DNA from: Streptomyces cadmiisoli
GTDB lineage: Bacteria; Actinomycetota; Actinomycetes; Streptomycetales; Streptomycetaceae
Direction of reading: 5' to 3'
Assembly (NCBI RefSeq): GCF_003261055.1
Contig: NZ_CP030073.1
Location: forward strand, 1,054,001 to 1,118,000
Length of the DNA stretch: 64,000 bases
Every line of letters starts with the position of its first letter. Positions within the stretch are counted from its first letter, which is position 1. Made by a program: the position numbers and the translations under genes. The notes under the pieces were generated by a model that was not told the DNA's origin, searched no databases, and saw only the letters and a program-made list of their open reading frames with translations. This document shows positions 1 through 64,000 of this stretch, piece by piece.

Positions 1-2
1 TC

Positions 3-752
3 ACCGTCGCCGGGCATGCGCCCATCACTCTGGAGCAGGGCGACTTCATCCTGCTGCCCTCGACGCCCGCCTTCACCCTGTCGGGCTTCACGCCGGTGGA
101 CCCGCCCGTCCGTGACCCGAAGCTCGCACCGCGCGGCACGAACGAGGCGCACCACCCGCAGAACGAGGACCCGGACGTGCGCATGCTCGGCGGGAATTTC
201 GTCTTCGCCTCCCCCGACACCGCCCTGCTGGGCTCACTCCTGCCCGACGTCGTGCATGTGCGCGACGTCGGGAGGCTCGCCGTGCTCGTCCAGCTCGTCC
301 GGGAGGAAGGGATCGCGAGCCGACCGGGCAAGGAACTCGTCCTGACCCGGCTGGTGGAGGTGCTGCTCATCGAGGCACTGCGCAACACCTCCGGGGTGCA
401 CGCGCCTCCCGGCCTGTTGCGCGGCCTGGCGGATCCCCGGCTCGCACCGGTGCTGCAGCAGATGCACGAACGTATCGAACAGCCCTGGACCGTGGACCGG
501 CTCGCGAAGGCGGCGGCGCTGTCCCGATCGGCGTTCTTCGACCGCTTCACCAGAAATGTGGGTCTGTCCCCCATGGAGTACCTGCGTGCGTGGCGCATGG
601 CGGTCGCGAAGGATCTCCTGAGCCGGCGGGACCTGGGCATGGCGGAGATCGCCGAGCGCATCGGCTACGGCTCGGCCAGCGCGTTCAGCACCGCGTTCAG
701 CCGGTATGCGGGCCGGCCACCCGGTCAGTACGCACGGCTGCCGGCCGGGTGA
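3..752 (+). CDS. AraC-family transcriptional regulator (5' truncated)
   Basis: The reading frame is open from the window edge, so the true start lies upstream. The visible N-terminal part (ITLEQGDFILLPSTPAFTL) looks like the end of a cupin sensor domain of the AraC cupin type. The C-terminal 100 residues carry two helix-turn-helix motifs: WTVDRLAKAAALSRSAFFDRF and MAEIAERIGYGSASAFSTAF, followed by the usual GRPPGQYAR tail. It is a DNA-binding regulator whose target is probably upstream of the window. It converges with the rhamnose cassette with only about 10 bp between stops. Confidence 0.9.
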   Translation, partial: TVAGHAPITLEQGDFILLPSTPAFTLSGFTPVDPPVRDPKLAPRGTNEAHHPQNEDPDVRMLGGNFVFASPDTALLGSLLPDVVHVRDVGRLAVLVQLVREEGIASRPGKELVLTRLVEVLLIEALRNTSGVHAPPGLLRGLADPRLAPVLQQMHERIEQPWTVDRLAKAAALSRSAFFDRFTRNVGLSPMEYLRAWRMAVAKDLLSRRDLGMAEIAERIGYGSASAFSTAFSRYAGRPPGQYARLPAG

Positions 753-762
753 CCGATGTGGC

Positions 763-1374
763 TCACGGATGTGTGGCCGCGGCCCTCAGCTCGTCCAGGT
801 GGGACCGGCACGCGGCGTACGACGGCAGCAGGCCGGACGCGCGCGCCTCGGCGAGGGACGGCGCCGCGGCATCCTTGTCGGAGAGCAGGGGCACGATGTC
901 CGGCCACTCGATGCCCAGTTCGGGATCCAGCGGATCGATGCCGTGCTCCCGTCGGGGCGCGTATCCCTCGGAGCAGAGATAGACCACGGTCGCGTCGTCG
1001 GTCAGCGCCATGAAGGCGTGGCCGAGTCCCTCGCTCAGGTACACGGCACGGTGGTCCACGTCGTCGAGGCGGACCGCCTCCCACTGTCCGAACGTCGGCG
1101 ATCCGACTCTGATGTCCACGATGACATCGAGGACGGCACCGTGCAGGCACTTCACGTACTTGGCCTGACCTGGCGGCACGTCCGCGAAGTGGACGCCGCG
1201 CAGCGTCCCCCTGGCCGACACCGAGCAGTTGGCCTGTGCCAGCGTCAGGTTGTACCCGAGGTGCTCGGCGAAGGCGTCCGCCTTGAACCACTCGTGGAAA
1301 CTGCCGCGGCTGTCCCGCAGTATCCGAGGCTCGAGGACCCAGGCCCCGTCGATGGAGAGTTCCTTCACATGCAT
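763..1374 (-). CDS. rfbC: dTDP-4-dehydrorhamnose 3,5-epimerase (RfbC/RmlC)
   Basis: Third step of dTDP-L-rhamnose synthesis: double epimerisation of dTDP-4-keto-6-deoxyglucose. The 203-residue protein has the cupin-type RmlC signature: MHVKELSIDGAWVLEPRILR at the start, then RGSFHEWF, the catalytic-His segment LRGVHFADVPPGQAKYV, and EGLGHAFMAL with PPRREHGIDPLDPELGIEWP-like substrate loop. The ATG at 1374 is chosen because AGAGGA stands just upstream; a GTG one codon earlier is also possible. Last gene of the rhamnose operon, 55 bp behind rfbD. Confidence 0.95.
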   Translation of the reverse strand: MHVKELSIDGAWVLEPRILRDSRGSFHEWFKADAFAEHLGYNLTLAQANCSVSARGTLRGVHFADVPPGQAKYVKCLHGAVLDVIVDIRVGSPTFGQWEAVRLDDVDHRAVYLSEGLGHAFMALTDDATVVYLCSEGYAPRREHGIDPLDPELGIEWPDIVPLLSDKDAAAPSLAEARASGLLPSYAACRSHLDELRAAATHP

Positions 1375-1429
1375 CACGTCCTCTGATTCCCGGCCTGCGC
1401 CGAGGCGTTGGTCCGCGCGTCGCGCGGGC

Positions 1430-2338
1430 TCATGAACGGGCCGGTGTCTCCGCTTCGACCAGTGCCGGGATCGCCTCCGCCAAGGCCTCACGCCAGTCGC
1501 GGATCGGGGCGATTCCGGCCGCCCGCCAGCGTTCGTGGCCGAGCACGCTGTAGGCGGGGCGGAGCGCGGGTCGTCTGTACGCTTCGCTGGTGGTGGGCCT
1601 GACCCGCCCGGGATCGGCACCGAGGAGTGCGAAGATCTCGTGTGCGAGACCGCACCATGTCGTCTCGCCCGAGCTGGTCGCGTGGTAGACGCCGGCGGGC
1701 GCGGTGCCCGCGACGGCCGCGGCGCCGAGCCGCACCAGACGATCGGCGAGATCGACCGTCCAGGTGGGCTGGCCTCTCTGGTCGCCGACCACGTCCAGGG
1801 ACCGGTCGGTGGCCGCCAGTTCGGTCATCGTGCGGACGAAGTTCTTGCCACCCGCGCCATAGAGCCACGCCGTCCGTACGACATAGCCTGTGTCGGGCAG
1901 CGTCCGGAGCACCGCACGCTCACCCGCGGCCTTGGTCCGTCCGTACGCGTTCAGCGGCGCGATCGGCGCGTCCTCCGCGTACGGCGTGGCGGCGTCGCCC
2001 GCGAACACGTAGTCGGTGGAGATCTGGAGCAGCACGGCACCGCTGTCGCGGCACGCCTGTGCGAGTGTGCCGGGTCCGGTGCCGTTGACCTCCAGCGCAC
2101 GGTCCTCGTACGTCTCCGCGTCGTCGACCGCGGTCCACGCGGCGGCGTTGACCACGACGGCGGGGCGGTACGTTTCGAGGGCTCCCCGGACCGCTTCGGC
2201 ATCGGTGATGTCGAGAGCCGCCCGGTCGAGGCCGGTCGTGGGTTCACCCCCCACCGCCAACCTGGCCAGCAGGTCCCGGCCCAGCATTCCGCCCGCGCCC
2301 GTGACGAGCCAACCGCTCGCGCTCACCCGGCCGTTCAC
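1430..2338 (-). CDS. rfbD: dTDP-4-dehydrorhamnose reductase (RfbD/RmlD)
   Basis: Final NADPH-dependent reduction giving dTDP-L-rhamnose. An SDR-fold protein of 302 residues with the nucleotide motif TGAGGMLGRD near the N-terminus, the catalytic YGRTKAAGE motif (YxxxK), STDYVFAGD and VRTAWLYG. I place the start at the GTG at 2338 because it overlaps the rfbB stop in a GTGA tetranucleotide, which implies translational coupling. An upstream ATG at 2392 would put 18 extra residues inside rfbB and is less likely. Confidence 0.95.
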   Translation of the reverse strand: MNGRVSASGWLVTGAGGMLGRDLLARLAVGGEPTTGLDRAALDITDAEAVRGALETYRPAVVVNAAAWTAVDDAETYEDRALEVNGTGPGTLAQACRDSGAVLLQISTDYVFAGDAATPYAEDAPIAPLNAYGRTKAAGERAVLRTLPDTGYVVRTAWLYGAGGKNFVRTMTELAATDRSLDVVGDQRGQPTWTVDLADRLVRLGAAAVAGTAPAGVYHATSSGETTWCGLAHEIFALLGADPGRVRPTTSEAYRRPALRPAYSVLGHERWRAAGIAPIRDWREALAEAIPALVEAETPARS

Positions 2339-3339
2339 AGGGCCGCTCGCTCCTTCAAGGCTTCCCACCAGGCACGGTTGTCGCGGTACCACTGCACGGT
2401 CTCGGCCAGTCCTTCGGCGAAGTCCTTGCGTGGCTCGTAGCCGAGTTCCTCACGGATCTTGGCGCAGTCCACTGAGTAGCGGCGGTCATGGCCCTTGCGG
2501 TCGGTGACGTACTCGACAGCGCTGTCCCAGTCCGCTCCGCACGCCCGGACCAACAGCTGCGTCAGTTCCTTGTTGGACAGCTCGGTTCCTCCGCCGATGT
2601 TGTAGACCTCCCCCGGACGTCCCTCGGTGCGGACCAGTTCGATGCCCTGCACGTGGTCGTCGATGTGCAGCCAGTCGCGCACATTGCCGCCGTCGCCGTA
2701 CAGCGGGACCTTCCTGCCGTCCAGCAGGTTGGTGATGAACAGCGGGATGACCTTCTCGGGGAAGTGATGGTGCCCGTAGTTGTTGGAGCAGCGCGTCACC
2801 CGCACGTCGAGGCCGTGAGTGCGGTGGTAGGCCAGCGCGATCAGGTCGCTGGACGCCTTCGCCGCGGAGTACGGCGAGTTGGGCGCGAGGGGGTCGGTCT
2901 CGGGCCAGGAACCCTTGTCGATCGAGCCGTACACCTCGTCCGTGGAGATGTGCATGAACCTCTTCACGCCCGCCCGGTACGCCGCGTCGACCAAGGTGTG
3001 GGTGCCCAACACGTTCGTACGGACGAACTCGCCGCCGTCGTGGATGGAGCGGTCCACATGGGACTCGGCGGCGAAGTGCACCACCTGGTCGTGCTCACCC
3101 ATCAGCTCGGCCACGAGTCGGCTGTCGCAGATGTCGCCCTGGACGAAGGTGAACCGGGGGTGGCCACGGACCTCGTCGAGGTTGGCGGGATTGCCGGCGT
3201 AGGTGAGCTTGTCGAGCACGGTCACCGCGACATCACCCGGACCCTGCGGTCCGAGCACCGTACGGACGTAGTGCGAGCCGATGAAGCCGGCCCCACCGGT
3301 GACGAGAATCCGGGTGCGGCGCGTGTACGGATCCGTCAT
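2335..3339 (-). CDS. rfbB: dTDP-glucose 4,6-dehydratase (RfbB/RmlB)
   Basis: Converts dTDP-glucose to dTDP-4-keto-6-deoxyglucose. Extended SDR of 334 residues: ILVTGGAGFIGSHYV NAD motif at the N-terminus, FAAESHVDRSI, STDEVYG, and catalytic YSAAKASSD (YxxxK), then TRCSNNYGHHHFPEKVIPLF. It overlaps rfbA upstream by ATGA and rfbD downstream by GTGA, so the three are one translationally coupled unit. Confidence 0.97.
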   Translation of the reverse strand: MTDPYTRRTRILVTGGAGFIGSHYVRTVLGPQGPGDVAVTVLDKLTYAGNPANLDEVRGHPRFTFVQGDICDSRLVAELMGEHDQVVHFAAESHVDRSIHDGGEFVRTNVLGTHTLVDAAYRAGVKRFMHISTDEVYGSIDKGSWPETDPLAPNSPYSAAKASSDLIALAYHRTHGLDVRVTRCSNNYGHHHFPEKVIPLFITNLLDGRKVPLYGDGGNVRDWLHIDDHVQGIELVRTEGRPGEVYNIGGGTELSNKELTQLLVRACGADWDSAVEYVTDRKGHDRRYSVDCAKIREELGYEPRKDFAEGLAETVQWYRDNRAWWEALKERAAL

Positions 3340-4403
3340 GAGGAGATCTGCACCTTGCTGTGGTCGCCGAGGATGAGACGGTGTTCGGACGGATTGCGGG
3401 GAGCGGGGGTGACCTCCACGTTGCGGCCGATCAGGGACGCCGCCACCCGGCGCACTCCGACGACGGAGGAGTCCGGCAAGAGGATCGAGTACTCGATTTC
3501 ACTGTCCTCGATCCGGCACCCCTCCGAGACCGAGGTGAACGGACCGATGTAGGCGTTCGTGACGACGGTTCCGGCGCCGATGATCGCGGGGCCCACGATG
3601 CGGCTCGCGCTGACCTTCGCGCCCCGCTCGATCCGGACGCGCCCCACGATGTCGCTCTCGGCGTCGACCGTGCCGAGGCAGACCGGCTCGACCGTCTCCA
3701 GGACCGAGCGGTTGACCTCCAGCATGTCGGTCACGTTCCCGGTGTCCTTCCAGTACCCGGAGATCGTCGTGGAACGAACGTCCCGGCCCTCGTCGATCAG
3801 CCACTGGATGGCGTGGGTGATCTCCAACTCACCACGCCAGGACGGTGCGATGGAGCGCACCGCCTCGTGAATGGCGGAGGTGAACAGGTAGACACCGACC
3901 AGCGCGAGATCGCTCTTCGGCTCTTTCGGCTTCTCCTCGAGGTTCACGACGCGACCGGTCGCGTTCAGCTCCGCGACGCCGAAGCTGGTCGGGTCCGGCA
4001 CCTTCGTGAGGAGGAGTTGCGCGTCGGGCCGCTCCGTACGGAAGGAGTCCACCAGGGACGTGATGTTTCCGACGATGAAATTGTCGCCGAGGTACATGAC
4101 AAAATCGTCGTCGCCCAGGAATTCGCGGGCGATCAGTACGGCATGGGCGAGACCCAGCGGTGCGTCTTGCCGAAGATAGGTGACGGAAATCCCGAACTGC
4201 GATCCGTCGCCCACCGCGCGCTGGATCTCCGCGGCGGTGGATCCGACGATCACGGCGACATCCGTGATTCCCGCCTCGGCGATCGCCTCGAGGCCGTAGA
4301 AGAGCACGGGCTTGTTGGCGACGGGCACAAGCTGCTTCGCCGAGGTGTGGGTAATGGGTCGCAGTCGTGTGCCGGCGCCCCCGGCGAGGACGAGAGCCTT
4401 CAT
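3336..4403 (-). CDS. rfbA: glucose-1-phosphate thymidylyltransferase (RfbA, long StrD type)
   Basis: Activates glucose-1-phosphate with dTTP, the first step of the pathway. The 355-residue length and C-terminal left-handed-beta-helix-like repeats (VGRVRIERGAKVSASRIVGPAIIGAG) fit the long StrD-like class used in antibiotic sugar pathways rather than the shorter RmlA. Motifs: LAGGAGTRLRPIT with pyrophosphorylase Arg, KQLVPVANKPV, YLGDNFI, EEKPKEPKSD. The ATG at 4403 (MKALVLAGG) is chosen over upstream in-frame ATGs, which would read through the tandem repeat upstream. Confidence 0.95.
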   Translation of the reverse strand: MKALVLAGGAGTRLRPITHTSAKQLVPVANKPVLFYGLEAIAEAGITDVAVIVGSTAAEIQRAVGDGSQFGISVTYLRQDAPLGLAHAVLIAREFLGDDDFVMYLGDNFIVGNITSLVDSFRTERPDAQLLLTKVPDPTSFGVAELNATGRVVNLEEKPKEPKSDLALVGVYLFTSAIHEAVRSIAPSWRGELEITHAIQWLIDEGRDVRSTTISGYWKDTGNVTDMLEVNRSVLETVEPVCLGTVDAESDIVGRVRIERGAKVSASRIVGPAIIGAGTVVTNAYIGPFTSVSEGCRIEDSEIEYSILLPDSSVVGVRRVAASLIGRNVEVTPAPRNPSEHRLILGDHSKVQISS

Positions 4404-4422
4404 TGTGAGCTTCCTGTGGTCT

Positions 4423-4528
4423 GGTGCGGGGACGGCGAGCCGACCGTCGCGGAACGTCGACTTGCCGCCCCCGTGGGTGCGGGGACGGCGAGCCGGCCGT
4501 CGTGGAACGTCGACTTGCCGTCCCCGTG
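4423..4528. repeat. two tandem copies of a 53-bp repeat, each a hairpin
   Basis: Two near-identical 53-bp units (4423-4475 and 4476-4528) differ at only a few positions. Each unit begins GGGGACGGCGAG and ends near CTTGCCG(C/T)CCCC, so each can fold on itself (GGGGACGGC pairs with GCCGTCCCC). They sit in the 168-bp gap between the glycosyltransferase and rfbA inside one operon. They may act as an RNA-stability or attenuation element; this is inference. Confidence 0.85.
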
Positions 4529-4571
4529 GGTGCATGCCCGGCACGGGCAGGAGGACTGTCGCGCCGAGGCC

Positions 4572-5711
4572 CTACCGCGAGATGGCCGAAGCGAGCCGCT
4601 CCGCGACCTCGGCAGGGGTGTTGTAGTCGGCGATCTCCGTGGCGATCTTCTCCGCGACGGTCCGGTAGCTCGGTTCCGCCAGGACGGTGCGGACCGCGTC
4701 GGCCACCTTCTGAGGGGGTGCCTCACCCATCGGGAAGGCGATGCCGGCACCGGCGGCGCCCACACGCTCGGCCTGAACGGGCTGGTCCGCGCCCTGCGGC
4801 ACCACGACCATCGGAAGACCCTCGGCCAGTGCGCCGAGCACGGTGCCCGCTCCGCCGTGGGTCACCACCACATCGACGTCCCGCAGCAGTTCGGCGAGCG
4901 GGGTGAAACCGACGAACTCCAGCCCGCCGACCGCGGCGACGTCCACGTCGAAGTCCTCAGCGGACGCCCTGTTGAGGGTGACGCGCACGTCGATGTCCTG
5001 CTTCAGCAGCTCCCGCAGCAGCGGGCTGACAACCTCGGGCGCCGCGTACGACGTTCCGGCGGTGACCAGGACACGCGGTCGGCCCTCGCCGCGCTCCACC
5101 CTGGCCGGCGGCACCTGCCCCGCAGCACGGTGCGCCTGGGGCTGGATGCCGATCCAGTTCTCGGGAGCCACCCAGCCCGGCCGCTGCAACGCGGGAGGGC
5201 AGGTGTCGAGGTACCAGCGCGCCGCCTCGTACTGCAGGCCGCGGGACTCATACCGCTTACTGACCCGAGCCGTGGTCTCCTCGATACTCTGGGCGGCCAG
5301 CACCGGGCCGTAGGCCAGATTGGCGACCGGCACGCCCAGGATCGCACCCGTCAGCGGGCCCACGAAGTCCAGGTGCTCGGAGACGATCAGGTCCGGCTCC
5401 CAGGCACGCGCCGCGGCGACGGCCTCCTCGATGGTCAGGTCCACGCGCGCCCCGGCGAAGAACTCCGCTTCCGTCTCGAGGGTGACGCCCTTGAACAGAT
5501 CGTGTCCGGTGGTGCGCAGAACCTCCGCCACCGACACTTCCACCCCAGCTCCTGCGCGCAGGAACTCGATGTCTTCACCGGCGATAATGGACGCCGCTGA
5601 TTCTGCGCCCATCAAGGCCACGCTGTCCCCGCGCAGGCGAAATGCCCGGGCCAACGGAATCAGGGGAAGAATGTGACCATGGATCGGCGTGGCAGAAAGC
5701 AGTATGCGCAT
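4572..5711 (-). CDS. UGT/MGT-type glycosyltransferase, probable L-rhamnosyltransferase
   Basis: GT-B fold glycosyltransferase of the macrolide/antibiotic type, 379 residues. N-terminal acceptor domain starts MRILLSATPIHGHILPLIPLA; the C-terminal nucleotide-sugar domain has VTHGGAGTVLGALAEGLPMVVVPQGADQPVQAERV, the GT1 family signature. First gene of the operon that makes dTDP-L-rhamnose, so rhamnose is the likely donor. The acceptor is unknown, because no polyketide or other aglycone gene lies nearby. A role in glycosylating an endogenous or external small molecule is possible. Confidence 0.88.
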   Translation of the reverse strand: MRILLSATPIHGHILPLIPLARAFRLRGDSVALMGAESAASIIAGEDIEFLRAGAGVEVSVAEVLRTTGHDLFKGVTLETEAEFFAGARVDLTIEEAVAAARAWEPDLIVSEHLDFVGPLTGAILGVPVANLAYGPVLAAQSIEETTARVSKRYESRGLQYEAARWYLDTCPPALQRPGWVAPENWIGIQPQAHRAAGQVPPARVERGEGRPRVLVTAGTSYAAPEVVSPLLRELLKQDIDVRVTLNRASAEDFDVDVAAVGGLEFVGFTPLAELLRDVDVVVTHGGAGTVLGALAEGLPMVVVPQGADQPVQAERVGAAGAGIAFPMGEAPPQKVADAVRTVLAEPSYRTVAEKIATEIADYNTPAEVAERLASAISR

Positions 5712-5754
5712 GGTTCTCGATTTCTGTCTCAGATGCAGGAACCGTAATAGACCC

Positions 5755-5811
5755 TTGATGGGTCAACTAGATCACTGATCAACCTAGAGGGTGGTAGTTG
5801 ATCCGTCAACT
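5755..5811 (-). promoter_or_regulatory. promoter of glycosyltransferase/rhamnose operon with two TTGA-N4-TCAA dyads
   Basis: On the minus strand, TTGACG (5804-5809) is 17 bp from TAGGTT (5781-5786). The -35 lies inside the dyad AGTTGATCCGTCAACT (5796-5811), and a second dyad TTGATGGGTCAA (5755-5766) lies downstream of the -10. This is a typical repressor layout; the MarR gene 0.3 kb upstream is the obvious candidate. Confidence 0.75.
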
Positions 5812-5833
5812 TCCCGCCCGGAGGGCGGGGAAG
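5810..5833. terminator. possible hairpin terminator behind the MarR gene
   Basis: CTTCCCGCCC / GGGCGGGGAAG inverted repeat with a short loop and one bulged base. It lies between the MarR gene and the glycosyltransferase promoter, just upstream of the promoter -35. No U-tract is visible, as is usual in Streptomyces. Confidence 0.4.
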
Positions 5834-6080
5834 GTCGCGATCGGAAGGTCACTGCCGTCGCCATCACACCGCGACGCGCCCCAAAGGCGCCCGAACGGGC
5901 CGCCCCGCCATGACGCAAGGCCCTTGCGCCGCGCGGGAATTGCCGTCGCCGCGCGACCCGAGTCGGGCGGCGTCGACACCCGACGGCACACCGCTTGCGA
6001 CGTCCGGCCCGGCCCACACACCGGTCACGAACGCTCAGGCGGTCCGGCGATCCTCGACCGACAGCACACCGGCCCCAGGA

Positions 6081-6174
6081 CGAAGGCGCGGTGCACTCCA
6101 GCACCTCGGCGGCTCCCGCCGGTGACGCGAGCGCCTCAGGGCGAAGGCGCGATGCGCTCCAGCACCCCGGCGGC
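6081..6174. repeat. 61-bp-spaced direct repeat of the MarR 3' end
   Basis: A stretch of about 33 bp (6142-6174), coding for the last residues of the MarR protein, recurs with four to five changes at 6081-6113 just behind the stop codon. It looks like an old tandem duplication of the gene end. Apart from this repeat and the promoter/hairpin listed, I see nothing else in the gap 5834-6135. Confidence 0.6.
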
Positions 6175-6594
6175 GGCCGGCAGGTCGCACCCCTCCAGGC
6201 GCGAGAAGACATGCCGGCGCATCGCGGCGAGGTTCGAGGGCCAGGCCCGCTTCAGGCGCGTCCATCCGGAACCGGTCAGGATCGCGAGCCAGGCCCGCCC
6301 GTCGTCGGGGCATCTCACACGTACGACGAGGGACTGGTTCTCCAGGCGCTGCACCACCCTGGTCATGCCGCTCACGGACAGCCCGAACATGTTGGCCGGC
6401 TCGCTCATGCGCATCTGGTGGTCCGGCGCTTCGGACAGGTGCACCAGCGTCATGTACTCGTTGCCGTTGATGCCCTGCTCCGCGAGCATGTCGGCGTCCA
6501 CGACACGGGGCAGGGAAGCCATCACCTTTCCCAGGGCGCGGAGGAACGCCTCCTCGTCCGGCGAGAGGGGCTCAAGCCTCGGCATGTCGGCCAC
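6136..6594 (-). CDS. MarR-family regulator, likely controlling the rhamnose/GT operon
   Basis: Winged-helix MarR repressor of about 152 residues. Core motifs: NEYMTLVHLSEAPDHQMRMSEPAN, recognition helix LSVSGMTRVVQRLENQSLVVR and wing CPDDGRAWLAILT. Closely related to two other MarR proteins in this window (48145-48621 and 49783-50256), sharing LTxxG..RL..AWP and RR.xF endings. I place the start at GTG 6594 because TACACT stands 6 nt upstream, suggesting a leaderless mRNA; ATG 6585 is the alternative. A dyad CGGACA-N7-TGTCCG (6596-6614) overlaps this -10, fitting autorepression. Confidence 0.88.
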   Translation of the reverse strand: MADMPRLEPLSPDEEAFLRALGKVMASLPRVVDADMLAEQGINGNEYMTLVHLSEAPDHQMRMSEPANMFGLSVSGMTRVVQRLENQSLVVRVRCPDDGRAWLAILTGSGWTRLKRAWPSNLAAMRRHVFSRLEGCDLPAAAGVLERIAPSP

Positions 6595-6595
6595 G

Positions 6596-6614
6596 CGGAC
6601 AGTGTAATTGTCCG
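6596..6614 (-). promoter_or_regulatory. operator/promoter of the MarR gene
   Basis: Perfect 6-bp inverted repeat CGGACA / TGTCCG with a 7-bp spacer. The minus-strand -10-like TACACT (6601-6606) is embedded in it. The coding start lies immediately downstream, so a repressor bound here would block its own synthesis. The rest of 6615-6830 shows no gene. Confidence 0.6.
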
Positions 6615-6831
6615 GAACTGAGCCAACCCGCACCGCCCCGCACCGCCGCGGCACAGGGACACCGCACCGGAAACGATCAAGGTTTCGACGGCCCGCACCG
6701 CGGACCGGGACTCACACCCCCGACCAAGTCCCGGGCGTTGTCGTGCAGTTCACTCTCAGGCCGCCGGTTTGATCGAACAAAACCAGATAATTCCGGCAAA
6801 TGCCAGCGGATGTGATGTATCAGTCACGGTA

Positions 6832-6922
6832 TTGCCTTCAACTATCCGTCCTGTCTACAGTCACGCCGATCATCGAATCGATTCGACGTCCTCGGTGAGG
6901 CCAACTGTCGAATCGATTCGAC
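6832..6922 (+). promoter_or_regulatory. promoter and twin LacI operators
   Basis: TTGCCT (6832-6837) and TACAGT (6856-6861) form a plausible promoter with an 18-bp spacer. Two identical palindromes TCGAATCGATTCGA follow at 6873-6886 and 6908-6921, 35 bp apart; the second extends to a perfect 16-mer. They sit around and after the expected transcription start, the classic place for LacI-type repression of the gene at 6965 and the transport operon behind it. Confidence 0.85.
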
Positions 6923-6964
6923 GATCCGAACCGTACACACCTCAGACGGCGGACAAGGACGAGG

Positions 6965-8029
6965 ATGACCACGATCAAGGACGTTGCCGAACGCGCGGGT
7001 GTGGCGCCGAGCACCGTCTCCTACGTCCTCAGCGGATCCCGCAAGATCTCCGAGGAGACCAGGCGGGCGGTCCAGGCCGCCATCGACGAGCTCGGCTACC
7101 ACCCGCGGGCCAGCGCGCGCACCCTGCGCAGCGCCCGCACCCGGGTGCTCGCGCTGGCCGTGCCGCGCGCGCCCGGCGAGTACCGTGCGATCGACGGCAG
7201 GTTCGCCGTCGACGTCACCGACGCCGCCCGCGGCCACGACCACGACGTGCTCCTCATCACGGACGAGGACGGCGTCGGCGGACTGCGCCGGGTGGCCCGC
7301 AGCGGACTCGCGGACGCGGCCGTGCTGATGGCGGTCGAGGAACGCGACCCCCGAATAGAGGTCCTGCACGAACTCGGGTTCCCCGCCGCGCTGCTCGGCC
7401 ATGACGGCCACGCCGGACTGCCCTGGACGGATCTCGACTGGGAGGCCGCTGTCGCCCTCGCCGTACGCGAGACCGCCGCGGCCGGCCACCGAAGAATCGT
7501 CTTCCTGTCGTCGGCCGAGCACGAGGTGGCCGCGCGTCGCGGATACGCGCTGCACGGCCTCGACGGCGCCCGGCGCGCGGCCCGCGAAACCGGCGCCGAT
7601 GTGCGCGTGGTCCCCTCGCACCGCGATCCGGACGTGCTCGCACACCGACTGCACGAGGCACTCACGACGACCCCCGCGCCGACCGCACTGGTCGTCCAGC
7701 ACCTGATCCTCCTGCCCCACCTGCTGGACGCGGTGGCCTCGGCCGGGCGGCGGATCCCCCAGGACCTGTCCGTGGTCCTCGTCGGCAGCCTCCCGGACGA
7801 GCTGGGCATCCGGCATCTGCCGCGGATCGACCTGCCCGTCGCCGAGATGTCCGCCGCCGTGGCCCGACTCGCCATCGCGGCCGTCGAACTCGGCTACGGC
7901 GGTCCGGAACCAGCCTCCGCCGCGCTCCGCACGAAGGCACGCGACTCGAACGCGTCCCCCGGAGCACCACACCACCCGATCCAGCCGCGCATGGCCGGGC
8001 CCGCCATCGCCCCGCCGCCCAGCGACTGA
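6965..8029 (+). CDS. LacI-family transcriptional regulator of a sugar operon
   Basis: 354 residues. N-terminal LacI helix-turn-helix MTTIKDVAERAGVAPSTVSYVLSG and hinge RARTLRSART-like segment, then a periplasmic-binding-protein-like sensor domain ending in RIDLPVAEMSAAVARLAI. Twin palindromic operators stand 43-92 bp upstream, so it probably represses itself. No similar palindrome appears in the 92-bp gap before the solute-binding protein, so the downstream genes may be cotranscribed with it. The inducer is probably the transported oligosaccharide. Confidence 0.95.
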   Translation: MTTIKDVAERAGVAPSTVSYVLSGSRKISEETRRAVQAAIDELGYHPRASARTLRSARTRVLALAVPRAPGEYRAIDGRFAVDVTDAARGHDHDVLLITDEDGVGGLRRVARSGLADAAVLMAVEERDPRIEVLHELGFPAALLGHDGHAGLPWTDLDWEAAVALAVRETAAAGHRRIVFLSSAEHEVAARRGYALHGLDGARRAARETGADVRVVPSHRDPDVLAHRLHEALTTTPAPTALVVQHLILLPHLLDAVASAGRRIPQDLSVVLVGSLPDELGIRHLPRIDLPVAEMSAAVARLAIAAVELGYGGPEPASAALRTKARDSNASPGAPHHPIQPRMAGPAIAPPPSD

Positions 8030-8121
8030 GCAGGACGGGCCGCCCGTACGGCACGGACGGCCACCCGGACTGCGCCAGATCACCGCATGTCCAGAGCCGC
8101 ACATGTAAGGGAGAAACGATC

Positions 8122-9387
8122 ATGCCCTCCGTAGGAGGACGCGTCAGAGCAGGAATCGCCAGAGCAGGAGGCAAGCGTGTTCCCGCGCTCGCCGCGACCC
8201 TGGCGTGCGCCACTGCCGCGCTGGGCCTGACCGGCTGCGCCGCGGAGCCCGACCCGGGCACCGTCACCGTGCTGAACTCGGCGACCGACACCGCCGAGCA
8301 CACCGCCAACCAGCGATTCTTCGACCGCTGCGCCAAGCCGCTGGGCATCAAGGTCGAGCAGATCAGTGTGCCCGCCGACCAGATCGCGTCGAAGACGCTG
8401 CGGATGGCGTCGTCCGACTCGCTCACCGACATCCTGGAGCTGGACGGCTCCGAGCTGCCGCAGTTCGCGCAGACCGAAGGACTGCGTCCGCTGAAGGAGG
8501 CCGGCGTCGACACGTCCGGCTTCTCGGCGAGCGCCACCTCCCTCGGCTCGTACGACGGTGTCCAGTACGGCGTCGCCCGCTCCGTCAACTCGCTGGCCCT
8601 GATCTACAACACCAAGCTCCTCGAGGACGCCGGCATCGACCCGCCGCGCACCTGGGCCGAGCTGCGCGAGGCCGCGAAGAAGCTGACCGAGGGCGACACC
8701 TACGGAATGGCCTTCAGCGCGAGCCCCAACGCGGACGGCGTGTACCAGTTCCTGCCCTTCTTCTGGTCCGCCGGCGGCGACGAGGCGAAGCTCGACAACG
8801 GCAAGGGCGAAGCCGCGCTCCAGCTCTGGAAGGACCTGCTGGCGGACGGGTCCGCGTCGCGGTCGGTCGTCAACTGGAACCAGCAGGACGTCAACGACCA
8901 GTTCGTGGCGGGCCGCGCGGCCATGATGATCAACGGTCCGTGGCAGGTCCCGGTCCTCAGCGCCCAGAAGAACGTCGACTGGGCCGTCGCGAAGATCCCG
9001 GTCCCGGAGGCGGGCAAGGACGCAGTGCCGCCCATCGGCGGCACCGTCATGGCCGTACCGAAGAACGAGGACCGAGCCCGTGAGAAGCGGGCCGGCGACC
9101 TCCTCAACTGCCTGAACTCCGAGCAGAACCAGCTCCAGTGGGGCGAGTCCGTGAACAACGTGCCCACGCGCGCCTCGGCCGCCCAGGCATACGCGGAGCA
9201 GAACCCGAAGCTCGCCCCGTTCGCCGAGCTGGTCACCACGGCCCGGTCCCGCACCGCGAAGGTCGGCACCGGATGGCCCATCGTCGGTGACGCGCTGGCC
9301 GGTGCCTTCCAGTCCGTGCTGACCGGGCGCACCAGCCCGGAACAGGCCATGGACCGGGCACAGCAGCAGGCTTCGGCAGGGAAGTGA
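8122..9387 (+). CDS. sugar ABC transporter, solute-binding lipoprotein
   Basis: 421-residue extracellular binding protein of the CUT1 type. The N-terminus has basic residues, a hydrophobic stretch and a lipobox LTGC with the acylated Cys at position 39. Later motifs typical of the family: MASSDSLTDILELDGSELPQFA, the FVAGRAAMMINGPWQV segment and PIGGTVMAVPKN. AAGGGAG precedes the ATG. It delivers sugar to the two permeases encoded next. No ATPase gene is present; in Streptomyces such importers usually share one multiple-sugar ATPase (MsiK), which is family knowledge rather than something seen here. Confidence 0.95.
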   Translation: MPSVGGRVRAGIARAGGKRVPALAATLACATAALGLTGCAAEPDPGTVTVLNSATDTAEHTANQRFFDRCAKPLGIKVEQISVPADQIASKTLRMASSDSLTDILELDGSELPQFAQTEGLRPLKEAGVDTSGFSASATSLGSYDGVQYGVARSVNSLALIYNTKLLEDAGIDPPRTWAELREAAKKLTEGDTYGMAFSASPNADGVYQFLPFFWSAGGDEAKLDNGKGEAALQLWKDLLADGSASRSVVNWNQQDVNDQFVAGRAAMMINGPWQVPVLSAQKNVDWAVAKIPVPEAGKDAVPPIGGTVMAVPKNEDRAREKRAGDLLNCLNSEQNQLQWGESVNNVPTRASAAQAYAEQNPKLAPFAELVTTARSRTAKVGTGWPIVGDALAGAFQSVLTGRTSPEQAMDRAQQQASAGK

Positions 9388-9397
9388 GGAAGCGGCC

Positions 9398-10357
9398 ATG
9401 ACCACCATCACCTCGATCGCGCCCGCCGCGAGCACCGGCAAGACGAACTCGAAGACGGGCCGTGCACCCAGGCGCCAGCGGCTGCTGCGCTGGCTGTTCG
9501 TCGCCCCGGCCCTCACCTACATGGGGCTGTTCTTCGGCTACCCGCTCGTCAACAACATCCTCATCAGCTTCCAGCACTACACACCGAAGACGTACTTCAC
9601 CGGCGAGGCCCCGTTCAACGGTCTCGACAACTGGCGGGCCGTCTTCGCCAACGATCTGTTCGGCGACGCGCTGTGGCACACACTGCTGTTCACCGTCGGC
9701 TCGCTGCTCGGCCAGTTCACCATCGGTCTCGCCCTCGCCGTCTTCTTCTCCCGGCGCTTCCGGCTGTCCGGAATGGTGCGGGCCGTCCTGCTGCTGCCCT
9801 GGCTCGTCCCCATGGTGGTGTCCGCCGTCGTCTGGCGCCGGATCCTCGACCAGGAGCACGGCATGCTGAACACCGTGCTGCACGCGATCGGCCTGGCGCC
9901 CGCGGACGGTGTCCCGTGGCTCAGCAGCCCGAGTGTGGCGCTGCTGTCGGCGGTGCTGGTCAACATCTGGGTCGGCATCCCGTTCAACATGGTCATCCTC
10001 TACGGCGGTCTCCAGGAGATCCCGCGTGACGTGTACGAGGCCGCCTCGCTGGACGGCTCGGGCCCGTGGCGCACGTTCCGCAGCATCACCCTGCCGATGC
10101 TCCGGCCGGTGATCACCGTCGTGCTGGTGCTGGGCTTCATGTCGACGGTGAAGATCCTCGACCTGATCCTCGCCCTGACCTCCGGCGGGCCGGCCGACTC
10201 CACGCAGACCCTGGGCACGGTCACGTACCAGCTGTCCTTCCTGCAGCTCGACTTCGGCCAGGGCGCCGTCGTGGGCAATGTCCTGATCCTCATCAGCGCG
10301 CTCTTCGCCGTGCTGTACCTGCGGGCCAACCGCGCCGACTTCGGCAAGGGGAAGTGA
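9398..10357 (+). CDS. sugar ABC transporter permease (MalF type)
   Basis: 319 residues with six predicted membrane spans, beginning with WLFVAPALTYMGLFFGYPLVNNILISF. The EAA loop that contacts the ATPase reads EAASLDGSGPWRTFRSITLPMLRP. It forms the inner-membrane channel with the next gene product. It starts 11 bp after the binding-protein stop, and 6 bp separate it from the second permease. Confidence 0.95.
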   Translation: MTTITSIAPAASTGKTNSKTGRAPRRQRLLRWLFVAPALTYMGLFFGYPLVNNILISFQHYTPKTYFTGEAPFNGLDNWRAVFANDLFGDALWHTLLFTVGSLLGQFTIGLALAVFFSRRFRLSGMVRAVLLLPWLVPMVVSAVVWRRILDQEHGMLNTVLHAIGLAPADGVPWLSSPSVALLSAVLVNIWVGIPFNMVILYGGLQEIPRDVYEAASLDGSGPWRTFRSITLPMLRPVITVVLVLGFMSTVKILDLILALTSGGPADSTQTLGTVTYQLSFLQLDFGQGAVVGNVLILISALFAVLYLRANRADFGKGK

Positions 10358-10363
10358 CCGACG

Positions 10364-11227
10364 ATGAAGCAACCGACGAACCTGCCGGCGGCCGTGCCGG
10401 CGAACCGGCCCACCCGCTCCGTGCGCCTGCGCTCGGCCTGGAACACCACCGCGGCGCTGCTGATCCTCGCCGTCCTGCTCTTCCCGGTGTACTGGATGCT
10501 CAACACGGCGCTCCAGCCGGACTCGAGCGTCGCCGCCACCGAGTGGTTCCCCACCGCGCCGAGCCTGAAGAACTTCGACACGGCGATCAGCACCCAGGGC
10601 GGCTCGCTGCTCACCAGCCTCGGCGTCGCGCTGGGCGCCGTCGTCGTCTGTCTGGCGCTCGCCGCGCCGGCCGCCTACGGACTCGCGCAGTTCGGCCTGC
10701 GCGGCGGTCAGACGATCGTCTTCACCACGCTGATCACCCAGATGGTGCCGGGCATCGTCATCGCCAACGCCATGTACAGCGCCTACGCGGAGCTGGGACT
10801 GGTCAACTCCTACCTGGGCCTGATCCTCGCGGACGCCTCGCTCGGGCTGCCGTTCTCGATCGTGCTGCTGCGGGCGTTCATGGTCTCGATCCCCACCGAG
10901 GTGGTGGAGGCCGCGATGGTGGACGGAGCGAACCGGTTCACCGCGTTCATCCGGATCGTGCTGCCGATGAGCCGTAACTCGCTGATCACGGCGGGTCTGT
11001 TCACCTTCCTGTTCGCCTGGTCGGACTTCATCTTCGCGCTGACGCTCAACACCACGGACGACGTCAAGCCGATCACGCTCGGCATCTACCAGTTCGTGGG
11101 CGCGCACGTCAGCGACTGGGGCGCGGTGATGGCGACCGCCGTGCTCTCCGCCGTGCCGGCCGCGGTGCTGCTCGTCGTCGCCCAGAAGTACATCGCCGCC
11201 GGGATCACCGGCGGATCGGTCAAGTAG
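10364..11227 (+). CDS. sugar ABC transporter permease (MalG type)
   Basis: 287 residues, second channel subunit. First membrane span ALLILAVLLFPVYWMLNTAL, further spans through LFTFLFAWSDFIFALTL, and the EAA motif EAAMVDGANRFTAFIRIVLPMSR. Ends VAQKYIAAGITGGSVK, a typical MalG-family tail. Located between the first permease and the GH1 gene within one operon. Confidence 0.95.
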   Translation: MKQPTNLPAAVPANRPTRSVRLRSAWNTTAALLILAVLLFPVYWMLNTALQPDSSVAATEWFPTAPSLKNFDTAISTQGGSLLTSLGVALGAVVVCLALAAPAAYGLAQFGLRGGQTIVFTTLITQMVPGIVIANAMYSAYAELGLVNSYLGLILADASLGLPFSIVLLRAFMVSIPTEVVEAAMVDGANRFTAFIRIVLPMSRNSLITAGLFTFLFAWSDFIFALTLNTTDDVKPITLGIYQFVGAHVSDWGAVMATAVLSAVPAAVLLVVAQKYIAAGITGGSVK

Positions 11228-11238
11228 GACGGTTCTCC

Positions 11239-12669
11239 GTGAGCATCCCCAAGTTGCCTGAGTTCTCCGGCTTCCCCGCCTTCCCCGACGGTTTCTTCTT
11301 CGGAGCCGCGACGGCGAGCTACCAGATCGAGGGCGCGTACGACGAGGGCGGCAGGGGTCCGTCCATCTGGGACACCTTCAGCCGCGAGCCCGGCCGTGTC
11401 GTCGGAGGCGCCACCGGTGACGTCGCCTGCGACCACTACCACCGCTACCCCGAGGACGTCGCCCTCCTGCGCGACCTGGGCGTGGACAGCTACCGCTTCT
11501 CCATCGCCTGGCCGCGTATCCAGCCGACCGGCTCGGGCCCGGCGAACAAGGCGGGGCTGGACTTCTACGACCGGCTCCTCGACGAACTGCACGCCGCCGG
11601 CATCTCGCCGGCCGCCACGCTCTACCACTGGGACCTCCCGCAGGCCCTGGAGGACCGGGGCGGCTGGCGGGTGCGCGAGACCGCGGAGCGCTTCGCCGAG
11701 TACACGGCGATCGTCGCCGACCGGTTCGGTGACCGGGTGGACCGCTGGATCACCCTCAACGAACCGTTCTGCAGCGCCTTCGTCGGCTACGCGGCGGGCG
11801 GCCACGCGCCGGGTACCCGGGAGGGCCGCGGCGCCCTCGCCGCCGCCCACCACCTGCTCGTCGGACACGGCCTCGCCGTGCGCGCGCTGCGCGCTGCGGG
11901 CGCCAAGGAGGTCGGGATCACACTGAACCCCGACCGGTTGCTGCCGGCCACCGAGTCGGCGGCGGACCTGGCCGCCGTACGCCGTGCCGAGACGATGCAC
12001 AACGACGTGTGGTTCGAGCCGATCTTCGCCGGTCGTTACCCGCAGCACGAGGCCGAGACCTGGGGTGAGCTCCTCGATTCGGGCGAGCCGTACCGGCAGG
12101 AGGGCGACCTCGAGCTCATCGGCGCTCCGCTGGACTTCGTCGGCATCAACTACTACAGGCCGATCACCGTCTCCGACGCCCCGCACGAGGACCCGGACCC
12201 GGCCTCGCGCTCGGCCGTCGACATCCGGGCGGTGGAGAGCTGGCGCGCCGACGTGCGCCACACCACCATGGGCTGGCCCGTCGTCCCGCACACCTTCACG
12301 GACCTGCTGGTCGACCTGGCCAAGCGCTACCCGACGCTGCCGCCGGTGCTGATCACCGAGAACGGCTCCGCCGAGGCCGACAGCGTCGACGCCGAGGGCC
12401 GGGTCCGCGACACCGACCGGGTGGAGTACCTGCGCACCCACCTGGAGGCGCTCGCCACCGCGATGCGGGCCGGTGTGGACGTCCGCGGCTACTACGTCTG
12501 GTCGCTGCTGGACAACTTCGAGTGGGCCCGCGGCTACGACCAGCGCTTCGGCATCATCCGGGTCGACTACGACACGCTGGAGCGCACCCCGAAGGACAGC
12601 TACCACTGGTACCGGCAGCTGATCGCCGACCACCGCGCCCGCACCGGCGGCGCCGACCCGGCCGAATGA
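11239..12669 (+). CDS. GH1 beta-glucosidase
   Basis: 476-residue cytoplasmic family 1 glycoside hydrolase. N-terminal signature FFFGAATASYQIEGAYDEGGRGPSIWDTF; acid/base Glu175 in TLNEP; nucleophile Glu374 in ITENGS; C-terminal aglycone-site motif WSLLDNFEWARGYDQRFGI. No signal peptide, so it acts on imported oligosaccharides. GTG start 11 bp after the permease stop. With the GH31 enzyme next door it could trim beta-linked glucose after alpha-xylosyl groups are removed. Confidence 0.95.
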   Translation: MSIPKLPEFSGFPAFPDGFFFGAATASYQIEGAYDEGGRGPSIWDTFSREPGRVVGGATGDVACDHYHRYPEDVALLRDLGVDSYRFSIAWPRIQPTGSGPANKAGLDFYDRLLDELHAAGISPAATLYHWDLPQALEDRGGWRVRETAERFAEYTAIVADRFGDRVDRWITLNEPFCSAFVGYAAGGHAPGTREGRGALAAAHHLLVGHGLAVRALRAAGAKEVGITLNPDRLLPATESAADLAAVRRAETMHNDVWFEPIFAGRYPQHEAETWGELLDSGEPYRQEGDLELIGAPLDFVGINYYRPITVSDAPHEDPDPASRSAVDIRAVESWRADVRHTTMGWPVVPHTFTDLLVDLAKRYPTLPPVLITENGSAEADSVDAEGRVRDTDRVEYLRTHLEALATAMRAGVDVRGYYVWSLLDNFEWARGYDQRFGIIRVDYDTLERTPKDSYHWYRQLIADHRARTGGADPAE

Positions 12670-12789
12670 GCGGTGGCCCGGCCGGTCGCGCCGGGCCACC
12701 CCCACCAGCACTTCCGTGTGCGAGGCACGCACCACGGGCCTCGCACACCCGGTCCCTGCGGACCGCCGACTCTTTCCGAGGAACATCCG

Positions 12790-15120
12790 ATGAAGTTCAC
12801 CGACGGCTACTGGCTGATGCGTGACGGCGTCCGCGCGTCGTACGCGACCGAGGTCGGCGACGTCCACGTCTCCGACGACCGGTTCACCCTCTACGCCCCC
12901 GTACGTCATGTGACCGACCGCGGCCACACCCTCAACAGCCCGCTGCTGACCGTCGAATGCTGGTCCCCTGCCGAAGGGGTGATCGGCATCCGCTCCACCC
13001 ACCACGCCGGCGCCGCCGAGCACGGCCCGGACTTCACCCTGCACACCGACCCCGGCCACGCGGCCAAGGTCTCCCGGGACGGCACCCTGCTGGAACTGGC
13101 GGCGGGCGACCTGTCCCTGCGCGTGGACACCTCCGCTCCCTGGCGGCTCGACTTCACGGCGGACGGACGCGTCCTCACCTCGGCCGAGGCGCGGGGCACC
13201 GGCTTCGCGGTCACCGGTGACGGCGCCCACCACTCCCTGGCCCAGCTCTCGCTCGGCGTCGGCGAGCTGGTGTACGGGCTCGGCGAGCGTTTCACGCCGT
13301 TCGTCAAGAACGGCCAGACCGTCGACATCTGGCAGGCGGACGGCGGCACCGCCAGCGAGCAGGCCTACAAGAACGTGCCGTTCCACCTGACCAACCGGGG
13401 CTACGGCGTCTTCGTCAACCACCCCGGCAACGTCAGCTACGAGATCGGCTCCGAGGCCGTCGGCCGGGTGCAGTTCAGCGTCGAGGACCAGTCGCTGGAG
13501 TACTTCATCGTCTACGGCCCGACGCCCAAGGAGATCCTCGACCGGTACACGGCCCTGACCGGCCGCCCGGCCCTGCCGCCGGCGTGGTCGTTCGGTCTGT
13601 GGCTGTCGACGTCGTTCACGACCTCGTACGACGAGGACACGGTCAACAGCTTCGTGCGCGGCATGGCCGAACGCGACATCCCGCTCGGCGTGTTCCACTT
13701 CGACTGCTTCTGGATGCGCGAGTACCAGTGGTGCGACTTCGTCTGGGACCCGGACGTCTTCCCGGACCCGGAGGGCATGCTGGGGCGCCTGAAGGAGGAG
13801 CACGATCTGCGCGTCTCCGTGTGGATCAACCCGTACATCGCCCAGAAGTCCCACCTGTTCGCGGAGGCCAAGCGCCACGGCTATCTGGTGCGCAAGGCCA
13901 ACGGCGACGTGTGGCAGTGGGACCTGTGGCAGGCCGGCATGGCGCTGGTCGACTTCACCAACCCGGACGCGCGCGAGTGGTACGCCGACAAGCTGCGGGT
14001 GCTGGCCGCGCAGGGTGTCGACTGCTTCAAGACCGACTTCGGGGAGCGCATCCCGACCGATGTCGTCTGGCACGACGGCTCCGACCCGGAGCGTATGCAC
14101 AACTACTACACGCAGCTCTACAACCAGACGGTGTTCGACGTGCTGACCGAGGCCAAGGGCGTCGGCGAGGCCGTGCTGTTCGCCCGCTCGGCGACGGCCG
14201 GCGGCCAGCAGTTCCCCGTGCACTGGGGCGGCGACTGCGAGTCCCACTTCGGCGCGATGGCCGAGTCGCTGCGCGGCGGACTCTCGCTGGGCCTGTCCGG
14301 CTTCGGCTTCTGGAGCCATGACATCGGCGGCTTCGAGGGCACACCGACGCCCGAGGTGTTCAAGCGGTGGGTGCAGTTCGGTCTGCTGTCGTCGCACAGT
14401 CGGCTGCACGGCAGCAAGTCGTACCGCGTGCCGTGGGACTACGACGACGAGGCGGTCGCGGTCACGCGTGACTTCACCCGCCTCAAGCACCGGCTGATGC
14501 CGTACCTGTTCCGCGCCGCCCGCCAGGCCGCCGAGCAGGGCACGCCGATGATGCGCGCGATGGTGCTGGAGTTCCCCGAGGACCCGGCCTGCCACACCCT
14601 GGACCGGCAGTACATGCTGGGCGACGATCTGCTCGTCGCGCCCGTCTTCTCCGCCGACGGCGAGGTCGACTACTACGTGCCGGCGGGCACCTGGACCCAT
14701 CTGCTGTCCGGCGAGGAGATCCAGGGTCCCGGCTGGCGACGCGAGCGCCACGGCTTCGACAGCCTGCCGCTCCTGGCCCGCCCCGGATCGGTGATCCCGT
14801 TCGGCGCGAGCGACGACTCGGCCGTCTACGACTGGGCCGACGGTGTGACGCTGCGCGTCCACGCGCCGGTCGACGGCGTGACCACGGTGACGGAGATCCC
14901 GGCCTCGGACGGTTCCTCGACCACCGTGTTCCGCACCCGCCGCGACGGTGACGTGATCAGCGTCGAGGCACAGGGCGTGCCCGGAGCGTGGCAGGTCCTG
15001 CTCGTCGGCGCGCGGGCGGAGCTCGTCGCCGGGTCGCCGTCGAGCGCCGAGGCGTCGACGCACGGCACCCTGCTCAGCGTCCCGTCCGGCACCACCGAGG
15101 TCTCGGCCCGCCTCGTCTGA
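12790..15120 (+). CDS. GH31 alpha-xylosidase (YicI-like)
   Basis: 776 residues. The nucleophile Asp416 in KTDFGERIPTD and the acid/base Asp482 in WGGDCES fall at the residue numbers known for E. coli YicI, an alpha-xylosidase. Other family motifs: GLGERFTPFVKNG, FHFDCFWMREYQWCDFVWDP and LLSSHSRLHGSKSYRVPW. The ATG at 12790 follows GAGGAAC. Cytoplasmic, no signal peptide. It probably removes alpha-1,6-xylose from xyloglucan fragments or isoprimeverose; alpha-glucosidase activity is the alternative. A strong terminator follows. Confidence 0.93.
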   Translation: MKFTDGYWLMRDGVRASYATEVGDVHVSDDRFTLYAPVRHVTDRGHTLNSPLLTVECWSPAEGVIGIRSTHHAGAAEHGPDFTLHTDPGHAAKVSRDGTLLELAAGDLSLRVDTSAPWRLDFTADGRVLTSAEARGTGFAVTGDGAHHSLAQLSLGVGELVYGLGERFTPFVKNGQTVDIWQADGGTASEQAYKNVPFHLTNRGYGVFVNHPGNVSYEIGSEAVGRVQFSVEDQSLEYFIVYGPTPKEILDRYTALTGRPALPPAWSFGLWLSTSFTTSYDEDTVNSFVRGMAERDIPLGVFHFDCFWMREYQWCDFVWDPDVFPDPEGMLGRLKEEHDLRVSVWINPYIAQKSHLFAEAKRHGYLVRKANGDVWQWDLWQAGMALVDFTNPDAREWYADKLRVLAAQGVDCFKTDFGERIPTDVVWHDGSDPERMHNYYTQLYNQTVFDVLTEAKGVGEAVLFARSATAGGQQFPVHWGGDCESHFGAMAESLRGGLSLGLSGFGFWSHDIGGFEGTPTPEVFKRWVQFGLLSSHSRLHGSKSYRVPWDYDDEAVAVTRDFTRLKHRLMPYLFRAARQAAEQGTPMMRAMVLEFPEDPACHTLDRQYMLGDDLLVAPVFSADGEVDYYVPAGTWTHLLSGEEIQGPGWRRERHGFDSLPLLARPGSVIPFGASDDSAVYDWADGVTLRVHAPVDGVTTVTEIPASDGSSTTVFRTRRDGDVISVEAQGVPGAWQVLLVGARAELVAGSPSSAEASTHGTLLSVPSGTTEVSARLV

Positions 15121-15150
15121 GGTGACCGAGGGTTCAGGCCCGAGTCGGTG

Positions 15151-15192
15151 CGAAGCCCCTCGGTCCGGTCAAGGCCGGGCCGAGGGGCTTCG
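15151..15192. terminator. strong terminator between converging genes
   Basis: Perfect 13-bp inverted repeat CGAAGCCCCTCGG (15151-15163) and CCGAGGGGCTTCG (15180-15192), with an additional CCGG/CCGG pairing in the loop. It lies between the GH31 stop (15120) and the MFS stop (15236) and can serve both directions. Confidence 0.9.
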
Positions 15193-15235
15193 CCGTCTGT
15201 CCGACCGCGCCGGGAGGGGTTCCGGCCGGAGCCCG

Positions 15236-16465
15236 TCAGGGGCGTGGCCGGTCCGCGTGCGCCGCACCGTCCGCCGGCCCGAGCCGGTGTGCCGGTGCGG
15301 CCCGCTGCGCCACCTGCACACCCGCGCCGTGCGGGAAGCCGACGCGCAGCACGCCGGCGGCCGTCGCGGCCGCCAGCACCACACCGGAGGCGAGCATCAG
15401 CACCTGCCGGTAGCCGTGGTCCAGCAGCGGGGTGACGACCAGGGGACCGATGATCTGGCCGACCGAGTAGCCCGCGGTCAGCAGTGCCACGGACCGACGG
15501 AACCGCAGCTGCGCGCCCGCCGCGAGGGCCAGCGTGCTGACTCCGATGAACGTCGCTCCGAACAGGACCGCCGAGACCAGTGCGGCCGCGGTGCCACCGA
15601 CCAGCGCCGGCAGGGCGATACCGACCGCCTGGACGACGAGTGCGCAGAGCAGCAGACCGGGGCGGGACCAGCGGCGTCCGAGCCGGGCCCACAGCGCCGC
15701 GGACGGCACGGCGGCCAGACCGACCAGCACCCAGGCACCGCCGCCGACCCAGCCCGCGGAGCCCTGCCCGATCGCGGCGACGAGGAACGTACCGGCGACG
15801 ATGTAGCCGATGCCCTCCAGGGTGTAGGAGACGAACAGCGCGGTGAACCAGCGGTGCGTGCGCACCCCGCCCGCCGCCGCTGAGCCCGACTCCGCGGACA
15901 CCGCCCGCGCGACTTCCGGACGGAGGTTCCAGGCGACCGCCGTCAGAAGCGCGGCCAGCGCGGCCGAGGCCCACCAGGCCGCCCGCCAGTCGGCGACGGG
16001 ACGCAGCACGAGGACGAGCACCCCGGACAGGGCGATGCCCCCGCCGACTCCGCCGAAGGCCCAGCCCGGCAGGTGGGCCGGATGCTCCCGCAGATGACAG
16101 AGCAGGGAACCGGCCGCGATGACGAAGATCAGTGCGCTGGCCACCCCGGCGAGCAGCCGGAGCACGATCCAGACGGCGATGCTGTGAGTGGCCGGCATAC
16201 CGGCCAGCGTGGCGGTCAGCACGACCAGGCTGACGCGCAGGATCGCGGGTGAGCGCACCAGCGCGGGGGCCAGGAAGCCGACGAGTGCGCCGAGGAAGTA
16301 TCCGACGTAGTTGGCGGTGGCGACATGGGCACCGTTTCCCGCGGACAGGCCGGCCTGGGTGTGCATCAGCGGGAGGATCGGCGTGTAGACGAACCGGCCC
16401 ACCCCCATGCCCGCCGCGAGTGCTGCGGCGGCCCGGGCGACATGGCTCCAGGGACGTACGGTCAT
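15236..16465 (-). CDS. MFS transporter (YbfB/YjiJ-like)
   Basis: 409 residues, about 12 hydrophobic spans. It starts MTVRPWSHVARAAAALAAGMGVGRFVYTPILPLM, which matches the YbfB/YjiJ family of major facilitator permeases (GVGRFVYTPILP). GAAGGG precedes the ATG. Substrate unknown. The isomerase-like gene upstream in the same direction may belong to the same transcript. Confidence 0.85.
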   Translation of the reverse strand: MTVRPWSHVARAAAALAAGMGVGRFVYTPILPLMHTQAGLSAGNGAHVATANYVGYFLGALVGFLAPALVRSPAILRVSLVVLTATLAGMPATHSIAVWIVLRLLAGVASALIFVIAAGSLLCHLREHPAHLPGWAFGGVGGGIALSGVLVLVLRPVADWRAAWWASAALAALLTAVAWNLRPEVARAVSAESGSAAAGGVRTHRWFTALFVSYTLEGIGYIVAGTFLVAAIGQGSAGWVGGGAWVLVGLAAVPSAALWARLGRRWSRPGLLLCALVVQAVGIALPALVGGTAAALVSAVLFGATFIGVSTLALAAGAQLRFRRSVALLTAGYSVGQIIGPLVVTPLLDHGYRQVLMLASGVVLAAATAAGVLRVGFPHGAGVQVAQRAAPAHRLGPADGAAHADRPRP

Positions 16466-16578
16466 GAAAGTGCCCTTCGGTGCGGAGGGATCCGTACGAG
16501 GTCGAGCGCGCTGCGAGGTGTGCGCGCCCCGGTGTCCCGGCCACGGGCCGGTGGCGGTGGGGCGCGCCGGGTGTGTGC

Positions 16579-16881
16579 TCAGCCTGCGGGGTCGACGCGG
16601 CCGGGGTCGTTGGGATGGGATTCGAGCGCGGTGACCGTGACGGTCATCCAGGGACGCAGCGGGAGCGTGCCGAGCACCGACTCGTGCAGTTCCTTCTCGT
16701 CCGCGGCGCGCCAGACGCCGAGGCTGCGCATCTCCCCCACCGGGCGCCACAGGCGCGCCAGATGTCCGGCGGCGGCCAGTTCCCGGGCACGTACGGCCTC
16801 GGCGGCACGCCGCCGATCGACCTCGTCCTGCGCGGTGCCCTCGGGGACGATGGTGATGAGTTCGACCAGGAACTCCCGCAT
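16579..16881 (-). CDS. muconolactone delta-isomerase-like protein
   Basis: 100-residue ferredoxin-like fold protein: MREFLVELITIVPEGTAQDEVDRRRAAEAVRARELAAAGHLARLWRP-type sequence followed by LPLRPWMTVTVTALESHPNDP, the typical actinobacterial muconolactone-isomerase (CatC-like) pattern. True CatC acts in the beta-ketoadipate pathway, but many such stand-alone proteins have no proven substrate. Start ATG 16881 has GGAGCAG upstream. The neighbour is an MFS exporter, not other catechol genes. Confidence 0.75.
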   Translation of the reverse strand: MREFLVELITIVPEGTAQDEVDRRRAAEAVRARELAAAGHLARLWRPVGEMRSLGVWRAADEKELHESVLGTLPLRPWMTVTVTALESHPNDPGRVDPAG

Positions 16882-17538
16882 GGTGCTGCTCCGTTCGGCT
16901 GGGCGCCGGCCGGGGGCCGGACGCCGTGGATGGGACGGTGCCGGGGTCGTGGCGACGGGTCGCCGGGCCCGCACCCGTGCCGCGCGGCGCGGGACGGCTG
17001 CACGGATGCCGCGCGGCGCGGGACGGGCCGCACCGTGACCGCCGTTCGTCCCGCGGGCCGCCGACGCGGTCGTCCGTCGCCGAGCCCGCACCTCCAGCAT
17101 CCTGCGCCCGCGGCCGCCGCGAACGCCACGACCGGTTTCCTCCCCGCTGGTAGGCGCAGCCTCGCACCGGCGTCACCCGCCGAGCGAGGGCGGCCGGACC
17201 GGGCGAACAGCACCCGTGTCCGGCTGACCCGGGCGCCGCGGTGACCGGGTCGGCGGCGCCGGTGCGGTCCTCGCCCGTCGGCCGGCGTCGCCCTTCCGAC
17301 TCCCGGCCAACGCCTCCTCCGTGCCGGCCACTTGGGCCGTCGGACCCGTCCGCGGTCCGCTCCGTCCCACGCCGGTGACTCGATGGGGGTTGGGCCCGGC
17401 GGCCCGGGGGAAGAAACCGACGTACCCGATGATCGGAGTTCTCGGCCCAGGGGCCGGCCGCCGGTCGCGGACAAGGCTTGCGTACTCGCGGAGCGCGGAC
17501 CGGCGACCCGCGGGATCACCCGCGAGGAGGCGACGGTC
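16882..17538. other. gene-poor 650-bp stretch with direct repeat and a dormancy-type box
   Basis: No convincing gene. It holds a 20-bp direct repeat (TGCCGCGCGGCGCGGGACGG at 16978 and 17007, 29 bp apart). It also has a DosR-like dyad GGGCC-GTCG-GACCC at 17334-17347 and a similar GGGCC-CGGC-GGCCC at 17392-17405, both upstream of the small gene at 17539. Confidence 0.5.
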
Positions 17539-17634
17539 ATGAAGCGTATTCGGGAGGAGAGGCGTCCCAGGCCTCCACGTCGCCCTGCGGGTCTCGATCT
17601 GCGGACCCCGTCCGGCCGCCCACTGCCCTACTGA
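17539..17634 (+). CDS. small Arg/Pro-rich peptide (31 aa), hypothetical
   Basis: ATG preceded by GAGGAGGCGACGGTC, one of the strongest Shine-Dalgarno sequences in the window, which is the main reason to call it. The product is very basic (KRIREERRPRPPRRP) and ends GRPLPY. No recognised domain. It sits at the edge of the dormancy island with box-like dyads upstream. It may be a real stress peptide or a chance ORF. Confidence 0.4.
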   Translation: MKRIREERRPRPPRRPAGLDLRTPSGRPLPY

Positions 17635-18054
17635 GGGCTCCGCCGGGCCCCGACGGCCCTGGCGCCGACGCAGCCCGCGTGGTCTCCTGTAAGTGACGGG
17701 AAGGACCCGAGAAAGACGCGGGGAAGCGGCCGGGTGCCGCGCACCGCGCAATCAGGATCCGCGAGAAGTGGATGTCCTTCCCGTCCCGTCGTACGGGGAC
17801 GTCTCTGTCGCGTCCAGGTCCCGTCGTACCGGGCCCTACCGGCCCCGTCGTGCACCGCCGCCGTCGCCCGAGGCGCCCCGGTCGGCTCGTCCACCGGGGC
17901 CGAACGGCCCACGACCAGGCCCGTGCGGCCCGTGGTGTCGCGGCCCCCGCGGGAACAGTCTGGAATCAGCGGACTCCACGGCTCCCGGTGGGCACCGACG
18001 ACCGGCCGGAGCCATGGGCCGGTCGGGTCGGCAGCGACGAAAGGATCCGGAGCG
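17635..18054 (+). promoter_or_regulatory. 420-bp intergenic region with OsdR/DosR-like box
   Basis: No gene seen. The perfect dyad GGGCCGAACGGCCC occupies 17897-17910, 145 bp upstream of the cNMP-domain gene. It matches the boxes before the response regulator, PPOX, phosphoketolase, STAS and stress-protein genes further on. A looser copy (GGGCC-N5-GGCCC) lies near 17645-17660. Confidence 0.6.
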
Positions 18055-18510
18055 ATGACCTCCACCACCACTCTGGCCGGTGGCCTTCCGGCCAGGCAAC
18101 AAGAACGGCTGATGCGGATCGCCCGCGAAGTCTCCTTCGACGCGGGGACCCGTCTGTTCGAGGAGGGCCGGCACGCCGACCGCTTCTGGATCATCCGGAC
18201 CGGCACGGTCACCCTCGATCTGCACGTACCCGGCCGTCGCGCCGCCGTCATCGAGACGCTGGGCCACGGCGAACTGGTCGGCTGGTCCTGGCACTTCCCC
18301 CCGTACACCTGGCACCTGGGCGCCGAGGCGATGAGCCCGGTGCGGGCCTGGGAGTTCGACACCGAGGTGGTCCGGGCGATGTGCGCCCAGGACCCGGCGT
18401 TCGGCCGCGCGATCGCCTGCTGGGTCGGCAATGTGGTCGCCGACCGGTTGCACGCGTCCCGGGTACGGCTGCTGGACCTGTACGCCCCGTACGGCAGCGG
18501 GAACACGTGA
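18055..18510 (+). CDS. cyclic-nucleotide-binding-domain protein without HTH
   Basis: 151 residues. Residues about 20-130 form a Crp/Fnr-type cNMP-binding beta-barrel: FDAGTRLFEEGRHADRFWIIRTGTVTLDL and ETLGHGELVGWSW. The protein ends before any DNA-binding helix-turn-helix, so it is a sensor domain alone, not a transcription factor. Such single-domain proteins occur in the hypoxia/dormancy islands of actinomycetes. GGAG upstream of ATG 18055. A universal stress protein gene follows 121 bp later. Confidence 0.85.
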   Translation: MTSTTTLAGGLPARQQERLMRIAREVSFDAGTRLFEEGRHADRFWIIRTGTVTLDLHVPGRRAAVIETLGHGELVGWSWHFPPYTWHLGAEAMSPVRAWEFDTEVVRAMCAQDPAFGRAIACWVGNVVADRLHASRVRLLDLYAPYGSGNT

Positions 18511-18631
18511 CCGACCCGCGACACAGGTGCGGGTCGCCGCACCGACCGCACTCCCGGCTGGCGTGCTGCTGCGGGGGCGGGCAGCGTGGAGTCGGAGACC
18601 TCGACGACTTCGACAGCTGACGGAGGTGGCC

Positions 18632-19084
18632 ATGCGATCCACGGAACCGGTACCACGGGTGGTCGTGGGTGTGGACGGTTCGCCGTCGTCGTACGCCGCG
18701 CTGCGCTGGGCCGACCGGTACGCGCGGCGCGTCGGCGGTGTCGTGGAGGCGGTGCACGCCTGGGACACACCGTCGGCCATCGGCTGGAGCGGACCGGCGG
18801 TCGACCCGGCCTTCGACCTGGAGCAGGCCCGGGAGCGCTTCGCACGGGAACTGGGCAGCGTCTTCCCGGACGAGCTCCCCGCCGGGCTGCGGCAGGAGCT
18901 GGTCGAGGGCGACCCCTCCGAGGTGCTGATCCGCGCCTCGCAGGGAGCCGAACTGCTCGTCGTGGGCAGCCGCGGGCGCGGCGGCTTCGCCCGCGCGATG
19001 CTGGGATCGGTCAGCCAGCGCTGCGCCCAGCACGCGGCCTGTCCGGTGGTCGTCGTCCGGCAGGAGCAGGACACGGCGTACTGA
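18632..19084 (+). CDS. universal stress protein, single UspA domain
   Basis: 150 residues with one UspA domain: VVGVDGSPSSYAALRWADRYA at the N-terminus and the ATP-binding loop VVGSRGRGGFARAMLGSVSQR near the end. CGGAGGTGG precedes ATG 18632. It binds ATP by family rule and probably supports survival in low oxygen or stationary phase. Part of the dormancy island; converges with the histidine kinase gene. Confidence 0.93.
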   Translation: MRSTEPVPRVVVGVDGSPSSYAALRWADRYARRVGGVVEAVHAWDTPSAIGWSGPAVDPAFDLEQARERFARELGSVFPDELPAGLRQELVEGDPSEVLIRASQGAELLVVGSRGRGGFARAMLGSVSQRCAQHAACPVVVVRQEQDTAY

Positions 19085-19240
19085 CCGTCACGTCCGTGCC
19101 GAGCGGGCCGTGTCCGTCCTCGCCGCCGCTCGACCGCGATTGACTGCCCGTCAGATCACTGCGCCCGGTGCGCCGGCGCCGTGCGTCCCACAGGGCGGGG
19201 CCCTGCTCGTCTCACTCTCGGCAGGGCCGTCAGCGGCCTT

Positions 19241-21106
<1,866 letters not shown>

Positions 21107-21799
21107 TCAGTGCCCGTCCCGCCGCATCCGGTCCTCGGCCTGGGTCGCGATGACGGCGGCCTGGACGCGCCGTTCGACACCGAGTTTGGTCAGCAGCCGG
21201 GAGATGTGGTTCTTGACGGTCTTCTCGGCGAGATAGAGCCGCCGCCCGATCTGGCGGTTGGTCAGGCCCTCGCCGATCAGGGCGAGGATCTCCCGTTCGC
21301 GCTCGGTGAGGCCCGGCAGCGGGTCCGGCTCGGGCTCCGGTTCCTGCCCTGAGCGCAGCCGTGCCATGAGCCGGGCCGTGGCGCTCGGGTCCAGCAGGGA
21401 CTGGCCCCGGGCCACCGCACGGACGGCGGACACCAGGTCCGAGCCCTGGATCTGCTTGAGGACGTAGCCCGACGCACCGGCCATGATCGAGTCCAGCAGG
21501 GCCTCCTCGTCGTCGAACGAGGTCAGCATCAGGCAGGCCAGGTCCGGCAGCTGCGAGCGCAGTTCCCGGCACACGCTCACGCCGTCTCCGTCCGGCAGGC
21601 GCACGTCCAGCACCGCGACACTGGGGCGCAGGGCCGGGACCCGGACGAGGGCCTGCTCGGCGGTGGCGGCCTCACCGACCACGGAGATGTCCGGCTCGTC
21701 GTCCAGCAGGTCACGCACCCCGCGGCGCACCACCTCGTGGTCGTCGAGGAGGAAGACCCTGATCGGGGTCTCGGCGCCGCCGCGCTGGGTGTCCGACAT
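21107..21799 (-). CDS. DosR/OsdR-like NarL-family response regulator
   Basis: 230 residues. Receiver domain: [19 protein letters not shown], phospho-acceptor Asp65 in [13 protein letters not shown], Lys in YVLKQI. C-terminal LuxR-type [48 protein letters not shown], almost the mycobacterial DosR signature. It probably binds the GGNCCGNNCGGCCC dyads of this island, including one at 21888-21901 before its own gene. GGGAG upstream of ATG 21799. Confidence 0.94.
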
Positions 21800-21887
21800 G
21801 GGCTGCTCCCGTCGTACGCCGTCGCGCCAGCGCGGACGCGGCCGGCTCCCTGTGCAGGATCTTGCTCGTTCCCGGGCCGGAGGGCCA

Positions 21888-21901
21888 GGGCCGGTCGGCC
21901 C
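21888..21901 (-). promoter_or_regulatory. OsdR/DosR-like box upstream of the response regulator
   Basis: GGGCCGGTCGGCCC, 89 bp upstream of the regulator start. It differs from the other boxes in the island only at the central pair and the third base. It suggests autoregulation and could also serve the divergent PPOX gene. Confidence 0.6.
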
Positions 21902-22029
21902 TGTTTCCCGCGCCTTCCGGGCGACCGGCACCTGCCCGCGCCGCCCGGGTGCGTCCGACGCCGTGACCCACCGCACCGGCACCGGTCCGGCCCGCGGGCC
22001 CGGGGGGGTCCGGCGACCTGCGAGGTCAT

Positions 22030-22043
22030 GGACCGAACGGCCC
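22030..22043 (+). promoter_or_regulatory. OsdR/DosR-like box upstream of the PPOX gene
   Basis: GGACCGAACGGCCC, identical to the box at 25898-25911. It ends 45 bp before the ATG at 22089, close enough to overlap the -35 region. Confidence 0.65.
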
Positions 22044-22088
22044 TAACACCTCCAGGGTCACATGACGTTGCATGGACACGAGCATGCG

Positions 22089-22577
22089 ATGAGCGACGAA
22101 TCCGTACGAGAGATCACCATGACCGTTCCGGACAGCCGGCCCGGCGCCCTCGGCCCGCGGCAGAGCGTGGCGCTCGGCAGCGCCGAGGCGCTGCGGCTGC
22201 TGGCCGGCGTGTCCGTGGGCAGGATCGTCTTCACCCGGCGGGCCCTGCCGACGGTACGCCCGGTCAACCACGTGATGGACGGCGGCGCCATCGTCATCCG
22301 CACCCATGAGGGCGGCGCGCTCACCCTGCACGCCCGTGACGCCGGCGCCACGGGGGTGGTGGTCGCCTATGAGGCGGACTCCATCGACCCGGACACCCAC
22401 CTCGGCTGGAGCGTCGTGGTCACCGGCTACGCCAGCCTGGTGACCGACGCCGAGGAGCTGGCCCGCTACCGGTCGATGCTGCACCCGTGGGTGCAGCAGA
22501 CCATGGACTACGCGGTCCGTATCCGCCCCGGCCTGGTCACCGGCATCCGGCTCACCGTGCCGGACGGCACGGTGTGA
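22089..22577 (+). CDS. PPOX-family flavin-binding protein (Pyridox_ox_2)
   Basis: 162 residues in a split-barrel flavin fold: ALRLLAGVSVGRIVFTRRALPTVRPVNHVMDGGAIVIRTHEGGAL and WSVVVTGYASLVTDAEE. Members of this family are regular parts of DosR-type regulons and bind FMN, F420 or heme; the real cofactor cannot be read here. ATG 22089 is chosen because the box lies just upstream; ATG 22062 is an alternative. Divergent from the response regulator. Confidence 0.85.
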   Translation: MSDESVREITMTVPDSRPGALGPRQSVALGSAEALRLLAGVSVGRIVFTRRALPTVRPVNHVMDGGAIVIRTHEGGALTLHARDAGATGVVVAYEADSIDPDTHLGWSVVVTGYASLVTDAEELARYRSMLHPWVQQTMDYAVRIRPGLVTGIRLTVPDGTV

Positions 22578-22619
22578 CCTCCCGGTCGGCCGCGGAGCGC
22601 TGAGGGAATCCTGGGCCCG

Positions 22620-25004
22620 TCAGTCGTTCCAGGACCAGTCGGCCACCTCGGGCAGGTCGGTTCCGTGGGCACGGATCCAGTCGTGGTGCCGCAGGCGGGC
22701 GTCCTCCATGCGCTGGCGTACGGCGGCGGCGCGCACCGCGAGGCCGGGGACCCGGTCGATGACGTCCATGACCAGGCGGTAGCGGTCGAGGTCGTTGCGC
22801 ACGACCATGTCGAACGGCGTGGTGGTGGTGCCGATCTCCTTGTAGCCCCGGACATGCAGGTTGCGGTGTCCGTCGCGCCGGTAGGCCAGGCGATGGATCA
22901 GCCAGGGGTAGCCGTGGTAGGCGAAGATGACCGGCTTGTCCGGGGTGAACAGCCCGTCGTACTCGAAGTCGGTCATCCCGTGCGGGTGTTCCTCGCTCGG
23001 CATCAGCCGCGCGATGTCGACCACGTTCACGACCCGGACGGCGAGCCCCGGCAGATGGCGGCGCAGGAGCTGGGCGGCGGCCAGCACCTCCTGGGTGGGG
23101 ACGTCGCCCGCGCAGGCCAGCACCACGTCCGGCTCCCGGGTGCCGTCCTCGGTGCCGGCCCAGTCCCAGATGCCGGCGCCGCGCGCGCAGTGCACCCGGG
23201 CCTGGTCCATCGACAGCCAGTCGAAGCAGGGCTGTTTGCCCGCGACCACCACGTTCACGTAGTCGCGGCTGCGCAGCGCGTGGTCGGCCACGGAGAGCAG
23301 GGTGTTGGCGTCCGGCGGCAGATAGACCCGCACCGCCTCGGGGCTCTTGTTGAGGATGTGGTCGACGAAGCCGGGGTCCTGGTGGGAGAAGCCGTTGTGG
23401 TCCTGCCGCCACACATGGGACGTGAGGAGGTAGTTGAGGGAGGCGATGGGGGCGCGCCAGGGCAGCCGGCGGGTCACACGCAGCCACTTGACGTGCTGGT
23501 TGACCATCGAGTCGACGATGTGCACGAAGGCCTCGTAGCAGGAGAACAGCCCGTGCCGGCCGGTCAGGAGGTAGCCCTCCAGCCAGCCCTGGCAGGTGTG
23601 TTCGGACAGGATCTCCATGACCCGGCCGTGCCGGTCGAGGTGCTCGTCCACGTCCAGGGTCTCGGCCTGCCAGGCCTTGCCGCTCGCGGCGTAGACGGCG
23701 TCGAGCCGGTTGGAGGCCGTCTCGTCCGGACCGACGAGGCGGAAGTCGCGGCGCCCCGCGGTCTCCCGCATGACGTGTTCCAGCAACTCCCCGAGCACCC
23801 GGGTCGGTTCGTGCATCGTCGCGCCGGGCTTGTCGACCGGGACGGCGTACCGCTCCAGCTCCGGCAGGGGCAGTTCGCGCAGCAGGAGACCGCCGTTGGC
23901 GTGCGGGGTGGCGCCCAGCCTGCGCGGACCCGCCGGGACGCAGGCGAGGACCTGCGGCCGGGGGCTGCCCTGCTCGTCGAACAGTTCCTCCGGCCGGTAC
24001 GAGCGCAGCCACTCCTCCAGCCGCCGCAAGTGGTCGGGGTTGTCACGCACACCCGCCAGCGGGACCTGGTGGGAGCGCCAGGTGCCCTCCACCGGCAGCC
24101 CGTCGACCTCCGCCGGGCCGGTCCAGCCCTTCGGCGTTCGCAGCACGATCAACGGCCAGCGAGGACGTTCGGTGGCGCCGTCCTCGCGGGCGGCACGCTG
24201 GACGGCGGCGATCCGGTCCAGCGCGGTGTCCATGGCACCCGCCATGGCGCGGTGCACGGCGGCCGGGTCGTCGCCGGCGACGTGGATCGGGTCGTGGCCG
24301 TACCCCCGGAGCAGGTCGTCGAGCTCGGTCCGCGGCAGCCGGGCCAGCACGGTGGGGTTGGCGATCTTGTAACCGTTGAGGTGGAGGACCGGCAGCACGG
24401 CGCCGTCGTGGACCGGGTCGAGGAACTTGTTGGAGTGCCAGGAGGTCGCCAGCGGGCCGGTCTCGGCCTCGCCGTCCCCTACGACACAGGTCACCAGGAG
24501 GCCCGGGTTGTCCAGCGCGGCGCCGTAGGCGTGCGACAGGGAGTAGCCCAGTTCGCCGCCCTCGTGGATGGAGCCCGGCGTCTCCGGCGCGACATGGCTG
24601 GGCACTCCGCCCGGGAACGAGAACTGCCGGAACAGCCGCGCCATCCCCGCCGCGTCCCGCGTGATGTCCGGGTAGGTCTCGGTGTACGAGCCCTCCAGCC
24701 AGCTGTTGGCCAGCACGGCGGGCCCGCCGTGCCCGGGACCCCAGACGCACAGGGCGTCGAGACCGCGGGACTTGATCACCCGGTTGAGATGGGTGTGCAC
24801 CAGGTTCAGGCCCGGGGAGGTGCCCCAGTGCCCGAGCAGACGCGGTTTGATGTGCTCCGGGCGCAGCGGCTCGGTGAGCAGCGGGTTGGCCATCAGGTAG
24901 ATCTGGCCCACGGCCAGGTAGTTCGCGGCGCGCCAGTGGGCGTCCAGAGCCCGCAGCTCCTCGTCGGTGAGCTCGGCGGGCGCCTGTCGCGTGTCGACGG
25001 ACAT
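22620..25004 (-). CDS. xfp: xylulose-5-phosphate/fructose-6-phosphate phosphoketolase
   Basis: 794 residues, ThDP-dependent. Splits xylulose-5-P or fructose-6-P to acetyl phosphate plus a triose or tetrose phosphate. Motifs: [68 protein letters not shown] (ThDP/Mg), [18 protein letters not shown] precedes ATG 25004. Its place among stress genes with a regulatory box upstream suggests anaerobic-type ATP supply through acetyl phosphate during low-oxygen survival. Confidence 0.97.
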
Positions 25005-25085
25005 GGGGTGTCCTCCCGGTCGGACGGAGTCGGTGGGCCCAGGTGGTGCCCTCCCACCCTCCGCCCGGGGGCCGGGTACCCGACA

Positions 25086-25099
25086 GGGCCGACCGGGCC
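25086..25099 (-). promoter_or_regulatory. OsdR/DosR-like box upstream of phosphoketolase
   Basis: Minus-strand GGCCCGGTCGGCCC, 82 bp upstream of the phosphoketolase start. A partial copy (GGGCCGAACGGG on the minus strand) lies a little further upstream, near 25118. Apart from these and the box at 25468, the 513-bp gap 25005-25517 shows no gene. Confidence 0.55.
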
Positions 25100-25467
25100 A
25101 TCCCGGGGTACGGCACCCGTTCGGCCCGCCGAATCGGCCGCGTCCTCCCGGCCGGCTCGCGGGACCGTCTCGGGGACCGGTGCGGCGCGTCCGGCGTACC
25201 GTCCTCGGCCACCGGGGCACGGCCCTGATCCGCACCGTCGGGTTCGGCCGCACGGCGACGGCTTGGTGCGGCGGCTCGCCGAGCACGAACCAGGAGCGCA
25301 CCGGTCTCGGCGGCCCGCGCGCACACGCCGTACGCCTCCTCGACCCGGTCCGTACGCCTCCCCGATCCGGTCCACGGGGATGGTGTGCGTCGCCGAGCCG
25401 GTCGGCACCGGTACGTGGCCGCACGGGCCGGGCGGCGCCGCCCGGGGCCACGGGCCCCTGCGGACCG

Positions 25468-25481
25468 GGCCCGAACGGCCC
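25468..25481 (+). promoter_or_regulatory. OsdR/DosR-like box upstream of the STAS gene
   Basis: GGCCCGAACGGCCC, ending 36 bp before the proposed GTG start at 25518. This spacing would put the transcript start near the start codon, so a leaderless message is possible. Confidence 0.55.
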
Positions 25482-25517
25482 TGTCGCGGGCCGCCCGGAC
25501 CGCGATGTTCTACGACC

Positions 25518-25871
25518 GTGTCTGGAACCCGGATCAGGGCCGTACCCGGCCTCACGGAACAGGACGTCGGCGATGCGACGGTCGTGGTGCTGAGCGGCGA
25601 GATGGACATCCTCACGACGCTCCGCGACCGCGTCCGCCTGGACGCGCTGACCGCGGGCCCCTGCCCCGATCTGGTGCTGGACCTGCGCGCGGTGTCGTTC
25701 ATCGACTGCAGCGGCCTGGGCATGCTGTGCCGGACCGCGAACCGCGTCGGCGCACGGCACGGCCGGCTGCGACTCGTCACCGACGACCCGTACTTCCTCA
25801 GGCTCCTGCGGCTGTCCGGCCTCTCCGGGGCGTTCGAACTCTGCACCGGCCTCCCCGGCACACCGCTCTGA
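25518..25871 (+). CDS. STAS-domain anti-anti-sigma-like protein
   Basis: 117 residues. STAS fold: [23 protein letters not shown], then [25 protein letters not shown], and [24 protein letters not shown]. In SpoIIAA/RsbV proteins the residue after Asp in D-S-(S/T)-G-L is the phosphorylated Ser; here it is Cys (DCSGLG), so normal kinase control is probably lost. The start is uncertain: GTG 25518 has no clear ribosome site but lies right behind the box. It may release a sigma factor in dormant cells. Confidence 0.8.
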
Positions 25872-25897
25872 TTCCCGGCACGGGTGTCGCCCGGCAT

Positions 25898-25911
25898 GGA
25901 CCGAACGGCCC
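25898..25911 (+). promoter_or_regulatory. OsdR/DosR-like box upstream of the tandem USP gene
   Basis: GGACCGAACGGCCC, identical to 22030-22043, 129 bp before ATG 26040. Confidence 0.6.
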
Positions 25912-26039
25912 TGCGCGGGCACACCGTCCGGCCCTCCTCCCGGCAGGTGGCGCGATGCGACCCTGGAAACAAGGAAACGTGTGCGGCACCGTGTGCGGCC
26001 CCGGGTCGTCGCCGGTCCGCCGAGACACGGAGGTGCGTC

Positions 26040-26891
26040 ATGACCGGGCCCGTCGTCGTCGGCATCGACGGTTCGTCCACCTGCACGTCGGCCGCTTGGT
26101 GGGCCGCCCGCGAAGCGGCGGTCCGGCAGGTACCCCTCCACCTGGTCCACTCGTGGACCACGCAGCCGCACGGCATGCCCGGCGGCATGGAAGCCGAGGG
26201 GCAGCGCCGGTACGGGCAGGACGTGCTGCGACAGACCGCCACCGAGCTGCTGCACCGCTACGCCGGTCTCCGGCTCACCACCGAAATGGTCGCGGCTCCC
26301 GCCGCACAGGACCTGCTGGACCGCAGCCGGGACGCGGAACTGCTGGTGCTCGGGTCCCGCGCACCCGGCTCCGCGGCGGGCTTCCTGCTCGGCTCGACGG
26401 CACGGCACGTCGTCGGCCTCACCCGGTGCCCCGCCGTCGTCGTCCGGAGGGACGACCCCACGGTCGAGGTCGGCCGAGGCCCCGCCGGGGCGGCGGACCG
26501 CGACGAGATCGTGGTGGGCGTGCCGGAGCCCGGTCCGGCTGCCGACGCCGTGCTGGAGTTCGCCTTCACGACCGCCGACGCACGCGGCGACGTGGTCCGC
26601 GCGGTCACGGCCGTGCGCAGGTTCCCCGGGGCGCCCGACGACGGGGACCCTCGCGCCGGACTCGCGGCCGCGCTCGCGCCGTGGCAGGTGAAGTTCCCCG
26701 GCGTCGGGGTCGTGGAACGAGTCGCCGCGGGACCGGCCGATCAGGTCCTGCTCACCTCGTGCGCCCGAAGCCGGCTGCTGGTCGTCGGCCGCCGACCGCA
26801 CCCGTCCCACGTCGCCTGGGAGCTGCGGCCGACCGTGCACGCGGCGGTCCGTCACGCCCCCTGCCCGGTGGCGGTCGTCCCGCACGGCTGA
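26040..26891 (+). CDS. universal stress protein with two UspA domains
   Basis: 283 residues. Domain 1 (about 1-145) has [22 protein letters not shown] and the ATP loop [22 protein letters not shown]. Domain 2 (about 160-283) has [20 protein letters not shown], but its loop [24 protein letters not shown] is degenerate, so probably only the first site binds ATP. CGGAGGTGCGTC precedes the ATG. Typical dormancy-regulon member. Confidence 0.92.
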
Positions 26892-26951
26892 TGAACGACC
26901 GCCCGGCCCGGCCGGCGCCCGGAACGTGTCGGTCGAGCGTGCGCCTCGGGG

Positions 26952-29054
26952 CTACGCCCCCGTGCCGCACCCGCGGGCACGGTCCAGTGGCTGAGCACAG
27001 GCGATGAGCAGCGCTACGTCGTCGTGCCCGGCCGGGTGGCGGAGCTCTTGCAGGAGACGGTCGCACAGCTCCTCCGCGGAGGGCTGCGGCGACGACAGCA
27101 GGCCCAGGAGGTCGTCGAGGCGCTTGTCGATGGGCTCGTGGCGGGTTTCGACGAGTCCGTCGGTGTACAGGACCAGCTGATCGCCGGGATTCAGTTCCAG
27201 GGAGGTGGCTTCGAACGGGACGCCACCGACCCCGAGCGGAGTCGCGATGGGGAGGTCGAGGAGTTCGGGTGGCCGGCCCGCCCGGACGAGGACGGGGGGC
27301 AGATGACCGGCGGAGGCCACGTCCAGGCGGCATTCGTGCGGATCGTAGACCGCGAAGACACACGTGGCGAGGTACGGGTCCAGACCGTGGGTGATCTTGT
27401 CGAGGTGGGTCAGGACGCGGGCCGGGTCGAGGTTGAGGTCGGCGAGGGTGGACGTGGCGGTGCGCAGGCGGCCCATCGTGGTGGCGGCGGGGATACCGCT
27501 CCCCATGACGTCGCCGACCGTGAGGGCGGTCCGGTCGCCGTCGAGCGGGATCACGTCGTACCAGTCGCCGCCGACCTCGCTGAAGGCCTGGGCGGGCCGG
27601 TAGCGGGCGGCGACCTCCAGGCCGGGATGCATGGGCGAGAGCTGCGGGAGCAGGCTGCGCTGAAGGGTCTCGGCGGCGCTGCGGATGTGCTGGTGCAGGA
27701 CGGCGTTGTCGATGCTGAGCGCGGCCGAGGAGGCCAGTTCACACGCGAGGGCGAGGTCGTCCTCGTCGAACGGGAGCGGATTGCGGGCCCGGGCCAGGCC
27801 CATGACCCCGATGATCTCGCCGCGGGCGATGAGCGGGACGGCCATGTCGCTGTGCACACCTGCCCGGGCGAGCAGCCGGGCGGCGTCGGCGTCGGCGGCG
27901 ATGCGGTAGAGGTCGCTGCCCTCCAGGTGGGTCAGCAGCAGGGGACTGCGGGTGCGGATGCAGTGGGCGGCCGGATGGTCGGCGTGGTACGTGGTGAGGC
28001 GGCCGGGCGGCACGATCGCTTCGGCGGCGTCGGTGGGGTAGGCGGTCTTCACCGCGAGGGCACGGAACAGCGCAGGGCCTTCGCCGAGGTCGGAGCGGCC
28101 TCTCTTCAGCACGGAGTCCAGCAGGTCGACCGCGACCATGTCCGCGAGGTCGGGTACGAGGGCGTCGGCCAGTTCCTGCGCGGTCCGCCCCACCTCCAGG
28201 GTGGTCCCGATCCGAGCCGAGCCGTTGGCCACCAGCCGCAGACGCTGCTGAGCCCGGTCGGCCTTCTTGGCCGCCAGGTAACGGTCGGTGACGTCGACCA
28301 CCACGTTGGCGATGCCGAGCACGTGCCCGCGGTGATCCTCCAGCCGGTACAGCGACACCGCCCAGGCGCGGTCCTGCTCCGGGTCGGCGGCGGTGCGGCC
28401 CACCACCTGCTGGTCCACCAGGGGGACGCCGCTGGCGAGTACCTGCCGCATCGACGCCTCCACGCTGGAGAACGCGTCACCGGGCAGGACCTCCCGGTAG
28501 CTGCGGCCGAGGTGGTCGGCCTCGGGCACGCCGTGCATGCCCGCCAGGGCGGGATTGACGGCCAGGTAGCGCAGGTGGGTGTCGAGGACCGACAGCCCGA
28601 TGGGCGCCTGCGCGACCAGCCGGGTCGACAGTGCCACGTTGCGCTCCACGTGCCGCAGGGTGGAGCGGTCGGTGGCCAGTCCCAGGGCGTAGTGGTCACC
28701 GAGGCTGTCGGTCAGCCGCATGTTGCGGAATTCGACCATCCGGGTGCTGCCGTCCTTGTGCCGGACGGGGAACGCGCCTGCCCAGGCCCGGCCGGTCTCC
28801 ATCACCTCGGCGAACAGCCTGACCGCCATGTCCCGATGCTCGGGGTGCACCAGCAGCGGCGCCGCGTGCTGCCCGACCGCCTCCGCGCGGGCGTATCCGA
28901 ACAGTTCCTCGGCCTGCGGGCTCCACATGTCGATCCGCCCGTCGGCCTCCACCAGCACCGCGGCGACGCCCAGCAGGTCCATCAACCCGCTCGGGCCCGA
29001 CGGCCCCTCCTCCGCGCGATCCGCATGCGCGAGGCGTTGCTCCGCTCGGCTCAT
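26952..29054 (-). CDS. PAS-GAF-PP2C (SpoIIE-type) phosphatase
   Basis: 700 residues: two PAS domains (about 25-135 and 150-265; WSPQAEELFGYARAEAVG and AVNPALAGMHGVPEADHLGRSYREVLP), a GAF domain (about 280-460), then a SpoIIE/RsbU-type phosphatase with FSEVGGDWYDVIPL, VGDVMGSGIPAA and GHDDVALL. Such proteins dephosphorylate anti-anti-sigma proteins in partner-switch pathways. ATG 29054 has GGAGGGAG upstream. The STAS protein at 25518 is a neighbour, but its Ser-to-Cys change argues against it being the substrate. Confidence 0.93.
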   Translation of the reverse strand: MSRAEQRLAHADRAEEGPSGPSGLMDLLGVAAVLVEADGRIDMWSPQAEELFGYARAEAVGQHAAPLLVHPEHRDMAVRLFAEVMETGRAWAGAFPVRHKDGSTRMVEFRNMRLTDSLGDHYALGLATDRSTLRHVERNVALSTRLVAQAPIGLSVLDTHLRYLAVNPALAGMHGVPEADHLGRSYREVLPGDAFSSVEASMRQVLASGVPLVDQQVVGRTAADPEQDRAWAVSLYRLEDHRGHVLGIANVVVDVTDRYLAAKKADRAQQRLRLVANGSARIGTTLEVGRTAQELADALVPDLADMVAVDLLDSVLKRGRSDLGEGPALFRALAVKTAYPTDAAEAIVPPGRLTTYHADHPAAHCIRTRSPLLLTHLEGSDLYRIAADADAARLLARAGVHSDMAVPLIARGEIIGVMGLARARNPLPFDEDDLALACELASSAALSIDNAVLHQHIRSAAETLQRSLLPQLSPMHPGLEVAARYRPAQAFSEVGGDWYDVIPLDGDRTALTVGDVMGSGIPAATTMGRLRTATSTLADLNLDPARVLTHLDKITHGLDPYLATCVFAVYDPHECRLDVASAGHLPPVLVRAGRPPELLDLPIATPLGVGGVPFEATSLELNPGDQLVLYTDGLVETRHEPIDKRLDDLLGLLSSPQPSAEELCDRLLQELRHPAGHDDVALLIACAQPLDRARGCGTGA

Positions 29055-29397
29055 CGCACTCACTCCCTCCACCTGCCTACCGCAAATCGGGCACGAGCGC
29101 AGAATCTCGCGGGAGTGGCGGCGTCGACGGACGCCGGTCGGCGACCGCCGCCGGCGGTGCCGGGCTTGTCGTGTTCATGGGTGCCACGGCCGGGCGCCCC
29201 GGCCCTCGGTGCCGGTCAGCCGCGACCGCTCGGCGCGCACCGTGTCGCCCTGATGGGCTCGGGGTCCCACACGGGGGCGGACGAGGAGCCGACGGGTCGA
29301 TCCCGACCAGGACAGGACGGCCGGCCAGCGCCGTCCGACCCGTCGGCACCCGCGCCACGAAGGCGTTCGGACCCGGGAACGGCCCGGGAACAGGGCC
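29055..29397. other. 343-bp gap, nothing recognised
   Basis: Region between the PP2C gene start and the protease gene end. I find no gene with a usable ribosome site, no clear dyad operator and no terminator that I would defend. Confidence 0.4.
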
Positions 29398-30372
29398 CTA
29401 GGACACCTGAGCCTTGTCGTACAGGGCCTTCGCCACGTCACCGAAATACGGTCCGAACATCCGGTTCGGCAGGAACGTGTAACCGAAACTGTTCACGGAG
29501 ACCTGCAGACCGGTGCCGGTCGCCTCGTCGAAACCGGTGAACCAGGGGCCGCCGCTGGAGCCTCCCGTCATGTTGCAGGCGAGGCTGTGGTCCTGCGAGA
29601 AGAGGAAGTCCCTCGAACTGTTGCCGCTGCAGTAGATGAGCTTCGTGCCGTCGTACGGCGAGGCGGCGGGAAAGCCGAAGGCGTACATCTGCTTGTTGTA
29701 GCCGCCGTTGAACTGGAGGCCCTGCGCGCCGACGACCGACGTGAGCGTCCGTCCGTTCAGCGGGGCGACGACCGCGGCACCGATGTCGTGGTTGATGTCC
29801 TCGCTCGCCTCCCACTGCGGGGTGGTCAGCGTCTTGGTCGCGGTCCACTGGCCGTGGGGCGCGTTCCCGTTGTCGTACGCGGGCACGAAGACCCAGTCGG
29901 TGTGCCAGCTGCCCTGGTACTTCACACAGTGCCCGGCCGTGATGACGGTGCTGGCGTTCTGACTGGTGACGGCGTTGCCGGAGCAGGAGGCGGTACGTCC
30001 CTGGAAGGTGAAGAACACCCGGCCCGAGGTGGACACCACCGCTCCGCCGCCGGTCCACGGGCCGCCCGCCTGCGGGAAGGCGGCCGGGGCGGCGCCGGGT
30101 ACGACGGTTGCCGAACGCCCGTCGGACTCGGGGGTCTTCAGCGACTTGGCTGCCTCACGGGTCAGCAGCAGATCGAGCGGCGCGGCGCCGCGCATCCGCT
30201 CGGCGGTCCAGAACGAGCGGGCCTTGCTCTGTTCGGCGAGCGAGGCGGTTCGGATCGCGGGCGATCGCCCGTCAGCCGGTGCCGCGTGGGCGGCACCGGC
30301 GTTGACAAGGCCGCCGGCGAACAGGGCCCCGACGGCCAACAGGATGCTCGCGGCGGTGCGATGGCGTCTCAC
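29398..30372 (-). CDS. secreted trypsin-like serine protease
   Basis: 324 residues. Signal peptide: RRHR, then a hydrophobic stretch, with likely cleavage after AGAAHA (about residue 30). A pro-region follows, then a chymotrypsin/V8-like domain with catalytic His148 (TAGHC), Asp196 (NHDIG) and Ser273 (GGSSGGPW). Four or more Cys could form disulfides. Secreted, probably made as a zymogen. GTG start 30372 is chosen because AAGGAGG lies 5 nt upstream; the nearby ATG is out of frame. Confidence 0.93.
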   Translation of the reverse strand: MRRHRTAASILLAVGALFAGGLVNAGAAHAAPADGRSPAIRTASLAEQSKARSFWTAERMRGAAPLDLLLTREAAKSLKTPESDGRSATVVPGAAPAAFPQAGGPWTGGGAVVSTSGRVFFTFQGRTASCSGNAVTSQNASTVITAGHCVKYQGSWHTDWVFVPAYDNGNAPHGQWTATKTLTTPQWEASEDINHDIGAAVVAPLNGRTLTSVVGAQGLQFNGGYNKQMYAFGFPAASPYDGTKLIYCSGNSSRDFLFSQDHSLACNMTGGSSGGPWFTGFDEATGTGLQVSVNSFGYTFLPNRMFGPYFGDVAKALYDKAQVS

Positions 30373-30564
30373 GCATGCCTCCTTCTGCCATGCCGGGACC
30401 GCTCGGGTCCGGGCATGGGTGGGGGAACGAAGTGCGGTGCGGACAGACGTGCGTGAGGCAGCGTGCCACGTAGATCTTGCTTTGTCAGGATCGCGTCAAC
30501 TCGGACTTTCGGGGACCCGTTTCGGCCGGAACGGCACGGTGCGCGCCGGCACGGTCCGGCGGAG

Positions 30565-31134
30565 TCAGCCCGTGGCGCGCCGTCCGTCGCAAAGGGCCGC
30601 TCGCTCCGCCTCCTCGGCGAGGGTGCAGTCGGCGACGATCCGGCAGACGTCCACCATCGGCCCGTGCGCGTTCACATGACCGGCGAGCGTGCACAGCATG
30701 GCCTGGAAGCCCGCCCTCGATTCCTCCGGGAGGCCCGCGAGGATGTGCCGTTCGACCAGCTCGACCCGGCCGCGCAGTTCCGTCCAGCGCTCCGCGCCGT
30801 GCGGGGTGGCGATGATGTGCCGGCTCCGGCGGTCGGCGGGATCCGGCCTGCGCTCGACCAGACCGGCGCGCTCCAAGTCGTCCAGCAGGTACGTCATGAC
30901 CGTACGGTCGACTCCGAAGCGCTCGGCGAGGGAGCGCTGGTTGTTCGCCTCACCCTGTACGGCGGCCGTGAGCACGAAGTACCCGCGGGGCCCTCCGGGA
31001 ATGTCGGCGACCGCCGCCTCCGTCGCCTTCGCGTAGGCGCGGAACACCGCACCGATGGCGATCCCGAAGTCGTTCCCCAGATGGAATGCCCCGGCCGCCG
31101 CGGCATCGTCTCCGGAGCTGCGGTGCGAAGTCAC
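30565..31134 (-). CDS. MarR-family regulator
   Basis: About 189 residues. Winged helix: QRSLAERFGVDRTVMTYLLDDLERAGLVERRPDPADRRSRHIIATPHG. GTG 31134 is preferred: TAGGCT lies 7 nt upstream (leaderless message likely), and an exact 8-5-8 operator (31168-31188) lies just upstream of the promoter. A second imperfect copy of that dyad lies between the flavoenzyme operon and the MFS gene at 34616-34636, so this protein probably controls both. Confidence 0.88.
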   Translation of the reverse strand: MTSHRSSGDDAAAAGAFHLGNDFGIAIGAVFRAYAKATEAAVADIPGGPRGYFVLTAAVQGEANNQRSLAERFGVDRTVMTYLLDDLERAGLVERRPDPADRRSRHIIATPHGAERWTELRGRVELVERHILAGLPEESRAGFQAMLCTLAGHVNAHGPMVDVCRIVADCTLAEEAERAALCDGRRATG

Positions 31135-31167
31135 ATGTCGCAGCCTAGACCATCTTCGGCTTGCAAT

Positions 31168-31188
31168 ATGCTCTGCTTGACAGAGCAT
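31168..31188. promoter_or_regulatory. MarR operator (8-5-8 dyad) with outward promoter
   Basis: ATGCTCTG-CTTGA-CAGAGCAT, a perfect 8-bp inverted repeat, extended imperfectly to about 31161-31195. On the + strand it contains TTGACA (31177-31182), with TATCAT about 16 bp on, so a + strand promoter is also possible, though no + strand gene follows within 0.5 kb. Confidence 0.75.
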
Positions 31189-31455
31189 CTTGAACAGATA
31201 TCATCGTATCGACACCACGTGAAAGCGGTACGCCGGATCGTGGAGGGTGAGGCGTACGACCCGGCGGGACGCGATCAGACCGCGCCACGACCTCCGGGAC
31301 GGACACACCGACCCCGGCGGCGACAGCCGCCGTTCACCACATGACGGTGCTGCGAACACCACGACACACCAAGAGACCCGGGCCGCCGCCCGCCGGATGA
31401 CCGGACGGCGACCCGATCGCGCCGCCCCGATGGGACGAGGAGCGGCGCGCACCCC

Positions 31456-31502
31456 GAGGCCGGGTGGGTGCCCCACGAGCGGGGGGCATCCCACCCGGCC
31501 TC
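31456..31502. terminator. long hairpin, probable terminator
   Basis: GAGGCCGGGTGGGTGCCCC (31456-31474) pairs with 31483-31502 along about 19 bp with one bulge. It lies downstream of the LLM flavoenzyme gene on the minus strand. A smaller hairpin GCCGCGCCG-N8-CGGCGCGGC (31584-31609) is nearer the stop codon. Nothing else is seen in 31189-31705. Confidence 0.75.
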
Positions 31503-31705
31503 TGCGCTGTGCGCGGCAGGGCCGTCATCCGGGCCCCGGGCCTGCGCCGTACGCAACGAGGACGGGCCGCCGGGCACGCCGAAGCCGCGCCGCCCGAAGA
31601 CGGCGCGGCGCTGCGGCCGGCGACGACGCACCGGGCGCCGCCGCTCACCACTCCCCAGCCCTGTCGGGGCCGTCGACGGTCGTGCCGCCGGACCGACCCC
31701 TTTTG

Positions 31706-32608
31706 TCAGCGGCCCCGCTCCCGGGCCACCATGTCACGCGCGGCGGGGGCCACCTCGGCACCGAACCGCTCGATCGTCGCCCGGTCGTCGCCACCGATGA
31801 TGAAGGCGCTGAGGCCGTGTTCGAGGGCCAGAGCGGCGATCTGCTCCGCCCACGCCTCGGCGGGTCCGTTGAGCAGACCACCCGATGCGGGCGAGAACTG
31901 GACGTTCATGAAGTTCATCAGACGGCGGACATCGGACGGGGAACGGCCGGCCCCCTCGGCGGCTTCGTCGATGCGGGCGTTCATCTCCGGCAACGACTCC
32001 ACCCCCCGCGGCAGGTACTCCATCGAGGGCAGCCAGCCGTCGCCGACGGAGCCGGTGAGAGCGAGCATCCTGGGCTTGTACGCACCGACCCACACGGCGA
32101 TGTCATGGGCGGGACGCGGTCCCCGCTTGGCACCGTTGACCTGGTAGTACTGGCCGTGGTGGCGCACGCCGCCCCGAGTGTCGGTGTCCCACAGGTCGCG
32201 GATCACGGTGATGGCCTCCCGCAGCGCCTCCACGCCCTGAGCGGCCGTCAGGCTGCGGCCTCCCATGGCGGCGATGCCCTCCCAGAAGGCGCCGGCGCCG
32301 ATGCCCAGTTCGAAGCGTCCGCCGGAGAGGATGTCCAGGGACGCGGCTGCGCGTGCCAGGACGGCCGGCGGGCGCAGCGGCAGGCTCGTCACATTGGCGC
32401 TGATGTGGACGTTCTCGGTCCGGGCGGCCACGTAGGCGAGGAGCGTGGACGTGTCCAGGAACGAGGCCTGGTAGGGGTGGTCCTGAAAGGTGACCAGATC
32501 AAGACCCGAGCGGTCCGAGGTGACCGCCAGCTCGACGGCCTGCTGGGCGCCGCTCGCGCTCGGTGTGATGAACGAGCCGAAGAGCAGGTCGTGTCCGTAG
32601 TCGCTCAT
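31706..32608 (-). CDS. LLM-class flavin-dependent oxidoreductase
   Basis: 300-residue luciferase-like TIM barrel: DLLFGSFITPSA, GLDLVTFQDHPYQASFLDT, TENVHISANVTSLPLRPPAVLARAAASLDILSGGRFELGIGAGAF, and VWVGAYKPRMLALTG. Uses FMNH2 or reduced F420; which one cannot be told. GGAGCC precedes ATG 32608. Starts 11 bp behind the stop of the fused FAD oxidase, so the two flavoenzymes form one operon. Confidence 0.92.
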   Translation of the reverse strand: MSDYGHDLLFGSFITPSASGAQQAVELAVTSDRSGLDLVTFQDHPYQASFLDTSTLLAYVAARTENVHISANVTSLPLRPPAVLARAAASLDILSGGRFELGIGAGAFWEGIAAMGGRSLTAAQGVEALREAITVIRDLWDTDTRGGVRHHGQYYQVNGAKRGPRPAHDIAVWVGAYKPRMLALTGSVGDGWLPSMEYLPRGVESLPEMNARIDEAAEGAGRSPSDVRRLMNFMNVQFSPASGGLLNGPAEAWAEQIAALALEHGLSAFIIGGDDRATIERFGAEVAPAARDMVARERGR

Positions 32609-32619
32609 GAGGTGGCTCC

Positions 32620-34572
32620 TTAGCTCTTGACTGCGCCGGAGGGGGCGGTCCGCGCGTCCGGGTGGGGGTCGATGTTGAAGTTGTCCCGGAAGAGGTTGTT
32701 CGGATCGTAATGGCGCTTGATCTCGCGCAGCCGTTCCAGGACGGCCGGCGGAAATGCGTCGTGGAGACGCTCGGGGCGCGGGTCCGTCTCGAAGCTGAGG
32801 TAGAGGCCGTCGAAGTGGTGCCGCAACGGGTCCCAGACCTGGTTGATGGAGCCGTCGTTGGCTCCCATGGCGGTCACCTGGAAGGCGGACGCCCGGTGGG
32901 GGAAGGCCATCTCCCCGGACGGCACGTCGGCGATGGCCCCGCCCATGGCGCGCAGCTCGAAGAAGTACACCCTTCCGGAGCGCAGCAGGTCGGCGGCGTC
33001 CCGGGCGAACTCGGGGGTGAGCCTGGGAAGGAACGCCGAGCGGGAGACCGGTTGGCCGAAGCCCTGGTGCCCCTCGGGACCGACGTCGGCGGCGGAACCC
33101 ATCACGCCCATGTACGGCGTGACGACGACCTGCTGCTGGGCGAGCAGACCGATCTGCGCGAAGGGGGTCAGCCGCTCCACGATGACCTCGGGATCCGGGT
33201 TGTCCACGACGCCGAAGAGCTGGACGGTCCACTGGCCCTGCCGCGGGCGCCCGGTCACGAGGAAGACCGTGGTGTCACGGGGGGCCTCGGAGGCGATCCG
33301 GCCGTAGTCGGCCAGTGACTTCTCGATGTCCGTGGTCACGAACGTCAGCTCGGCGTGACCGACCTGGCCGATCCGGTCGGCCTCGAACTCGAACGCCGTG
33401 CCGACGCCGAAGTTCGCGCCCGCGCCACGGAACGCCCAGAACAGTTCGGGGTGCTCGTCCGCACTGGCGCGCACCTGGCTGCCGTCGGCGAGCACCAACT
33501 CCACGCCACGCAGGTGGTCGATGGTCAGACCGTGGGCCCGGCCGAGCAGTCCGATGCCGCCCGCGGTGGCGAGCCCGCCGACACCGACACCACCGTAGTC
33601 GCCGGAGCCGATCGCCCAGCCGTGCGGGTGCAGGGCGGCCGACACCTGCTTCCAGGTCGCTCCCGGTCCGATGCGCACCAGGCGCCGGGCCGGGTCGAGC
33701 ACCTCGATGCCGTTCATCCGCCGCAGGTCGACGACGAGTCCGCCCTTGTTGGTCGAGCGGCCGCTGACACCGTGTCCGGCGCTGCGTATACCGAGCGGCA
33801 GGTGTGTGTGCCGCCGCGCGTAGCCGAGTGCGTCCGCGACCTCGTCCGGGGTGCCCGGGCGCAGGACGAGCCCGGGGGAGCCGGCCCGCAGGTAGTTGGA
33901 GGCGACACCGCGATAGCCGGGATCGCCCGGTTCGACCGCGAGGCCCGCCAGTGACTCGGGTACGGACTCGTAGTCGATCCCCGGGCGGCGACGGGCACGG
34001 ACGGCGAGTGAACGCTGCGGGCGGACAACCCGGGGCGCACCGCTCACCAGGTCCGCGAGCCGCCGCACCTCCTGCTCCGAGTCGACCGGGACCACCACGG
34101 GCCGGCCTTGCCCGGCCAGCACGGACAGTTCCTCGGCCGAAGCGCCCCGTGGGGCGTGGACCCAGGCGGCGGCATCGGTGAGGAGCCGGCCGGGCGCCAG
34201 GAGGTCGAAACTCTCACCGGCCTTCGCCACGACCATCGGATACGGCGTGACGGCGTCGTGCGACGACTCCGCCCGGAGGTCCGGCAGCGGCACCCCGATG
34301 CCGATGCTGCTGGTCCTGCCCGCCAGCCAGGTGGCCGCCGTCCACGGATCCAGCCCTGCCGTCGCCGGCTGTTCGGCCGCGGCGCCCTCTCCCGACGGCT
34401 CCCCCGACGCTGCGGCCCCGCCGCCCTCCGGAACGCTCTCCCGCCCGTCGGACGCGGTCAGGACGACCAGAGCCAGACCTCGTTCCTCGGCCAGTCGGGC
34501 CAGTTCGTCCCACGTGCCGGTGCTGACACCGGGCTCCGACAGATCGAGCGCGATCCCCAGCTCCATGCCCAT
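32620..34572 (-). CDS. fusion: truncated LLM-like domain plus BBE-type FAD oxidoreductase
   Basis: 650 residues. The first about 170 look like half of a luciferase-like barrel (ELGIALDLSEPGVSTGTWDELARLAEERGLALVVL, TSSIGIGVPLPDLRAESS, SFDLLAPGRLLTDAAAWV). The rest is an FAD-linked oxidase: FAD_binding_4 with LGIRSAGHGVSG (His for one covalent flavin bond), GVGVGGLATAGGIGLLGRAHG, and the C-terminal BBE motif YDPNNLFRDNFNI. The Cys of doubly attached BBE flavins is not present in GSGDYGGVGVGG. The start is ATG 34572, or 34566. Confidence 0.85.
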   Translation of the reverse strand: MGMELGIALDLSEPGVSTGTWDELARLAEERGLALVVLTASDGRESVPEGGGAAASGEPSGEGAAAEQPATAGLDPWTAATWLAGRTSSIGIGVPLPDLRAESSHDAVTPYPMVVAKAGESFDLLAPGRLLTDAAAWVHAPRGASAEELSVLAGQGRPVVVPVDSEQEVRRLADLVSGAPRVVRPQRSLAVRARRRPGIDYESVPESLAGLAVEPGDPGYRGVASNYLRAGSPGLVLRPGTPDEVADALGYARRHTHLPLGIRSAGHGVSGRSTNKGGLVVDLRRMNGIEVLDPARRLVRIGPGATWKQVSAALHPHGWAIGSGDYGGVGVGGLATAGGIGLLGRAHGLTIDHLRGVELVLADGSQVRASADEHPELFWAFRGAGANFGVGTAFEFEADRIGQVGHAELTFVTTDIEKSLADYGRIASEAPRDTTVFLVTGRPRQGQWTVQLFGVVDNPDPEVIVERLTPFAQIGLLAQQQVVVTPYMGVMGSAADVGPEGHQGFGQPVSRSAFLPRLTPEFARDAADLLRSGRVYFFELRAMGGAIADVPSGEMAFPHRASAFQVTAMGANDGSINQVWDPLRHHFDGLYLSFETDPRPERLHDAFPPAVLERLREIKRHYDPNNLFRDNFNIDPHPDARTAPSGAVKS

Positions 34573-34615
34573 TCCATCCCTACTGTGCGCTTGCGCAGAC
34601 CATACGACTCTCAAA

Positions 34616-34636
34616 ACAGTCTGTTCAGCAGAACAT
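34616..34636. promoter_or_regulatory. probable second MarR operator in divergent region
   Basis: ACAGTCTG-TTCAG-CAGAACAT has the same 8-5-8 build as the operator at 31168 and shares the half-site CAGARCAT. It contains a smaller perfect dyad TGTTC-N4-GAACA. A palindrome TGCGC-TT-GCGCA (34586-34597) lies nearer the flavoenzyme start. No other feature is seen in 34637-35033. Confidence 0.6.
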
Positions 34637-35033
34637 ATTCCACGAGGCGTACGACCGTCGAGCGAGCCACTCCGTCCGACCGGCGCCCTCGGCGGGCATC
34701 ACCGCCTGTTCGACTGCCAGCCAGATAGTCCACTCACCTCAATATTCTGGTTCGGATACTATCTGCGCCTGTCGACCGGTCCAGCAAGCTGGGCTCATCG
34801 GGTCGGTGCACGCCCCTTCGCGCTCCGCCCGCCGACAGGACCCGGAAAGCCCTCAGGCCACCCACTGCTCGGGACGGGACGGACTGCTCGGTACGGGGCG
34901 GACGCCGACCCGCACCGTCGCGGCACGCCTCCCGACTCCAGCCGCCCCGCGGATCCACTACCGGGTCGGCCCGGGAAGGCCGGTTGATCGACACATATCC
35001 GAACCGAGAGATCACCCCCGCGCGGAGACACAT

Positions 35034-36476
35034 ATGAAACGTTCCGATTCCCCGTCGGCCGCAGTGGCCGCACTGGCCGGTGCCGGCCTGCTGGCGGCGC
35101 TGCTGCAGACGCTGGTCATCCCGCTCATCCCGGCCTTTCCGGAACTCCTCGATGCCCCACCCACCAGTACCTCCTGGGTCGTCACGATCACACTCCTGAC
35201 CGGCGCGATCGTGACGCCGGTCAGCGGACGCCTCGGCGACCTCTTCGGCAAACGGCGCGCCCTGATCTCCACACTCGGCGTCGCGACGACCGGCACCGTC
35301 ATCTCCGCACTCACCAGCGCGCTGCCACTGATGGTGATCGGGCGCGGGCTGCAGGGCTTCGCGATGGGAGTGATCCCGCTCGCCCTGGGGATCCTCCGAG
35401 ACCGACTGCCACCCCATCGGACCGGTTCGGCGATCGCGCTCCTCACCGGAACGCTCGGTCTGGGAGGCGCCATGGGCATACCGCTGGCCGGGCTGGTTGC
35501 CGAGCACTTCGACTGGCACGTGCTGTTCTGGGGGGCCGCGGGACTGGGCGTGCTGTGCACTCTCGTGATCGCGGCCGTGGTGCCGGAGACGCCGCGGCGC
35601 AGTCAGGGACGCTTCGACGTCGTCGGCGCCCTGGGGCTCGGCGCAGGCCTGATCGGACTCCTCCTGCCGATCGTCAACGGCGGCAAGTGGGGCTGGGGCA
35701 GCGCTCGCACGCTGGGACTCGCAGCCGCGGCCGTCGTCATCCTGCTGGCCTGGGGCCGACATCAGTTGCGAAGCTCGTCACCTTTGGTCGACCTGCGGCT
35801 GTCGGCCCGGCGGCCGGTACTGATGACGAACCTCGCGACCGTCGCGTCCGGCTTCTCCATCTACACCATGCTGTTCGTGTTTCCGCAGATCCTCCAGGCG
35901 CCGCCCGGCACCGGGTACGGACTCGGTCAGAGCCTGGTCCGCACCGGTTTGGCCGTGGCTCCGAACGGTGTGGCAGCGCTGCTCGTCTCACCGCTGGCGG
36001 CCCGGATGATCGGCCGGTACGGGGCTCGGGCGGCCATCATGCTGGGAGCTTCCCTCATCGCCACCGGCTATGTCTTCATCGCCGTGCAGATGACCGGCGT
36101 CGCCCAGTTCGTGCTCGCCTCGTGCATCATCGGGGCGGGCGCCGGCATCTCGGTCGCGGCCATATCGAAGCTGATCACCGATGTGGTGCCGGTGACCGAC
36201 ACGGCCTCGGCGAACGGGGTCAACAACCTGATGCGCTCGTTCGGAACCTCCGTCGCCAGCGCGGTTCTGGCAGCGATCCTGGCCCAGGCCACGGTCACCG
36301 CCGGAGGTGTGACAGTGCCGTCGGAGGGCGCATTTCGGACCACCCTCATCGTCGGTGCCTCCGCCGCACTCCTCGTCGTGGCCCTCTCCGCGCTCGTCCC
36401 GACCCGCACACCGCCTCCGGGCGGTTCGACACAGCGGACCACGAGGCCCCTGGCCGACCGGACCGGACTGCGTTAG
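35034..36476 (+). CDS. MFS drug/metabolite exporter (DHA2, EmrB/QacA type)
   Basis: 480 residues with about 14 hydrophobic spans. Motifs: TSTSWVVTITLLTGAIVTPVSGRLGDLFGKRRALI (motif A) and GRGLQGFAMGVIPLALGILRDRLPP. Proton-driven efflux of a small molecule by family rule. Divergent from the two-gene flavoenzyme operon with a shared operator, so the set looks like an oxidise-and-export response to one compound. Confidence 0.93.
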   Translation: MKRSDSPSAAVAALAGAGLLAALLQTLVIPLIPAFPELLDAPPTSTSWVVTITLLTGAIVTPVSGRLGDLFGKRRALISTLGVATTGTVISALTSALPLMVIGRGLQGFAMGVIPLALGILRDRLPPHRTGSAIALLTGTLGLGGAMGIPLAGLVAEHFDWHVLFWGAAGLGVLCTLVIAAVVPETPRRSQGRFDVVGALGLGAGLIGLLLPIVNGGKWGWGSARTLGLAAAAVVILLAWGRHQLRSSSPLVDLRLSARRPVLMTNLATVASGFSIYTMLFVFPQILQAPPGTGYGLGQSLVRTGLAVAPNGVAALLVSPLAARMIGRYGARAAIMLGASLIATGYVFIAVQMTGVAQFVLASCIIGAGAGISVAAISKLITDVVPVTDTASANGVNNLMRSFGTSVASAVLAAILAQATVTAGGVTVPSEGAFRTTLIVGASAALLVVALSALVPTRTPPPGGSTQRTTRPLADRTGLR

Positions 36477-36666
36477 GCGAGGGCGACCCACGTCTCGGCC
36501 GACGGCCCCCGCAAGCCGTCACGCCCCGGTGCGGCGACACCGGGCGATGAAGCCGAGGGGAGAACGCGGTCCCCGCGCCGGACACGGCCGCGGGGGCCGC
36601 GACGCCGTGAGACGCCATCGGGCGGATCAGCTTCGGCCCAACACCCCCGCTCGGCAGAAGATGCCC

Positions 36667-36743
36667 TGTTCAGGATTGAACAACTGAGGTAACCGTCACA
36701 CGGCACTAATGATTGAGGTACTTCAATCATCTGTTAGGTTCAA
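36667..36743 (+). promoter_or_regulatory. promoter region of small secreted protein with two dyads
   Basis: TGTTCA-GGAT-TGAACA (36667-36682) is a perfect dyad. ATGATTGA-N6-TCAATCAT (36709-36730) is a second one, and it contains a -35-like TTGAGG with TAGGTT about 16 bp on. The leader to ATG 36892 is about 140 nt. Nothing else is seen in 36477-36666. Confidence 0.6.
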
Positions 36744-36891
36744 GGCACGACGGCAAGGAGCCGCAGCGGTGAACCACCACCGCAGGGCGACTCCCCGGAC
36801 GGCCGGGCGAACACCACGCCCGACGAACGGACTTCACCCCCCCAGAGCCGTCGTTCCCCGCCCATCGGCGGGCGCAGAAGGAGACAGAGAC

Positions 36892-37338
36892 ATGAACAAG
36901 CTGATTCGACTCATCGCCACCGCCACCACCTCGGCAGCAGTGGCCGGGGCCGCCCTCGTCGGAACGGCCGGCGCCGCGTCCGCGGCCCCGCTGCCCACCT
37001 CCTCGGAGCAGCGGACCACCACCGTCGCCACCACCGACCGCGACAGCGAGCGCCACGACCGCGACAGCGAGCGCTACGACCGCGACGTGAAGCGTCACGA
37101 CCGGGACGACCGGAACGACCGGTGGCGCTGGAACGACCGATGGGACCGCGGACACGCCGGCTACTGGTACTGGAGCGACCGCGACCGCCACCACTACCGC
37201 TACGACGGCCACCGCTACTTCCGCTGGATCGAGGGCAAGTGGATCGTCATCGTCCTCAAGGACCACCGGCACGACGTCCACACCTGGAACCTCGACCGAA
37301 TCGCCGACGGCCAGAAGCACAACAGCCACAAGAGCTGA
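36892..37338 (+). CDS. small secreted Asp/Arg/His-rich protein
   Basis: 148 residues. Clear signal peptide (KLIRLIATATTSAAVAGAALVGTAGAASAAP, cleavage near residue 32). The mature part begins with imperfect RDSERHD/RDSERYD repeats, then aromatic/His-rich YWYWSDRDRHHYRYDGHRYFRW. The end YRYDGHRYFRWIEGKW plus TWNLDRI matches a second secreted protein at 39245-39652. No known family recognised. Metal or surface binding is a guess from composition. AAGGAGACAGAGAC precedes the ATG. Confidence 0.8.
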   Translation: MNKLIRLIATATTSAAVAGAALVGTAGAASAAPLPTSSEQRTTTVATTDRDSERHDRDSERYDRDVKRHDRDDRNDRWRWNDRWDRGHAGYWYWSDRDRHHYRYDGHRYFRWIEGKWIVIVLKDHRHDVHTWNLDRIADGQKHNSHKS

Positions 37339-37409
37339 ACGGCATCCGGGCCGCTTCGCCCAGGAACCGCGCCGGCACCGACGCCGACGAGCACAATCCG
37401 GAGTCCATC

Positions 37410-37592
37410 ATGCTCAAGACCACCGTATTCACCGCCATCCACCGCGTGACGTCCACCGCGGGATCCCCCGACGCCGGACGCCACCGCGGCCGACGCGCCG
37501 AGGAGGGCCTGACCGCCCTCCACCTCCCCGGACACGGCAGACACCGCCGCACACCGGTCACGGAACCGTCCGTGAGCACCGCGAAGATCTGA
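37410..37592 (+). CDS. hypothetical 60-aa basic protein
   Basis: ATG 37410 has CCGGAG 7 nt upstream and follows the secreted-protein gene by 71 bp, just before the long terminator hairpin. Sequence MLKTTVFTAIHRVTST, then Arg/His-rich. No signal peptide and no domain recognised. Plausible second gene of a short operon, but could be chance. Confidence 0.4.
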   Translation: MLKTTVFTAIHRVTSTAGSPDAGRHRGRRAEEGLTALHLPGHGRHRRTPVTEPSVSTAKI

Positions 37593-37610
37593 CCGCACGA
37601 CGGCAGAAAC

Positions 37611-37671
37611 ACAGTGCAGAGCGCTGAGTGCCGGGCCCCACAAAGGCCCGGCACTCAGCGCTCTGCACTGT
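37611..37671. terminator. perfect 27-bp hairpin
   Basis: 37611-37637 and 37645-37671 are exact inverted copies around the 7-base loop CCACAAA. It closes the secreted-protein transcript before the TetR gene. Far longer than a normal Streptomyces terminator stem. Confidence 0.9.
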
Positions 37672-37756
37672 CCGTTCCACCGCACACCCAGCCGACATGA
37701 ACAGTCGGCGGACGACCGTCGCGGCGGTGCCGCATGGGCAGCCGGATCCAGATCTG

Positions 37757-37789
37757 GAGGGGAGCCTCATGTTAAGCTGCACTGCATGA
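37757..37789 (+). promoter_or_regulatory. leader of the TetR gene: GAGG-N4-CCTC dyad and 6-codon ORF with TTA
   Basis: GAGGGGAGCCTC (37757-37768) is followed at once by ATG-TTA-AGC-TGC-ACT-GCA-TGA (37769-37789), whose stop overlaps the TetR start (ATGA at 37786). The dyad also supplies a Shine-Dalgarno sequence. This is either a bldA-dependent leader peptide or simply operator sequence; both readings are open. Confidence 0.5.
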
Positions 37790-38469
37790 TTCAGCGACCC
37801 GACCTTGCGGCCCAGGGAGCTCCCGCCAAACCTCGGCGGCGTGACGCGCTGCGCAACCGCGAGGCAATCGTGGCGGCCGCGCGCGAGGCCTTCGCGGAGG
37901 AGGGCCTGGAGGCGTCCCTGGAGGGGGTCGCCCGCCAAGCGGGCGTCGCGATCGGCACCGTGTACCGGCACTTCCCCACCCGGCTCGACCTGGTCGAGGA
38001 AGTCTTCGCGGAGAAATTCGCCCGCCTTGTCGACGTAGCCGAGCAGGCAGCCGCCATGGAGGATGCCTGGGAGGGATTCTGCTTCTTCCTGGAGCAGTAC
38101 GGCGAACTGCAGCAGTGCGACCTCGCCTTCAACGCGCTGACGGCCGCCCGCCTCCCGGCGCACACCGGGATCGCGCGGTTCAACGAACGCATCAAGGAAA
38201 TTTTCACCGCGATCCTCAAGAACGCCCAGCAGCAGGGCGCCGTTCGCGGCGACATCACCGGCGAGGACATCGCCTTCGTGGCCTGGTCCCTGGTGGGCAT
38301 CATCCAGGCGACTCGCGCGGTCGCCCCCCGCGCCTGGCGGCGCCATCTCTATCTGATGCTCGACGCTTTCCGTGCCGACTGTGCCCGGGAGTTGCCGGAA
38401 CCTCCGCTCAGCCCGCAACAGGTCGAACAGACGATTCCCGCGCTCGAATGCTATGAACGCGGGAACTGA
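37786..38469 (+). CDS. TetR-family regulator
   Basis: 227 residues. HTH: NREAIVAAAREAFAEEGLEASLEGVARQAGVAIGTVYRHFPTRLDLVEEVF, the standard TetR pattern; the C-terminal ligand domain is typical of the AcrR/SACE_7040-type group. The GAGG-N4-CCTC dyad before it recurs upstream of the secreted-protein gene at 39652, a possible shared target. Confidence 0.9.
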   Translation: MIQRPDLAAQGAPAKPRRRDALRNREAIVAAAREAFAEEGLEASLEGVARQAGVAIGTVYRHFPTRLDLVEEVFAEKFARLVDVAEQAAAMEDAWEGFCFFLEQYGELQQCDLAFNALTAARLPAHTGIARFNERIKEIFTAILKNAQQQGAVRGDITGEDIAFVAWSLVGIIQATRAVAPRAWRRHLYLMLDAFRADCARELPEPPLSPQQVEQTIPALECYERGN

Positions 38470-38539
38470 GGAAATCTGCCACGACTGGTGAATCCGGCCG
38501 TCTTCACGGTCCGGGTTCAGTCGGATGGAAAGGCACTGC

Positions 38540-38962
38540 TCAGCCGCCGGCCAGAAGGTGTGCGACCTCGGTGTCCAGGTCGAACTGCCGGGACTCCCCG
38601 CCCAACGGCACCACGGACTGCGATTCGTCCAGGAAAAGTCGTACGTCCTGCAAGGAGGCCTCGATCAGGGCGGACCCGGCCGGCGAACTGAGGGCGATGT
38701 ACAGAACGTCCCGCGCGGCGCCGACGCCGGGCCAGACGCGGATATCGCCGTGTCCGGCATGAGCGGTCATTCCCTCGGCCAGCACCTCCCGGCTGAAAAC
38801 CCACTCCACCGTCCCTTGTCGGCCGAGCGGCGAAAAGGTCGCCCGAACGGCATAAGGATCATGGGCCGCGTAATGCAGCCTCATCGGTACCGACACGGAC
38901 GCGGCGAAGGAGAGGACGAGCCGTACAGGCAGCTCACGCTCCGCGGTTCTGATCGATTCCAT
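38540..38962 (-). CDS. SsgA-like protein (SALP)
   Basis: 140 residues. SsgA/SsgB family pattern: LPVRLVLSFAASVSVPMRLHYAAHDPYAVRATF, VEWVFSREVLAEGM, GHGDIRVWP, LSSPAGSALIEASLQDVRLFLDESQSVVP. These proteins, confined to sporulating actinomycetes, steer septum placement and peptidoglycan work in aerial hyphae. This one is not beside cell-division genes, so its specific role is unknown. GAGGC upstream of ATG 38962. Confidence 0.93.
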   Translation of the reverse strand: MESIRTAERELPVRLVLSFAASVSVPMRLHYAAHDPYAVRATFSPLGRQGTVEWVFSREVLAEGMTAHAGHGDIRVWPGVGAARDVLYIALSSPAGSALIEASLQDVRLFLDESQSVVPLGGESRQFDLDTEVAHLLAGG

Positions 38963-39221
38963 AGTGCCTCACTTTGCTCCGGTGCCCCCGCTCGGCGTCT
39001 CACTTCCGCTGCCGGCCTCGGCCGCGCGTCCGACGGCGCGGCCGATCACCATTCGCCAGACGGATACAGGAAGGAAAACGGGGAGAACGGCGAACGAATT
39101 CCTGCGCGGACCCTGCTTTCTCACCCGCGATCTCCGGGTGGCACCCGAAAGCCCCCGGGCCGCGCCCGACAGTCGGCCGGGCGGCACCGGACAACTTCCG
39201 GGCGGCAGCGCGCAGTCAGAA

Positions 39222-39237
39222 GCCCTGCATGCAGGGC
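39222..39237. terminator. short palindrome behind the second secreted-protein gene
   Basis: GCCCTGCATGCAGGGC, a perfect 16-bp palindrome 8 bp after the stop codon. Stem only, with almost no loop, so a weak terminator at best. No gene is seen in 38963-39221. Confidence 0.3.
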
Positions 39238-39244
39238 AGGCTCA

Positions 39245-39652
39245 TCAGCGCCCGAACGTGAGCAACTGGTCCAGGTACCAGCGGTCCACGACGCCATTGC
39301 GGTACGGCGTCGCGTCGATCCACCGGCCGTCGATCTCGCGGAACAGCCGGTGGCCGTCCCAGCGGTACGTGATCCCTTCGAGCGTGAACTGGTCGACCGC
39401 GTGGTGGCCGTGGCCGCACCGGTCACGGTCGTGATCCCAGCGATGCTGACCGGAGTGCCGGTGGTGGGTCCACTCCCGGCCGTCGTCACCGCCATGAGCG
39501 CCGTAGAGCTGAGAACCCGTACTCGATGACGGGGCGTGTCCGTCGGACTGTGGAGTCGCAGCCGACGCCGAACCCCCGGCGCCGAGGAGTGTTCCGCCCG
39601 CGATCGCCACGGAAGCGACAGCGACCGAAACCCGCTTGATGAACCTCTCCAT
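39245..39652 (-). CDS. small secreted protein, paralogue of 36892-37338
   Basis: 135 residues. Signal peptide FIKRVSVAVASVAIAGGTLLGAGGSASAA. The mature part is Gly/His-rich (HHRHSGQHRWDHDRDRCGHGHH) and ends with ITYRWDGHRLFREIDGRW and DRWYLDQLL. The pattern Y-R-(W/Y)-DGHR-x-F-R-x-I-(D/E)-G-(R/K)-W-I is shared with the other protein, so the two form a local family. GGAG 6 nt before ATG 39652. Confidence 0.8.
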   Translation of the reverse strand: MERFIKRVSVAVASVAIAGGTLLGAGGSASAATPQSDGHAPSSSTGSQLYGAHGGDDGREWTHHRHSGQHRWDHDRDRCGHGHHAVDQFTLEGITYRWDGHRLFREIDGRWIDATPYRNGVVDRWYLDQLLTFGR

Positions 39653-39673
39653 CGTCATCTCCAAAATCAACCG

Positions 39674-39755
39674 GAGGGAACCCTCATGTTCAAGCTTCGT
39701 CAGCGTACCTGAGGGGCTCCTCATGTATACGCATACCTGCGGTGAGGCTCCTCAC
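39674..39755 (-). promoter_or_regulatory. cluster of GAGG/CCTC dyads upstream of secreted-protein gene
   Basis: GAGGGAACCCTC (39674-39685), GAGGGGCTCCTC (39711-39722) and GTGAGGCTCCTCAC (39742-39755). The first shares an extended context (CATGTT-AAGCT) with the TetR leader at 37757. A weak hairpin (39947-39978) behind the MarR gene is the only other thing noted in 39756-40000. Confidence 0.5.
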
Positions 39756-40000
39756 AGGCATCCGAGAGCCCATGAATGCCGAATGGAAACCGCCGTGAGA
39801 GACCCGACTCGGCGGCGCAGAGGGCCCGCGGAGGCGAGGTCAGCGCTCCAGGGCAGCCGTAGCAGGGCAGCGGCGGCGTCGGGTACGAGAAGGGCGCGTA
39901 GCGGCTACGCCGGAGAGCGGGCGCGCACCTGCGCGCGGACATGCAGCAGCCGGCCGACCACCCTGGGCCGACCGGCTGAGTCCCGCGACGATCCCGGCCG

Positions 40001-40474
40001 CTACTCGGCGCAGGCCTCGTCGCTGTGCGAAGTCCGAATACGGGCCAGCAGTCCGCGCAGCACAGTGATCTCCTCCGGGGAGAGATCGCCGAACAGGCCC
40101 TGCTCGACATCACTGACGGCTCCGCGAGCCTTCGCCAGGACGTCGCGTCCCGCGTCGGTGATGGCCACGATGTGCCGGCGCCGGTCGGACGGATCCCGGC
40201 GGCGCTCCACGAACCGGGACGATTCCAGCTCGTTCAGGATGCCGACCATGATGCTGGCGTCGACCTGGAGCTTGGCGGCGAGCGCCTGCTGAGCCATGGC
40301 GCCGGACTGGCCGAGCAACATCAGTGTCGTACCCTGCCGAGGACCCAGTCCGCACTCGGCGAATGCCTGGCGCACCTGGTTGTTCGCGATGGCGCCGTGC
40401 CGGGCCAGCAGAAACCCGAGCCGGTTCATGGGGTCGGTTTCGGCTTCGTCGATCACGTTCGCATCCAGGGTCAC
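40001..40474 (-). CDS. MarR-family regulator
   Basis: 157 residues: NNQVRQAFAECGLGPRQGTTLMLLGQSGAMAQQALAAKLQVDASIMVGILNELESSRFVERRRDPSDRRRHIVAIT, standard MarR winged helix. GTG 40474 is the start: TAAGAT ends 6 nt upstream, so the message is probably leaderless. A dyad AAGTAG-AAAA-CTATTT (40489-40504) lies over the promoter. No enzyme partner next door is obvious; the small Cys-rich gene at 40919 is divergent. Confidence 0.9.
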   Translation of the reverse strand: MTLDANVIDEAETDPMNRLGFLLARHGAIANNQVRQAFAECGLGPRQGTTLMLLGQSGAMAQQALAAKLQVDASIMVGILNELESSRFVERRRDPSDRRRHIVAITDAGRDVLAKARGAVSDVEQGLFGDLSPEEITVLRGLLARIRTSHSDEACAE

Positions 40475-40488
40475 GCAACGATCTTATC

Positions 40489-40504
40489 AAGTAGAAAACT
40501 ATTT
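40489..40504 (-). promoter_or_regulatory. MarR self-operator over its promoter
   Basis: AAGTAG-AAAA-CTATTT, five of six bases paired, unusually A+T rich for this window, just upstream of the TAAGAT -10. No gene is seen between here and 40874. Confidence 0.6.
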
Positions 40505-40874
40505 GGCCAGACGGATGGTTGACCGGAACTGACAGGTCACGCGGCATCGGCACGGGGCAGGTCGACCTCGGCGATACGCCGAGTCATCGACTCGGGGGCC
40601 GTTGACGACGGACGGGTCTTCACTCGCGGCCGCCCCCTGCCCGCCACCGCCACCCCGAGCGCCCGGTCCCCGATCCGTGCGCATCGACGCGTCCGGCTGG
40701 GCGGCCCCTGTCCAGGGCGCGGGATGCGGGGCCGCCCAGGCCCTGCCCGTCCTGTCACAGCGCAAGGCACTTCGACGCTAGGCCCGAGAACCGCCGTCAG
40801 CCTGCCGATCCGGTCCGGCCGGGTGAGCGCGGGGTGCGCCGCCAGGCATCTATCCGGTCGCATGTTCTATTCTT

Positions 40875-40908
40875 CGTTCCAGGTGAAGTGCGCATTTCAT
40901 CTGGAACG
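40875..40908 (+). promoter_or_regulatory. 34-bp near-perfect dyad before a Cys-rich gene
   Basis: The arms CGTTCCAG and CTGGAACG enclose TGAA, TGCGCA and TTCA; only two base pairs are broken. It ends 10 bp before ATG 40919. It could be a long operator, or an RNA hairpin that hides the ribosome site. Confidence 0.75.
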
Positions 40909-40918
40909 GAACATAACG

Positions 40919-41116
40919 ATGGCAACTTCGGATCCCCCGCCCACGGAAGCCGACCCGTCGGCGCTGATGTGCCACTCGGACGAAGTCGGCCTGTGCGCGA
41001 AGTGCTGGCGAAAGACACATCGGTACGGCCGCGGCGGCAACCCCCTGTGCTCGTACTGCTTCGCCGCCGTGTCCGCGCAGTGGGGTCCGCGTGTGCGCCG
41101 GACTCCCCGGGCCTGA
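40919..41116 (+). CDS. 65-aa Cys-rich (zinc-ribbon-like) protein
   Basis: Cys18, Cys26, Cys29, Cys44 and Cys47 give C-x7-C-x2-C-x14-C-x2-C, which could hold one zinc ion between the two CxxC pairs. The middle is basic (RKTHRYGRGG). Family not recognised. A dyad of 34 bp stands directly upstream, so its expression is probably tightly controlled. Converges with the SDR gene. Confidence 0.65.
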   Translation: MATSDPPPTEADPSALMCHSDEVGLCAKCWRKTHRYGRGGNPLCSYCFAAVSAQWGPRVRRTPRA

Positions 41117-41183
41117 CCCCGCCCCGGAGGACCCGGAAGGAACTGCGGCGTCACTTCGCCGGCGAAACTCCTTCGGAGCGCCG

Positions 41184-41921
41184 TCACAGCACCCGCAGTT
41201 CCCCGCCGTCTACGGGCAGCATGACCCCGGTCAGGTAGGCGGCGGCAGGTGACAGCAGAAACACGGCTGCCCGGGCGAACTCCTCCGGTGTGCCCGAGCG
41301 CCGGAGAGCGTTGCCCGGCCGCTTCCCTCCGGTCACCGCCTCGAGCTCCTTCTGGCGTTCGGTGTCGATGTACGCGGGCAGGAGGCCGTTGACCCGGACT
41401 CCGGACGTACCCAGTTCGTCGGCCAGGGTCTTGGCCACCATGGCGAGCCCCGGGCGAAGCCCGTTGGAGACGGCCGGACCGGGTATCGGTTCGCGGACCG
41501 AGGACGACAGGACGAACGCGATCGACCCACCCTCGGTGAACGCCCGCGCGGCGGCTCGCGCCTTCCGCACGGCTCCCAGGAACGTGGCTTCGAAACTGTC
41601 CCGCCAGGTCTGGTCCCCGACCTCCATGGCGGCGCCCACCGGCGGCCCGCCCACGCTGACGAGGGCCCCGTCCACACGACCGAAGTGTCGTTGAGCCGCG
41701 TCCATGACCAGGTCGGCGGACCCGGGATCGGCGTTGTCGGCGACGATGCCGACGGCGTGCTCCGCACCGCCCAGGCTCCGTGCCGCGTCCTCGACCGACG
41801 CGCCGCGCCCGGTGACGACCACGCGGGCTCCCTCGGCGGTGAGCTCCTGTGCCACCGCGCGCCCCAGTCCGCGGCTGCCACCGGTCGCGACGTAGACGTG
41901 GTCCTGAAGTCCGAGGTCCAT
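41184..41921 (-). CDS. SDR-family oxidoreductase lacking the usual Tyr
   Basis: 245 residues. NAD(P) motif TGGSRGLGRAV and the closing LTGVMLPVDGGELRVL are SDR-typical. At the active site, where YxxxK is expected, the sequence reads GPAVSNGLRPGLAMVAK, so the catalytic Tyr is replaced (about Ser152/Asn153). This is a known SDR subgroup with unclear chemistry. Last gene of the benzoylformate decarboxylase operon. GGGAGAG upstream of ATG 41921. Confidence 0.88.
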   Translation of the reverse strand: MDLGLQDHVYVATGGSRGLGRAVAQELTAEGARVVVTGRGASVEDAARSLGGAEHAVGIVADNADPGSADLVMDAAQRHFGRVDGALVSVGGPPVGAAMEVGDQTWRDSFEATFLGAVRKARAAARAFTEGGSIAFVLSSSVREPIPGPAVSNGLRPGLAMVAKTLADELGTSGVRVNGLLPAYIDTERQKELEAVTGGKRPGNALRRSGTPEEFARAAVFLLSPAAAYLTGVMLPVDGGELRVL

Positions 41922-42060
41922 AACGCTCTCCCGTTCCGCCTCGTGGCCGAGGTCACGGAGTCGTGGAGGGAGGTTCCGCACGACTCGGGAGTGATGCACG
42001 GCGCTGTCCGTCGTGACCGGCGGGCAGCGGTGCGCACCGGCACACTCGAGTCGCGCGCGA

Positions 42061-42453
42061 TCAGCCGTCGAGCCCCTCCGCCTCCTCACCCGGATCGGGC
42101 AGTACACGTCCCGCCTCCACGGCGGATCTCGCCGGACTGTCCTGGATCACCACCATGACGCGGTCCTGCGGCACACCGGCGATCCGCGACGCCGCGGCGG
42201 ACCGTTCCAGCGCCAGACGTGTCGTCTCCGTCTGCGGGTGACCGCGCCGCGCCCACCCACTGACCAGCAGGGGCGTTCCGGGGCGGCCGCCGACGAACAC
42301 ACTGTCCTGGGGCAGCTCGGAGAAGACCACGTCGACGTAGGTCGGCGGCACCTTGTTGATGTCCGCGTGGATCCTCGTGATGTCGGCGGCGAGCCGGGCC
42401 TCGGCGGCTGCCGTCAGCGTCCCCCGGGCAGGGGTGCAGGTGCAGATCGGCAC
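42061..42453 (-). CDS. tautomerase-superfamily protein
   Basis: 130 residues. The initiator GTG is followed at once by Pro (fMet-PICTCTPARG), giving the N-terminal catalytic Pro1 of 4-oxalocrotonate tautomerase/MIF-type enzymes after Met removal. Later HADINKVPPTYVDVVFSELPQDSVFVGG fits the family. AGGAG 5 nt upstream fixes the start. Between the decarboxylase and SDR genes, so it may act on a keto/enol intermediate. Confidence 0.82.
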   Translation of the reverse strand: MPICTCTPARGTLTAAAEARLAADITRIHADINKVPPTYVDVVFSELPQDSVFVGGRPGTPLLVSGWARRGHPQTETTRLALERSAAASRIAGVPQDRVMVVIQDSPARSAVEAGRVLPDPGEEAEGLDG

Positions 42454-42550
42454 GTCGGCTCCTGACGAGGGAGACGCTGCCGGGCGAAGCCCCGCACGGT
42501 GCCGGGCCGTTGGACGGCCGACCGCGTGATGCCCGGCCCCGCAGCGTCGC

Positions 42551-44161
42551 TCACAGCGAGATCTTCTGTGGCGCGGTGGTGACCACGATGACCGAGGTGC
42601 TGCCGGAGTCCACCGCGGCCGTGAACTCCTTCTCGAGCTCGGCGGTGTCCTCCACGTCCACCGACCGGCAGCCGAATCCCCTGGCCAGCGTCGCGATGTC
42701 CAGCCCGGGCAGGTCGAGCCCGGGCACGCCCGGTGTCTTCTCCAGGTCGGCGAACGACTTCAGGATCGAGTACTCGTGGTTGCGCATGACGACGTACACG
42801 ATCGGCAGTCGCTGCTGCACCGCGGTCCACAGGCCTTGGATCGAGTACTGGAACGAGCCGTCCCCGATCAGCGCGACCACGGGGCGGCCGAGCCCCCGTT
42901 CGCGGTCGCCGAGGGCGACACCGACGGCGGCCGGCAGCGCCCAGCCGATGCCGCCGCTGGCGGTGGCGAAGAACGACTCCGGTTCCACGGTCGGCAGCCA
43001 TTGAGCGTGCTCGGTCATCGTCGAGGTGGACTCGTTGACGAAGACCGCGTGCTCCGGGCGGACCGTGCTGAGGGCGGCGTAGACCTCGGTGGGAGTCAGC
43101 GGGCTGCTCTGCGTCTTCGGCAGGTCCCGGGGTCGGGTCATGGGCTCGGGCTGCACCCGGCCGGCACCGTCACCGACCGACTCCGCGAGCGCCTCCAGGG
43201 TCAGACGCGGATCGCCCAGCAGGCTGTCCCCGACCCGGGCCGCCGAGGCGGTCGCGGGGTCCTGCGTCACCTGGAGCAGTTGCGTCCCGGCCGGCAGGAT
43301 CTCTCCAGGCACATAGGGGTAGTAGCGGAAGACCTCGGCTCCGACGACGACCACCAGATCGTGCCCCGTGAGCCGATCACCGACGGCCTTGACCGAGAGG
43401 CCCAACGGCCCGCGGTACAGGGGGTGGTCCTCGGGGAAGGAGCCGCGGTCGGCCAGCGGGGCACTGTAGACCGCCGCCTTCATCCGCTCGGCCAGCGCCA
43501 CCCCGGCGTCCCATCCGCCCGCGCGGTCCACATCGGGCCCGAGCACCAGAGCCGGCCGTTCACTGGCGGTGATGCGATCGGCGAACTCCCGCACACGCTC
43601 CGGGTCCGGGGCGTAGGTCCAACTGACCGAGCGCAGGACGGCGGGGCCCTCCAGGGGGCAGTTCCAGTCGTCGAGCGGAATGGAGAGGAAGACCGGTCCG
43701 GCGGGTGGTTGGACGGCTGTCGCGTAGGCACGCATGAACGCCTCGGGCACGTCCTCGGCGCGGAACGGTTCGTACGACCATTTCACCCAGGGTTTGGGCA
43801 TGGTCGTGGCGTCCCGGTTTCCCAGGTACGGCTCGCCGATGACCAGTTCGCGGTGCTGCTGGCCGGCGGTGACGATGAGGGGTGTGTGGCCGTGGTACGA
43901 GGCGACCAGGTTGCCGATGCTGTTGCCGAGTCCGGCGGAGGAGTGCACGTTCACCAGGGCCGGGCCCCGGATGGTCTGGGCGTAGGCGTCGGCCATGGCG
44001 ATGGCGGACGCCTCCTGGAGGGCGAGGACGTAGCGGAAGTCGTCCGGGAAGTTCTGGAGAAACGTCTGCTCGGTGGATCCCGGGTTGCCGAAGACAGTTG
44101 TCAGCCCCAGTGACCGCAGCAAGTCATAGGTCACGTCGTGGACGGTCGATTGGTCGGTCAT
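42551..44161 (-). CDS. benzoylformate decarboxylase-like ThDP enzyme
   Basis: 536 residues, three-domain ThDP decarboxylase. Matches benzoylformate decarboxylase (MdlC): NPGSTEQTFL with Ser29, ThDP-activating Glu50, catalytic His73 in VNVHSSAGLGN, and GDGSFQYSIQ ThDP/Mg site near the end. Could decarboxylate benzoylformate or another aromatic 2-keto acid, or form acyloins. Start ATG 44161 (MTDQSTV) has a poor ribosome site; ATG 44176 is the alternative. Heads a three-gene operon with a tautomerase and an SDR. Confidence 0.92.
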   Translation of the reverse strand: MTDQSTVHDVTYDLLRSLGLTTVFGNPGSTEQTFLQNFPDDFRYVLALQEASAIAMADAYAQTIRGPALVNVHSSAGLGNSIGNLVASYHGHTPLIVTAGQQHRELVIGEPYLGNRDATTMPKPWVKWSYEPFRAEDVPEAFMRAYATAVQPPAGPVFLSIPLDDWNCPLEGPAVLRSVSWTYAPDPERVREFADRITASERPALVLGPDVDRAGGWDAGVALAERMKAAVYSAPLADRGSFPEDHPLYRGPLGLSVKAVGDRLTGHDLVVVVGAEVFRYYPYVPGEILPAGTQLLQVTQDPATASAARVGDSLLGDPRLTLEALAESVGDGAGRVQPEPMTRPRDLPKTQSSPLTPTEVYAALSTVRPEHAVFVNESTSTMTEHAQWLPTVEPESFFATASGGIGWALPAAVGVALGDRERGLGRPVVALIGDGSFQYSIQGLWTAVQQRLPIVYVVMRNHEYSILKSFADLEKTPGVPGLDLPGLDIATLARGFGCRSVDVEDTAELEKEFTAAVDSGSTSVIVVTTAPQKISL

Positions 44162-44383
44162 GGTTCGCAGTCGCATTCCCGAGTCGAAGGACGGTGAGCG
44201 GGCCCGGCGCTCGGCGCTCTGCGCTCGGGACGGCTGCGGCGAGGCTCGCTCTGCAACGTGTCCCGTCCGAGGTGGGCGTTCTGGACCGTCTTTTCAGCAT
44301 GGCCCACATCCGCGACGCCCGCAGCGCGGACACCCCCGGCTCCCCCATGTGACCGCATGAGCACCCGAAGTACGGGACGAACC

Positions 44384-44415
44384 GAGCCGGTGGGCGCCTA
44401 CGCGCCCACCGGCTC
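44384..44415. terminator. 14-bp hairpin overlapping the TetR stop codon
   Basis: GAGCCGGTGGGCGC (44384-44397) and its exact inverse (44402-44415) around the loop CTAC. The TetR stop codon spans the loop. Confidence 0.85.
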
Positions 44416-45081
44416 GTCCGGGTGCAAGGCGTCGAGGATGAGGGTGAGGCCGAAGGGGAACTCGTCGGCGTAGTCGTAACCCGGCTTCAGGGCGTGTTCG
44501 ACGGCCAGTTCGGCGAGGTGGGGGTAGGCGTCGGCGGGCATCTCCCGCAGCATGCCGGTCGCGACCTCGTTCAGCTCCGCCGAGTTGCTGAACGGCAGGC
44601 TCAGTTCCTGGATCACGAAGCCGTACAGGTAGCTGTCGATGAGTGAGAAGGCGTGCGCGGCCATCGCCACGGAGAACCCTCCGGAGCGGAGGGCGCCGAT
44701 GACGGCGTCGTGGTGACGCAGCGTCGCGGTACCGGGCCGGGTACGGGAGTCCATCAGGGGGACGGCCCACGGATGGCTCCGGAGCACGGTACGCGCGGAG
44801 TTCGCCCGGTGGCGCATGGCGCTCTTCCAGTCCGCGTCGCGTGGCGGCAGGTCGATCTCGTCGAAGACGGCGTCGACCATGCCGTCGAGGATGTCCTCCC
44901 TGCCCGACACGTGGTGGTAGAGCGACATCGCCTCGACGCCGAGGGGTTCGGCGATGGCGCGCATGGTGAGCGCGGCCGCGCCCTTGGCGTCGGCCACCGC
45001 CATCGCCGTACGGATCACGCGCTCACGACTGAGCGGCGTGCGCGCCGACCCCCCGCGTCGCCGCTTGCCTCCTTCGGGCAT
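44398..45081 (-). CDS. TetR/AcrR regulator (TetR_C domain)
   Basis: 227 residues. HTH: RERVIRTAMAVADAKGAAALTMRAIAEPLGVEAMSLYHHVSGREDILDGMVDAVF; this LGVEAMSLYHHV form belongs to the tetracycline-repressor-like TetR_C subgroup. Divergent from an NAD(P)-binding protein gene; two perfect operators GCCTTA-N5-TAAGGC in the 93-bp gap make it near certain that it represses that gene and probably itself. Confidence 0.93.
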   Translation of the reverse strand: MPEGGKRRRGGSARTPLSRERVIRTAMAVADAKGAAALTMRAIAEPLGVEAMSLYHHVSGREDILDGMVDAVFDEIDLPPRDADWKSAMRHRANSARTVLRSHPWAVPLMDSRTRPGTATLRHHDAVIGALRSGGFSVAMAAHAFSLIDSYLYGFVIQELSLPFSNSAELNEVATGMLREMPADAYPHLAELAVEHALKPGYDYADEFPFGLTLILDALHPDEPVGA

Positions 45082-45103
45082 CCATCCCTCCCGGACGTTC
45101 CCA

Positions 45104-45149
45104 TTGACTGCCTTACAGCATAAGGCTAACTTGCCTTACAAGGTAAGGC
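45104..45149 (+). promoter_or_regulatory. promoter with operator filling the -35/-10 spacer
   Basis: TTGACT (45104-45109), operator 1 GCCTTACAGCATAAGGC (45110-45126, exactly 17 bp), TAACTT (45127-45132), then operator 2 GCCTTACAAGGTAAGGC (45133-45149). All parts are contiguous without a spare base. Confidence 0.92.
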
Positions 45150-45174
45150 CGGATTTCCGCGAAGGGGTCGCGCC

Positions 45175-45900
45175 ATGAGCACGGATCGCATGAAGAAGGT
45201 CTGCATCGTCGGCGCCTCGGGGAAGCTGGGGCGGTACATGGTCCAGCAGTCGCTGGAGCGCGGATACGAGGTGGTCGGCGTGTGCCGGGAGCGCAGCGTG
45301 TCCAAACTGGCCGAGTTCGACGGGCGGATGACCATCGTGCCCGGCCCCACGGACGACCCGGAGGTGATCCGGCGTGCCGTCGCCGGATGCGACGGAGTGC
45401 TGACGGTGCTGGTGCCCTGGGGCGTGCGGCAGTACTCGTCGGGCACGGCTCAGGCGGTTCTCGACCACGCCCGTCCGGGCGCGCGCCTGGTCTTCTCCTG
45501 CGGCTGGCACATCACCCGCGACGGCAAGGACCGCTACTCGCGTCTGTTCACCCTGGGCGTGCGGCTCGCCTCGGTACTGGGCAAGCTCGTCCGCGCCGTC
45601 GAGATCGACGACCAGGTGGAGGCGTGCCGTCGGGTGTTCGCCAGCGACACCCGGTGGACCGTGGTGCGCGGCAGTTCCCTGGAGGAGGGCGACAGCCAGG
45701 GCCTGCCGGTGTGGAGCCGACACGTGGGCGACCCCGTACTGGCCAGCGATCTGACACGCCGTGTGGACTTCGCACTGTTCATGGTGGAGGCGCTCACCGA
45801 CGACACGCTCGTCCAGGAGGCGCCGGCGATCGTCGGTTGCCGCGCCCCCAGCGCCCTCGCCCACGCGGGCGACCGCGAGGACCGGAAGGACCGCAACTAG
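45175..45900 (+). CDS. NAD(P)-binding (NmrA/atypical SDR-like) protein
   Basis: 241 residues. Rossmann motif VCIVGASGKLGRYMVQQSLERGYEV at the N-terminus; no YxxxK active site, which fits the NmrA-like or atypical SDR group. C-terminal tail is highly charged. GAAGGGG precedes ATG 45175. Controlled by the divergent TetR through a double operator, so probably induced by the TetR ligand. Substrate unknown. Confidence 0.88.
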   Translation: MSTDRMKKVCIVGASGKLGRYMVQQSLERGYEVVGVCRERSVSKLAEFDGRMTIVPGPTDDPEVIRRAVAGCDGVLTVLVPWGVRQYSSGTAQAVLDHARPGARLVFSCGWHITRDGKDRYSRLFTLGVRLASVLGKLVRAVEIDDQVEACRRVFASDTRWTVVRGSSLEEGDSQGLPVWSRHVGDPVLASDLTRRVDFALFMVEALTDDTLVQEAPAIVGCRAPSALAHAGDREDRKDRN

Positions 45901-46079
45901 CGCGCGTTGTGCGGGCCTCGCGGAGGACGTCCACACCTCGCCGTCGCCGCCCGCACCCGGCACGACGACCTCGGTACGGCATGGCCGGACGCCCCGCCCA
46001 CTCGGCAGGCCACGGTGCTGCATCCTCGGCCGCGGCCTGCGGTTGCCCGGCACGGAGCGCCCGGATCAGGGCCGGGGAA

Positions 46080-47327
46080 TCAGGCCGTCCACAACTGGAC
46101 GGACCCGTCGGTCCCCGTGACGGCGAGGGTGTTGTCGTCACCGTTGGCGAAGGCCACGCTGCTGAGTGCGCCCTGGTTGGTCTCGCGCGTCAGGATCCGG
46201 GGGTTCATCAGGTCATTGAGGTCTTCCCACACACGCACGGTGCCGTCCGAATTGCCGGCGGCCAGGATGTATCCGGGCGCGTTGAAGCTCAGATCGTTGG
46301 TGTAGCCGACCGCGCGGGCCGCGTCCACCTTGCGCGGGCTCGCCGGATCGGCCACGTTCCACAACTGCACCGCGCCACGGGAGTTGGCGACGGCGAGGGA
46401 CTTCTTGTCGGCGCTGAAGGCGAGTGCCGTCACCGAGGCGTTGGTGACGACCTGACCGCCTTCGATGGTCCGGGGATTCGCGGGCACGGTGAGGTCCCAC
46501 AACTGCACCGTGCCGTCCGTGCTGCCGACGGCCAGGACGGTCCCGCTGGGATTGAATGCCAGACGGGTGACCGCGTGATCGCGTCCGGGCGCCGCGAGGG
46601 CCCTCGGGGAGCGGGGACTCGAGACGTCCCAGATGCGCACCGTGGAGGTGGAGCTTGCCACGACGAGGATCTTTCCGTCGGGGCTGTACGCGAGATCGGT
46701 CACCGCTCCCCCGTACTCGCCGTCCTCGCGCATCTTCAGTTCGGCCGTGGGGTCTTGCGGCCCTTGCATCGGGTTGCGCCACAGCCTGACGGTTCCGTCG
46801 TCGCTGCCTGCGGCCAGTACGGATCCCCCCGGGCTGAAAGCGGTCCGTGTGATCGGCCCGGAATCGGGGCTGACGAGTTCGGTCTTCTGCTCGGGGCGGC
46901 GCATGTCGAACACCGTGACGCTCCCGCGAGCCGTGCCCACGGCGAGCGTTCCCTCCGGCCCGAACGTGGCCCCCGTCGCGGCACTGCCCACCTGGAACGC
47001 CTGCTGCACCTTGGCCGGAGCGGCGGCCGGCCCGTACGGAGTGGCGGGCCGGTTCATCCAGCCCGTCCAGTATCCGGCCGACCCTCCGAGAGCCAGTCCG
47101 CCGACCAGGGACAGCAGTGCCACGCTGCGCATACGAAGCCGCGTCGGCTTCCACGCCGCGGAGATCGCCTGAGCGCTCCAGGTCGCCGCGTCAGGATTCC
47201 GCCTGGGTGGTTGTGCGGCGAGTGCCGCAAGGTGCGTATAGCGATATCCGGTTTCTTTCGGAGCGAGTGTTTCCGGTTTTGCCATACCGTCGAGCACTTG
47301 AGCTAGCAATCGACTACCGTTCGGCAT
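46080..47327 (-). CDS. membrane-anchored WD40-repeat protein
   Basis: 415 residues. The N-terminal about 70 residues are cytoplasmic-looking, one membrane span follows (SVALLSLVGGLALGGSAGYWTGW), then about seven WD40 blades (e.g. FSPGGSVLAAGSDDGTVRLW, YSPDGKILVVASSTSTVRIWDV, FNPSGTVLAVGSTDGTVQLWDL). The propeller is probably outside the cell. In Streptomyces such propellers often serve as scaffolds. Its ATG overlaps the end of the upstream membrane-protein gene by 14 bp. Confidence 0.9.
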   Translation of the reverse strand: MPNGSRLLAQVLDGMAKPETLAPKETGYRYTHLAALAAQPPRRNPDAATWSAQAISAAWKPTRLRMRSVALLSLVGGLALGGSAGYWTGWMNRPATPYGPAAAPAKVQQAFQVGSAATGATFGPEGTLAVGTARGSVTVFDMRRPEQKTELVSPDSGPITRTAFSPGGSVLAAGSDDGTVRLWRNPMQGPQDPTAELKMREDGEYGGAVTDLAYSPDGKILVVASSTSTVRIWDVSSPRSPRALAAPGRDHAVTRLAFNPSGTVLAVGSTDGTVQLWDLTVPANPRTIEGGQVVTNASVTALAFSADKKSLAVANSRGAVQLWNVADPASPRKVDAARAVGYTNDLSFNAPGYILAAGNSDGTVRVWEDLNDLMNPRILTRETNQGALSSVAFANGDDNTLAVTGTDGSVQLWTA

Positions 47328-47769
47328 TGTCCACCCCCGTGTTGGCGATGTCGCTGGCAGGGCTTTCCCCCTGTGTACGCGGTTCCGGAACAGACCGGGA
47401 CTCGCTCTGAGACGCGCCCGATTCCGCGGTGGTTCCCGGCTCTTGCGGCGCGAGATCGACCGCACTTCGACCGACGAGTACCTGTGCCAGCGCGGCGACT
47501 TTGGTCATCAACAGGGGGGCCGCCACCCCCAACATGAACGCCATGAAACTGTCGGTAATACGGCCCGCATCAGCGAAAGGTGCCGCCAGTGCACCGCTGA
47601 GGCCCAGCCTGACGACCACCCACACGGCATACACACGCAGTTCTGCCCGCGTCCATGGCCATACCCACGGCTTCTTGGCTGATGGCGGCCGTAGCGTGCC
47701 CAAGAACAGTGTCATTTCCGCCGCACCGCCCCCGAGAAGCGCCCACAGCACCGCCTCCTTAATTCCCAT
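47314..47769 (-). CDS. small membrane protein, hypothetical
   Basis: 151 residues with three hydrophobic stretches (AVLWALLGGGAAEMTLFLGTL, VYAVWVVVRLGLSGALAAPF, FMAFMLGVAAPLLMTKVAALAQV) and a polar, Ser/Glu-rich C-terminal tail. No known family recognised. Ends inside the start of the WD40 gene, so the two are probably made together and may interact. ATG 47769 is chosen; a TTG at 47787 is possible. Confidence 0.7.
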   Translation of the reverse strand: MGIKEAVLWALLGGGAAEMTLFLGTLRPPSAKKPWVWPWTRAELRVYAVWVVVRLGLSGALAAPFADAGRITDSFMAFMLGVAAPLLMTKVAALAQVLVGRSAVDLAPQEPGTTAESGASQSESRSVPEPRTQGESPASDIANTGVDNAER

Positions 47770-48144
47770 GGCCGGAAACGCTAGCAATACCAGTCCCCCG
47801 ACACCACTCGGTCACCAGGCACATTCATGAAGGCGCTTGCATCTGGCACATCCCTGCCGCGACGGAAAAGAACCCGACAAAAAAGAAGGAGAAAGGTTTC
47901 TGCGCAGGGGGAGAAAACTTCAGCACACAACAGGAGCGGTTGTCCGACGACCCAGATCGAACCCCGACGTGCATAATTCTGCCGTTCACGAAAGACGTAA
48001 TGGCAGTCGGCCTTGCGTGCGGCCGTTTCCCTCGGGGTGGGGCACTTCGGAGGTGCCGTCGGCCGCGCCGCTCACGATCGGCCGACAGACCGGCCGGCCG
48101 GCCGGCGACGCGACCCGGTCGGCGCGCGGCCGGCTCCCTTCCGG
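47770..48144. other. 375-bp gap with A-rich section
   Basis: Lower G+C than its surroundings at 47860-47930 (runs of A and G: AAAAAAGAAGGAGAAAGG). No gene with a defensible start, no clear dyad. It holds whatever promoter drives the membrane/WD40 pair, which I could not locate with confidence. Confidence 0.35.
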
Positions 48145-48621
48145 TCAGGACGCGACGTTGCGCAGCGCCACGGCGAGCTTCTGGAGGTCCAGGCCGACCA
48201 GATGGTCGAGGAAGTTGCGGCGTACGGAGGCCAGGTTGGTCGGCCAGGCCTCCTCCAGACGGTCGAAGCCGGCTTCGGTCAGGATGGCGTTCCAGCCACG
48301 TGCGTCCTGTTCGGACCTGACCCGCTCGATGAGTCCCTGGCTCTCCAACCGGATCGCCAAACGCGTCATACCACTGAGCGACATCTCGACCGCCGCGGCC
48401 AGATCGCCCATACGCAGCTGCCGGTCCGGTGCCTCGGAGAGGTTCATCAGCGCCAGGTACTCCACGAGGGACAGCTGCTGCTCCCGGAGCATGTCGGCAT
48501 CGATGGCGCGCGGCAGGGCGTAGACGACACGACTGAGCGAGCGAACCACTGCTTCTTCGTCCGGGGTGAGAGGTTGCAGCCGCCGCTCAGTGGGATCCGG
48601 CTGCCGTGCGGCGCGTGACAT
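48145..48621 (-). CDS. MarR-family regulator (paralogue A)
   Basis: 158 residues: LTPDEEAVVRSLSRVVYALPRAIDADMLREQQLSLVEYLALMNLSEAPDRQLRMGDLAAAVEMSLSGMTRLAIRLESQGLIERVR. About half identical to the MarR at 49783 and similar to the one at 6136. ATG 48621 stands 6 nt behind TAACAT, so the message is probably leaderless, and a dyad TTACT-N6-AGTAA (48631-48646) overlaps that -10. Downstream neighbour of the FMN reductase. Confidence 0.92.
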   Translation of the reverse strand: MSRAARQPDPTERRLQPLTPDEEAVVRSLSRVVYALPRAIDADMLREQQLSLVEYLALMNLSEAPDRQLRMGDLAAAVEMSLSGMTRLAIRLESQGLIERVRSEQDARGWNAILTEAGFDRLEEAWPTNLASVRRNFLDHLVGLDLQKLAVALRNVAS

Positions 48622-48630
48622 GGCTGCATG

Positions 48631-48646
48631 TTACTTGCCTGAGTAA
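48631..48646 (-). promoter_or_regulatory. MarR paralogue A operator
   Basis: TTACTTGCCTGAGTAA, with perfect 5-bp arms overlapping the -10 (TAACAT on the minus strand). The 300-bp gap to 48953 otherwise shows no gene. Confidence 0.65.
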
Positions 48647-48953
48647 AGAATCTGCCAGGACGTGCCGGAAAGGGGTGGGAGCCGACGGTCGAGCGCATGA
48701 CTCGACGCCAGCATACGAGCTGCACTTACGTCACACGTGTGTGAAACACACCCACCCAGCTCACCACTCCCACCCCGGGACGGACACACCGAACCGGTGG
48801 ACCCCGACGGCGTCACCACCACCGGGGTCCACCGGTCATACCCCCACCGTCACCTACCACCGCCTGCCGCTGCCGCACTCTTCCCCGTCGGCGGCCGCAG
48901 GCGACGAAGCGCTGGGCGACGGCGCTCTGCAACCGTGTTTCCGTGTGTACTGG

Positions 48954-49514
48954 TTACGCGGCGCGCAGCGGGGCGAGGGCCGCACTCCAGGCCCGCACCT
49001 GGTCCAGCGTGGTGTTCAGGGCCTCGACCTGGAAGTCGCCGGGCTTGAACTCGCTGAAGTTCTCGAAGTCGTTGAACAGCGACAGCGCGACCTGGGAACG
49101 GACGTCGGCCATCTGGAGTTCGGCCGCGACCAGGCGCAGGTGCTCCACGGCACGCGCTCCGCCCAGGGAGCCGTAGCTCACGAAGCCGACCGCCTTGTTG
49201 TTCCACTCCGCGTAGAGGAAGTCGATCGCGTTCTTCAGCACGCCGGACGTCGAGTGGTTGTACTCGGGCGTGACCATGATGAAGCCGTCGAACGAGTCGA
49301 TCTTGCGGGCCCACTCCAGGGTGTGCGGCTGGGCGTACTGCCCCATCGACGGCGGGACCATCTCGTCGAGGTGCGGAAGCTTGTAGTCCAGCAGGTCGAC
49401 CAGCTCGAACTCCGCATCGGTGCGCTGCGAGGCGATGCCGTAGACCCAGCGGGCCACGGCCTCGCCGTTACGCCCGGGACGGGTGCTGCCGAGGATGATG
49501 CCGATCTTGATCAT
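48954..49514 (-). CDS. NADPH-dependent FMN reductase
   Basis: 186 residues, flavodoxin-like: IGIILGSTRPGRNGEAVARWV (phosphate loop GSTRPGRNG), FIMVTPEYNHSTSGVLKNAIDFLY and VGFVSYGSLGGARAVEHLR. Reduces FMN, quinones or azo compounds with NADPH. Two dyads overlap its promoter, and MarR genes lie on both sides, suggesting induction by quinone or electrophile stress. Confidence 0.94.
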   Translation of the reverse strand: MIKIGIILGSTRPGRNGEAVARWVYGIASQRTDAEFELVDLLDYKLPHLDEMVPPSMGQYAQPHTLEWARKIDSFDGFIMVTPEYNHSTSGVLKNAIDFLYAEWNNKAVGFVSYGSLGGARAVEHLRLVAAELQMADVRSQVALSLFNDFENFSEFKPGDFQVEALNTTLDQVRAWSAALAPLRAA

Positions 49515-49562
49515 GGCTAACCCCTTCACGAAGGTGCCCCGGAGTGACGCCCGGGGATATAC

Positions 49563-49609
49563 TTGCTTCGACAAGCAACCTAAGGGGAAGTGATTGCTTC
49601 GTCAAATAA
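49563..49609 (-). promoter_or_regulatory. promoter of FMN reductase with two MarR-type dyads
   Basis: Minus strand TTGACG (49600-49605), 17 bp, TAGGTT (49577-49582). TTGCTTCGACAAGCAA (49563-49578) touches the -10, and TTGCTTCGTCAAATAA (49594-49609) covers the -35. The layout is the same as at the rhamnose operon promoter. Confidence 0.85.
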
Positions 49610-49782
49610 GTACCCGGAGGGAACGGTTCGACGTGACCAGGACCACATCCCGATGCACCCCGCCGACAACCGGCTCTCGGCATCAGGACGGCTGATGCCT
49701 CGCGGGAGCCGGAGGGCGGAGCGCACCGCCAGGTGCTCCGGCCGCTCCCAGTCCCGACCGCACAGATGAGGTGATGTCTTCC

Positions 49783-50256
49783 ATGGCACAGAGACCCGCA
49801 CCGGGCGCAGCAGCGGAACCGGTGCGACCACTGACCGCGGACGAAGAGGCCGTCGTCCGATGCCTTCCGTTCCTCATCTACGCCCTGCCGCGCGCCATCG
49901 ACGCCGACCTGACCCGTGAGCAGCAGATGTCCACCACGGAGTATCTGGTTCTGATGCACCTGTCCGAAGCGCCGAACCGTCAACTGCACATGGGCGACCT
50001 GGCGGACGCCTGCGAGATGTCACTCAGCGGCACGACCCGGATCGTGCATCGGATGGAGCGTGCGGAGTTCGTCAAGCGGTCGCGGTGCGGCCAGGACGGC
50101 CGCGGCTGGCACGCCACGCTCACCGACGCCGGCCTCGCCCGTTTGGAGGAGGCCTGGCCGACCAACGTGGCCGCCGTGCGCCGCCACTTCCTCGACCATC
50201 TGACCGACCTGGATCTCAAGCAGCTCGCCGCGGCCCTGCAGAAGGTCGCGACCTGA
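49783..50256 (+). CDS. MarR-family regulator (paralogue B)
   Basis: 157 residues: LTADEEAVVRCLPFLIYALPRAIDADLTREQQMSTTEYLVLMHLSEAPNRQLHMGDLADACEMSLSGTTRIVHRMERAEFVKRSRCGQDGRGW. ATG 49783 has GAGGTG upstream; ATG 49774 would be too close to that site. Divergent from the FMN reductase, whose promoter carries twin dyads, so it is the likely repressor there. Confidence 0.9.
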   Translation: MAQRPAPGAAAEPVRPLTADEEAVVRCLPFLIYALPRAIDADLTREQQMSTTEYLVLMHLSEAPNRQLHMGDLADACEMSLSGTTRIVHRMERAEFVKRSRCGQDGRGWHATLTDAGLARLEEAWPTNVAAVRRHFLDHLTDLDLKQLAAALQKVAT

Positions 50257-50324
50257 GCCGTGCGCACATCGAGCGCTCGACCGCTCGCACAGCACCCACC
50301 GTCGGCCTGCGGTCACCTGGGTGA

Positions 50325-50897
50325 TCAGCGCAGCAGCACACCGAAGACGACCGTGAAGAACGATTCGAAGGCCCGGGGCGAACGGTCGGCTCGGGCCGAG
50401 ATCAAGGCGCCCTCCCACGCGCTCAGCACGAAGCGCGCCAAGGTGGACGCCTCCAAGGTCTTCGACACCTCACCCGCCCGCTGGGCATCGGCGACGGCGA
50501 CGGCCAGCGCCTCGGTCCACGCCTCCAGACCGCCCCGCGTCGCGGCGCGCAGCGCGTCGCTGTGGTCGGCCACCTCGACAGCGAGGTCACCCACGAGGCA
50601 GCCACCCTGGAATTCCGCCCGGATGTTCTCGTCGCGCAGGAACTCGAAGTGCTCGCGCAGCCGGGTCAGCGGCGCGACCGAGGTGTCGCGCAGGGTCTCC
50701 AGCCGCCGGGTGATGCCGTACCTTTCCAGGGCTACGACGGCCAGAGCCTCCTTGCTCTGGAAGTGGTTGTAGAAGGAACCCTTCGGAGCGCCGGCGGCGT
50801 CGGTGATGTCCTTCACACCCGTCGCCGCGTAGCCGCGGGCGTGGAACTGCTCGACCGCCGCGGCGATGAGGTTCTCTCGCAGACTGGCTCTGGGCAC
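50325..50897 (-). CDS. TetR-family regulator
   Basis: 190 residues. HTH: NLIAAAVEQFHARGYAATGVKDITDAAGAPKGSFYNHFQSKEALAVVAL, the AcuR/YxaF-like GSFYNHF form. GTG 50897 follows CAGGAGG by 7 nt. Two matching operators (51010-51025 and 51145-51160) lie in the divergent region, one over its own likely promoter and one over that of the next gene. Confidence 0.93.
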   Translation of the reverse strand: MPRASLRENLIAAAVEQFHARGYAATGVKDITDAAGAPKGSFYNHFQSKEALAVVALERYGITRRLETLRDTSVAPLTRLREHFEFLRDENIRAEFQGGCLVGDLAVEVADHSDALRAATRGGLEAWTEALAVAVADAQRAGEVSKTLEASTLARFVLSAWEGALISARADRSPRAFESFFTVVFGVLLR

Positions 50898-51009
50898 CGA
50901 AGGACCTCCTGCCGTACAAGGTGGGCGATCACCTTACATCCGCCGTTCGCCCGTCGAACTGCCTGAGCTGCCGCTCTGCCGTCCAAGCTGCCCCCCTCGC
51001 CGAGAGTAC

Positions 51010-51160
51010 AAGACGAGCGGTCATTTTGAAGAGCTCGCCAGGGCTAAGCCGTCCGCCGCCGACTCGAGACCGTCTCTCCCCTCAACTCCTGGGGAAACCC
51101 GGACCCGGTGAGCGGGTACGCGCCTGGGTCGGTTTGCCTCGACTAAGACGACCGGTCATT
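51010..51160. promoter_or_regulatory. divergent promoters each with a TetR operator
   Basis: AAGACGAGCGGTCATT (51010-51025) and AAGACGACCGGTCATT (51145-51160) differ at one base. The second fills the spacer between TTGCCT (51134-51139) and CATTAT (51157-51162) on the + strand. The first lies between TTCAAA and TACTCT on the minus strand. Confidence 0.8.
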
Positions 51161-51233
51161 ATCGGGCTGCGGCACCAGCTCGCCTGGCACCCCCGTCACG
51201 GGGGAGGAACACTCTCAAGCAGGAGGAATCGTC

Positions 51234-51953
51234 ATGACTGATCTCACGGCCCAGGTCATCCGGGCGCACGGCGGCCTTGACCGCTTTCAGCAGTACGAGA
51301 CCGCAACGGTGGACTTCCGGTCCGGCGGAGGACTGTGGCCGCTGAAGGGCCAGGCGGGGATCTTCGATCGCGCCACGGTCCGGGTCGACCTCCATCGGCA
51401 GCACGCCAGTCACTACCCCTTCACCGCTCCGGGTCTGCGTACCTCCTTCACCGCCGAGCGCGTGGCCGTGGAGAACGACCGCGGCGAGGTGCAGTCCGAG
51501 CGCCTGGCGCCGCGGGACGCCTTCAAGGGGCACACCGTCGAGACACCCTGGGACGACCTGCACGTCGCCTACTTCGCGGGCTACGCGATGTGGACGTACC
51601 TGACCTCCCCCTTCACCTTTGTCTCCCCCGGATTCCGGACCGAGGAGCTGTCTCCCGTCACCGAGGCGGGCGAGACGTGGAGCCGGCTCAAGGTCACCTT
51701 CCCCGAGGAGATCGCCACCCACTGCCGTGAGCAGGTCTTCTACTTCGGCGAGGACGGATTGCTGCGCAGGCACGACTACACCGCGGAGGTCATCAACGGT
51801 GGGCCGGCCGCGCATTACACCTACGACCACGCGGAGTTCGGCGGAATCATGGTTCCGACCAGGCGACGGGTCCACCCGCTGGGGGAGGACGGGGCAGTGG
51901 TCCGCGACATCGAGCTCGTCACCATCGACATCGAGAACGTCGACTTCGCCTGA
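51234..51953 (+). CDS. conserved hypothetical protein under TetR control
   Basis: 239 residues, soluble, no signal peptide. Mostly beta-rich: ATVDFRSGGGLWPLKGQAGIFDRATVRVDLHRQHASHYPF, WSRLKVTFPEEIATHCREQVFYFGEDGLLRRHDYTAEV, YTYDHAEFGGIMVPTRRRVHPL. The overall pattern suggests a lipoprotein-sorting-like (LolA-type) half barrel that may hold a lipophilic molecule; this is a guess from the fold pattern. AGGAGGAATCGTC precedes the ATG. Confidence 0.7.
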   Translation: MTDLTAQVIRAHGGLDRFQQYETATVDFRSGGGLWPLKGQAGIFDRATVRVDLHRQHASHYPFTAPGLRTSFTAERVAVENDRGEVQSERLAPRDAFKGHTVETPWDDLHVAYFAGYAMWTYLTSPFTFVSPGFRTEELSPVTEAGETWSRLKVTFPEEIATHCREQVFYFGEDGLLRRHDYTAEVINGGPAAHYTYDHAEFGGIMVPTRRRVHPLGEDGAVVRDIELVTIDIENVDFA

Positions 51954-51978
51954 CGCCGACAGCCGTCCGCCGCCTGCT

Positions 51979-52048
51979 GTCTGCCGTCTGCCGTCTGCCG
52001 TCTGCCGTCTGCCGTCTGCCGTCTGCCGTCTGCCGTCTGCCGTCTGCC
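51979..52048. repeat. ten exact copies of the heptamer GTCTGCC
   Basis: A head-to-tail array of 7-bp units, 70 bp long, starting 25 bp after a stop codon. Partial copies (CGCCTGCT) precede it. Such arrays change length by slippage. Apart from it, 51954-52316 shows nothing I can defend. Confidence 0.95.
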
Positions 52049-52316
52049 GATCGGGCGGCTTCGTGGTGCCGGCCGGGGCCGAGCGGAGATACGGCCGCCG
52101 CGGCACGAGGGAGACGCACGGGCGGCCGTACCGGGCCCGCCCCGGCCGGTGATCGTGTCACCGACTCCGCCAGGGAAAGGCTCCTCAGAGTTCGCCGGAC
52201 GGGACAGTCGGGTCCGAAAATGCGGTGAACGTGATCGGCTCTGACAAAACACGGTGTGGGGCGGCGGGCGTGCGTTAAGAGTGAGGGTCGTTGGACGGCC
52301 ACCACTGGAGACACGT

Positions 52317-52496
52317 ATGACAACTGCCTCTGCGCAGCCGCCGGGGAGGGAGACGCCCGGCCCGCGACGGGTGTCCCCCACCGGACCGCAGACGACCGAG
52401 GACTGTCCGGCGCGGCCCAACGCCCGGCGGGTGGTGACGACGCGACGGTGGACGAGGCCCGGCACGCGTACCTGGCGGGCGCGGCAAGGCAGTTGA
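52317..52496 (+). CDS. hypothetical 59-aa peptide upstream of the sulfotransferase operon
   Basis: ATG 52317 has CTGGAG 6 nt upstream. Product MTTASAQPPGRETPGPRRVS followed by a Pro/Thr/Arg-rich stretch with one Cys. No domain. Its place 150 bp before a ligase-containing operon makes a precursor or leader peptide conceivable, but codon and composition evidence is thin. Confidence 0.3.
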   Translation: MTTASAQPPGRETPGPRRVSPTGPQTTEDCPARPNARRVVTTRRWTRPGTRTWRARQGS

Positions 52497-52645
52497 AGCC
52501 GTATCGGTGCCCGTACGCGGTCTGGAGCGGGCGAGCCGCTGGTGGCACACTCCTGAATCCGGGTTTCCACCGATTCGATCCGCGTCTCGTAGTCCGCAGG
52601 TGAAGTGCGCACGATTCAACACCGGTTGATGTGGAGGTCACGAGC

Positions 52646-53548
52646 GTGCAGGAAGCGCCCTTCGGAGCGGATCGGCCGACGCGTCGCCTGTTCTTCGTCG
52701 GTGGTGTGCACGGCCGGACGGGGACCAGCGTGGTCAAGCGGCTGCTGTGCGCCCATCCGCAGGTGAGTGCCGTGAGCGGTGGTGAGACCCGGATGCTGGA
52801 GGCCGTCAGTGAGGTCTGGCCGATGCTCGATCCCGACCTCGGATACACGCCGGGCACGGCGAGCACCGCTCTCGCGGAGTTCGCACAGCACGTACGCGAG
52901 ACCCTGGGGGACACGCCCGAGGTGCAGGCGGCGCTGACCGGCTTGTCGGCCGATCTCGGCGCCGGCTCCGTGCGGCTTGTCGGCAGGCCTCGGCTGCCGC
53001 TTCCGCCACCGACGTCTTCCGGCGACCTCGTGCGGTCCTTCGGCCGGTTCGTCACGGATGTGTTCGCGGCCTGCGCACTGGATCCGGCGCGCCCGTACCT
53101 GTGCGAGAAGACACCGAGCAACGCGCAGTACATACGCCGGCTGCGTCTGCTGTTTCCCGATGCCCGGGTCGTGGTCATGGTGCGTCACCCGGTCCATGTC
53201 GCGCTGTCCCACACGCGTCGCGACTGGGGCCCGCCGGACCCCGTGGAAGCGGCCCACTACACAGCCGCATACTTCCGTTCGTGGCGGGAGGCCTTCTCGG
53301 AGGATTCCGCCGTTCTGCTCGTGCGGCACGAGCGTCTGGTGTCCGAGCCCGGGCAAGTCCTCGAAGAGGTGCGCGCGTTCCTCGGCCTGACCGCCGACGC
53401 GGACTGGCTGAAGTGGGCCGGCGGCGCGATCAGGTCGTCCCAGGACCGCACCGCGTCACTGCCCGAGTCCGGACTCGCGGACATGCACACGGCCCTCGCC
53501 CTGGAACTGGAGCAGCACGGCTACCGCACCCGGACGGAGTCCTCGTGA
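52646..53548 (+). CDS. sulfotransferase (PAPS-dependent)
   Basis: 300 residues. 5'-phosphosulfate loop FFVGGVHGRTGTSVVKRLL (residues about 16-34) and 3'-phosphate site RVVVMVRHPVHVALSHTRRDWG (Arg180, Ser188) are those of the sulfotransferase_3 family. Transfers sulfate from PAPS to a hydroxyl or amine of an unknown acceptor. GTG 52646 has GGAGG 8 nt upstream; a GTG at 52631 overlaps that site. First gene of a seven-gene coupled operon: its stop overlaps the next start as GTGA. Confidence 0.88.
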   Translation: MQEAPFGADRPTRRLFFVGGVHGRTGTSVVKRLLCAHPQVSAVSGGETRMLEAVSEVWPMLDPDLGYTPGTASTALAEFAQHVRETLGDTPEVQAALTGLSADLGAGSVRLVGRPRLPLPPPTSSGDLVRSFGRFVTDVFAACALDPARPYLCEKTPSNAQYIRRLRLLFPDARVVVMVRHPVHVALSHTRRDWGPPDPVEAAHYTAAYFRSWREAFSEDSAVLLVRHERLVSEPGQVLEEVRAFLGLTADADWLKWAGGAIRSSQDRTASLPESGLADMHTALALELEQHGYRTRTESS

Positions 53549-53745
53549 CCGGCGGCAGTCGCTCACGGAGCGAACGCCTGCCGAGGAACCGGCCGGTTGT
53601 CCCGGACCGAGCCGACGTGACGCCGGTGCCGGACGCCCTCCCGGAGCGCCGCCGTCTCGGCGAGGCCGGTCCTGCGTCGCGCCGGTCACGGACCGCCGGG
53701 CGCGGAGGACCGGGAACCGGGCTCGTGGCCGAGGCGGCAGCGTGA
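53545..53745 (+). CDS. 66-aa basic protein bridging two operon genes
   Basis: Starts at the GTGA overlap with the sulfotransferase stop and ends at the GTGA overlap with the next gene, so it exactly fills the gap between them. Product TGGSRSRSERLPRNRPVV... is Arg/Pro-rich and ends GTGLVAEAAA. No domain recognised. The double overlap is the evidence that it is translated; the sequence itself is not informative. Confidence 0.55.
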   Translation: MTGGSRSRSERLPRNRPVVPDRADVTPVPDALPERRRLGEAGPASRRSRTAGRGGPGTGLVAEAAA

Positions 53746-54707
53746 GCGGCCGGGCCGACGCATGGGTGCGCAACCCGCCGTGTGATCGGCTTCTTGAACG
53801 GGTGGACTCCGGCGGCGGTGTCGCCTTCGCCAAGCGGACGCACGGTGTCTGGGATCACCTGAGCCTGCTGAGCACCGGCGGCTGGGAGGCCGACGGCTGG
53901 CGCCGCTGCGACCAGATGATCTTCAAAGGGGCTGCCGCGCCGACGCCCGCCGTCACACATGAACGCCAGGCCTATCTCGCCTACTTGCGGGAGATCCTGG
54001 ACGACGTGGTCCATCCGCCGGCCGACCCTCGGTGGATCCAGACGATCAGCCTGGACCTGGACTATCTGACCGGCAAGCTGCGCAAACCGGCCTTCGCGCT
54101 GCGCGCCGGTGTGGATCCCCGTCTGCTCAGCTATTGGCAGTGGGAGTACTCCTACAGCGAGCTGCTCCAGCGTTTCGAACTCGGCGACCGGCCCTTCCAG
54201 TTCGCACAGACCCTCACGAGCGGCCTGGTCACACTCAGCCTGCTCGACCTGCCGCGGATCGCGCGCGACCGTCACGTGATCGTCGTGGCACCGGAGAAGA
54301 TGAGGGATCTCGACGAACGCTGGAGCCTCGAACCCGAACACTTCACGTTCCTGCCCGCGCCCAGGTGGCCGGACCGGCGGCCGAACGGCTCGCTTTTCAG
54401 CGACCCCGTCCTGCCCGCGCTGCGTACCTACGCGATCCGTCATCGACTGCTCGGGGACCTCCGGTCCGTCGCGTCCACACGTCCTCGGTTGTACCTGTTC
54501 GAACTGGGCACGTGCGCCCAGTGGCTCATCGCTCGGCTGTTTCGCGCCCAGCCCGGTGACTCGTACCTGGACATGGGGCGATGTCTCGAGGCCTGGTATC
54601 CCGACACGCCGTGGCCCTTGAAGGCACCGGTGACAGCGGTGTACCGGCGCGCCGCGCGTGCCTACTACGGACAGGCGCGCTACCTCGCGCTGCGGGCACG
54701 ACTGTGA
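53742..54707 (+). CDS. unrecognised protein of the sulfotransferase operon
   Basis: 321 residues, soluble, no signal peptide. I do not recognise the family. Notable stretches: VDSGGGVAFAKRTHGVWDHL near the N-terminus, LDLDYLTGKLRKPAFALRAGVDPRLLSYWQWEYSYSELL in the middle, and LYLFELGTCAQWLIARLFRAQPGDSYLDMGRCLEAWYP near the end. The last recalls the nucleotide-sugar end of GT-D (DUF1792) glycosyltransferases, only weakly. GTG start and TGA stop both overlap neighbours by 4 bp. Confidence 0.8.
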   Translation: MSGRADAWVRNPPCDRLLERVDSGGGVAFAKRTHGVWDHLSLLSTGGWEADGWRRCDQMIFKGAAAPTPAVTHERQAYLAYLREILDDVVHPPADPRWIQTISLDLDYLTGKLRKPAFALRAGVDPRLLSYWQWEYSYSELLQRFELGDRPFQFAQTLTSGLVTLSLLDLPRIARDRHVIVVAPEKMRDLDERWSLEPEHFTFLPAPRWPDRRPNGSLFSDPVLPALRTYAIRHRLLGDLRSVASTRPRLYLFELGTCAQWLIARLFRAQPGDSYLDMGRCLEAWYPDTPWPLKAPVTAVYRRAARAYYGQARYLALRARL

Positions 54708-55756
54708 CGGCGCCGCGCACCGTGGTCCTCACCAGTGCCGCGGGCGGTGTCGGCACGGCGGTTCAGCAGGCGGCCGAAGTCAGCGCGCACGCCTACACCG
54801 TCATCGGGCTGAGCTCCGAGCCGGCTCACCTGCTCTCCGGTGCTCCCGCACTGGCCTGTCCGCCGACCCGGGACCGGGTCCGTTTCTCGGAGCGGGTTCT
54901 CGCACTCGTCGAACGGGCCGGCCCCTGTCTGGTGGTGCCGGGCCGGGACGAGGACGCCGTCGTGCTGTGCGAACGGGCCGCCGAACTCGCCCCCTTGGGC
55001 GCATCGCTCACCTCCGGGCCGGGACCGGCCGTGCGGCAGGCCTACGACAAGGCGCTGACTCCCGCTCTCCTGGCCGGCTCGGCGCTGTCCATGGCCCGGA
55101 CGGCGGCCACGCTGCCCGACGCCCTCGCTGTCGCCGAACAGGTGGGCTACCCGCTGTTGATCAAACCGCGTCGCGGGAACGCATCGCGCGGTGTGCGGCT
55201 GGCCCACGGGAGCGGCGAACTGCGCAGGCTGTTCGTCCCCATGCAGGATGTCGCACAGGAGTTGCTGCCTCTCGTGGCCGACGACCGCCGCCCCTGGGAC
55301 CATCACGGGGACGAACGGGCTCAGGTGGGCGAGTACTCCCTTCAGTTCCTGATCGGTCCCGCGGGCGACGACCTGGGATGCTTCGCCTCCCGCAACAACC
55401 TGTCCGGCGGAACACCCCGCCTGGTGGAGGTCGTCGACGCGAGGACACTCGGCATCGGCACCCGCGCCCACGAGGCCCTCACCCGCAGCGGGGCCTGGGG
55501 AGCCTGGAACCTCCAGGGCCGCCTCGCCCCGTGCGGAACCCTCCGGTTCTTCGAGATCAACGCACGGCCGACGGGGCTGACCGGTCTGCGCGCACGGCTC
55601 GGGTTCAACGAACTGGACCGCCTCTACGAGGCCTGCGTACTGCGCCGACTGCCGCCACCGGCCCGGCCGCCCGTGCCGGGCCAGGTCATCGACGTCTCCG
55701 GCCCGCAGGGCGACGCAGGGCCGGTTCTCCGCCGACGAGGGGAGGAGGCCTCATGA
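54704..55756 (+). CDS. ATP-grasp ligase
   Basis: 350 residues. The N-terminal pre-grasp domain starts VVLTSAAGGVGTAVQQAAEV, like carbamoyl-phosphate-synthase-type ATP-grasp proteins. ATP-binding Lys in GYPLLIKPRRGNASRGVRL (about 148-165), and metal-binding FFEINARPTGLTGLRARLGFNELD near the end (E-x-N-x-R-P). Such enzymes join a carboxylate (as acyl phosphate) to an amine. It is the only bond-forming ligase in the operon, so it probably builds the backbone amide of the product. Confidence 0.9.
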   Translation: MTAPRTVVLTSAAGGVGTAVQQAAEVSAHAYTVIGLSSEPAHLLSGAPALACPPTRDRVRFSERVLALVERAGPCLVVPGRDEDAVVLCERAAELAPLGASLTSGPGPAVRQAYDKALTPALLAGSALSMARTAATLPDALAVAEQVGYPLLIKPRRGNASRGVRLAHGSGELRRLFVPMQDVAQELLPLVADDRRPWDHHGDERAQVGEYSLQFLIGPAGDDLGCFASRNNLSGGTPRLVEVVDARTLGIGTRAHEALTRSGAWGAWNLQGRLAPCGTLRFFEINARPTGLTGLRARLGFNELDRLYEACVLRRLPPPARPPVPGQVIDVSGPQGDAGPVLRRRGEEAS

Positions 55757-56574
55757 GTGTGGCGGTGACGGGCTGCCAGGGGTATCTCGGCAGCGCGGTG
55801 GTGGAGCATCTGCGACACGGGGGCACGGCATGCCGGTCCGGTCTCGGCAGACTCCAGGAGTTACGGCCCGGTTCCGTCGACAGCCGTGCCGTCATCCACT
55901 GCGCGGGCGCGCTGCGGTCCCGGCCCGCTCCGGAGATCTGGCACGCCAACGTCGTCTGTCTGACGCCGCTGCTCCGCGCGATCGACCCTGACTGCGTCGT
56001 GGTCCTCGCCTCCTCCCGTGCCGCCGCCGCTCCGCCGAACGAACAGGACCTCTACGGGCGCAGCAAGAACGCCGCCGAGCAGATCGCCGACCAGCACCCC
56101 GGACCGGTGCGCATCGTTCGCCTGACGGTTCTGGCGGGCCCCTCTCCCGCGGGCCTGGGAGATTCCTTCGTCAGCCGGATGACGGACGCGGCGCTGCGCA
56201 CGGGAGCGATCCGGATCCCCGCGGACGAGCGCACCGTCGACTTCCTGGACGTCCGTGAGGCGGCCGCTGTCATGGCCGGGCTCACGGACCCGGCGCGGCC
56301 GTGGCCGGACGCAGAACCCGTGGACGCCACGTCCGGCCCACTGGAACTGACGGCGGTCGCCCGTGCAACGGCCGAGGCGGTGCAGGAAGCGACCGGGCGC
56401 CGCGTCCGCGTCGTACGGACCGGGCTGCCGGCCGGCAGCCGACAGCCGCCGGCCGATCCGACCCGGTGGGCGCGGCTGCGGACCGCCGCCGGGGTGACAC
56501 CCCGCGCGCCGCTTTCCACCATCCGTGACACCGTCCGCGCACGTGTGCGCGCTGGGGAGCTGAGCACACTGTGA
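55753..56574 (+). CDS. NAD-dependent epimerase/dehydratase (extended SDR)
   Basis: 273 residues. VAVTGCQGYLGSAVVEHLRHGG NAD motif, VVVLASSRAAAAPPNEQDLYGRSKNAAEQ with YxxxK active site, DFLDVREAAAVMAGL. Short relative to sugar epimerases (about 310-340). It may modify a sugar nucleotide or reduce an intermediate. ATGA overlap with the ligase gene and GTGA overlap with the next gene. Confidence 0.88.
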   Translation: MSVAVTGCQGYLGSAVVEHLRHGGTACRSGLGRLQELRPGSVDSRAVIHCAGALRSRPAPEIWHANVVCLTPLLRAIDPDCVVVLASSRAAAAPPNEQDLYGRSKNAAEQIADQHPGPVRIVRLTVLAGPSPAGLGDSFVSRMTDAALRTGAIRIPADERTVDFLDVREAAAVMAGLTDPARPWPDAEPVDATSGPLELTAVARATAEAVQEATGRRVRVVRTGLPAGSRQPPADPTRWARLRTAAGVTPRAPLSTIRDTVRARVRAGELSTL

Positions 56575-57404
56575 CCGAACCCGCACAGGTCATCTTCGTC
56601 GCCGCCGGACCGGGACGGTCGGGAGCCGACTCCACCCTCACCGCCTTGAGCGCCCACCCCTTCGTGACCACGGCGCCGGTGTGGAACGTCGCGATGACTG
56701 CGGCTGTGAACCGCCTGCTGGCGCACGCCCCGAACGACGACCACAACTGGCTGCCGCGGCGCGCCGCCCAAGCCCTGACCGACGTGATCGCCAGGCTCGA
56801 CACGGGATCCGCCGCGGACCGCGCGGCGGCCTCCGATCTCCTCAGCCGCACGCGGGCGCGCTCCGTCACGATCCCCGTGTACGGCAGGCTGTGGGTGCCC
56901 GACCCGCTGCCCCGCCGTCACTGGCAGCGGCTGATCAGGGAGACCATGCTGCTGACGGCTTCCGGCGGATCGCATCTGGCGGTGAAGATCGGCCCTCATG
57001 TGTCCCGTCTGGTGGCCGGTGTCCTGGGCCCCGAGGACTGTCTGCTGTTCGCCGTCCGCCATCCGGTGGAGACAGCCGTGCAGTTGGCCGCGTCGCGGGT
57101 CGACGGAATGCGTCCGGACGAGGCCGTGCACTATGTGGACGTCGCTCTGCGCCATGCCCGCCATGTGCTCACCGGACTGGACACGAGGGTCGACCCGGTC
57201 CGGCTGGAGGAGTTGGTGCACTCCCCCGAATCCACCCTCGCCCGAGTGGAGGAGATCACCCGCCTCCCCCGCGTCGCCTGGCCGCCGCACGTGTTCGAAG
57301 CCCTTCCCCACGACGTCGGTCGCGCTCCGGATCTCGACCACCCGCTCGCTCGGGCACACGGTGCGGATCTGACAGCCCTCGCGTCGCAGTGGGGGTACGC
57401 GTGA
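56571..57404 (+). CDS. second sulfotransferase-like protein, divergent P-loop
   Basis: 277 residues. Same layout as the first sulfotransferase: VIFVAAGPGRSGADSTLTALSAHP at the N-terminus and LLFAVRHPVETAVQLAASRVDGM (Arg163, Ser175) for the 3'-phosphate. The PAPS loop is altered (GPGRSGADST instead of GxxRxGTxxL), so activity is less certain. It may sulfate a second position or a different acceptor. Confidence 0.75.
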   Translation: MTEPAQVIFVAAGPGRSGADSTLTALSAHPFVTTAPVWNVAMTAAVNRLLAHAPNDDHNWLPRRAAQALTDVIARLDTGSAADRAAASDLLSRTRARSVTIPVYGRLWVPDPLPRRHWQRLIRETMLLTASGGSHLAVKIGPHVSRLVAGVLGPEDCLLFAVRHPVETAVQLAASRVDGMRPDEAVHYVDVALRHARHVLTGLDTRVDPVRLEELVHSPESTLARVEEITRLPRVAWPPHVFEALPHDVGRAPDLDHPLARAHGADLTALASQWGYA

Positions 57405-58177
57405 ACGGCCTTCCACGGCTCGCGCCACGGGAATTCGGCGACGTCACGCGTTGGTCGTCGCTGCTGCGCCGGTACGGGCTGGCCGTCGCGCCGGCCTGGG
57501 TGACGGGCGGCCGACTCGACCTGCTCCTCGAAGAACACCGACGGGCTTTCGCGTCCGCCGTACCCCGGGACACGACCGCGGCGCGGATGCCCGACGCACA
57601 GACCGGGCAAGGGGTCGGCGAAGTCGCCTATCGTCCCGGGCTGTCCTCCCGGGCCCTGCGCCTCACCACGGCGGCCGCCGATGCCTTTCCGGCGACTCAG
57701 TCGTTTCTGAGGCACTCGACACTGGCCGCGGTGGCGGCCGCTCATCTCGGCGAGGACGCCTCGGTCAACCGGTTCGCGTATCTGACGTACGACGTCGCGC
57801 ACGACACCCCGGTCACACAGTTGCACTACGACCGCAAGCACGCCCTGAAGGCCTATGTGTGCCTGACTCCGGCGCTTCCCGAGTTCGGAGCCCCGGCTTT
57901 CGTACCCGGCTCGCACGATCGCTGCCGGAAAATCCGTGAAGCGCATCTGGCGGCCGGCGTTCCCCAGGACCGGTTGCCCATCACACACGGGCATCACGGT
58001 CACACACCACAGAGTGTGACCGGCCCGGCCGGAACACTGGTCCTCTTCGACACCGACTGCCTTCATCAGGGCGGCACCGTCTCCGCGGGCAACACGCGTC
58101 GTGTCCTGCGCGGCCATTCGCATCCGGCGCCGCGCACCCGCCCGGACGCACCGGACTCTCAGGACCGCTCGCAATAG
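57401..58177 (+). CDS. phytanoyl-CoA dioxygenase-like (PhyH) Fe(II)/2OG oxygenase
   Basis: 258 residues. Iron triad His142-x-Asp144 (QLHYDRKH) and His222 (CLHQGG), with Arg233/234 as candidate 2-oxoglutarate anchor. ALKAYVCLTPALPEFGAPAFVPGSH is the typical PhyH core. Probably hydroxylates the operon product, perhaps making the hydroxyl that is sulfated. Last gene of the operon; GTG start overlaps the previous stop. Confidence 0.88.
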   Translation: MNGLPRLAPREFGDVTRWSSLLRRYGLAVAPAWVTGGRLDLLLEEHRRAFASAVPRDTTAARMPDAQTGQGVGEVAYRPGLSSRALRLTTAAADAFPATQSFLRHSTLAAVAAAHLGEDASVNRFAYLTYDVAHDTPVTQLHYDRKHALKAYVCLTPALPEFGAPAFVPGSHDRCRKIREAHLAAGVPQDRLPITHGHHGHTPQSVTGPAGTLVLFDTDCLHQGGTVSAGNTRRVLRGHSHPAPRTRPDAPDSQDRSQ

Positions 58178-58373
58178 ACACCTCACTCCCCGATGCGGGC
58201 GCCCGCGCTCGACGGCACCCGGTCGTGGTGCCTGCCCGGCGGGCGGCGCCGTGCCCGATGGCGTTTGCGCGGTCACCACCACCAGGAAAGAATCGGGAGA
58301 AAACGGACTCATGGCCTCGGGAGAGGGCCCTGCGCCGAAAGGCCGGGCACCATCCCGGTGGAGGTGGTCGGGC

Positions 58374-59729
58374 GTGCGGCATTACGATCTTGTGCTCCTC
58401 GGGGCGGGCAGCGGCAACATGGTGCTCACCGCGGAACTCGCCCATCTGCGCACCGCCATCGTCGAACCCGACCGCTTCGGCGGCACGTGCCTGAACCGGG
58501 GCTGCATTCCGAGCAAGATGTTCGTCGTCACCGCCGACGCGGCCGAGGGTGCGCGGGAGGCGGCACGGCTCGGTGTCCACGCCGGCGTCGAGCGCGTCGA
58601 CTGGAAGGCCATCCGCGACAGGATCTTCCACCGCATCGACCCACTGCACGACAGCGCGGTCGACTACCGCAGGGCGAACGGGATCGACGTGTTCACGGAA
58701 CCGGGCAGATTCATCGCCCCGAAGGTGGTGCTCGCCGGATCCGAGGAGATCACCGCCGACACGTTCGTGGTGTCCGTCGGCTCACGGCCCACGGTGCCCG
58801 ACATCCCCGGACTCGACGGCGTGCCGTACCACACCTCCGACACCGTCATGCGGATCGACGATCTGCCCGCGTCCATGGCCGTCATCGGCGGCGGTTTCAT
58901 CGCCGCCGAGTTCGGCCATGTGTTCAGCTCGTTCGGTACGGATCTCACGATCGTGCAGCGCGGGCCCCGTCTGCTGATGGCGGAGGACGAACAGGTGTCG
59001 GCGCGGTTCACCGAACTCGTGTCGCGCAGACATCGCGTGCTCCTCGACGCCGCCGTCACCTCAGTCGAACGGCGTGCCGACGGGGTGGCGCTCACCGTGA
59101 CCTGCCCGGGCGGCGACCAGGTCGTGGAGGCGGAGACGCTGCTGGTGTGCGTCGGCCGCCGGCCCAACACCGACCGTCTCGACGCGGCCGCCGGCGGACT
59201 GGCGCTCGACGAGCACGGCCACATCGTGACCGACGACGCCTACCGGACGTCGGTGCCGGGAGTGTGGGCGCTGGGCGACGCGGTGAACCACTTCCAGCTC
59301 AAGCACATGGCGAACGCCGAGTCGCGGGTCGTGCAGCACAACCTGCTCCACCCGCAGGACGTGAAGACCCTGTCGAACCGGGTCGCGCCGCACGCGGTCT
59401 TCACCAGCCCGCAGATCGCCAGTGTCGGACTGACCGAGCAGGAGGCGCGCCGGCGGAAGATCGAGTACCTGGTGAGCGTGCGTGACTACGCGGACGCCGC
59501 GTACGGATGGGCCCTGGAGGACACCACCAGCTTCGTGAAGGTCCTGGCGAATCCGGTCGACCGCACCATCCTGGGCGCGCACATCATCGGGCCGCAGGCC
59601 GCGACCCTCATCCAGCCGCTGATCCAGGCGATGTCACTGGGTCAGACAGCGGACCAGGTCGCCCGGGACGTGCTGTACATCCACCCCGCGCTGACGGAGG
59701 CCGTCGAACAGGCCCTGCTGGACCTGTAG
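58374..59729 (+). CDS. mtr: mycothione reductase
   Basis: 451 residues, class I flavoprotein disulfide reductase. LVLLGAGSGNMVLTAELAHL, redox-active pair in GGTCLNRGCIPSKMFV, VIGGGFIAAEFGHVFSSFG, C-terminal HPALTEAVEQALL with the His-Glu base. Reduces mycothiol disulfide with NADPH, the actinobacterial counterpart of glutathione reductase. GTG 58374 (VRHYDLV) matches known Mtr N-termini and has GGAGGTGG upstream; ATG 58311 with GGGAG is the alternative. Confidence 0.93.
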   Translation: MRHYDLVLLGAGSGNMVLTAELAHLRTAIVEPDRFGGTCLNRGCIPSKMFVVTADAAEGAREAARLGVHAGVERVDWKAIRDRIFHRIDPLHDSAVDYRRANGIDVFTEPGRFIAPKVVLAGSEEITADTFVVSVGSRPTVPDIPGLDGVPYHTSDTVMRIDDLPASMAVIGGGFIAAEFGHVFSSFGTDLTIVQRGPRLLMAEDEQVSARFTELVSRRHRVLLDAAVTSVERRADGVALTVTCPGGDQVVEAETLLVCVGRRPNTDRLDAAAGGLALDEHGHIVTDDAYRTSVPGVWALGDAVNHFQLKHMANAESRVVQHNLLHPQDVKTLSNRVAPHAVFTSPQIASVGLTEQEARRRKIEYLVSVRDYADAAYGWALEDTTSFVKVLANPVDRTILGAHIIGPQAATLIQPLIQAMSLGQTADQVARDVLYIHPALTEAVEQALLDL

Positions 59730-59737
59730 AGGCAGCG

Positions 59738-60211
59738 TCAGTGCGCGGAGACGTTGGCCGTCAGACGCTCCAGCACGGCCTTGGCCTCCCGCGTCTCACG
59801 ATCGCTGAGGTCCGCGGCGCGCGCGATGGCCGCCGGGACGGCGCGGGCGCGCTCACGCAGCTCGACACCCTCCTCGGTGAGGGTGATCTGCACGGAGCGC
59901 TCGTCGTCGACCTGGCGCTCACGCCGGATGAGGCCGTTGGCCTGGAGGCGCTTCAGCAGTGGCGTCAGTGTGCCGTAGTCCAGCTGGAGGAGGGTGCCGA
60001 GGGTCTTGATGGGGAGGGCACCGCGCTCCCACAGGACCAGCATCACCAGGTACTGGGGGTAGGTCAGGTTGATCTCCTCCAGCAGCGGTCGATAGCGGCT
60101 GGTCAACGCCCGCTGCGCCGCGTAGAGCGCGAAGCACAACTGGTCCTCGAGGAGCATGCTCACCTCATCGGCGCCGTCGGACTGCTCCACGCTCTTGTCG
60201 ACCTCGCTCAT
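59738..60211 (-). CDS. ohrR: OhrR-type MarR regulator
   Basis: 157 residues. Reactive Cys26 in LEDQLCFALYAAQRALT, the signature of peroxide-sensing OhrR; winged helix LGTLLQLDYGTLTPLLKRLQANGLIRRERQVDDERSVQITLT. Organic hydroperoxide oxidises the Cys and frees the DNA. No ohr peroxidase gene is adjacent; instead mycothione reductase converges with it and a VOC gene is divergent. GGAGCGG precedes ATG 60211. Confidence 0.95.
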   Translation of the reverse strand: MSEVDKSVEQSDGADEVSMLLEDQLCFALYAAQRALTSRYRPLLEEINLTYPQYLVMLVLWERGALPIKTLGTLLQLDYGTLTPLLKRLQANGLIRRERQVDDERSVQITLTEEGVELRERARAVPAAIARAADLSDRETREAKAVLERLTANVSAH

Positions 60212-60243
60212 GACCGCTCCTCTCCTGTCCTGCTTCCGGTGTC

Positions 60244-60443
60244 CCCCAAGCCTACCCCGCAAGCTCCCATGACGCAATTAGATTGCGCGCAGCTAAAGCG
60301 CGAACACGGCCCAATCACCCTCGACACAGAGGCCTCGCCCATCCCGACCTCGACATCTACCTGCACAAATGCCCCAAAGATACCTATGTCACACTTACCT
60401 TTGGCCCGTTTTCCTTGCGCGCAAGTTAAGTGGACGGTAGGTT
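60244..60443. promoter_or_regulatory. divergent promoters with TTGCGCGCAA-type dyads
   Basis: + strand: TTGCGC (60415-60420), 17 bp, TAGGTT (60438-60443); the palindrome CTTGCGCGCAAG (60414-60425) covers the -35. Minus strand toward ohrR: TTGCGT, 17 bp, TAGGCT (ending near 60251), with TTGCGCGCAG at 60283-60292 upstream. The two related dyads are probably OhrR sites. Nothing else is seen in 60293-60413. Confidence 0.75.
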
Positions 60444-60632
60444 TCCTGTCAGGTTGGGCCGCACGGAAGGGCCGATGCCTCGGCAATCTCCGCCGTCCGC
60501 CGCAGCAGCCGGGGGGCACGAGTCGCCCCGGCTGCGACCAACCGACACACCCCCCCAACAGGAACCGGGTGACGCACAGGGTGCGGACATGGACCGCCCC
60601 GCTCACCCATACCGAGAAATGAGGACACTCCC

Positions 60633-61106
60633 ATGAAGCTGAAGCTCGAAATGATCGTGCTGCCCGTCTCCGACGTCGACCGCGCCAAGAACTTCTACGA
60701 CGCGCTGGGATTCCGCCTGGACGTCGACTACACCGCCAACAGCGAGTTCCGAGTCGTGCACTTCACGCCGTCCGGCTCCGAGTGCTCGATCATCTTCGGT
60801 GAGGGCATGACCCCCCTCGCCCCCGGCTCCATCCAGGGGCTGTACCTCATCGTCGACGACATCGAGGAGGCGCGCGCCGACCTCGTGAGCCGCGGCATCG
60901 AGGTCAGCGAGATCTTCCACGACGCCAACGGGCTCCTGTACCACGGCCATGAGGGCGGGGACGTCACCCACCCCCTCGCGGACCAGGAGCGGCGGGCCGG
61001 CCTGCACCCCGAACGCGCCTCCTACGGCTCGTACGTCACCTTCAGCGACCCGGACGGCAACGGCTGGGTGATCCAGGAGGTCAAGCAGCGCCTGGCCGGC
61101 CGCTGA
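60633..61106 (+). CDS. glyoxalase/VOC-superfamily protein
   Basis: 157 residues, paired beta-alpha-beta-beta-beta modules: MIVLPVSDVDRAKNFYDALGFRLDVDY and YGSYVTFSDPDGNGWVIQEVKQRL. Candidate metal ligands include His in VVHF and Glu in VIQEV. May detoxify an electrophile or oxidised lipid product, fitting control by the divergent OhrR. GAGGACACTCCC precedes the ATG. Confidence 0.9.
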   Translation: MKLKLEMIVLPVSDVDRAKNFYDALGFRLDVDYTANSEFRVVHFTPSGSECSIIFGEGMTPLAPGSIQGLYLIVDDIEEARADLVSRGIEVSEIFHDANGLLYHGHEGGDVTHPLADQERRAGLHPERASYGSYVTFSDPDGNGWVIQEVKQRLAGR

Positions 61107-61134
61107 CCCCCGCACCGAACCCGCCCGAGGGGCT

Positions 61135-61160
61135 GCAACGGGCCGTGTCCGGCCCGTTGC
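61135..61160. terminator. terminator behind the VOC gene
   Basis: GCAACGGGCC (61135-61144) and GGCCCGTTGC (61151-61160), a perfect 10-bp stem with loop GTGTCC, 28 bp after the stop codon. Confidence 0.85.
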
Positions 61161-61354
61161 CCGGAGGGACGGTCCCCTCCCCCGTCCATCCCTCGGCCAT
61201 CCCCGCGACCCGCGCGGTGCGACGGCTCCCGAGCCGTCCACCGGCGGGGAACAGCGCCGCGTGCGCACCGGCAGGGGCCCGTCCGGGCAGTGGCCCGGGC
61301 CGCAGCAGCAATGAGCAACGTGTAACGAGCAACGAACCCGTGAGGAATTCAGCA

Positions 61355-62857
61355 GTGAGCAACGCAGCAGTGATGAACGAGTCCGCCCGCATCTACGACG
61401 TGATCGTGATCGGCGGTGGCCCGGTCGGCGAGAACGTGGCCGAACGCGCCCGCGCGGCGGGACTGAGCGCCGTGATCGTGGAACGCGAACTCCTCGGCGG
61501 AGAGTGCTCGTTCTGGGCCTGCGACCCCAGCAAAGCCCTGCTGCGACCGGTCGTGGCCCGCGCCGACGCAAGCCGAATACCCGGCCTCGACCCGGCCGTC
61601 GCCGGCCCCCTCGACGTCGACGCGGTCCTCGCCCACCGCGACAAAATGTCCTCCTACTGGAAGGACGAGGACCAGGTCGACTGGCTCGACTCCGTCTCCG
61701 TCGACCTCGTCCGCGGCCACGGCCGCCTCACCGGCCCCAAGCAAGTAGCCGTACAGACCCCCGAAGGCGACACCGTCGCACTGACCGCCCGCCACGCCGT
61801 CGCCGTCTCCACCGGCACCCGCGCAGCCCTGCCCCCCATCCCCGGACTCGACACCGTCCGCCCCTGGACCAGCCGCGAAGCCACCAGCGCCGACAAGGTC
61901 CCCGGCCGCCTCGCCGTCGTCGGCGGCGGCGTCGTCGCCGTCGAGATGGCCACCGCCTGGCAGGCCCTCGGCTCCCAGGTCACCATGCTCGTCCTCGAGA
62001 ACAGCCTCCTGGAGCGCATGGAACCCTTCGCCGGCGAACTCGTCGCCGACGGACTGCGCGAAGCAGGCGTCGACATCCGCTTCAACACCACCGTCTCCTC
62101 CCTGACCCGCGACAACAACGCACACAGCGCACACAGCGCAAACAGCGCGAACGGCGAGAGCGGCGCGAGCGGCGAGATACGGATCACCCTGTCCGACGGC
62201 GGACAGCTCACCGCCGACGAGATCCTCCTCGCCACCGGCCGCGCCCCCCAGACCCGCGACCTCGGCCTGGAAACCGTCGGCCTGACACCCGGCGACTGGC
62301 TCACCGTCGACGACACCTTCCAGGTCACCGCCATCGACGGCGGCTGGCTCTACGCCGTCGGCGACGTCAACCGCCGCGCCCTGATGACCCACCAGGGCAA
62401 ATACCAGGCCCGCATCGCCGGCGCCGCCATCGGCGCCCGCGCCAACCGACAGCCCCTCGACACCACCCCCTGGGGCACCCACGTCGCCACCGCCGACCAC
62501 ACCGCCGTCCCCCAGGTCGTCTTCACCACCCCCGAAGTCGCCGCCGTCGGCCTGACCAGCCGCGAAGCCGAACACAGCGGACGCCCCATCAAGACCGTCG
62601 ACTACAACCTCGCCCACGTCGCCGGCGCCCACCAGTACGGCGAGGACTACCGCGGCCACGCCCGCATGCTCGTCGACACCGACCGCAACACCGTCGTCGG
62701 CATCACCTTCGCCGGCCCCGGCGTCGGCGAACTCGTCCACTCCGCCACCATCGCCGTCGCCGGCGAAGTCCCCCTCGACCGCCTCTGGCACGCCGTCCCC
62801 GCCTTCCCCACCCTCGGCGAAATCTGGCTGCGCCTGCTGGAGACCTACCGCGGCTGA
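61355..62857 (+). CDS. class I pyridine nucleotide-disulfide oxidoreductase
   Basis: About 500 residues. VIVIGGGPVGENVAERARAAG FAD motif; redox Cys pair in GGECSFWACDPSKALLRP (C-x4-C); NAD(P) motif VVGGGVVAVEMATAWQALG; YAVGDVNRRALMTHQGKYQAR; C-terminal HAVPAFPTLGEIW. Related to mercuric/dihydrolipoamide reductases, substrate unknown. A low-complexity loop (NNAHSAHSANSANGESGASG) interrupts the NAD domain. GTG 61355 with GAGGA upstream is chosen; ATG 61373 is the alternative. No gene or strong signal is seen in 62858-63075. Confidence 0.88.
   Translation: MSNAAVMNESARIYDVIVIGGGPVGENVAERARAAGLSAVIVERELLGGECSFWACDPSKALLRPVVARADASRIPGLDPAVAGPLDVDAVLAHRDKMSSYWKDEDQVDWLDSVSVDLVRGHGRLTGPKQVAVQTPEGDTVALTARHAVAVSTGTRAALPPIPGLDTVRPWTSREATSADKVPGRLAVVGGGVVAVEMATAWQALGSQVTMLVLENSLLERMEPFAGELVADGLREAGVDIRFNTTVSSLTRDNNAHSAHSANSANGESGASGEIRITLSDGGQLTADEILLATGRAPQTRDLGLETVGLTPGDWLTVDDTFQVTAIDGGWLYAVGDVNRRALMTHQGKYQARIAGAAIGARANRQPLDTTPWGTHVATADHTAVPQVVFTTPEVAAVGLTSREAEHSGRPIKTVDYNLAHVAGAHQYGEDYRGHARMLVDTDRNTVVGITFAGPGVGELVHSATIAVAGEVPLDRLWHAVPAFPTLGEIWLRLLETYRG
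62114..62178. repeat. imperfect in-frame 9-bp repeats coding AHS/ANS units
   Basis: Repeats of CACACAGCG, CAAACAGCG and related nonamers inside the flavoprotein gene. They code for a flexible loop rich in Asn, Ala, Ser and His. Similar AGCAACG units recur around the start of the same gene (61313-61363). Confidence 0.7.
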
Positions 62858-63075
62858 GAGCAGCCACGGGAGATCGTCCCCGGCTCCCCGGTCCGCCATG
62901 AGGCGCACGGTATGCACCGGTGCCCGGACCGGGGCGGGGGACGGACGACGCAGCGGCACCGCTTCCCCGGGGGAGGAGTGCCGCTGTCCGACGTGCGGCC
63001 TCCACGTCGAACGGCCCGTGCCCGGCTGCTCCCGGCGGGGCGGTCGGCGCGTACCCGGTGGCTCCCGTCCGGCCG

Positions 63076-64000
63076 TCAGGCGAGCCGGTCGATGAGGATC
63101 ATCGCCACGTCGTCCGACAGGGGTCCGCCGGTGTGCCGGATCAGTGCCTGGTGCAGTTCGTCGAGGTACTCGCGCGGAGTCGTAGCGGCGGGAATCCGTT
63201 CCATCGTCTCCGGCAGCGGGAAGAAGCGGCTGTCGCGGTCGCGGGCCTCGATCACACCGTCGGTGTAGAGCAGCAGCCGGTCGCCGGGCAGGAACGGATG
63301 GCTCTCGGATGTGACGGGCGGGCCGGGGACGAGGTCGCCCAGGCCGAGCGGCGGCTGGGGAGCGCTCGGCATCAGGGCCAGGGCCTTGCCCTGATGCAAC
63401 AGGTACGGCGGCGGATGGCCGCGGTTCACCAGCCGGACCACGTGATCGGCCGGCACCTGTGCCATGAGGGCGGTGGTGAATCCCTCCATCAGGACTTGCT
63501 CGGGGTAGGCACCGGGCAATGCCGCCTCGCGCCGGAGTGCGGCCTCGCAGCGGTCCATGACCTCCTGGAGATCCGCCGTGTAGTGCGAGGCCTCCCGGAA
63601 CGCCCCCAGTACGGCCGCGACCGCGCGCACGGCGCTGAGCCCTTTGCCCCGGACGTCGCCGACGATCAGCCGGACGCCGTACCGCGTCTGCACCGCGTCG
63701 TACAGATCCCCGCCGATCTGGGCCTCCGCCTCCGCCGTGAGGCACAGGCCCGCCGCCCACACCGGGCCGAGGCGCTCGGGGAAGGGCCGCAGGACCACCT
63801 CCTGCGCCGCGAGGGCGACCCGGCGGATCTGGTCGAGCTCGCTCTGCCTGCGCCTGCGCACCGCCCGGCTCAGCAGGACTCCGGCCAGCGACACCACGAG
63901 CAGGCCCAGGAAATTGCCGGTGACCAAAGGGGTGCCCCACGCCTCGTTGACGGTGGCGGTGATCACGCTCACGGCCAGGGCGACGGCCGCGGCGGCGAGG
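63076..64000 (-). CDS. membrane SpoIIE-type PP2C phosphatase (5' truncated)
   Basis: The frame stays open to the window end, so the N-terminus is missing. Visible: a membrane segment (AVALAVSVITATV), a second one (LLVVSLAGVLLSRAV), then a SpoIIE/RsbU domain with EAEAQIGGDLYDAVQ, LIVGDVRGKGLSAVRAVA, LVNRGHPPPYLL, LYTDGVIEARD and GPLSDDVAMILI. Dephosphorylates an anti-anti-sigma protein by family rule. Confidence 0.93.
   Translation of the reverse strand, partial: LAAAAVALAVSVITATVNEAWGTPLVTGNFLGLLVVSLAGVLLSRAVRRRRQSELDQIRRVALAAQEVVLRPFPERLGPVWAAGLCLTAEAEAQIGGDLYDAVQTRYGVRLIVGDVRGKGLSAVRAVAAVLGAFREASHYTADLQEVMDRCEAALRREAALPGAYPEQVLMEGFTTALMAQVPADHVVRLVNRGHPPPYLLHQGKALALMPSAPQPPLGLGDLVPGPPVTSESHPFLPGDRLLLYTDGVIEARDRDSRFFPLPETMERIPAATTPREYLDELHQALIRHTGGPLSDDVAMILIDRLA

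What the first reader, a model, noticed from the sequence alone, without database searches (positions are those of the whole stretch)
52646..58177. Seven-gene, fully overlap-coupled operon with two sulfotransferases, ATP-grasp ligase, epimerase and PhyH oxygenase
Seen: every gene boundary from 53545 to 57404 is a 4-bp GTGA or ATGA overlap, so all seven proteins are probably made in step. Known: sulfotransferases need PAPS, ATP-grasp enzymes join acids to amines, and PhyH enzymes hydroxylate. Inferred: together they could build, hydroxylate and twice sulfate an amide-type small molecule without any PKS or NRPS. I do not recognise the combination, and one member (53742-54707) belongs to no family I know. 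This is the best candidate for an undescribed system.
Basis: partly seen in the sequence, partly recalled or inferred. Interest (0 to 1): 0.82.

Follow-up and report, generated by a model that had tools for sequence, protein, structure and literature searches.

The report
Sulfated amino-sugar operon with gene relic
A rare soil-bacterium operon, conserved in the same gene order in two other genomes, probably makes a sulfated, amide-bearing sugar; in this strain one of its seven genes, an aminotransferase, has shrunk to a dead stub, and its 'unknown' gene encodes a protein with an uncommon glycosyltransferase fold.

The parts
52646..53548 (+). SulT1: PAPS-dependent sulfotransferase (Sulfotransfer_3)
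   Evidence: Pfam 81.7 bits; orthologues L002:7990-8892 and L003:1200-2141 at the same place; dN/dS 0.26 against S. albogriseolus
53545..53745 (+). Relic of a DegT/DnrJ/EryC1 (DesI-like) sugar aminotransferase: about 57 N-terminal codons plus about 9 C-terminal codons; 305 codons fewer than in S. albogriseolus, the PLP-lysine region among them
   Evidence: Alignment to L002:8889-10004; 18/56 identities against a maximum of 15 in 20000 shuffles; dN/dS 1.05 over 57 codons, 0.89 over all 66; 12 of 31 invariant residues kept
53742..54707 (+). GT-D-like glycosyltransferase, divergent family (the 'unknown' protein)
54704..55756 (+). ATP-grasp ligase (PRK12767-like)
   Evidence: Pfam 25.6 bits, cut-off 19.8; NCBIfam PRK12767.1-1 88.3 bits, below its cut-off 218; FEIN-R motif in three of three loci
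55753..56574 (+). Extended SDR (NAD-dependent epimerase/reductase-like), GxxGxxG and YxxxK present
   Evidence: Pfam Epimerase 36.4 bits; alignment
56571..57404 (+). SulT2: divergent sulfotransferase-like protein
   Evidence: Sulfotransfer_3 18.1 bits, below cut-off 27; orthologue L003:5961-6824 scores 44.4, above cut-off, L002 orthologue has no match at E <= 0.001; GPGRSG, K139 and RHP conserved in 3 of 3
57401..58177 (+). PhyH-type Fe(II)/2-oxoglutarate oxygenase, HxD...H present
   Evidence: Pfam 37.8 bits, cut-off 22; LHYD ... LHQGG in the translation; orthologues 44.1 and 41.2 bits

Best explanation
The operon is a sugar-tailoring pathway. In intact relatives a DesI-like aminotransferase makes a nucleotide-linked 4-amino-4,6-dideoxy sugar; the ATP-grasp ligase joins a carboxylic or amino acid to that amine; the SDR adjusts a sugar stereocentre or keto group; the GT-D-like enzyme transfers the sugar to an acceptor; two PAPS-dependent sulfotransferases and the PhyH oxygenase decorate it. 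In this strain the operon's own aminotransferase was lost, probably long ago, by an in-frame internal deletion, yet the other six genes stayed intact and constrained, so the pathway most likely still runs, either with amino sugar from another cluster (a DesI-like enzyme is encoded at G000:C1:3,281,501) or on a changed substrate. Shown: gene order, relic, GT-D fold match of the model, overall constraint. Inferred: every chemical step, their order, the substrate, the acceptor, and that constraint persisted after the loss.
Against: The DesI-like proteins score below the equivalog cut-off (201-282 bits in six proteins against 650; the own-genome one 464), so the 4-amino-6-deoxy sugar is not certain. 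The GT-D-like family lacks the Asp-X-Glu motif and a Pfam match, and Foldseek gave no match at E <= 0.001, so its activity could differ. SulT2 is below the Pfam cut-off here and its model failed (pLDDT 48.5). Pairwise dN/dS mixes time before and after the loss, so the operon could have begun to fail. One of three intact relatives (P0042) supports the relic only weakly (14/56; 6 of 20000 shuffles reach it). No exporter is in the operon. Supply from the other cluster is a guess.
Confidence: 0.5

Rival explanations
1. The operon in this strain is dying: after the aminotransferase was lost the pathway is dead and the six genes are on their way to decay.
For: The relic is neutral; pairwise dN/dS cannot date constraint after the loss; the best aminotransferase homologue elsewhere in the genome is only 38% identical.
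Against: The six other frames are open with their motifs; GT-D keeps 188 of 197 residues invariant in three relatives; no rate acceleration against outgroups. The relic's excess divergence is about that of the whole window branch, so decay should already show (inference).
Confidence: 0.25
2. One reading: a free amide-type small molecule, hydroxylated and sulfated twice, without a sugar.
For: ATP-grasp, PhyH and sulfotransferase are all small-molecule tailoring types; some DegT relatives in the PDB list act on non-nucleotide substrates, such as 2-deoxy-scyllo-inosose and AHBA synthase.
Against: The best DegT matches are nucleotide-sugar 4-aminotransferases; the unknown protein has a glycosyltransferase fold.
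Confidence: 0.15
3. The enzymes modify a cell-surface or secreted polymer (glycan or glycoprotein), as the viosamine island does for flagellin, not a diffusible metabolite. This is a sub-reading of the best explanation, differing in the acceptor.
For: No exporter gene in the operon; the characterised GT-D enzyme dGT1 glycosylates a surface protein (PMC5063993, passages read).
Against: No polymerase, flippase or acceptor-protein gene recognised among the flank ORFs scanned (10 in the window; 4 in L002 and 4 in L003); several of those ORFs had no Pfam match, and the flanks were scanned only in part.
Confidence: 0.3

Closest known systems
GT-D glycosyltransferases (DUF1792/PF08759; dGT1 of Streptococcus parasanguinis; PDB 4pfx, 4phr, 5v4a)
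   Different: 12-14% identity; no PF08759 match; no Asp-X-Glu motif, which PMC6493773 (passages read) describes as conserved and Mn-binding; a free-standing protein in a sulfation operon
DesI (dTDP-4-keto-6-deoxyglucose 4-aminotransferase; PDB 2po3, identity with DesI recalled) and DegT kin
   Same: Intact relatives of the relic: 2po3 is the best PDB match, PLP_DesI the best NCBIfam model
   Different: Below the equivalog cut-off; in this window only a remnant is left
Viosamine island of Pseudomonas syringae (vioA, vioM, vioT, vioS, vioB, vioR, acp)
   Same: Logic: 4-aminotransferase, N-acylation of the 4-amine, hydroxylated acyl group, glycosyl transfer (PMC3927599, passages read)
   Different: That island acylates through VioB with ACP-type enzymes and has a 1173-aa transferase; here ATP-grasp and a GT-D-like enzyme, plus two sulfotransferases and PhyH
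Anthrose operon of Bacillus (recalled, no call; the search found no paper)
   Same: 4-amino-4,6-dideoxyglucose with a hydroxyacyl amide (recalled)
   Different: No sulfotransferase, ATP-grasp or GT-D (recalled)

Membership tests
GT-D glycosyltransferase (DUF1792) | GT-D fold | tested here: met
GT-D glycosyltransferase (DUF1792) | PF08759 sequence profile above cut-off | tested here: not met
   PF08759 not reported for P0003 or any of the 18 family members scanned
GT-D glycosyltransferase (DUF1792) | Conserved Asp-X-Glu metal motif | tested here: not met
   No D-x-E column at 60% in A1 (18 rows) and none in P0003; the only D-x-D column is 105/107
GT-D glycosyltransferase (DUF1792) | Sugar transfer from a nucleotide sugar | not testable with these tools
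   needs an assay
DesI-type 4-aminotransferase (intact relatives) | TIGR04427 equivalog cut-off 650 bits | tested here: not met
   201-282 bits in 6 of 6 proteins scanned, though best NCBIfam model in each
DesI-type 4-aminotransferase (intact relatives) | DegT family with PLP lysine | tested here: met
   PF01041 274.7 (L002) and 289.3 bits (L003); SFHATK, Lys191, in L002; which lysine binds PLP is recalled
DesI-type 4-aminotransferase (window copy) | Intact catalytic domain | tested here: not met
   66-aa remnant without the lysine region
Sulfotransferase (SulT1) | Sulfotransfer_3 above cut-off | tested here: met
   81.7 bits, cut-off 27
Sulfotransferase (SulT2) | Sulfotransfer_3 above cut-off, or fold | tested here: inconclusive
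   18.1 bits in window; none in L002, 44.4 in L003; only PDB match at E <= 1 is CurM sulfotransferase, E 0.11; model unusable
Viosamine island | Acyl-carrier-protein route and VioB acyltransferase | tested here: not met
   Pfam and NCBIfam scans of the operon's products show no ACP or acyltransferase; ATP-grasp instead
Viosamine island | 4-aminotransferase gene of its own | tested here: not met
   relic in the window; intact in L002 and L003

The most novel reading that the evidence does not exclude
An undescribed, horizontally spread biosynthetic system built round a new GT-D-like glycosyltransferase family without the known metal motif, making a sulfated, N-acylated amino-sugar glycoside; in this lineage the system has outlived its own aminotransferase by drawing amino sugar from a separate, perhaps indole-type, gene cluster, or by switching to a sugar without the amine.
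Probability: 0.3. Interest if true: 0.7.

Novelty: new variant of a known kind. Interest (0 to 1): 0.52.

Why it matters
GT-D is a minor glycosyltransferase fold; the characterised member whose paper I could look into acts on a streptococcal adhesin. A second branch, not recognisable by sequence, in a conserved sulfation operon of actinomycetes would widen that fold's known chemistry and point to a new class of sulfated amino-sugar products. The relic also makes a clear prediction: strains with and without the aminotransferase should make different products or depend on a second cluster.

Tried and rejected
Orf2 as a real small protein: rejected (dN/dS 0.89-1.05; codon-position G+C pattern lost: 0.82/0.73/0.79 against 0.73/0.52/0.78 in the intact gene). 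Assembly artefact for the deletion: rejected, since the retained N-terminal part has diverged (33% protein identity) far beyond its neighbours (68-80%).

Foldseek alone gave no significant PDB match for the unknown protein; only the second-look aligner showed GT-D. Sequence profile against the PDB: 0 matches. PF08759 in genomes: 0 of 41 and 0 of 246, but the controls were silent too, so this says nothing on absence. Plasmid collection: no match by DNA or protein. Viral contigs: 8 stretches matched a pattern, 0 confirmed. SulT2 model unusable. None of the operon proteins reached an NCBIfam cut-off among the matches shown. The ARAGORN tRNA-Asp inside the SDR gene has no Rfam support at gathering scores and is taken as spurious. 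Two slips of mine: the downstream Pyr_redox query was cut in a wrong frame, so I repeated the flank test with ten flank proteins in their frames (no match in L002 or L003); the L002 PhyH row was in a wrong frame and is replaced by 13662-14411. One search also read no locus and was repeated.

Literature (listings only unless said otherwise): sulfotransferase + ATP-grasp + aminotransferase + phytanoyl-CoA + glycosyltransferase + Streptomyces, at least 5 of 6 terms (one paper, on lanthipeptides); sulfotransferase + ATP-grasp + aminotransferase + glycosyltransferase + gene cluster (same paper); viosamine + ATP-grasp; Qui4N + ATP-grasp; PhyH + sulfotransferase + ATP-grasp; GT-D + glycosyltransferase + Streptomyces (one review); anthrose + aminotransferase + biosynthesis operon; DUF1792 + glycosyltransferase (10 papers, passages of two read); Streptomyces cadmiisoli (7 papers, none opened); viosamine + flagellin + vioA + glycosyltransferase (one paper, passages read). 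The library lacks most subscription journals; the original GT-D paper was not held.
Full report
Observation. Six 4-bp overlaps join SulT1, a 66-aa ORF, the 321-aa unknown protein, an ATP-grasp protein, an SDR, a second sulfotransferase-like protein and a PhyH oxygenase. Pfam places SulT1, the ATP-grasp protein, SDR and PhyH above cut-off, SulT2 below it, and finds nothing for the 66-aa and 321-aa products. The window lies at G000:C1:1,054,001-1,118,000 of a 10.2-Mb genome. An ATP-grasp protein of Streptomyces cadmiisoli is 98% identical to the window's, so the strain is probably near that species.

Conservation. A protein search with the unknown protein listed 20 proteins at E <= 0.001, one of them the window's own or a near-identical copy, among 7999 scored candidates (a capped set) from 5.8 billion sequences. 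In genome samples it is rare: 1 of 392 (genus), 1 of 396 (phylum) and 1 of 394 (class) genomes, always the window's own; the draws overlap, and at most five first-look candidates per genome were scored in the rows shown. The scan of genome contigs confirmed two loci out of 8 pattern matches: S. albogriseolus JCM 4616 (L002) and a Pseudomonadota MAG (L003). In both, SulT1, GT-D-like, ATP-grasp, SDR, SulT2 and PhyH lie in the window's order on one strand (67-81% and 31-53% identity); in L002 five of six junctions are again 4-bp overlaps and in L003 the first three are. L003 rests on a binned contig, so the cross-phylum claim is provisional. None of ten flank proteins of the window is found in the stretches held for L002 or L003, which fits an island; those stretches are short (about 8 kb before and 2 kb after in L002, 1.2 and 6.7 kb in L003). 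Taking equal 'longest contig' lengths as the same contig, GT-D, ATP-grasp and DegT homologues share a contig in 3 cases (515531, 9718062 = Saccharothrix Mg75, 22709) and two of the three do in 5 more (4262, 135072 = S. arenae, 36998 = NPDC058694, 4344, 6518). Of the 20 GT-D-like clusters, five share a contig length in this way; L002 and L003 add two by sequence; for the rest this could not be judged.

The relic. Both other loci carry a DegT/DnrJ/EryC1 aminotransferase (371 and 366 aa; 274.7 and 289.3 bits) exactly where the window has the 66-aa ORF. The ORF aligns without gaps to the first 57 residues of the S. albogriseolus protein and to its last residues. N-terminal identity is 18 of 56, against at most 15 in 20000 shuffles, and 6 of the last 9 residues match; against the NPDC058694 protein it is 20 of 56 (shuffle maximum 14) and 8 of 9. 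Against a third relative, P0042, it is weaker, 14 of 56, reached by 6 of 20000 shuffles. Intact relatives share 36-40 of 56 with each other; of 31 residues invariant in three of them the relic keeps 12. Its dN/dS against S. albogriseolus is 1.05 over the 57 N-terminal codons and 0.89 over all 66, while the six other genes have 0.26, 0.13, 0.29, 0.28, 0.23 and 0.24. Its dN over the 57 codons (0.67) exceeds that of the other genes (0.13-0.25) by about half the pairwise dS (0.8-1.0), that is, about one branch: the loss looks old (inference from a short stretch). The window's proteins are not faster than those of S. albogriseolus when measured to other relatives: the window protein is the closer one in 8 of 15 GT-D comparisons (15 of the 18 further relatives; the short or partial P0017, P0018 and P0027 were left out), 3 of 7 ATP-grasp comparisons with one tie (the five nearest of 12 left out), and 4 of 6 genes against L003. 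These comparisons are not independent. So the rest of the operon seems to have stayed functional after the loss (inference).

Chemistry. The intact DegT's best solved relative is 2po3 (E 5e-63, next 1.4e-42; recalled as DesI), and PLP_DesI is its best NCBIfam model, below the equivalog cut-off. Hence the favoured route: nucleotide-linked 4-amino-4,6-dideoxy sugar, amide formation by ATP-grasp, transfer by the GT-D-like enzyme, sulfation and hydroxylation. A natural fusion of SulT1 and DegT (P0055, 637 aa) ties sulfation to the amino sugar. In the window genome the DegT homologues found lie at C1:3,281,501 (38% identity to the S. albogriseolus protein), 3,288,401 (33%) and, in part, 2,828,742; the first is DesI-like (464 bits, cut-off 650; 2po3 E 1.5e-112) and sits in a cluster with VioC-like and other FAD enzymes, a sugar O-methyltransferase and a glycosyltransferase (ten of the cluster's ORFs scanned, most matches below model cut-offs), so it might supply the amino sugar. 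That is untested.

Comparison. The nearest described logic I found is the viosamine island of Pseudomonas syringae (PMC3927599, passages read), which uses an ACP-based acyl route; no sulfation gene is in its seven-gene list. The operon here differs in acylation enzyme, transferase fold and sulfation. It looks undescribed within the searches listed under Tried and rejected.

Verdict. A real, conserved, rare operon, most likely for sugar tailoring, with a GT-D-like family new to sequence models, lacking its aminotransferase in this strain; the product is unknown.

Noticed in passing
51962-52049: Tandem array of a 7-bp unit GCCGTCT, 12.6 copies, 93% matches, about 600 bp upstream of the operon.
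   Followed up: no
56395-56476 (-): ARAGORN calls a tRNA-Asp antisense within the SDR gene; Rfam lists nothing at gathering scores in the window; probably spurious.
   Followed up: partly
L008 (G000:C1:3272000-3291900): Second gene cluster in the same genome with two DegT aminotransferases, VioC-like, BagK/FevA-like and weakly halogenase-like FAD enzymes, a sugar O-methyltransferase and a glycosyltransferase: perhaps a glycosylated indole-type product.
   Followed up: partly
P0055 (metagenome protein, 637 aa): Natural fusion of Sulfotransfer_3 and DegT domains, the first two genes of the intact operon.
   Followed up: partly
L003:210-1199 and L003:7509-7973: The Pseudomonadota locus adds a weakly aminotransferase-V-like ORF before SulT1 and a glyoxalase-family gene overlapping the end of PhyH.
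   Followed up: no
48145-51953 and 58101-62857: Flanks hold three MarR and one TetR regulators, an FMN reductase, two Pyr_redox proteins and a glyoxalase-type protein; none of ten flank proteins is found in L002 or L003.
   Followed up: partly
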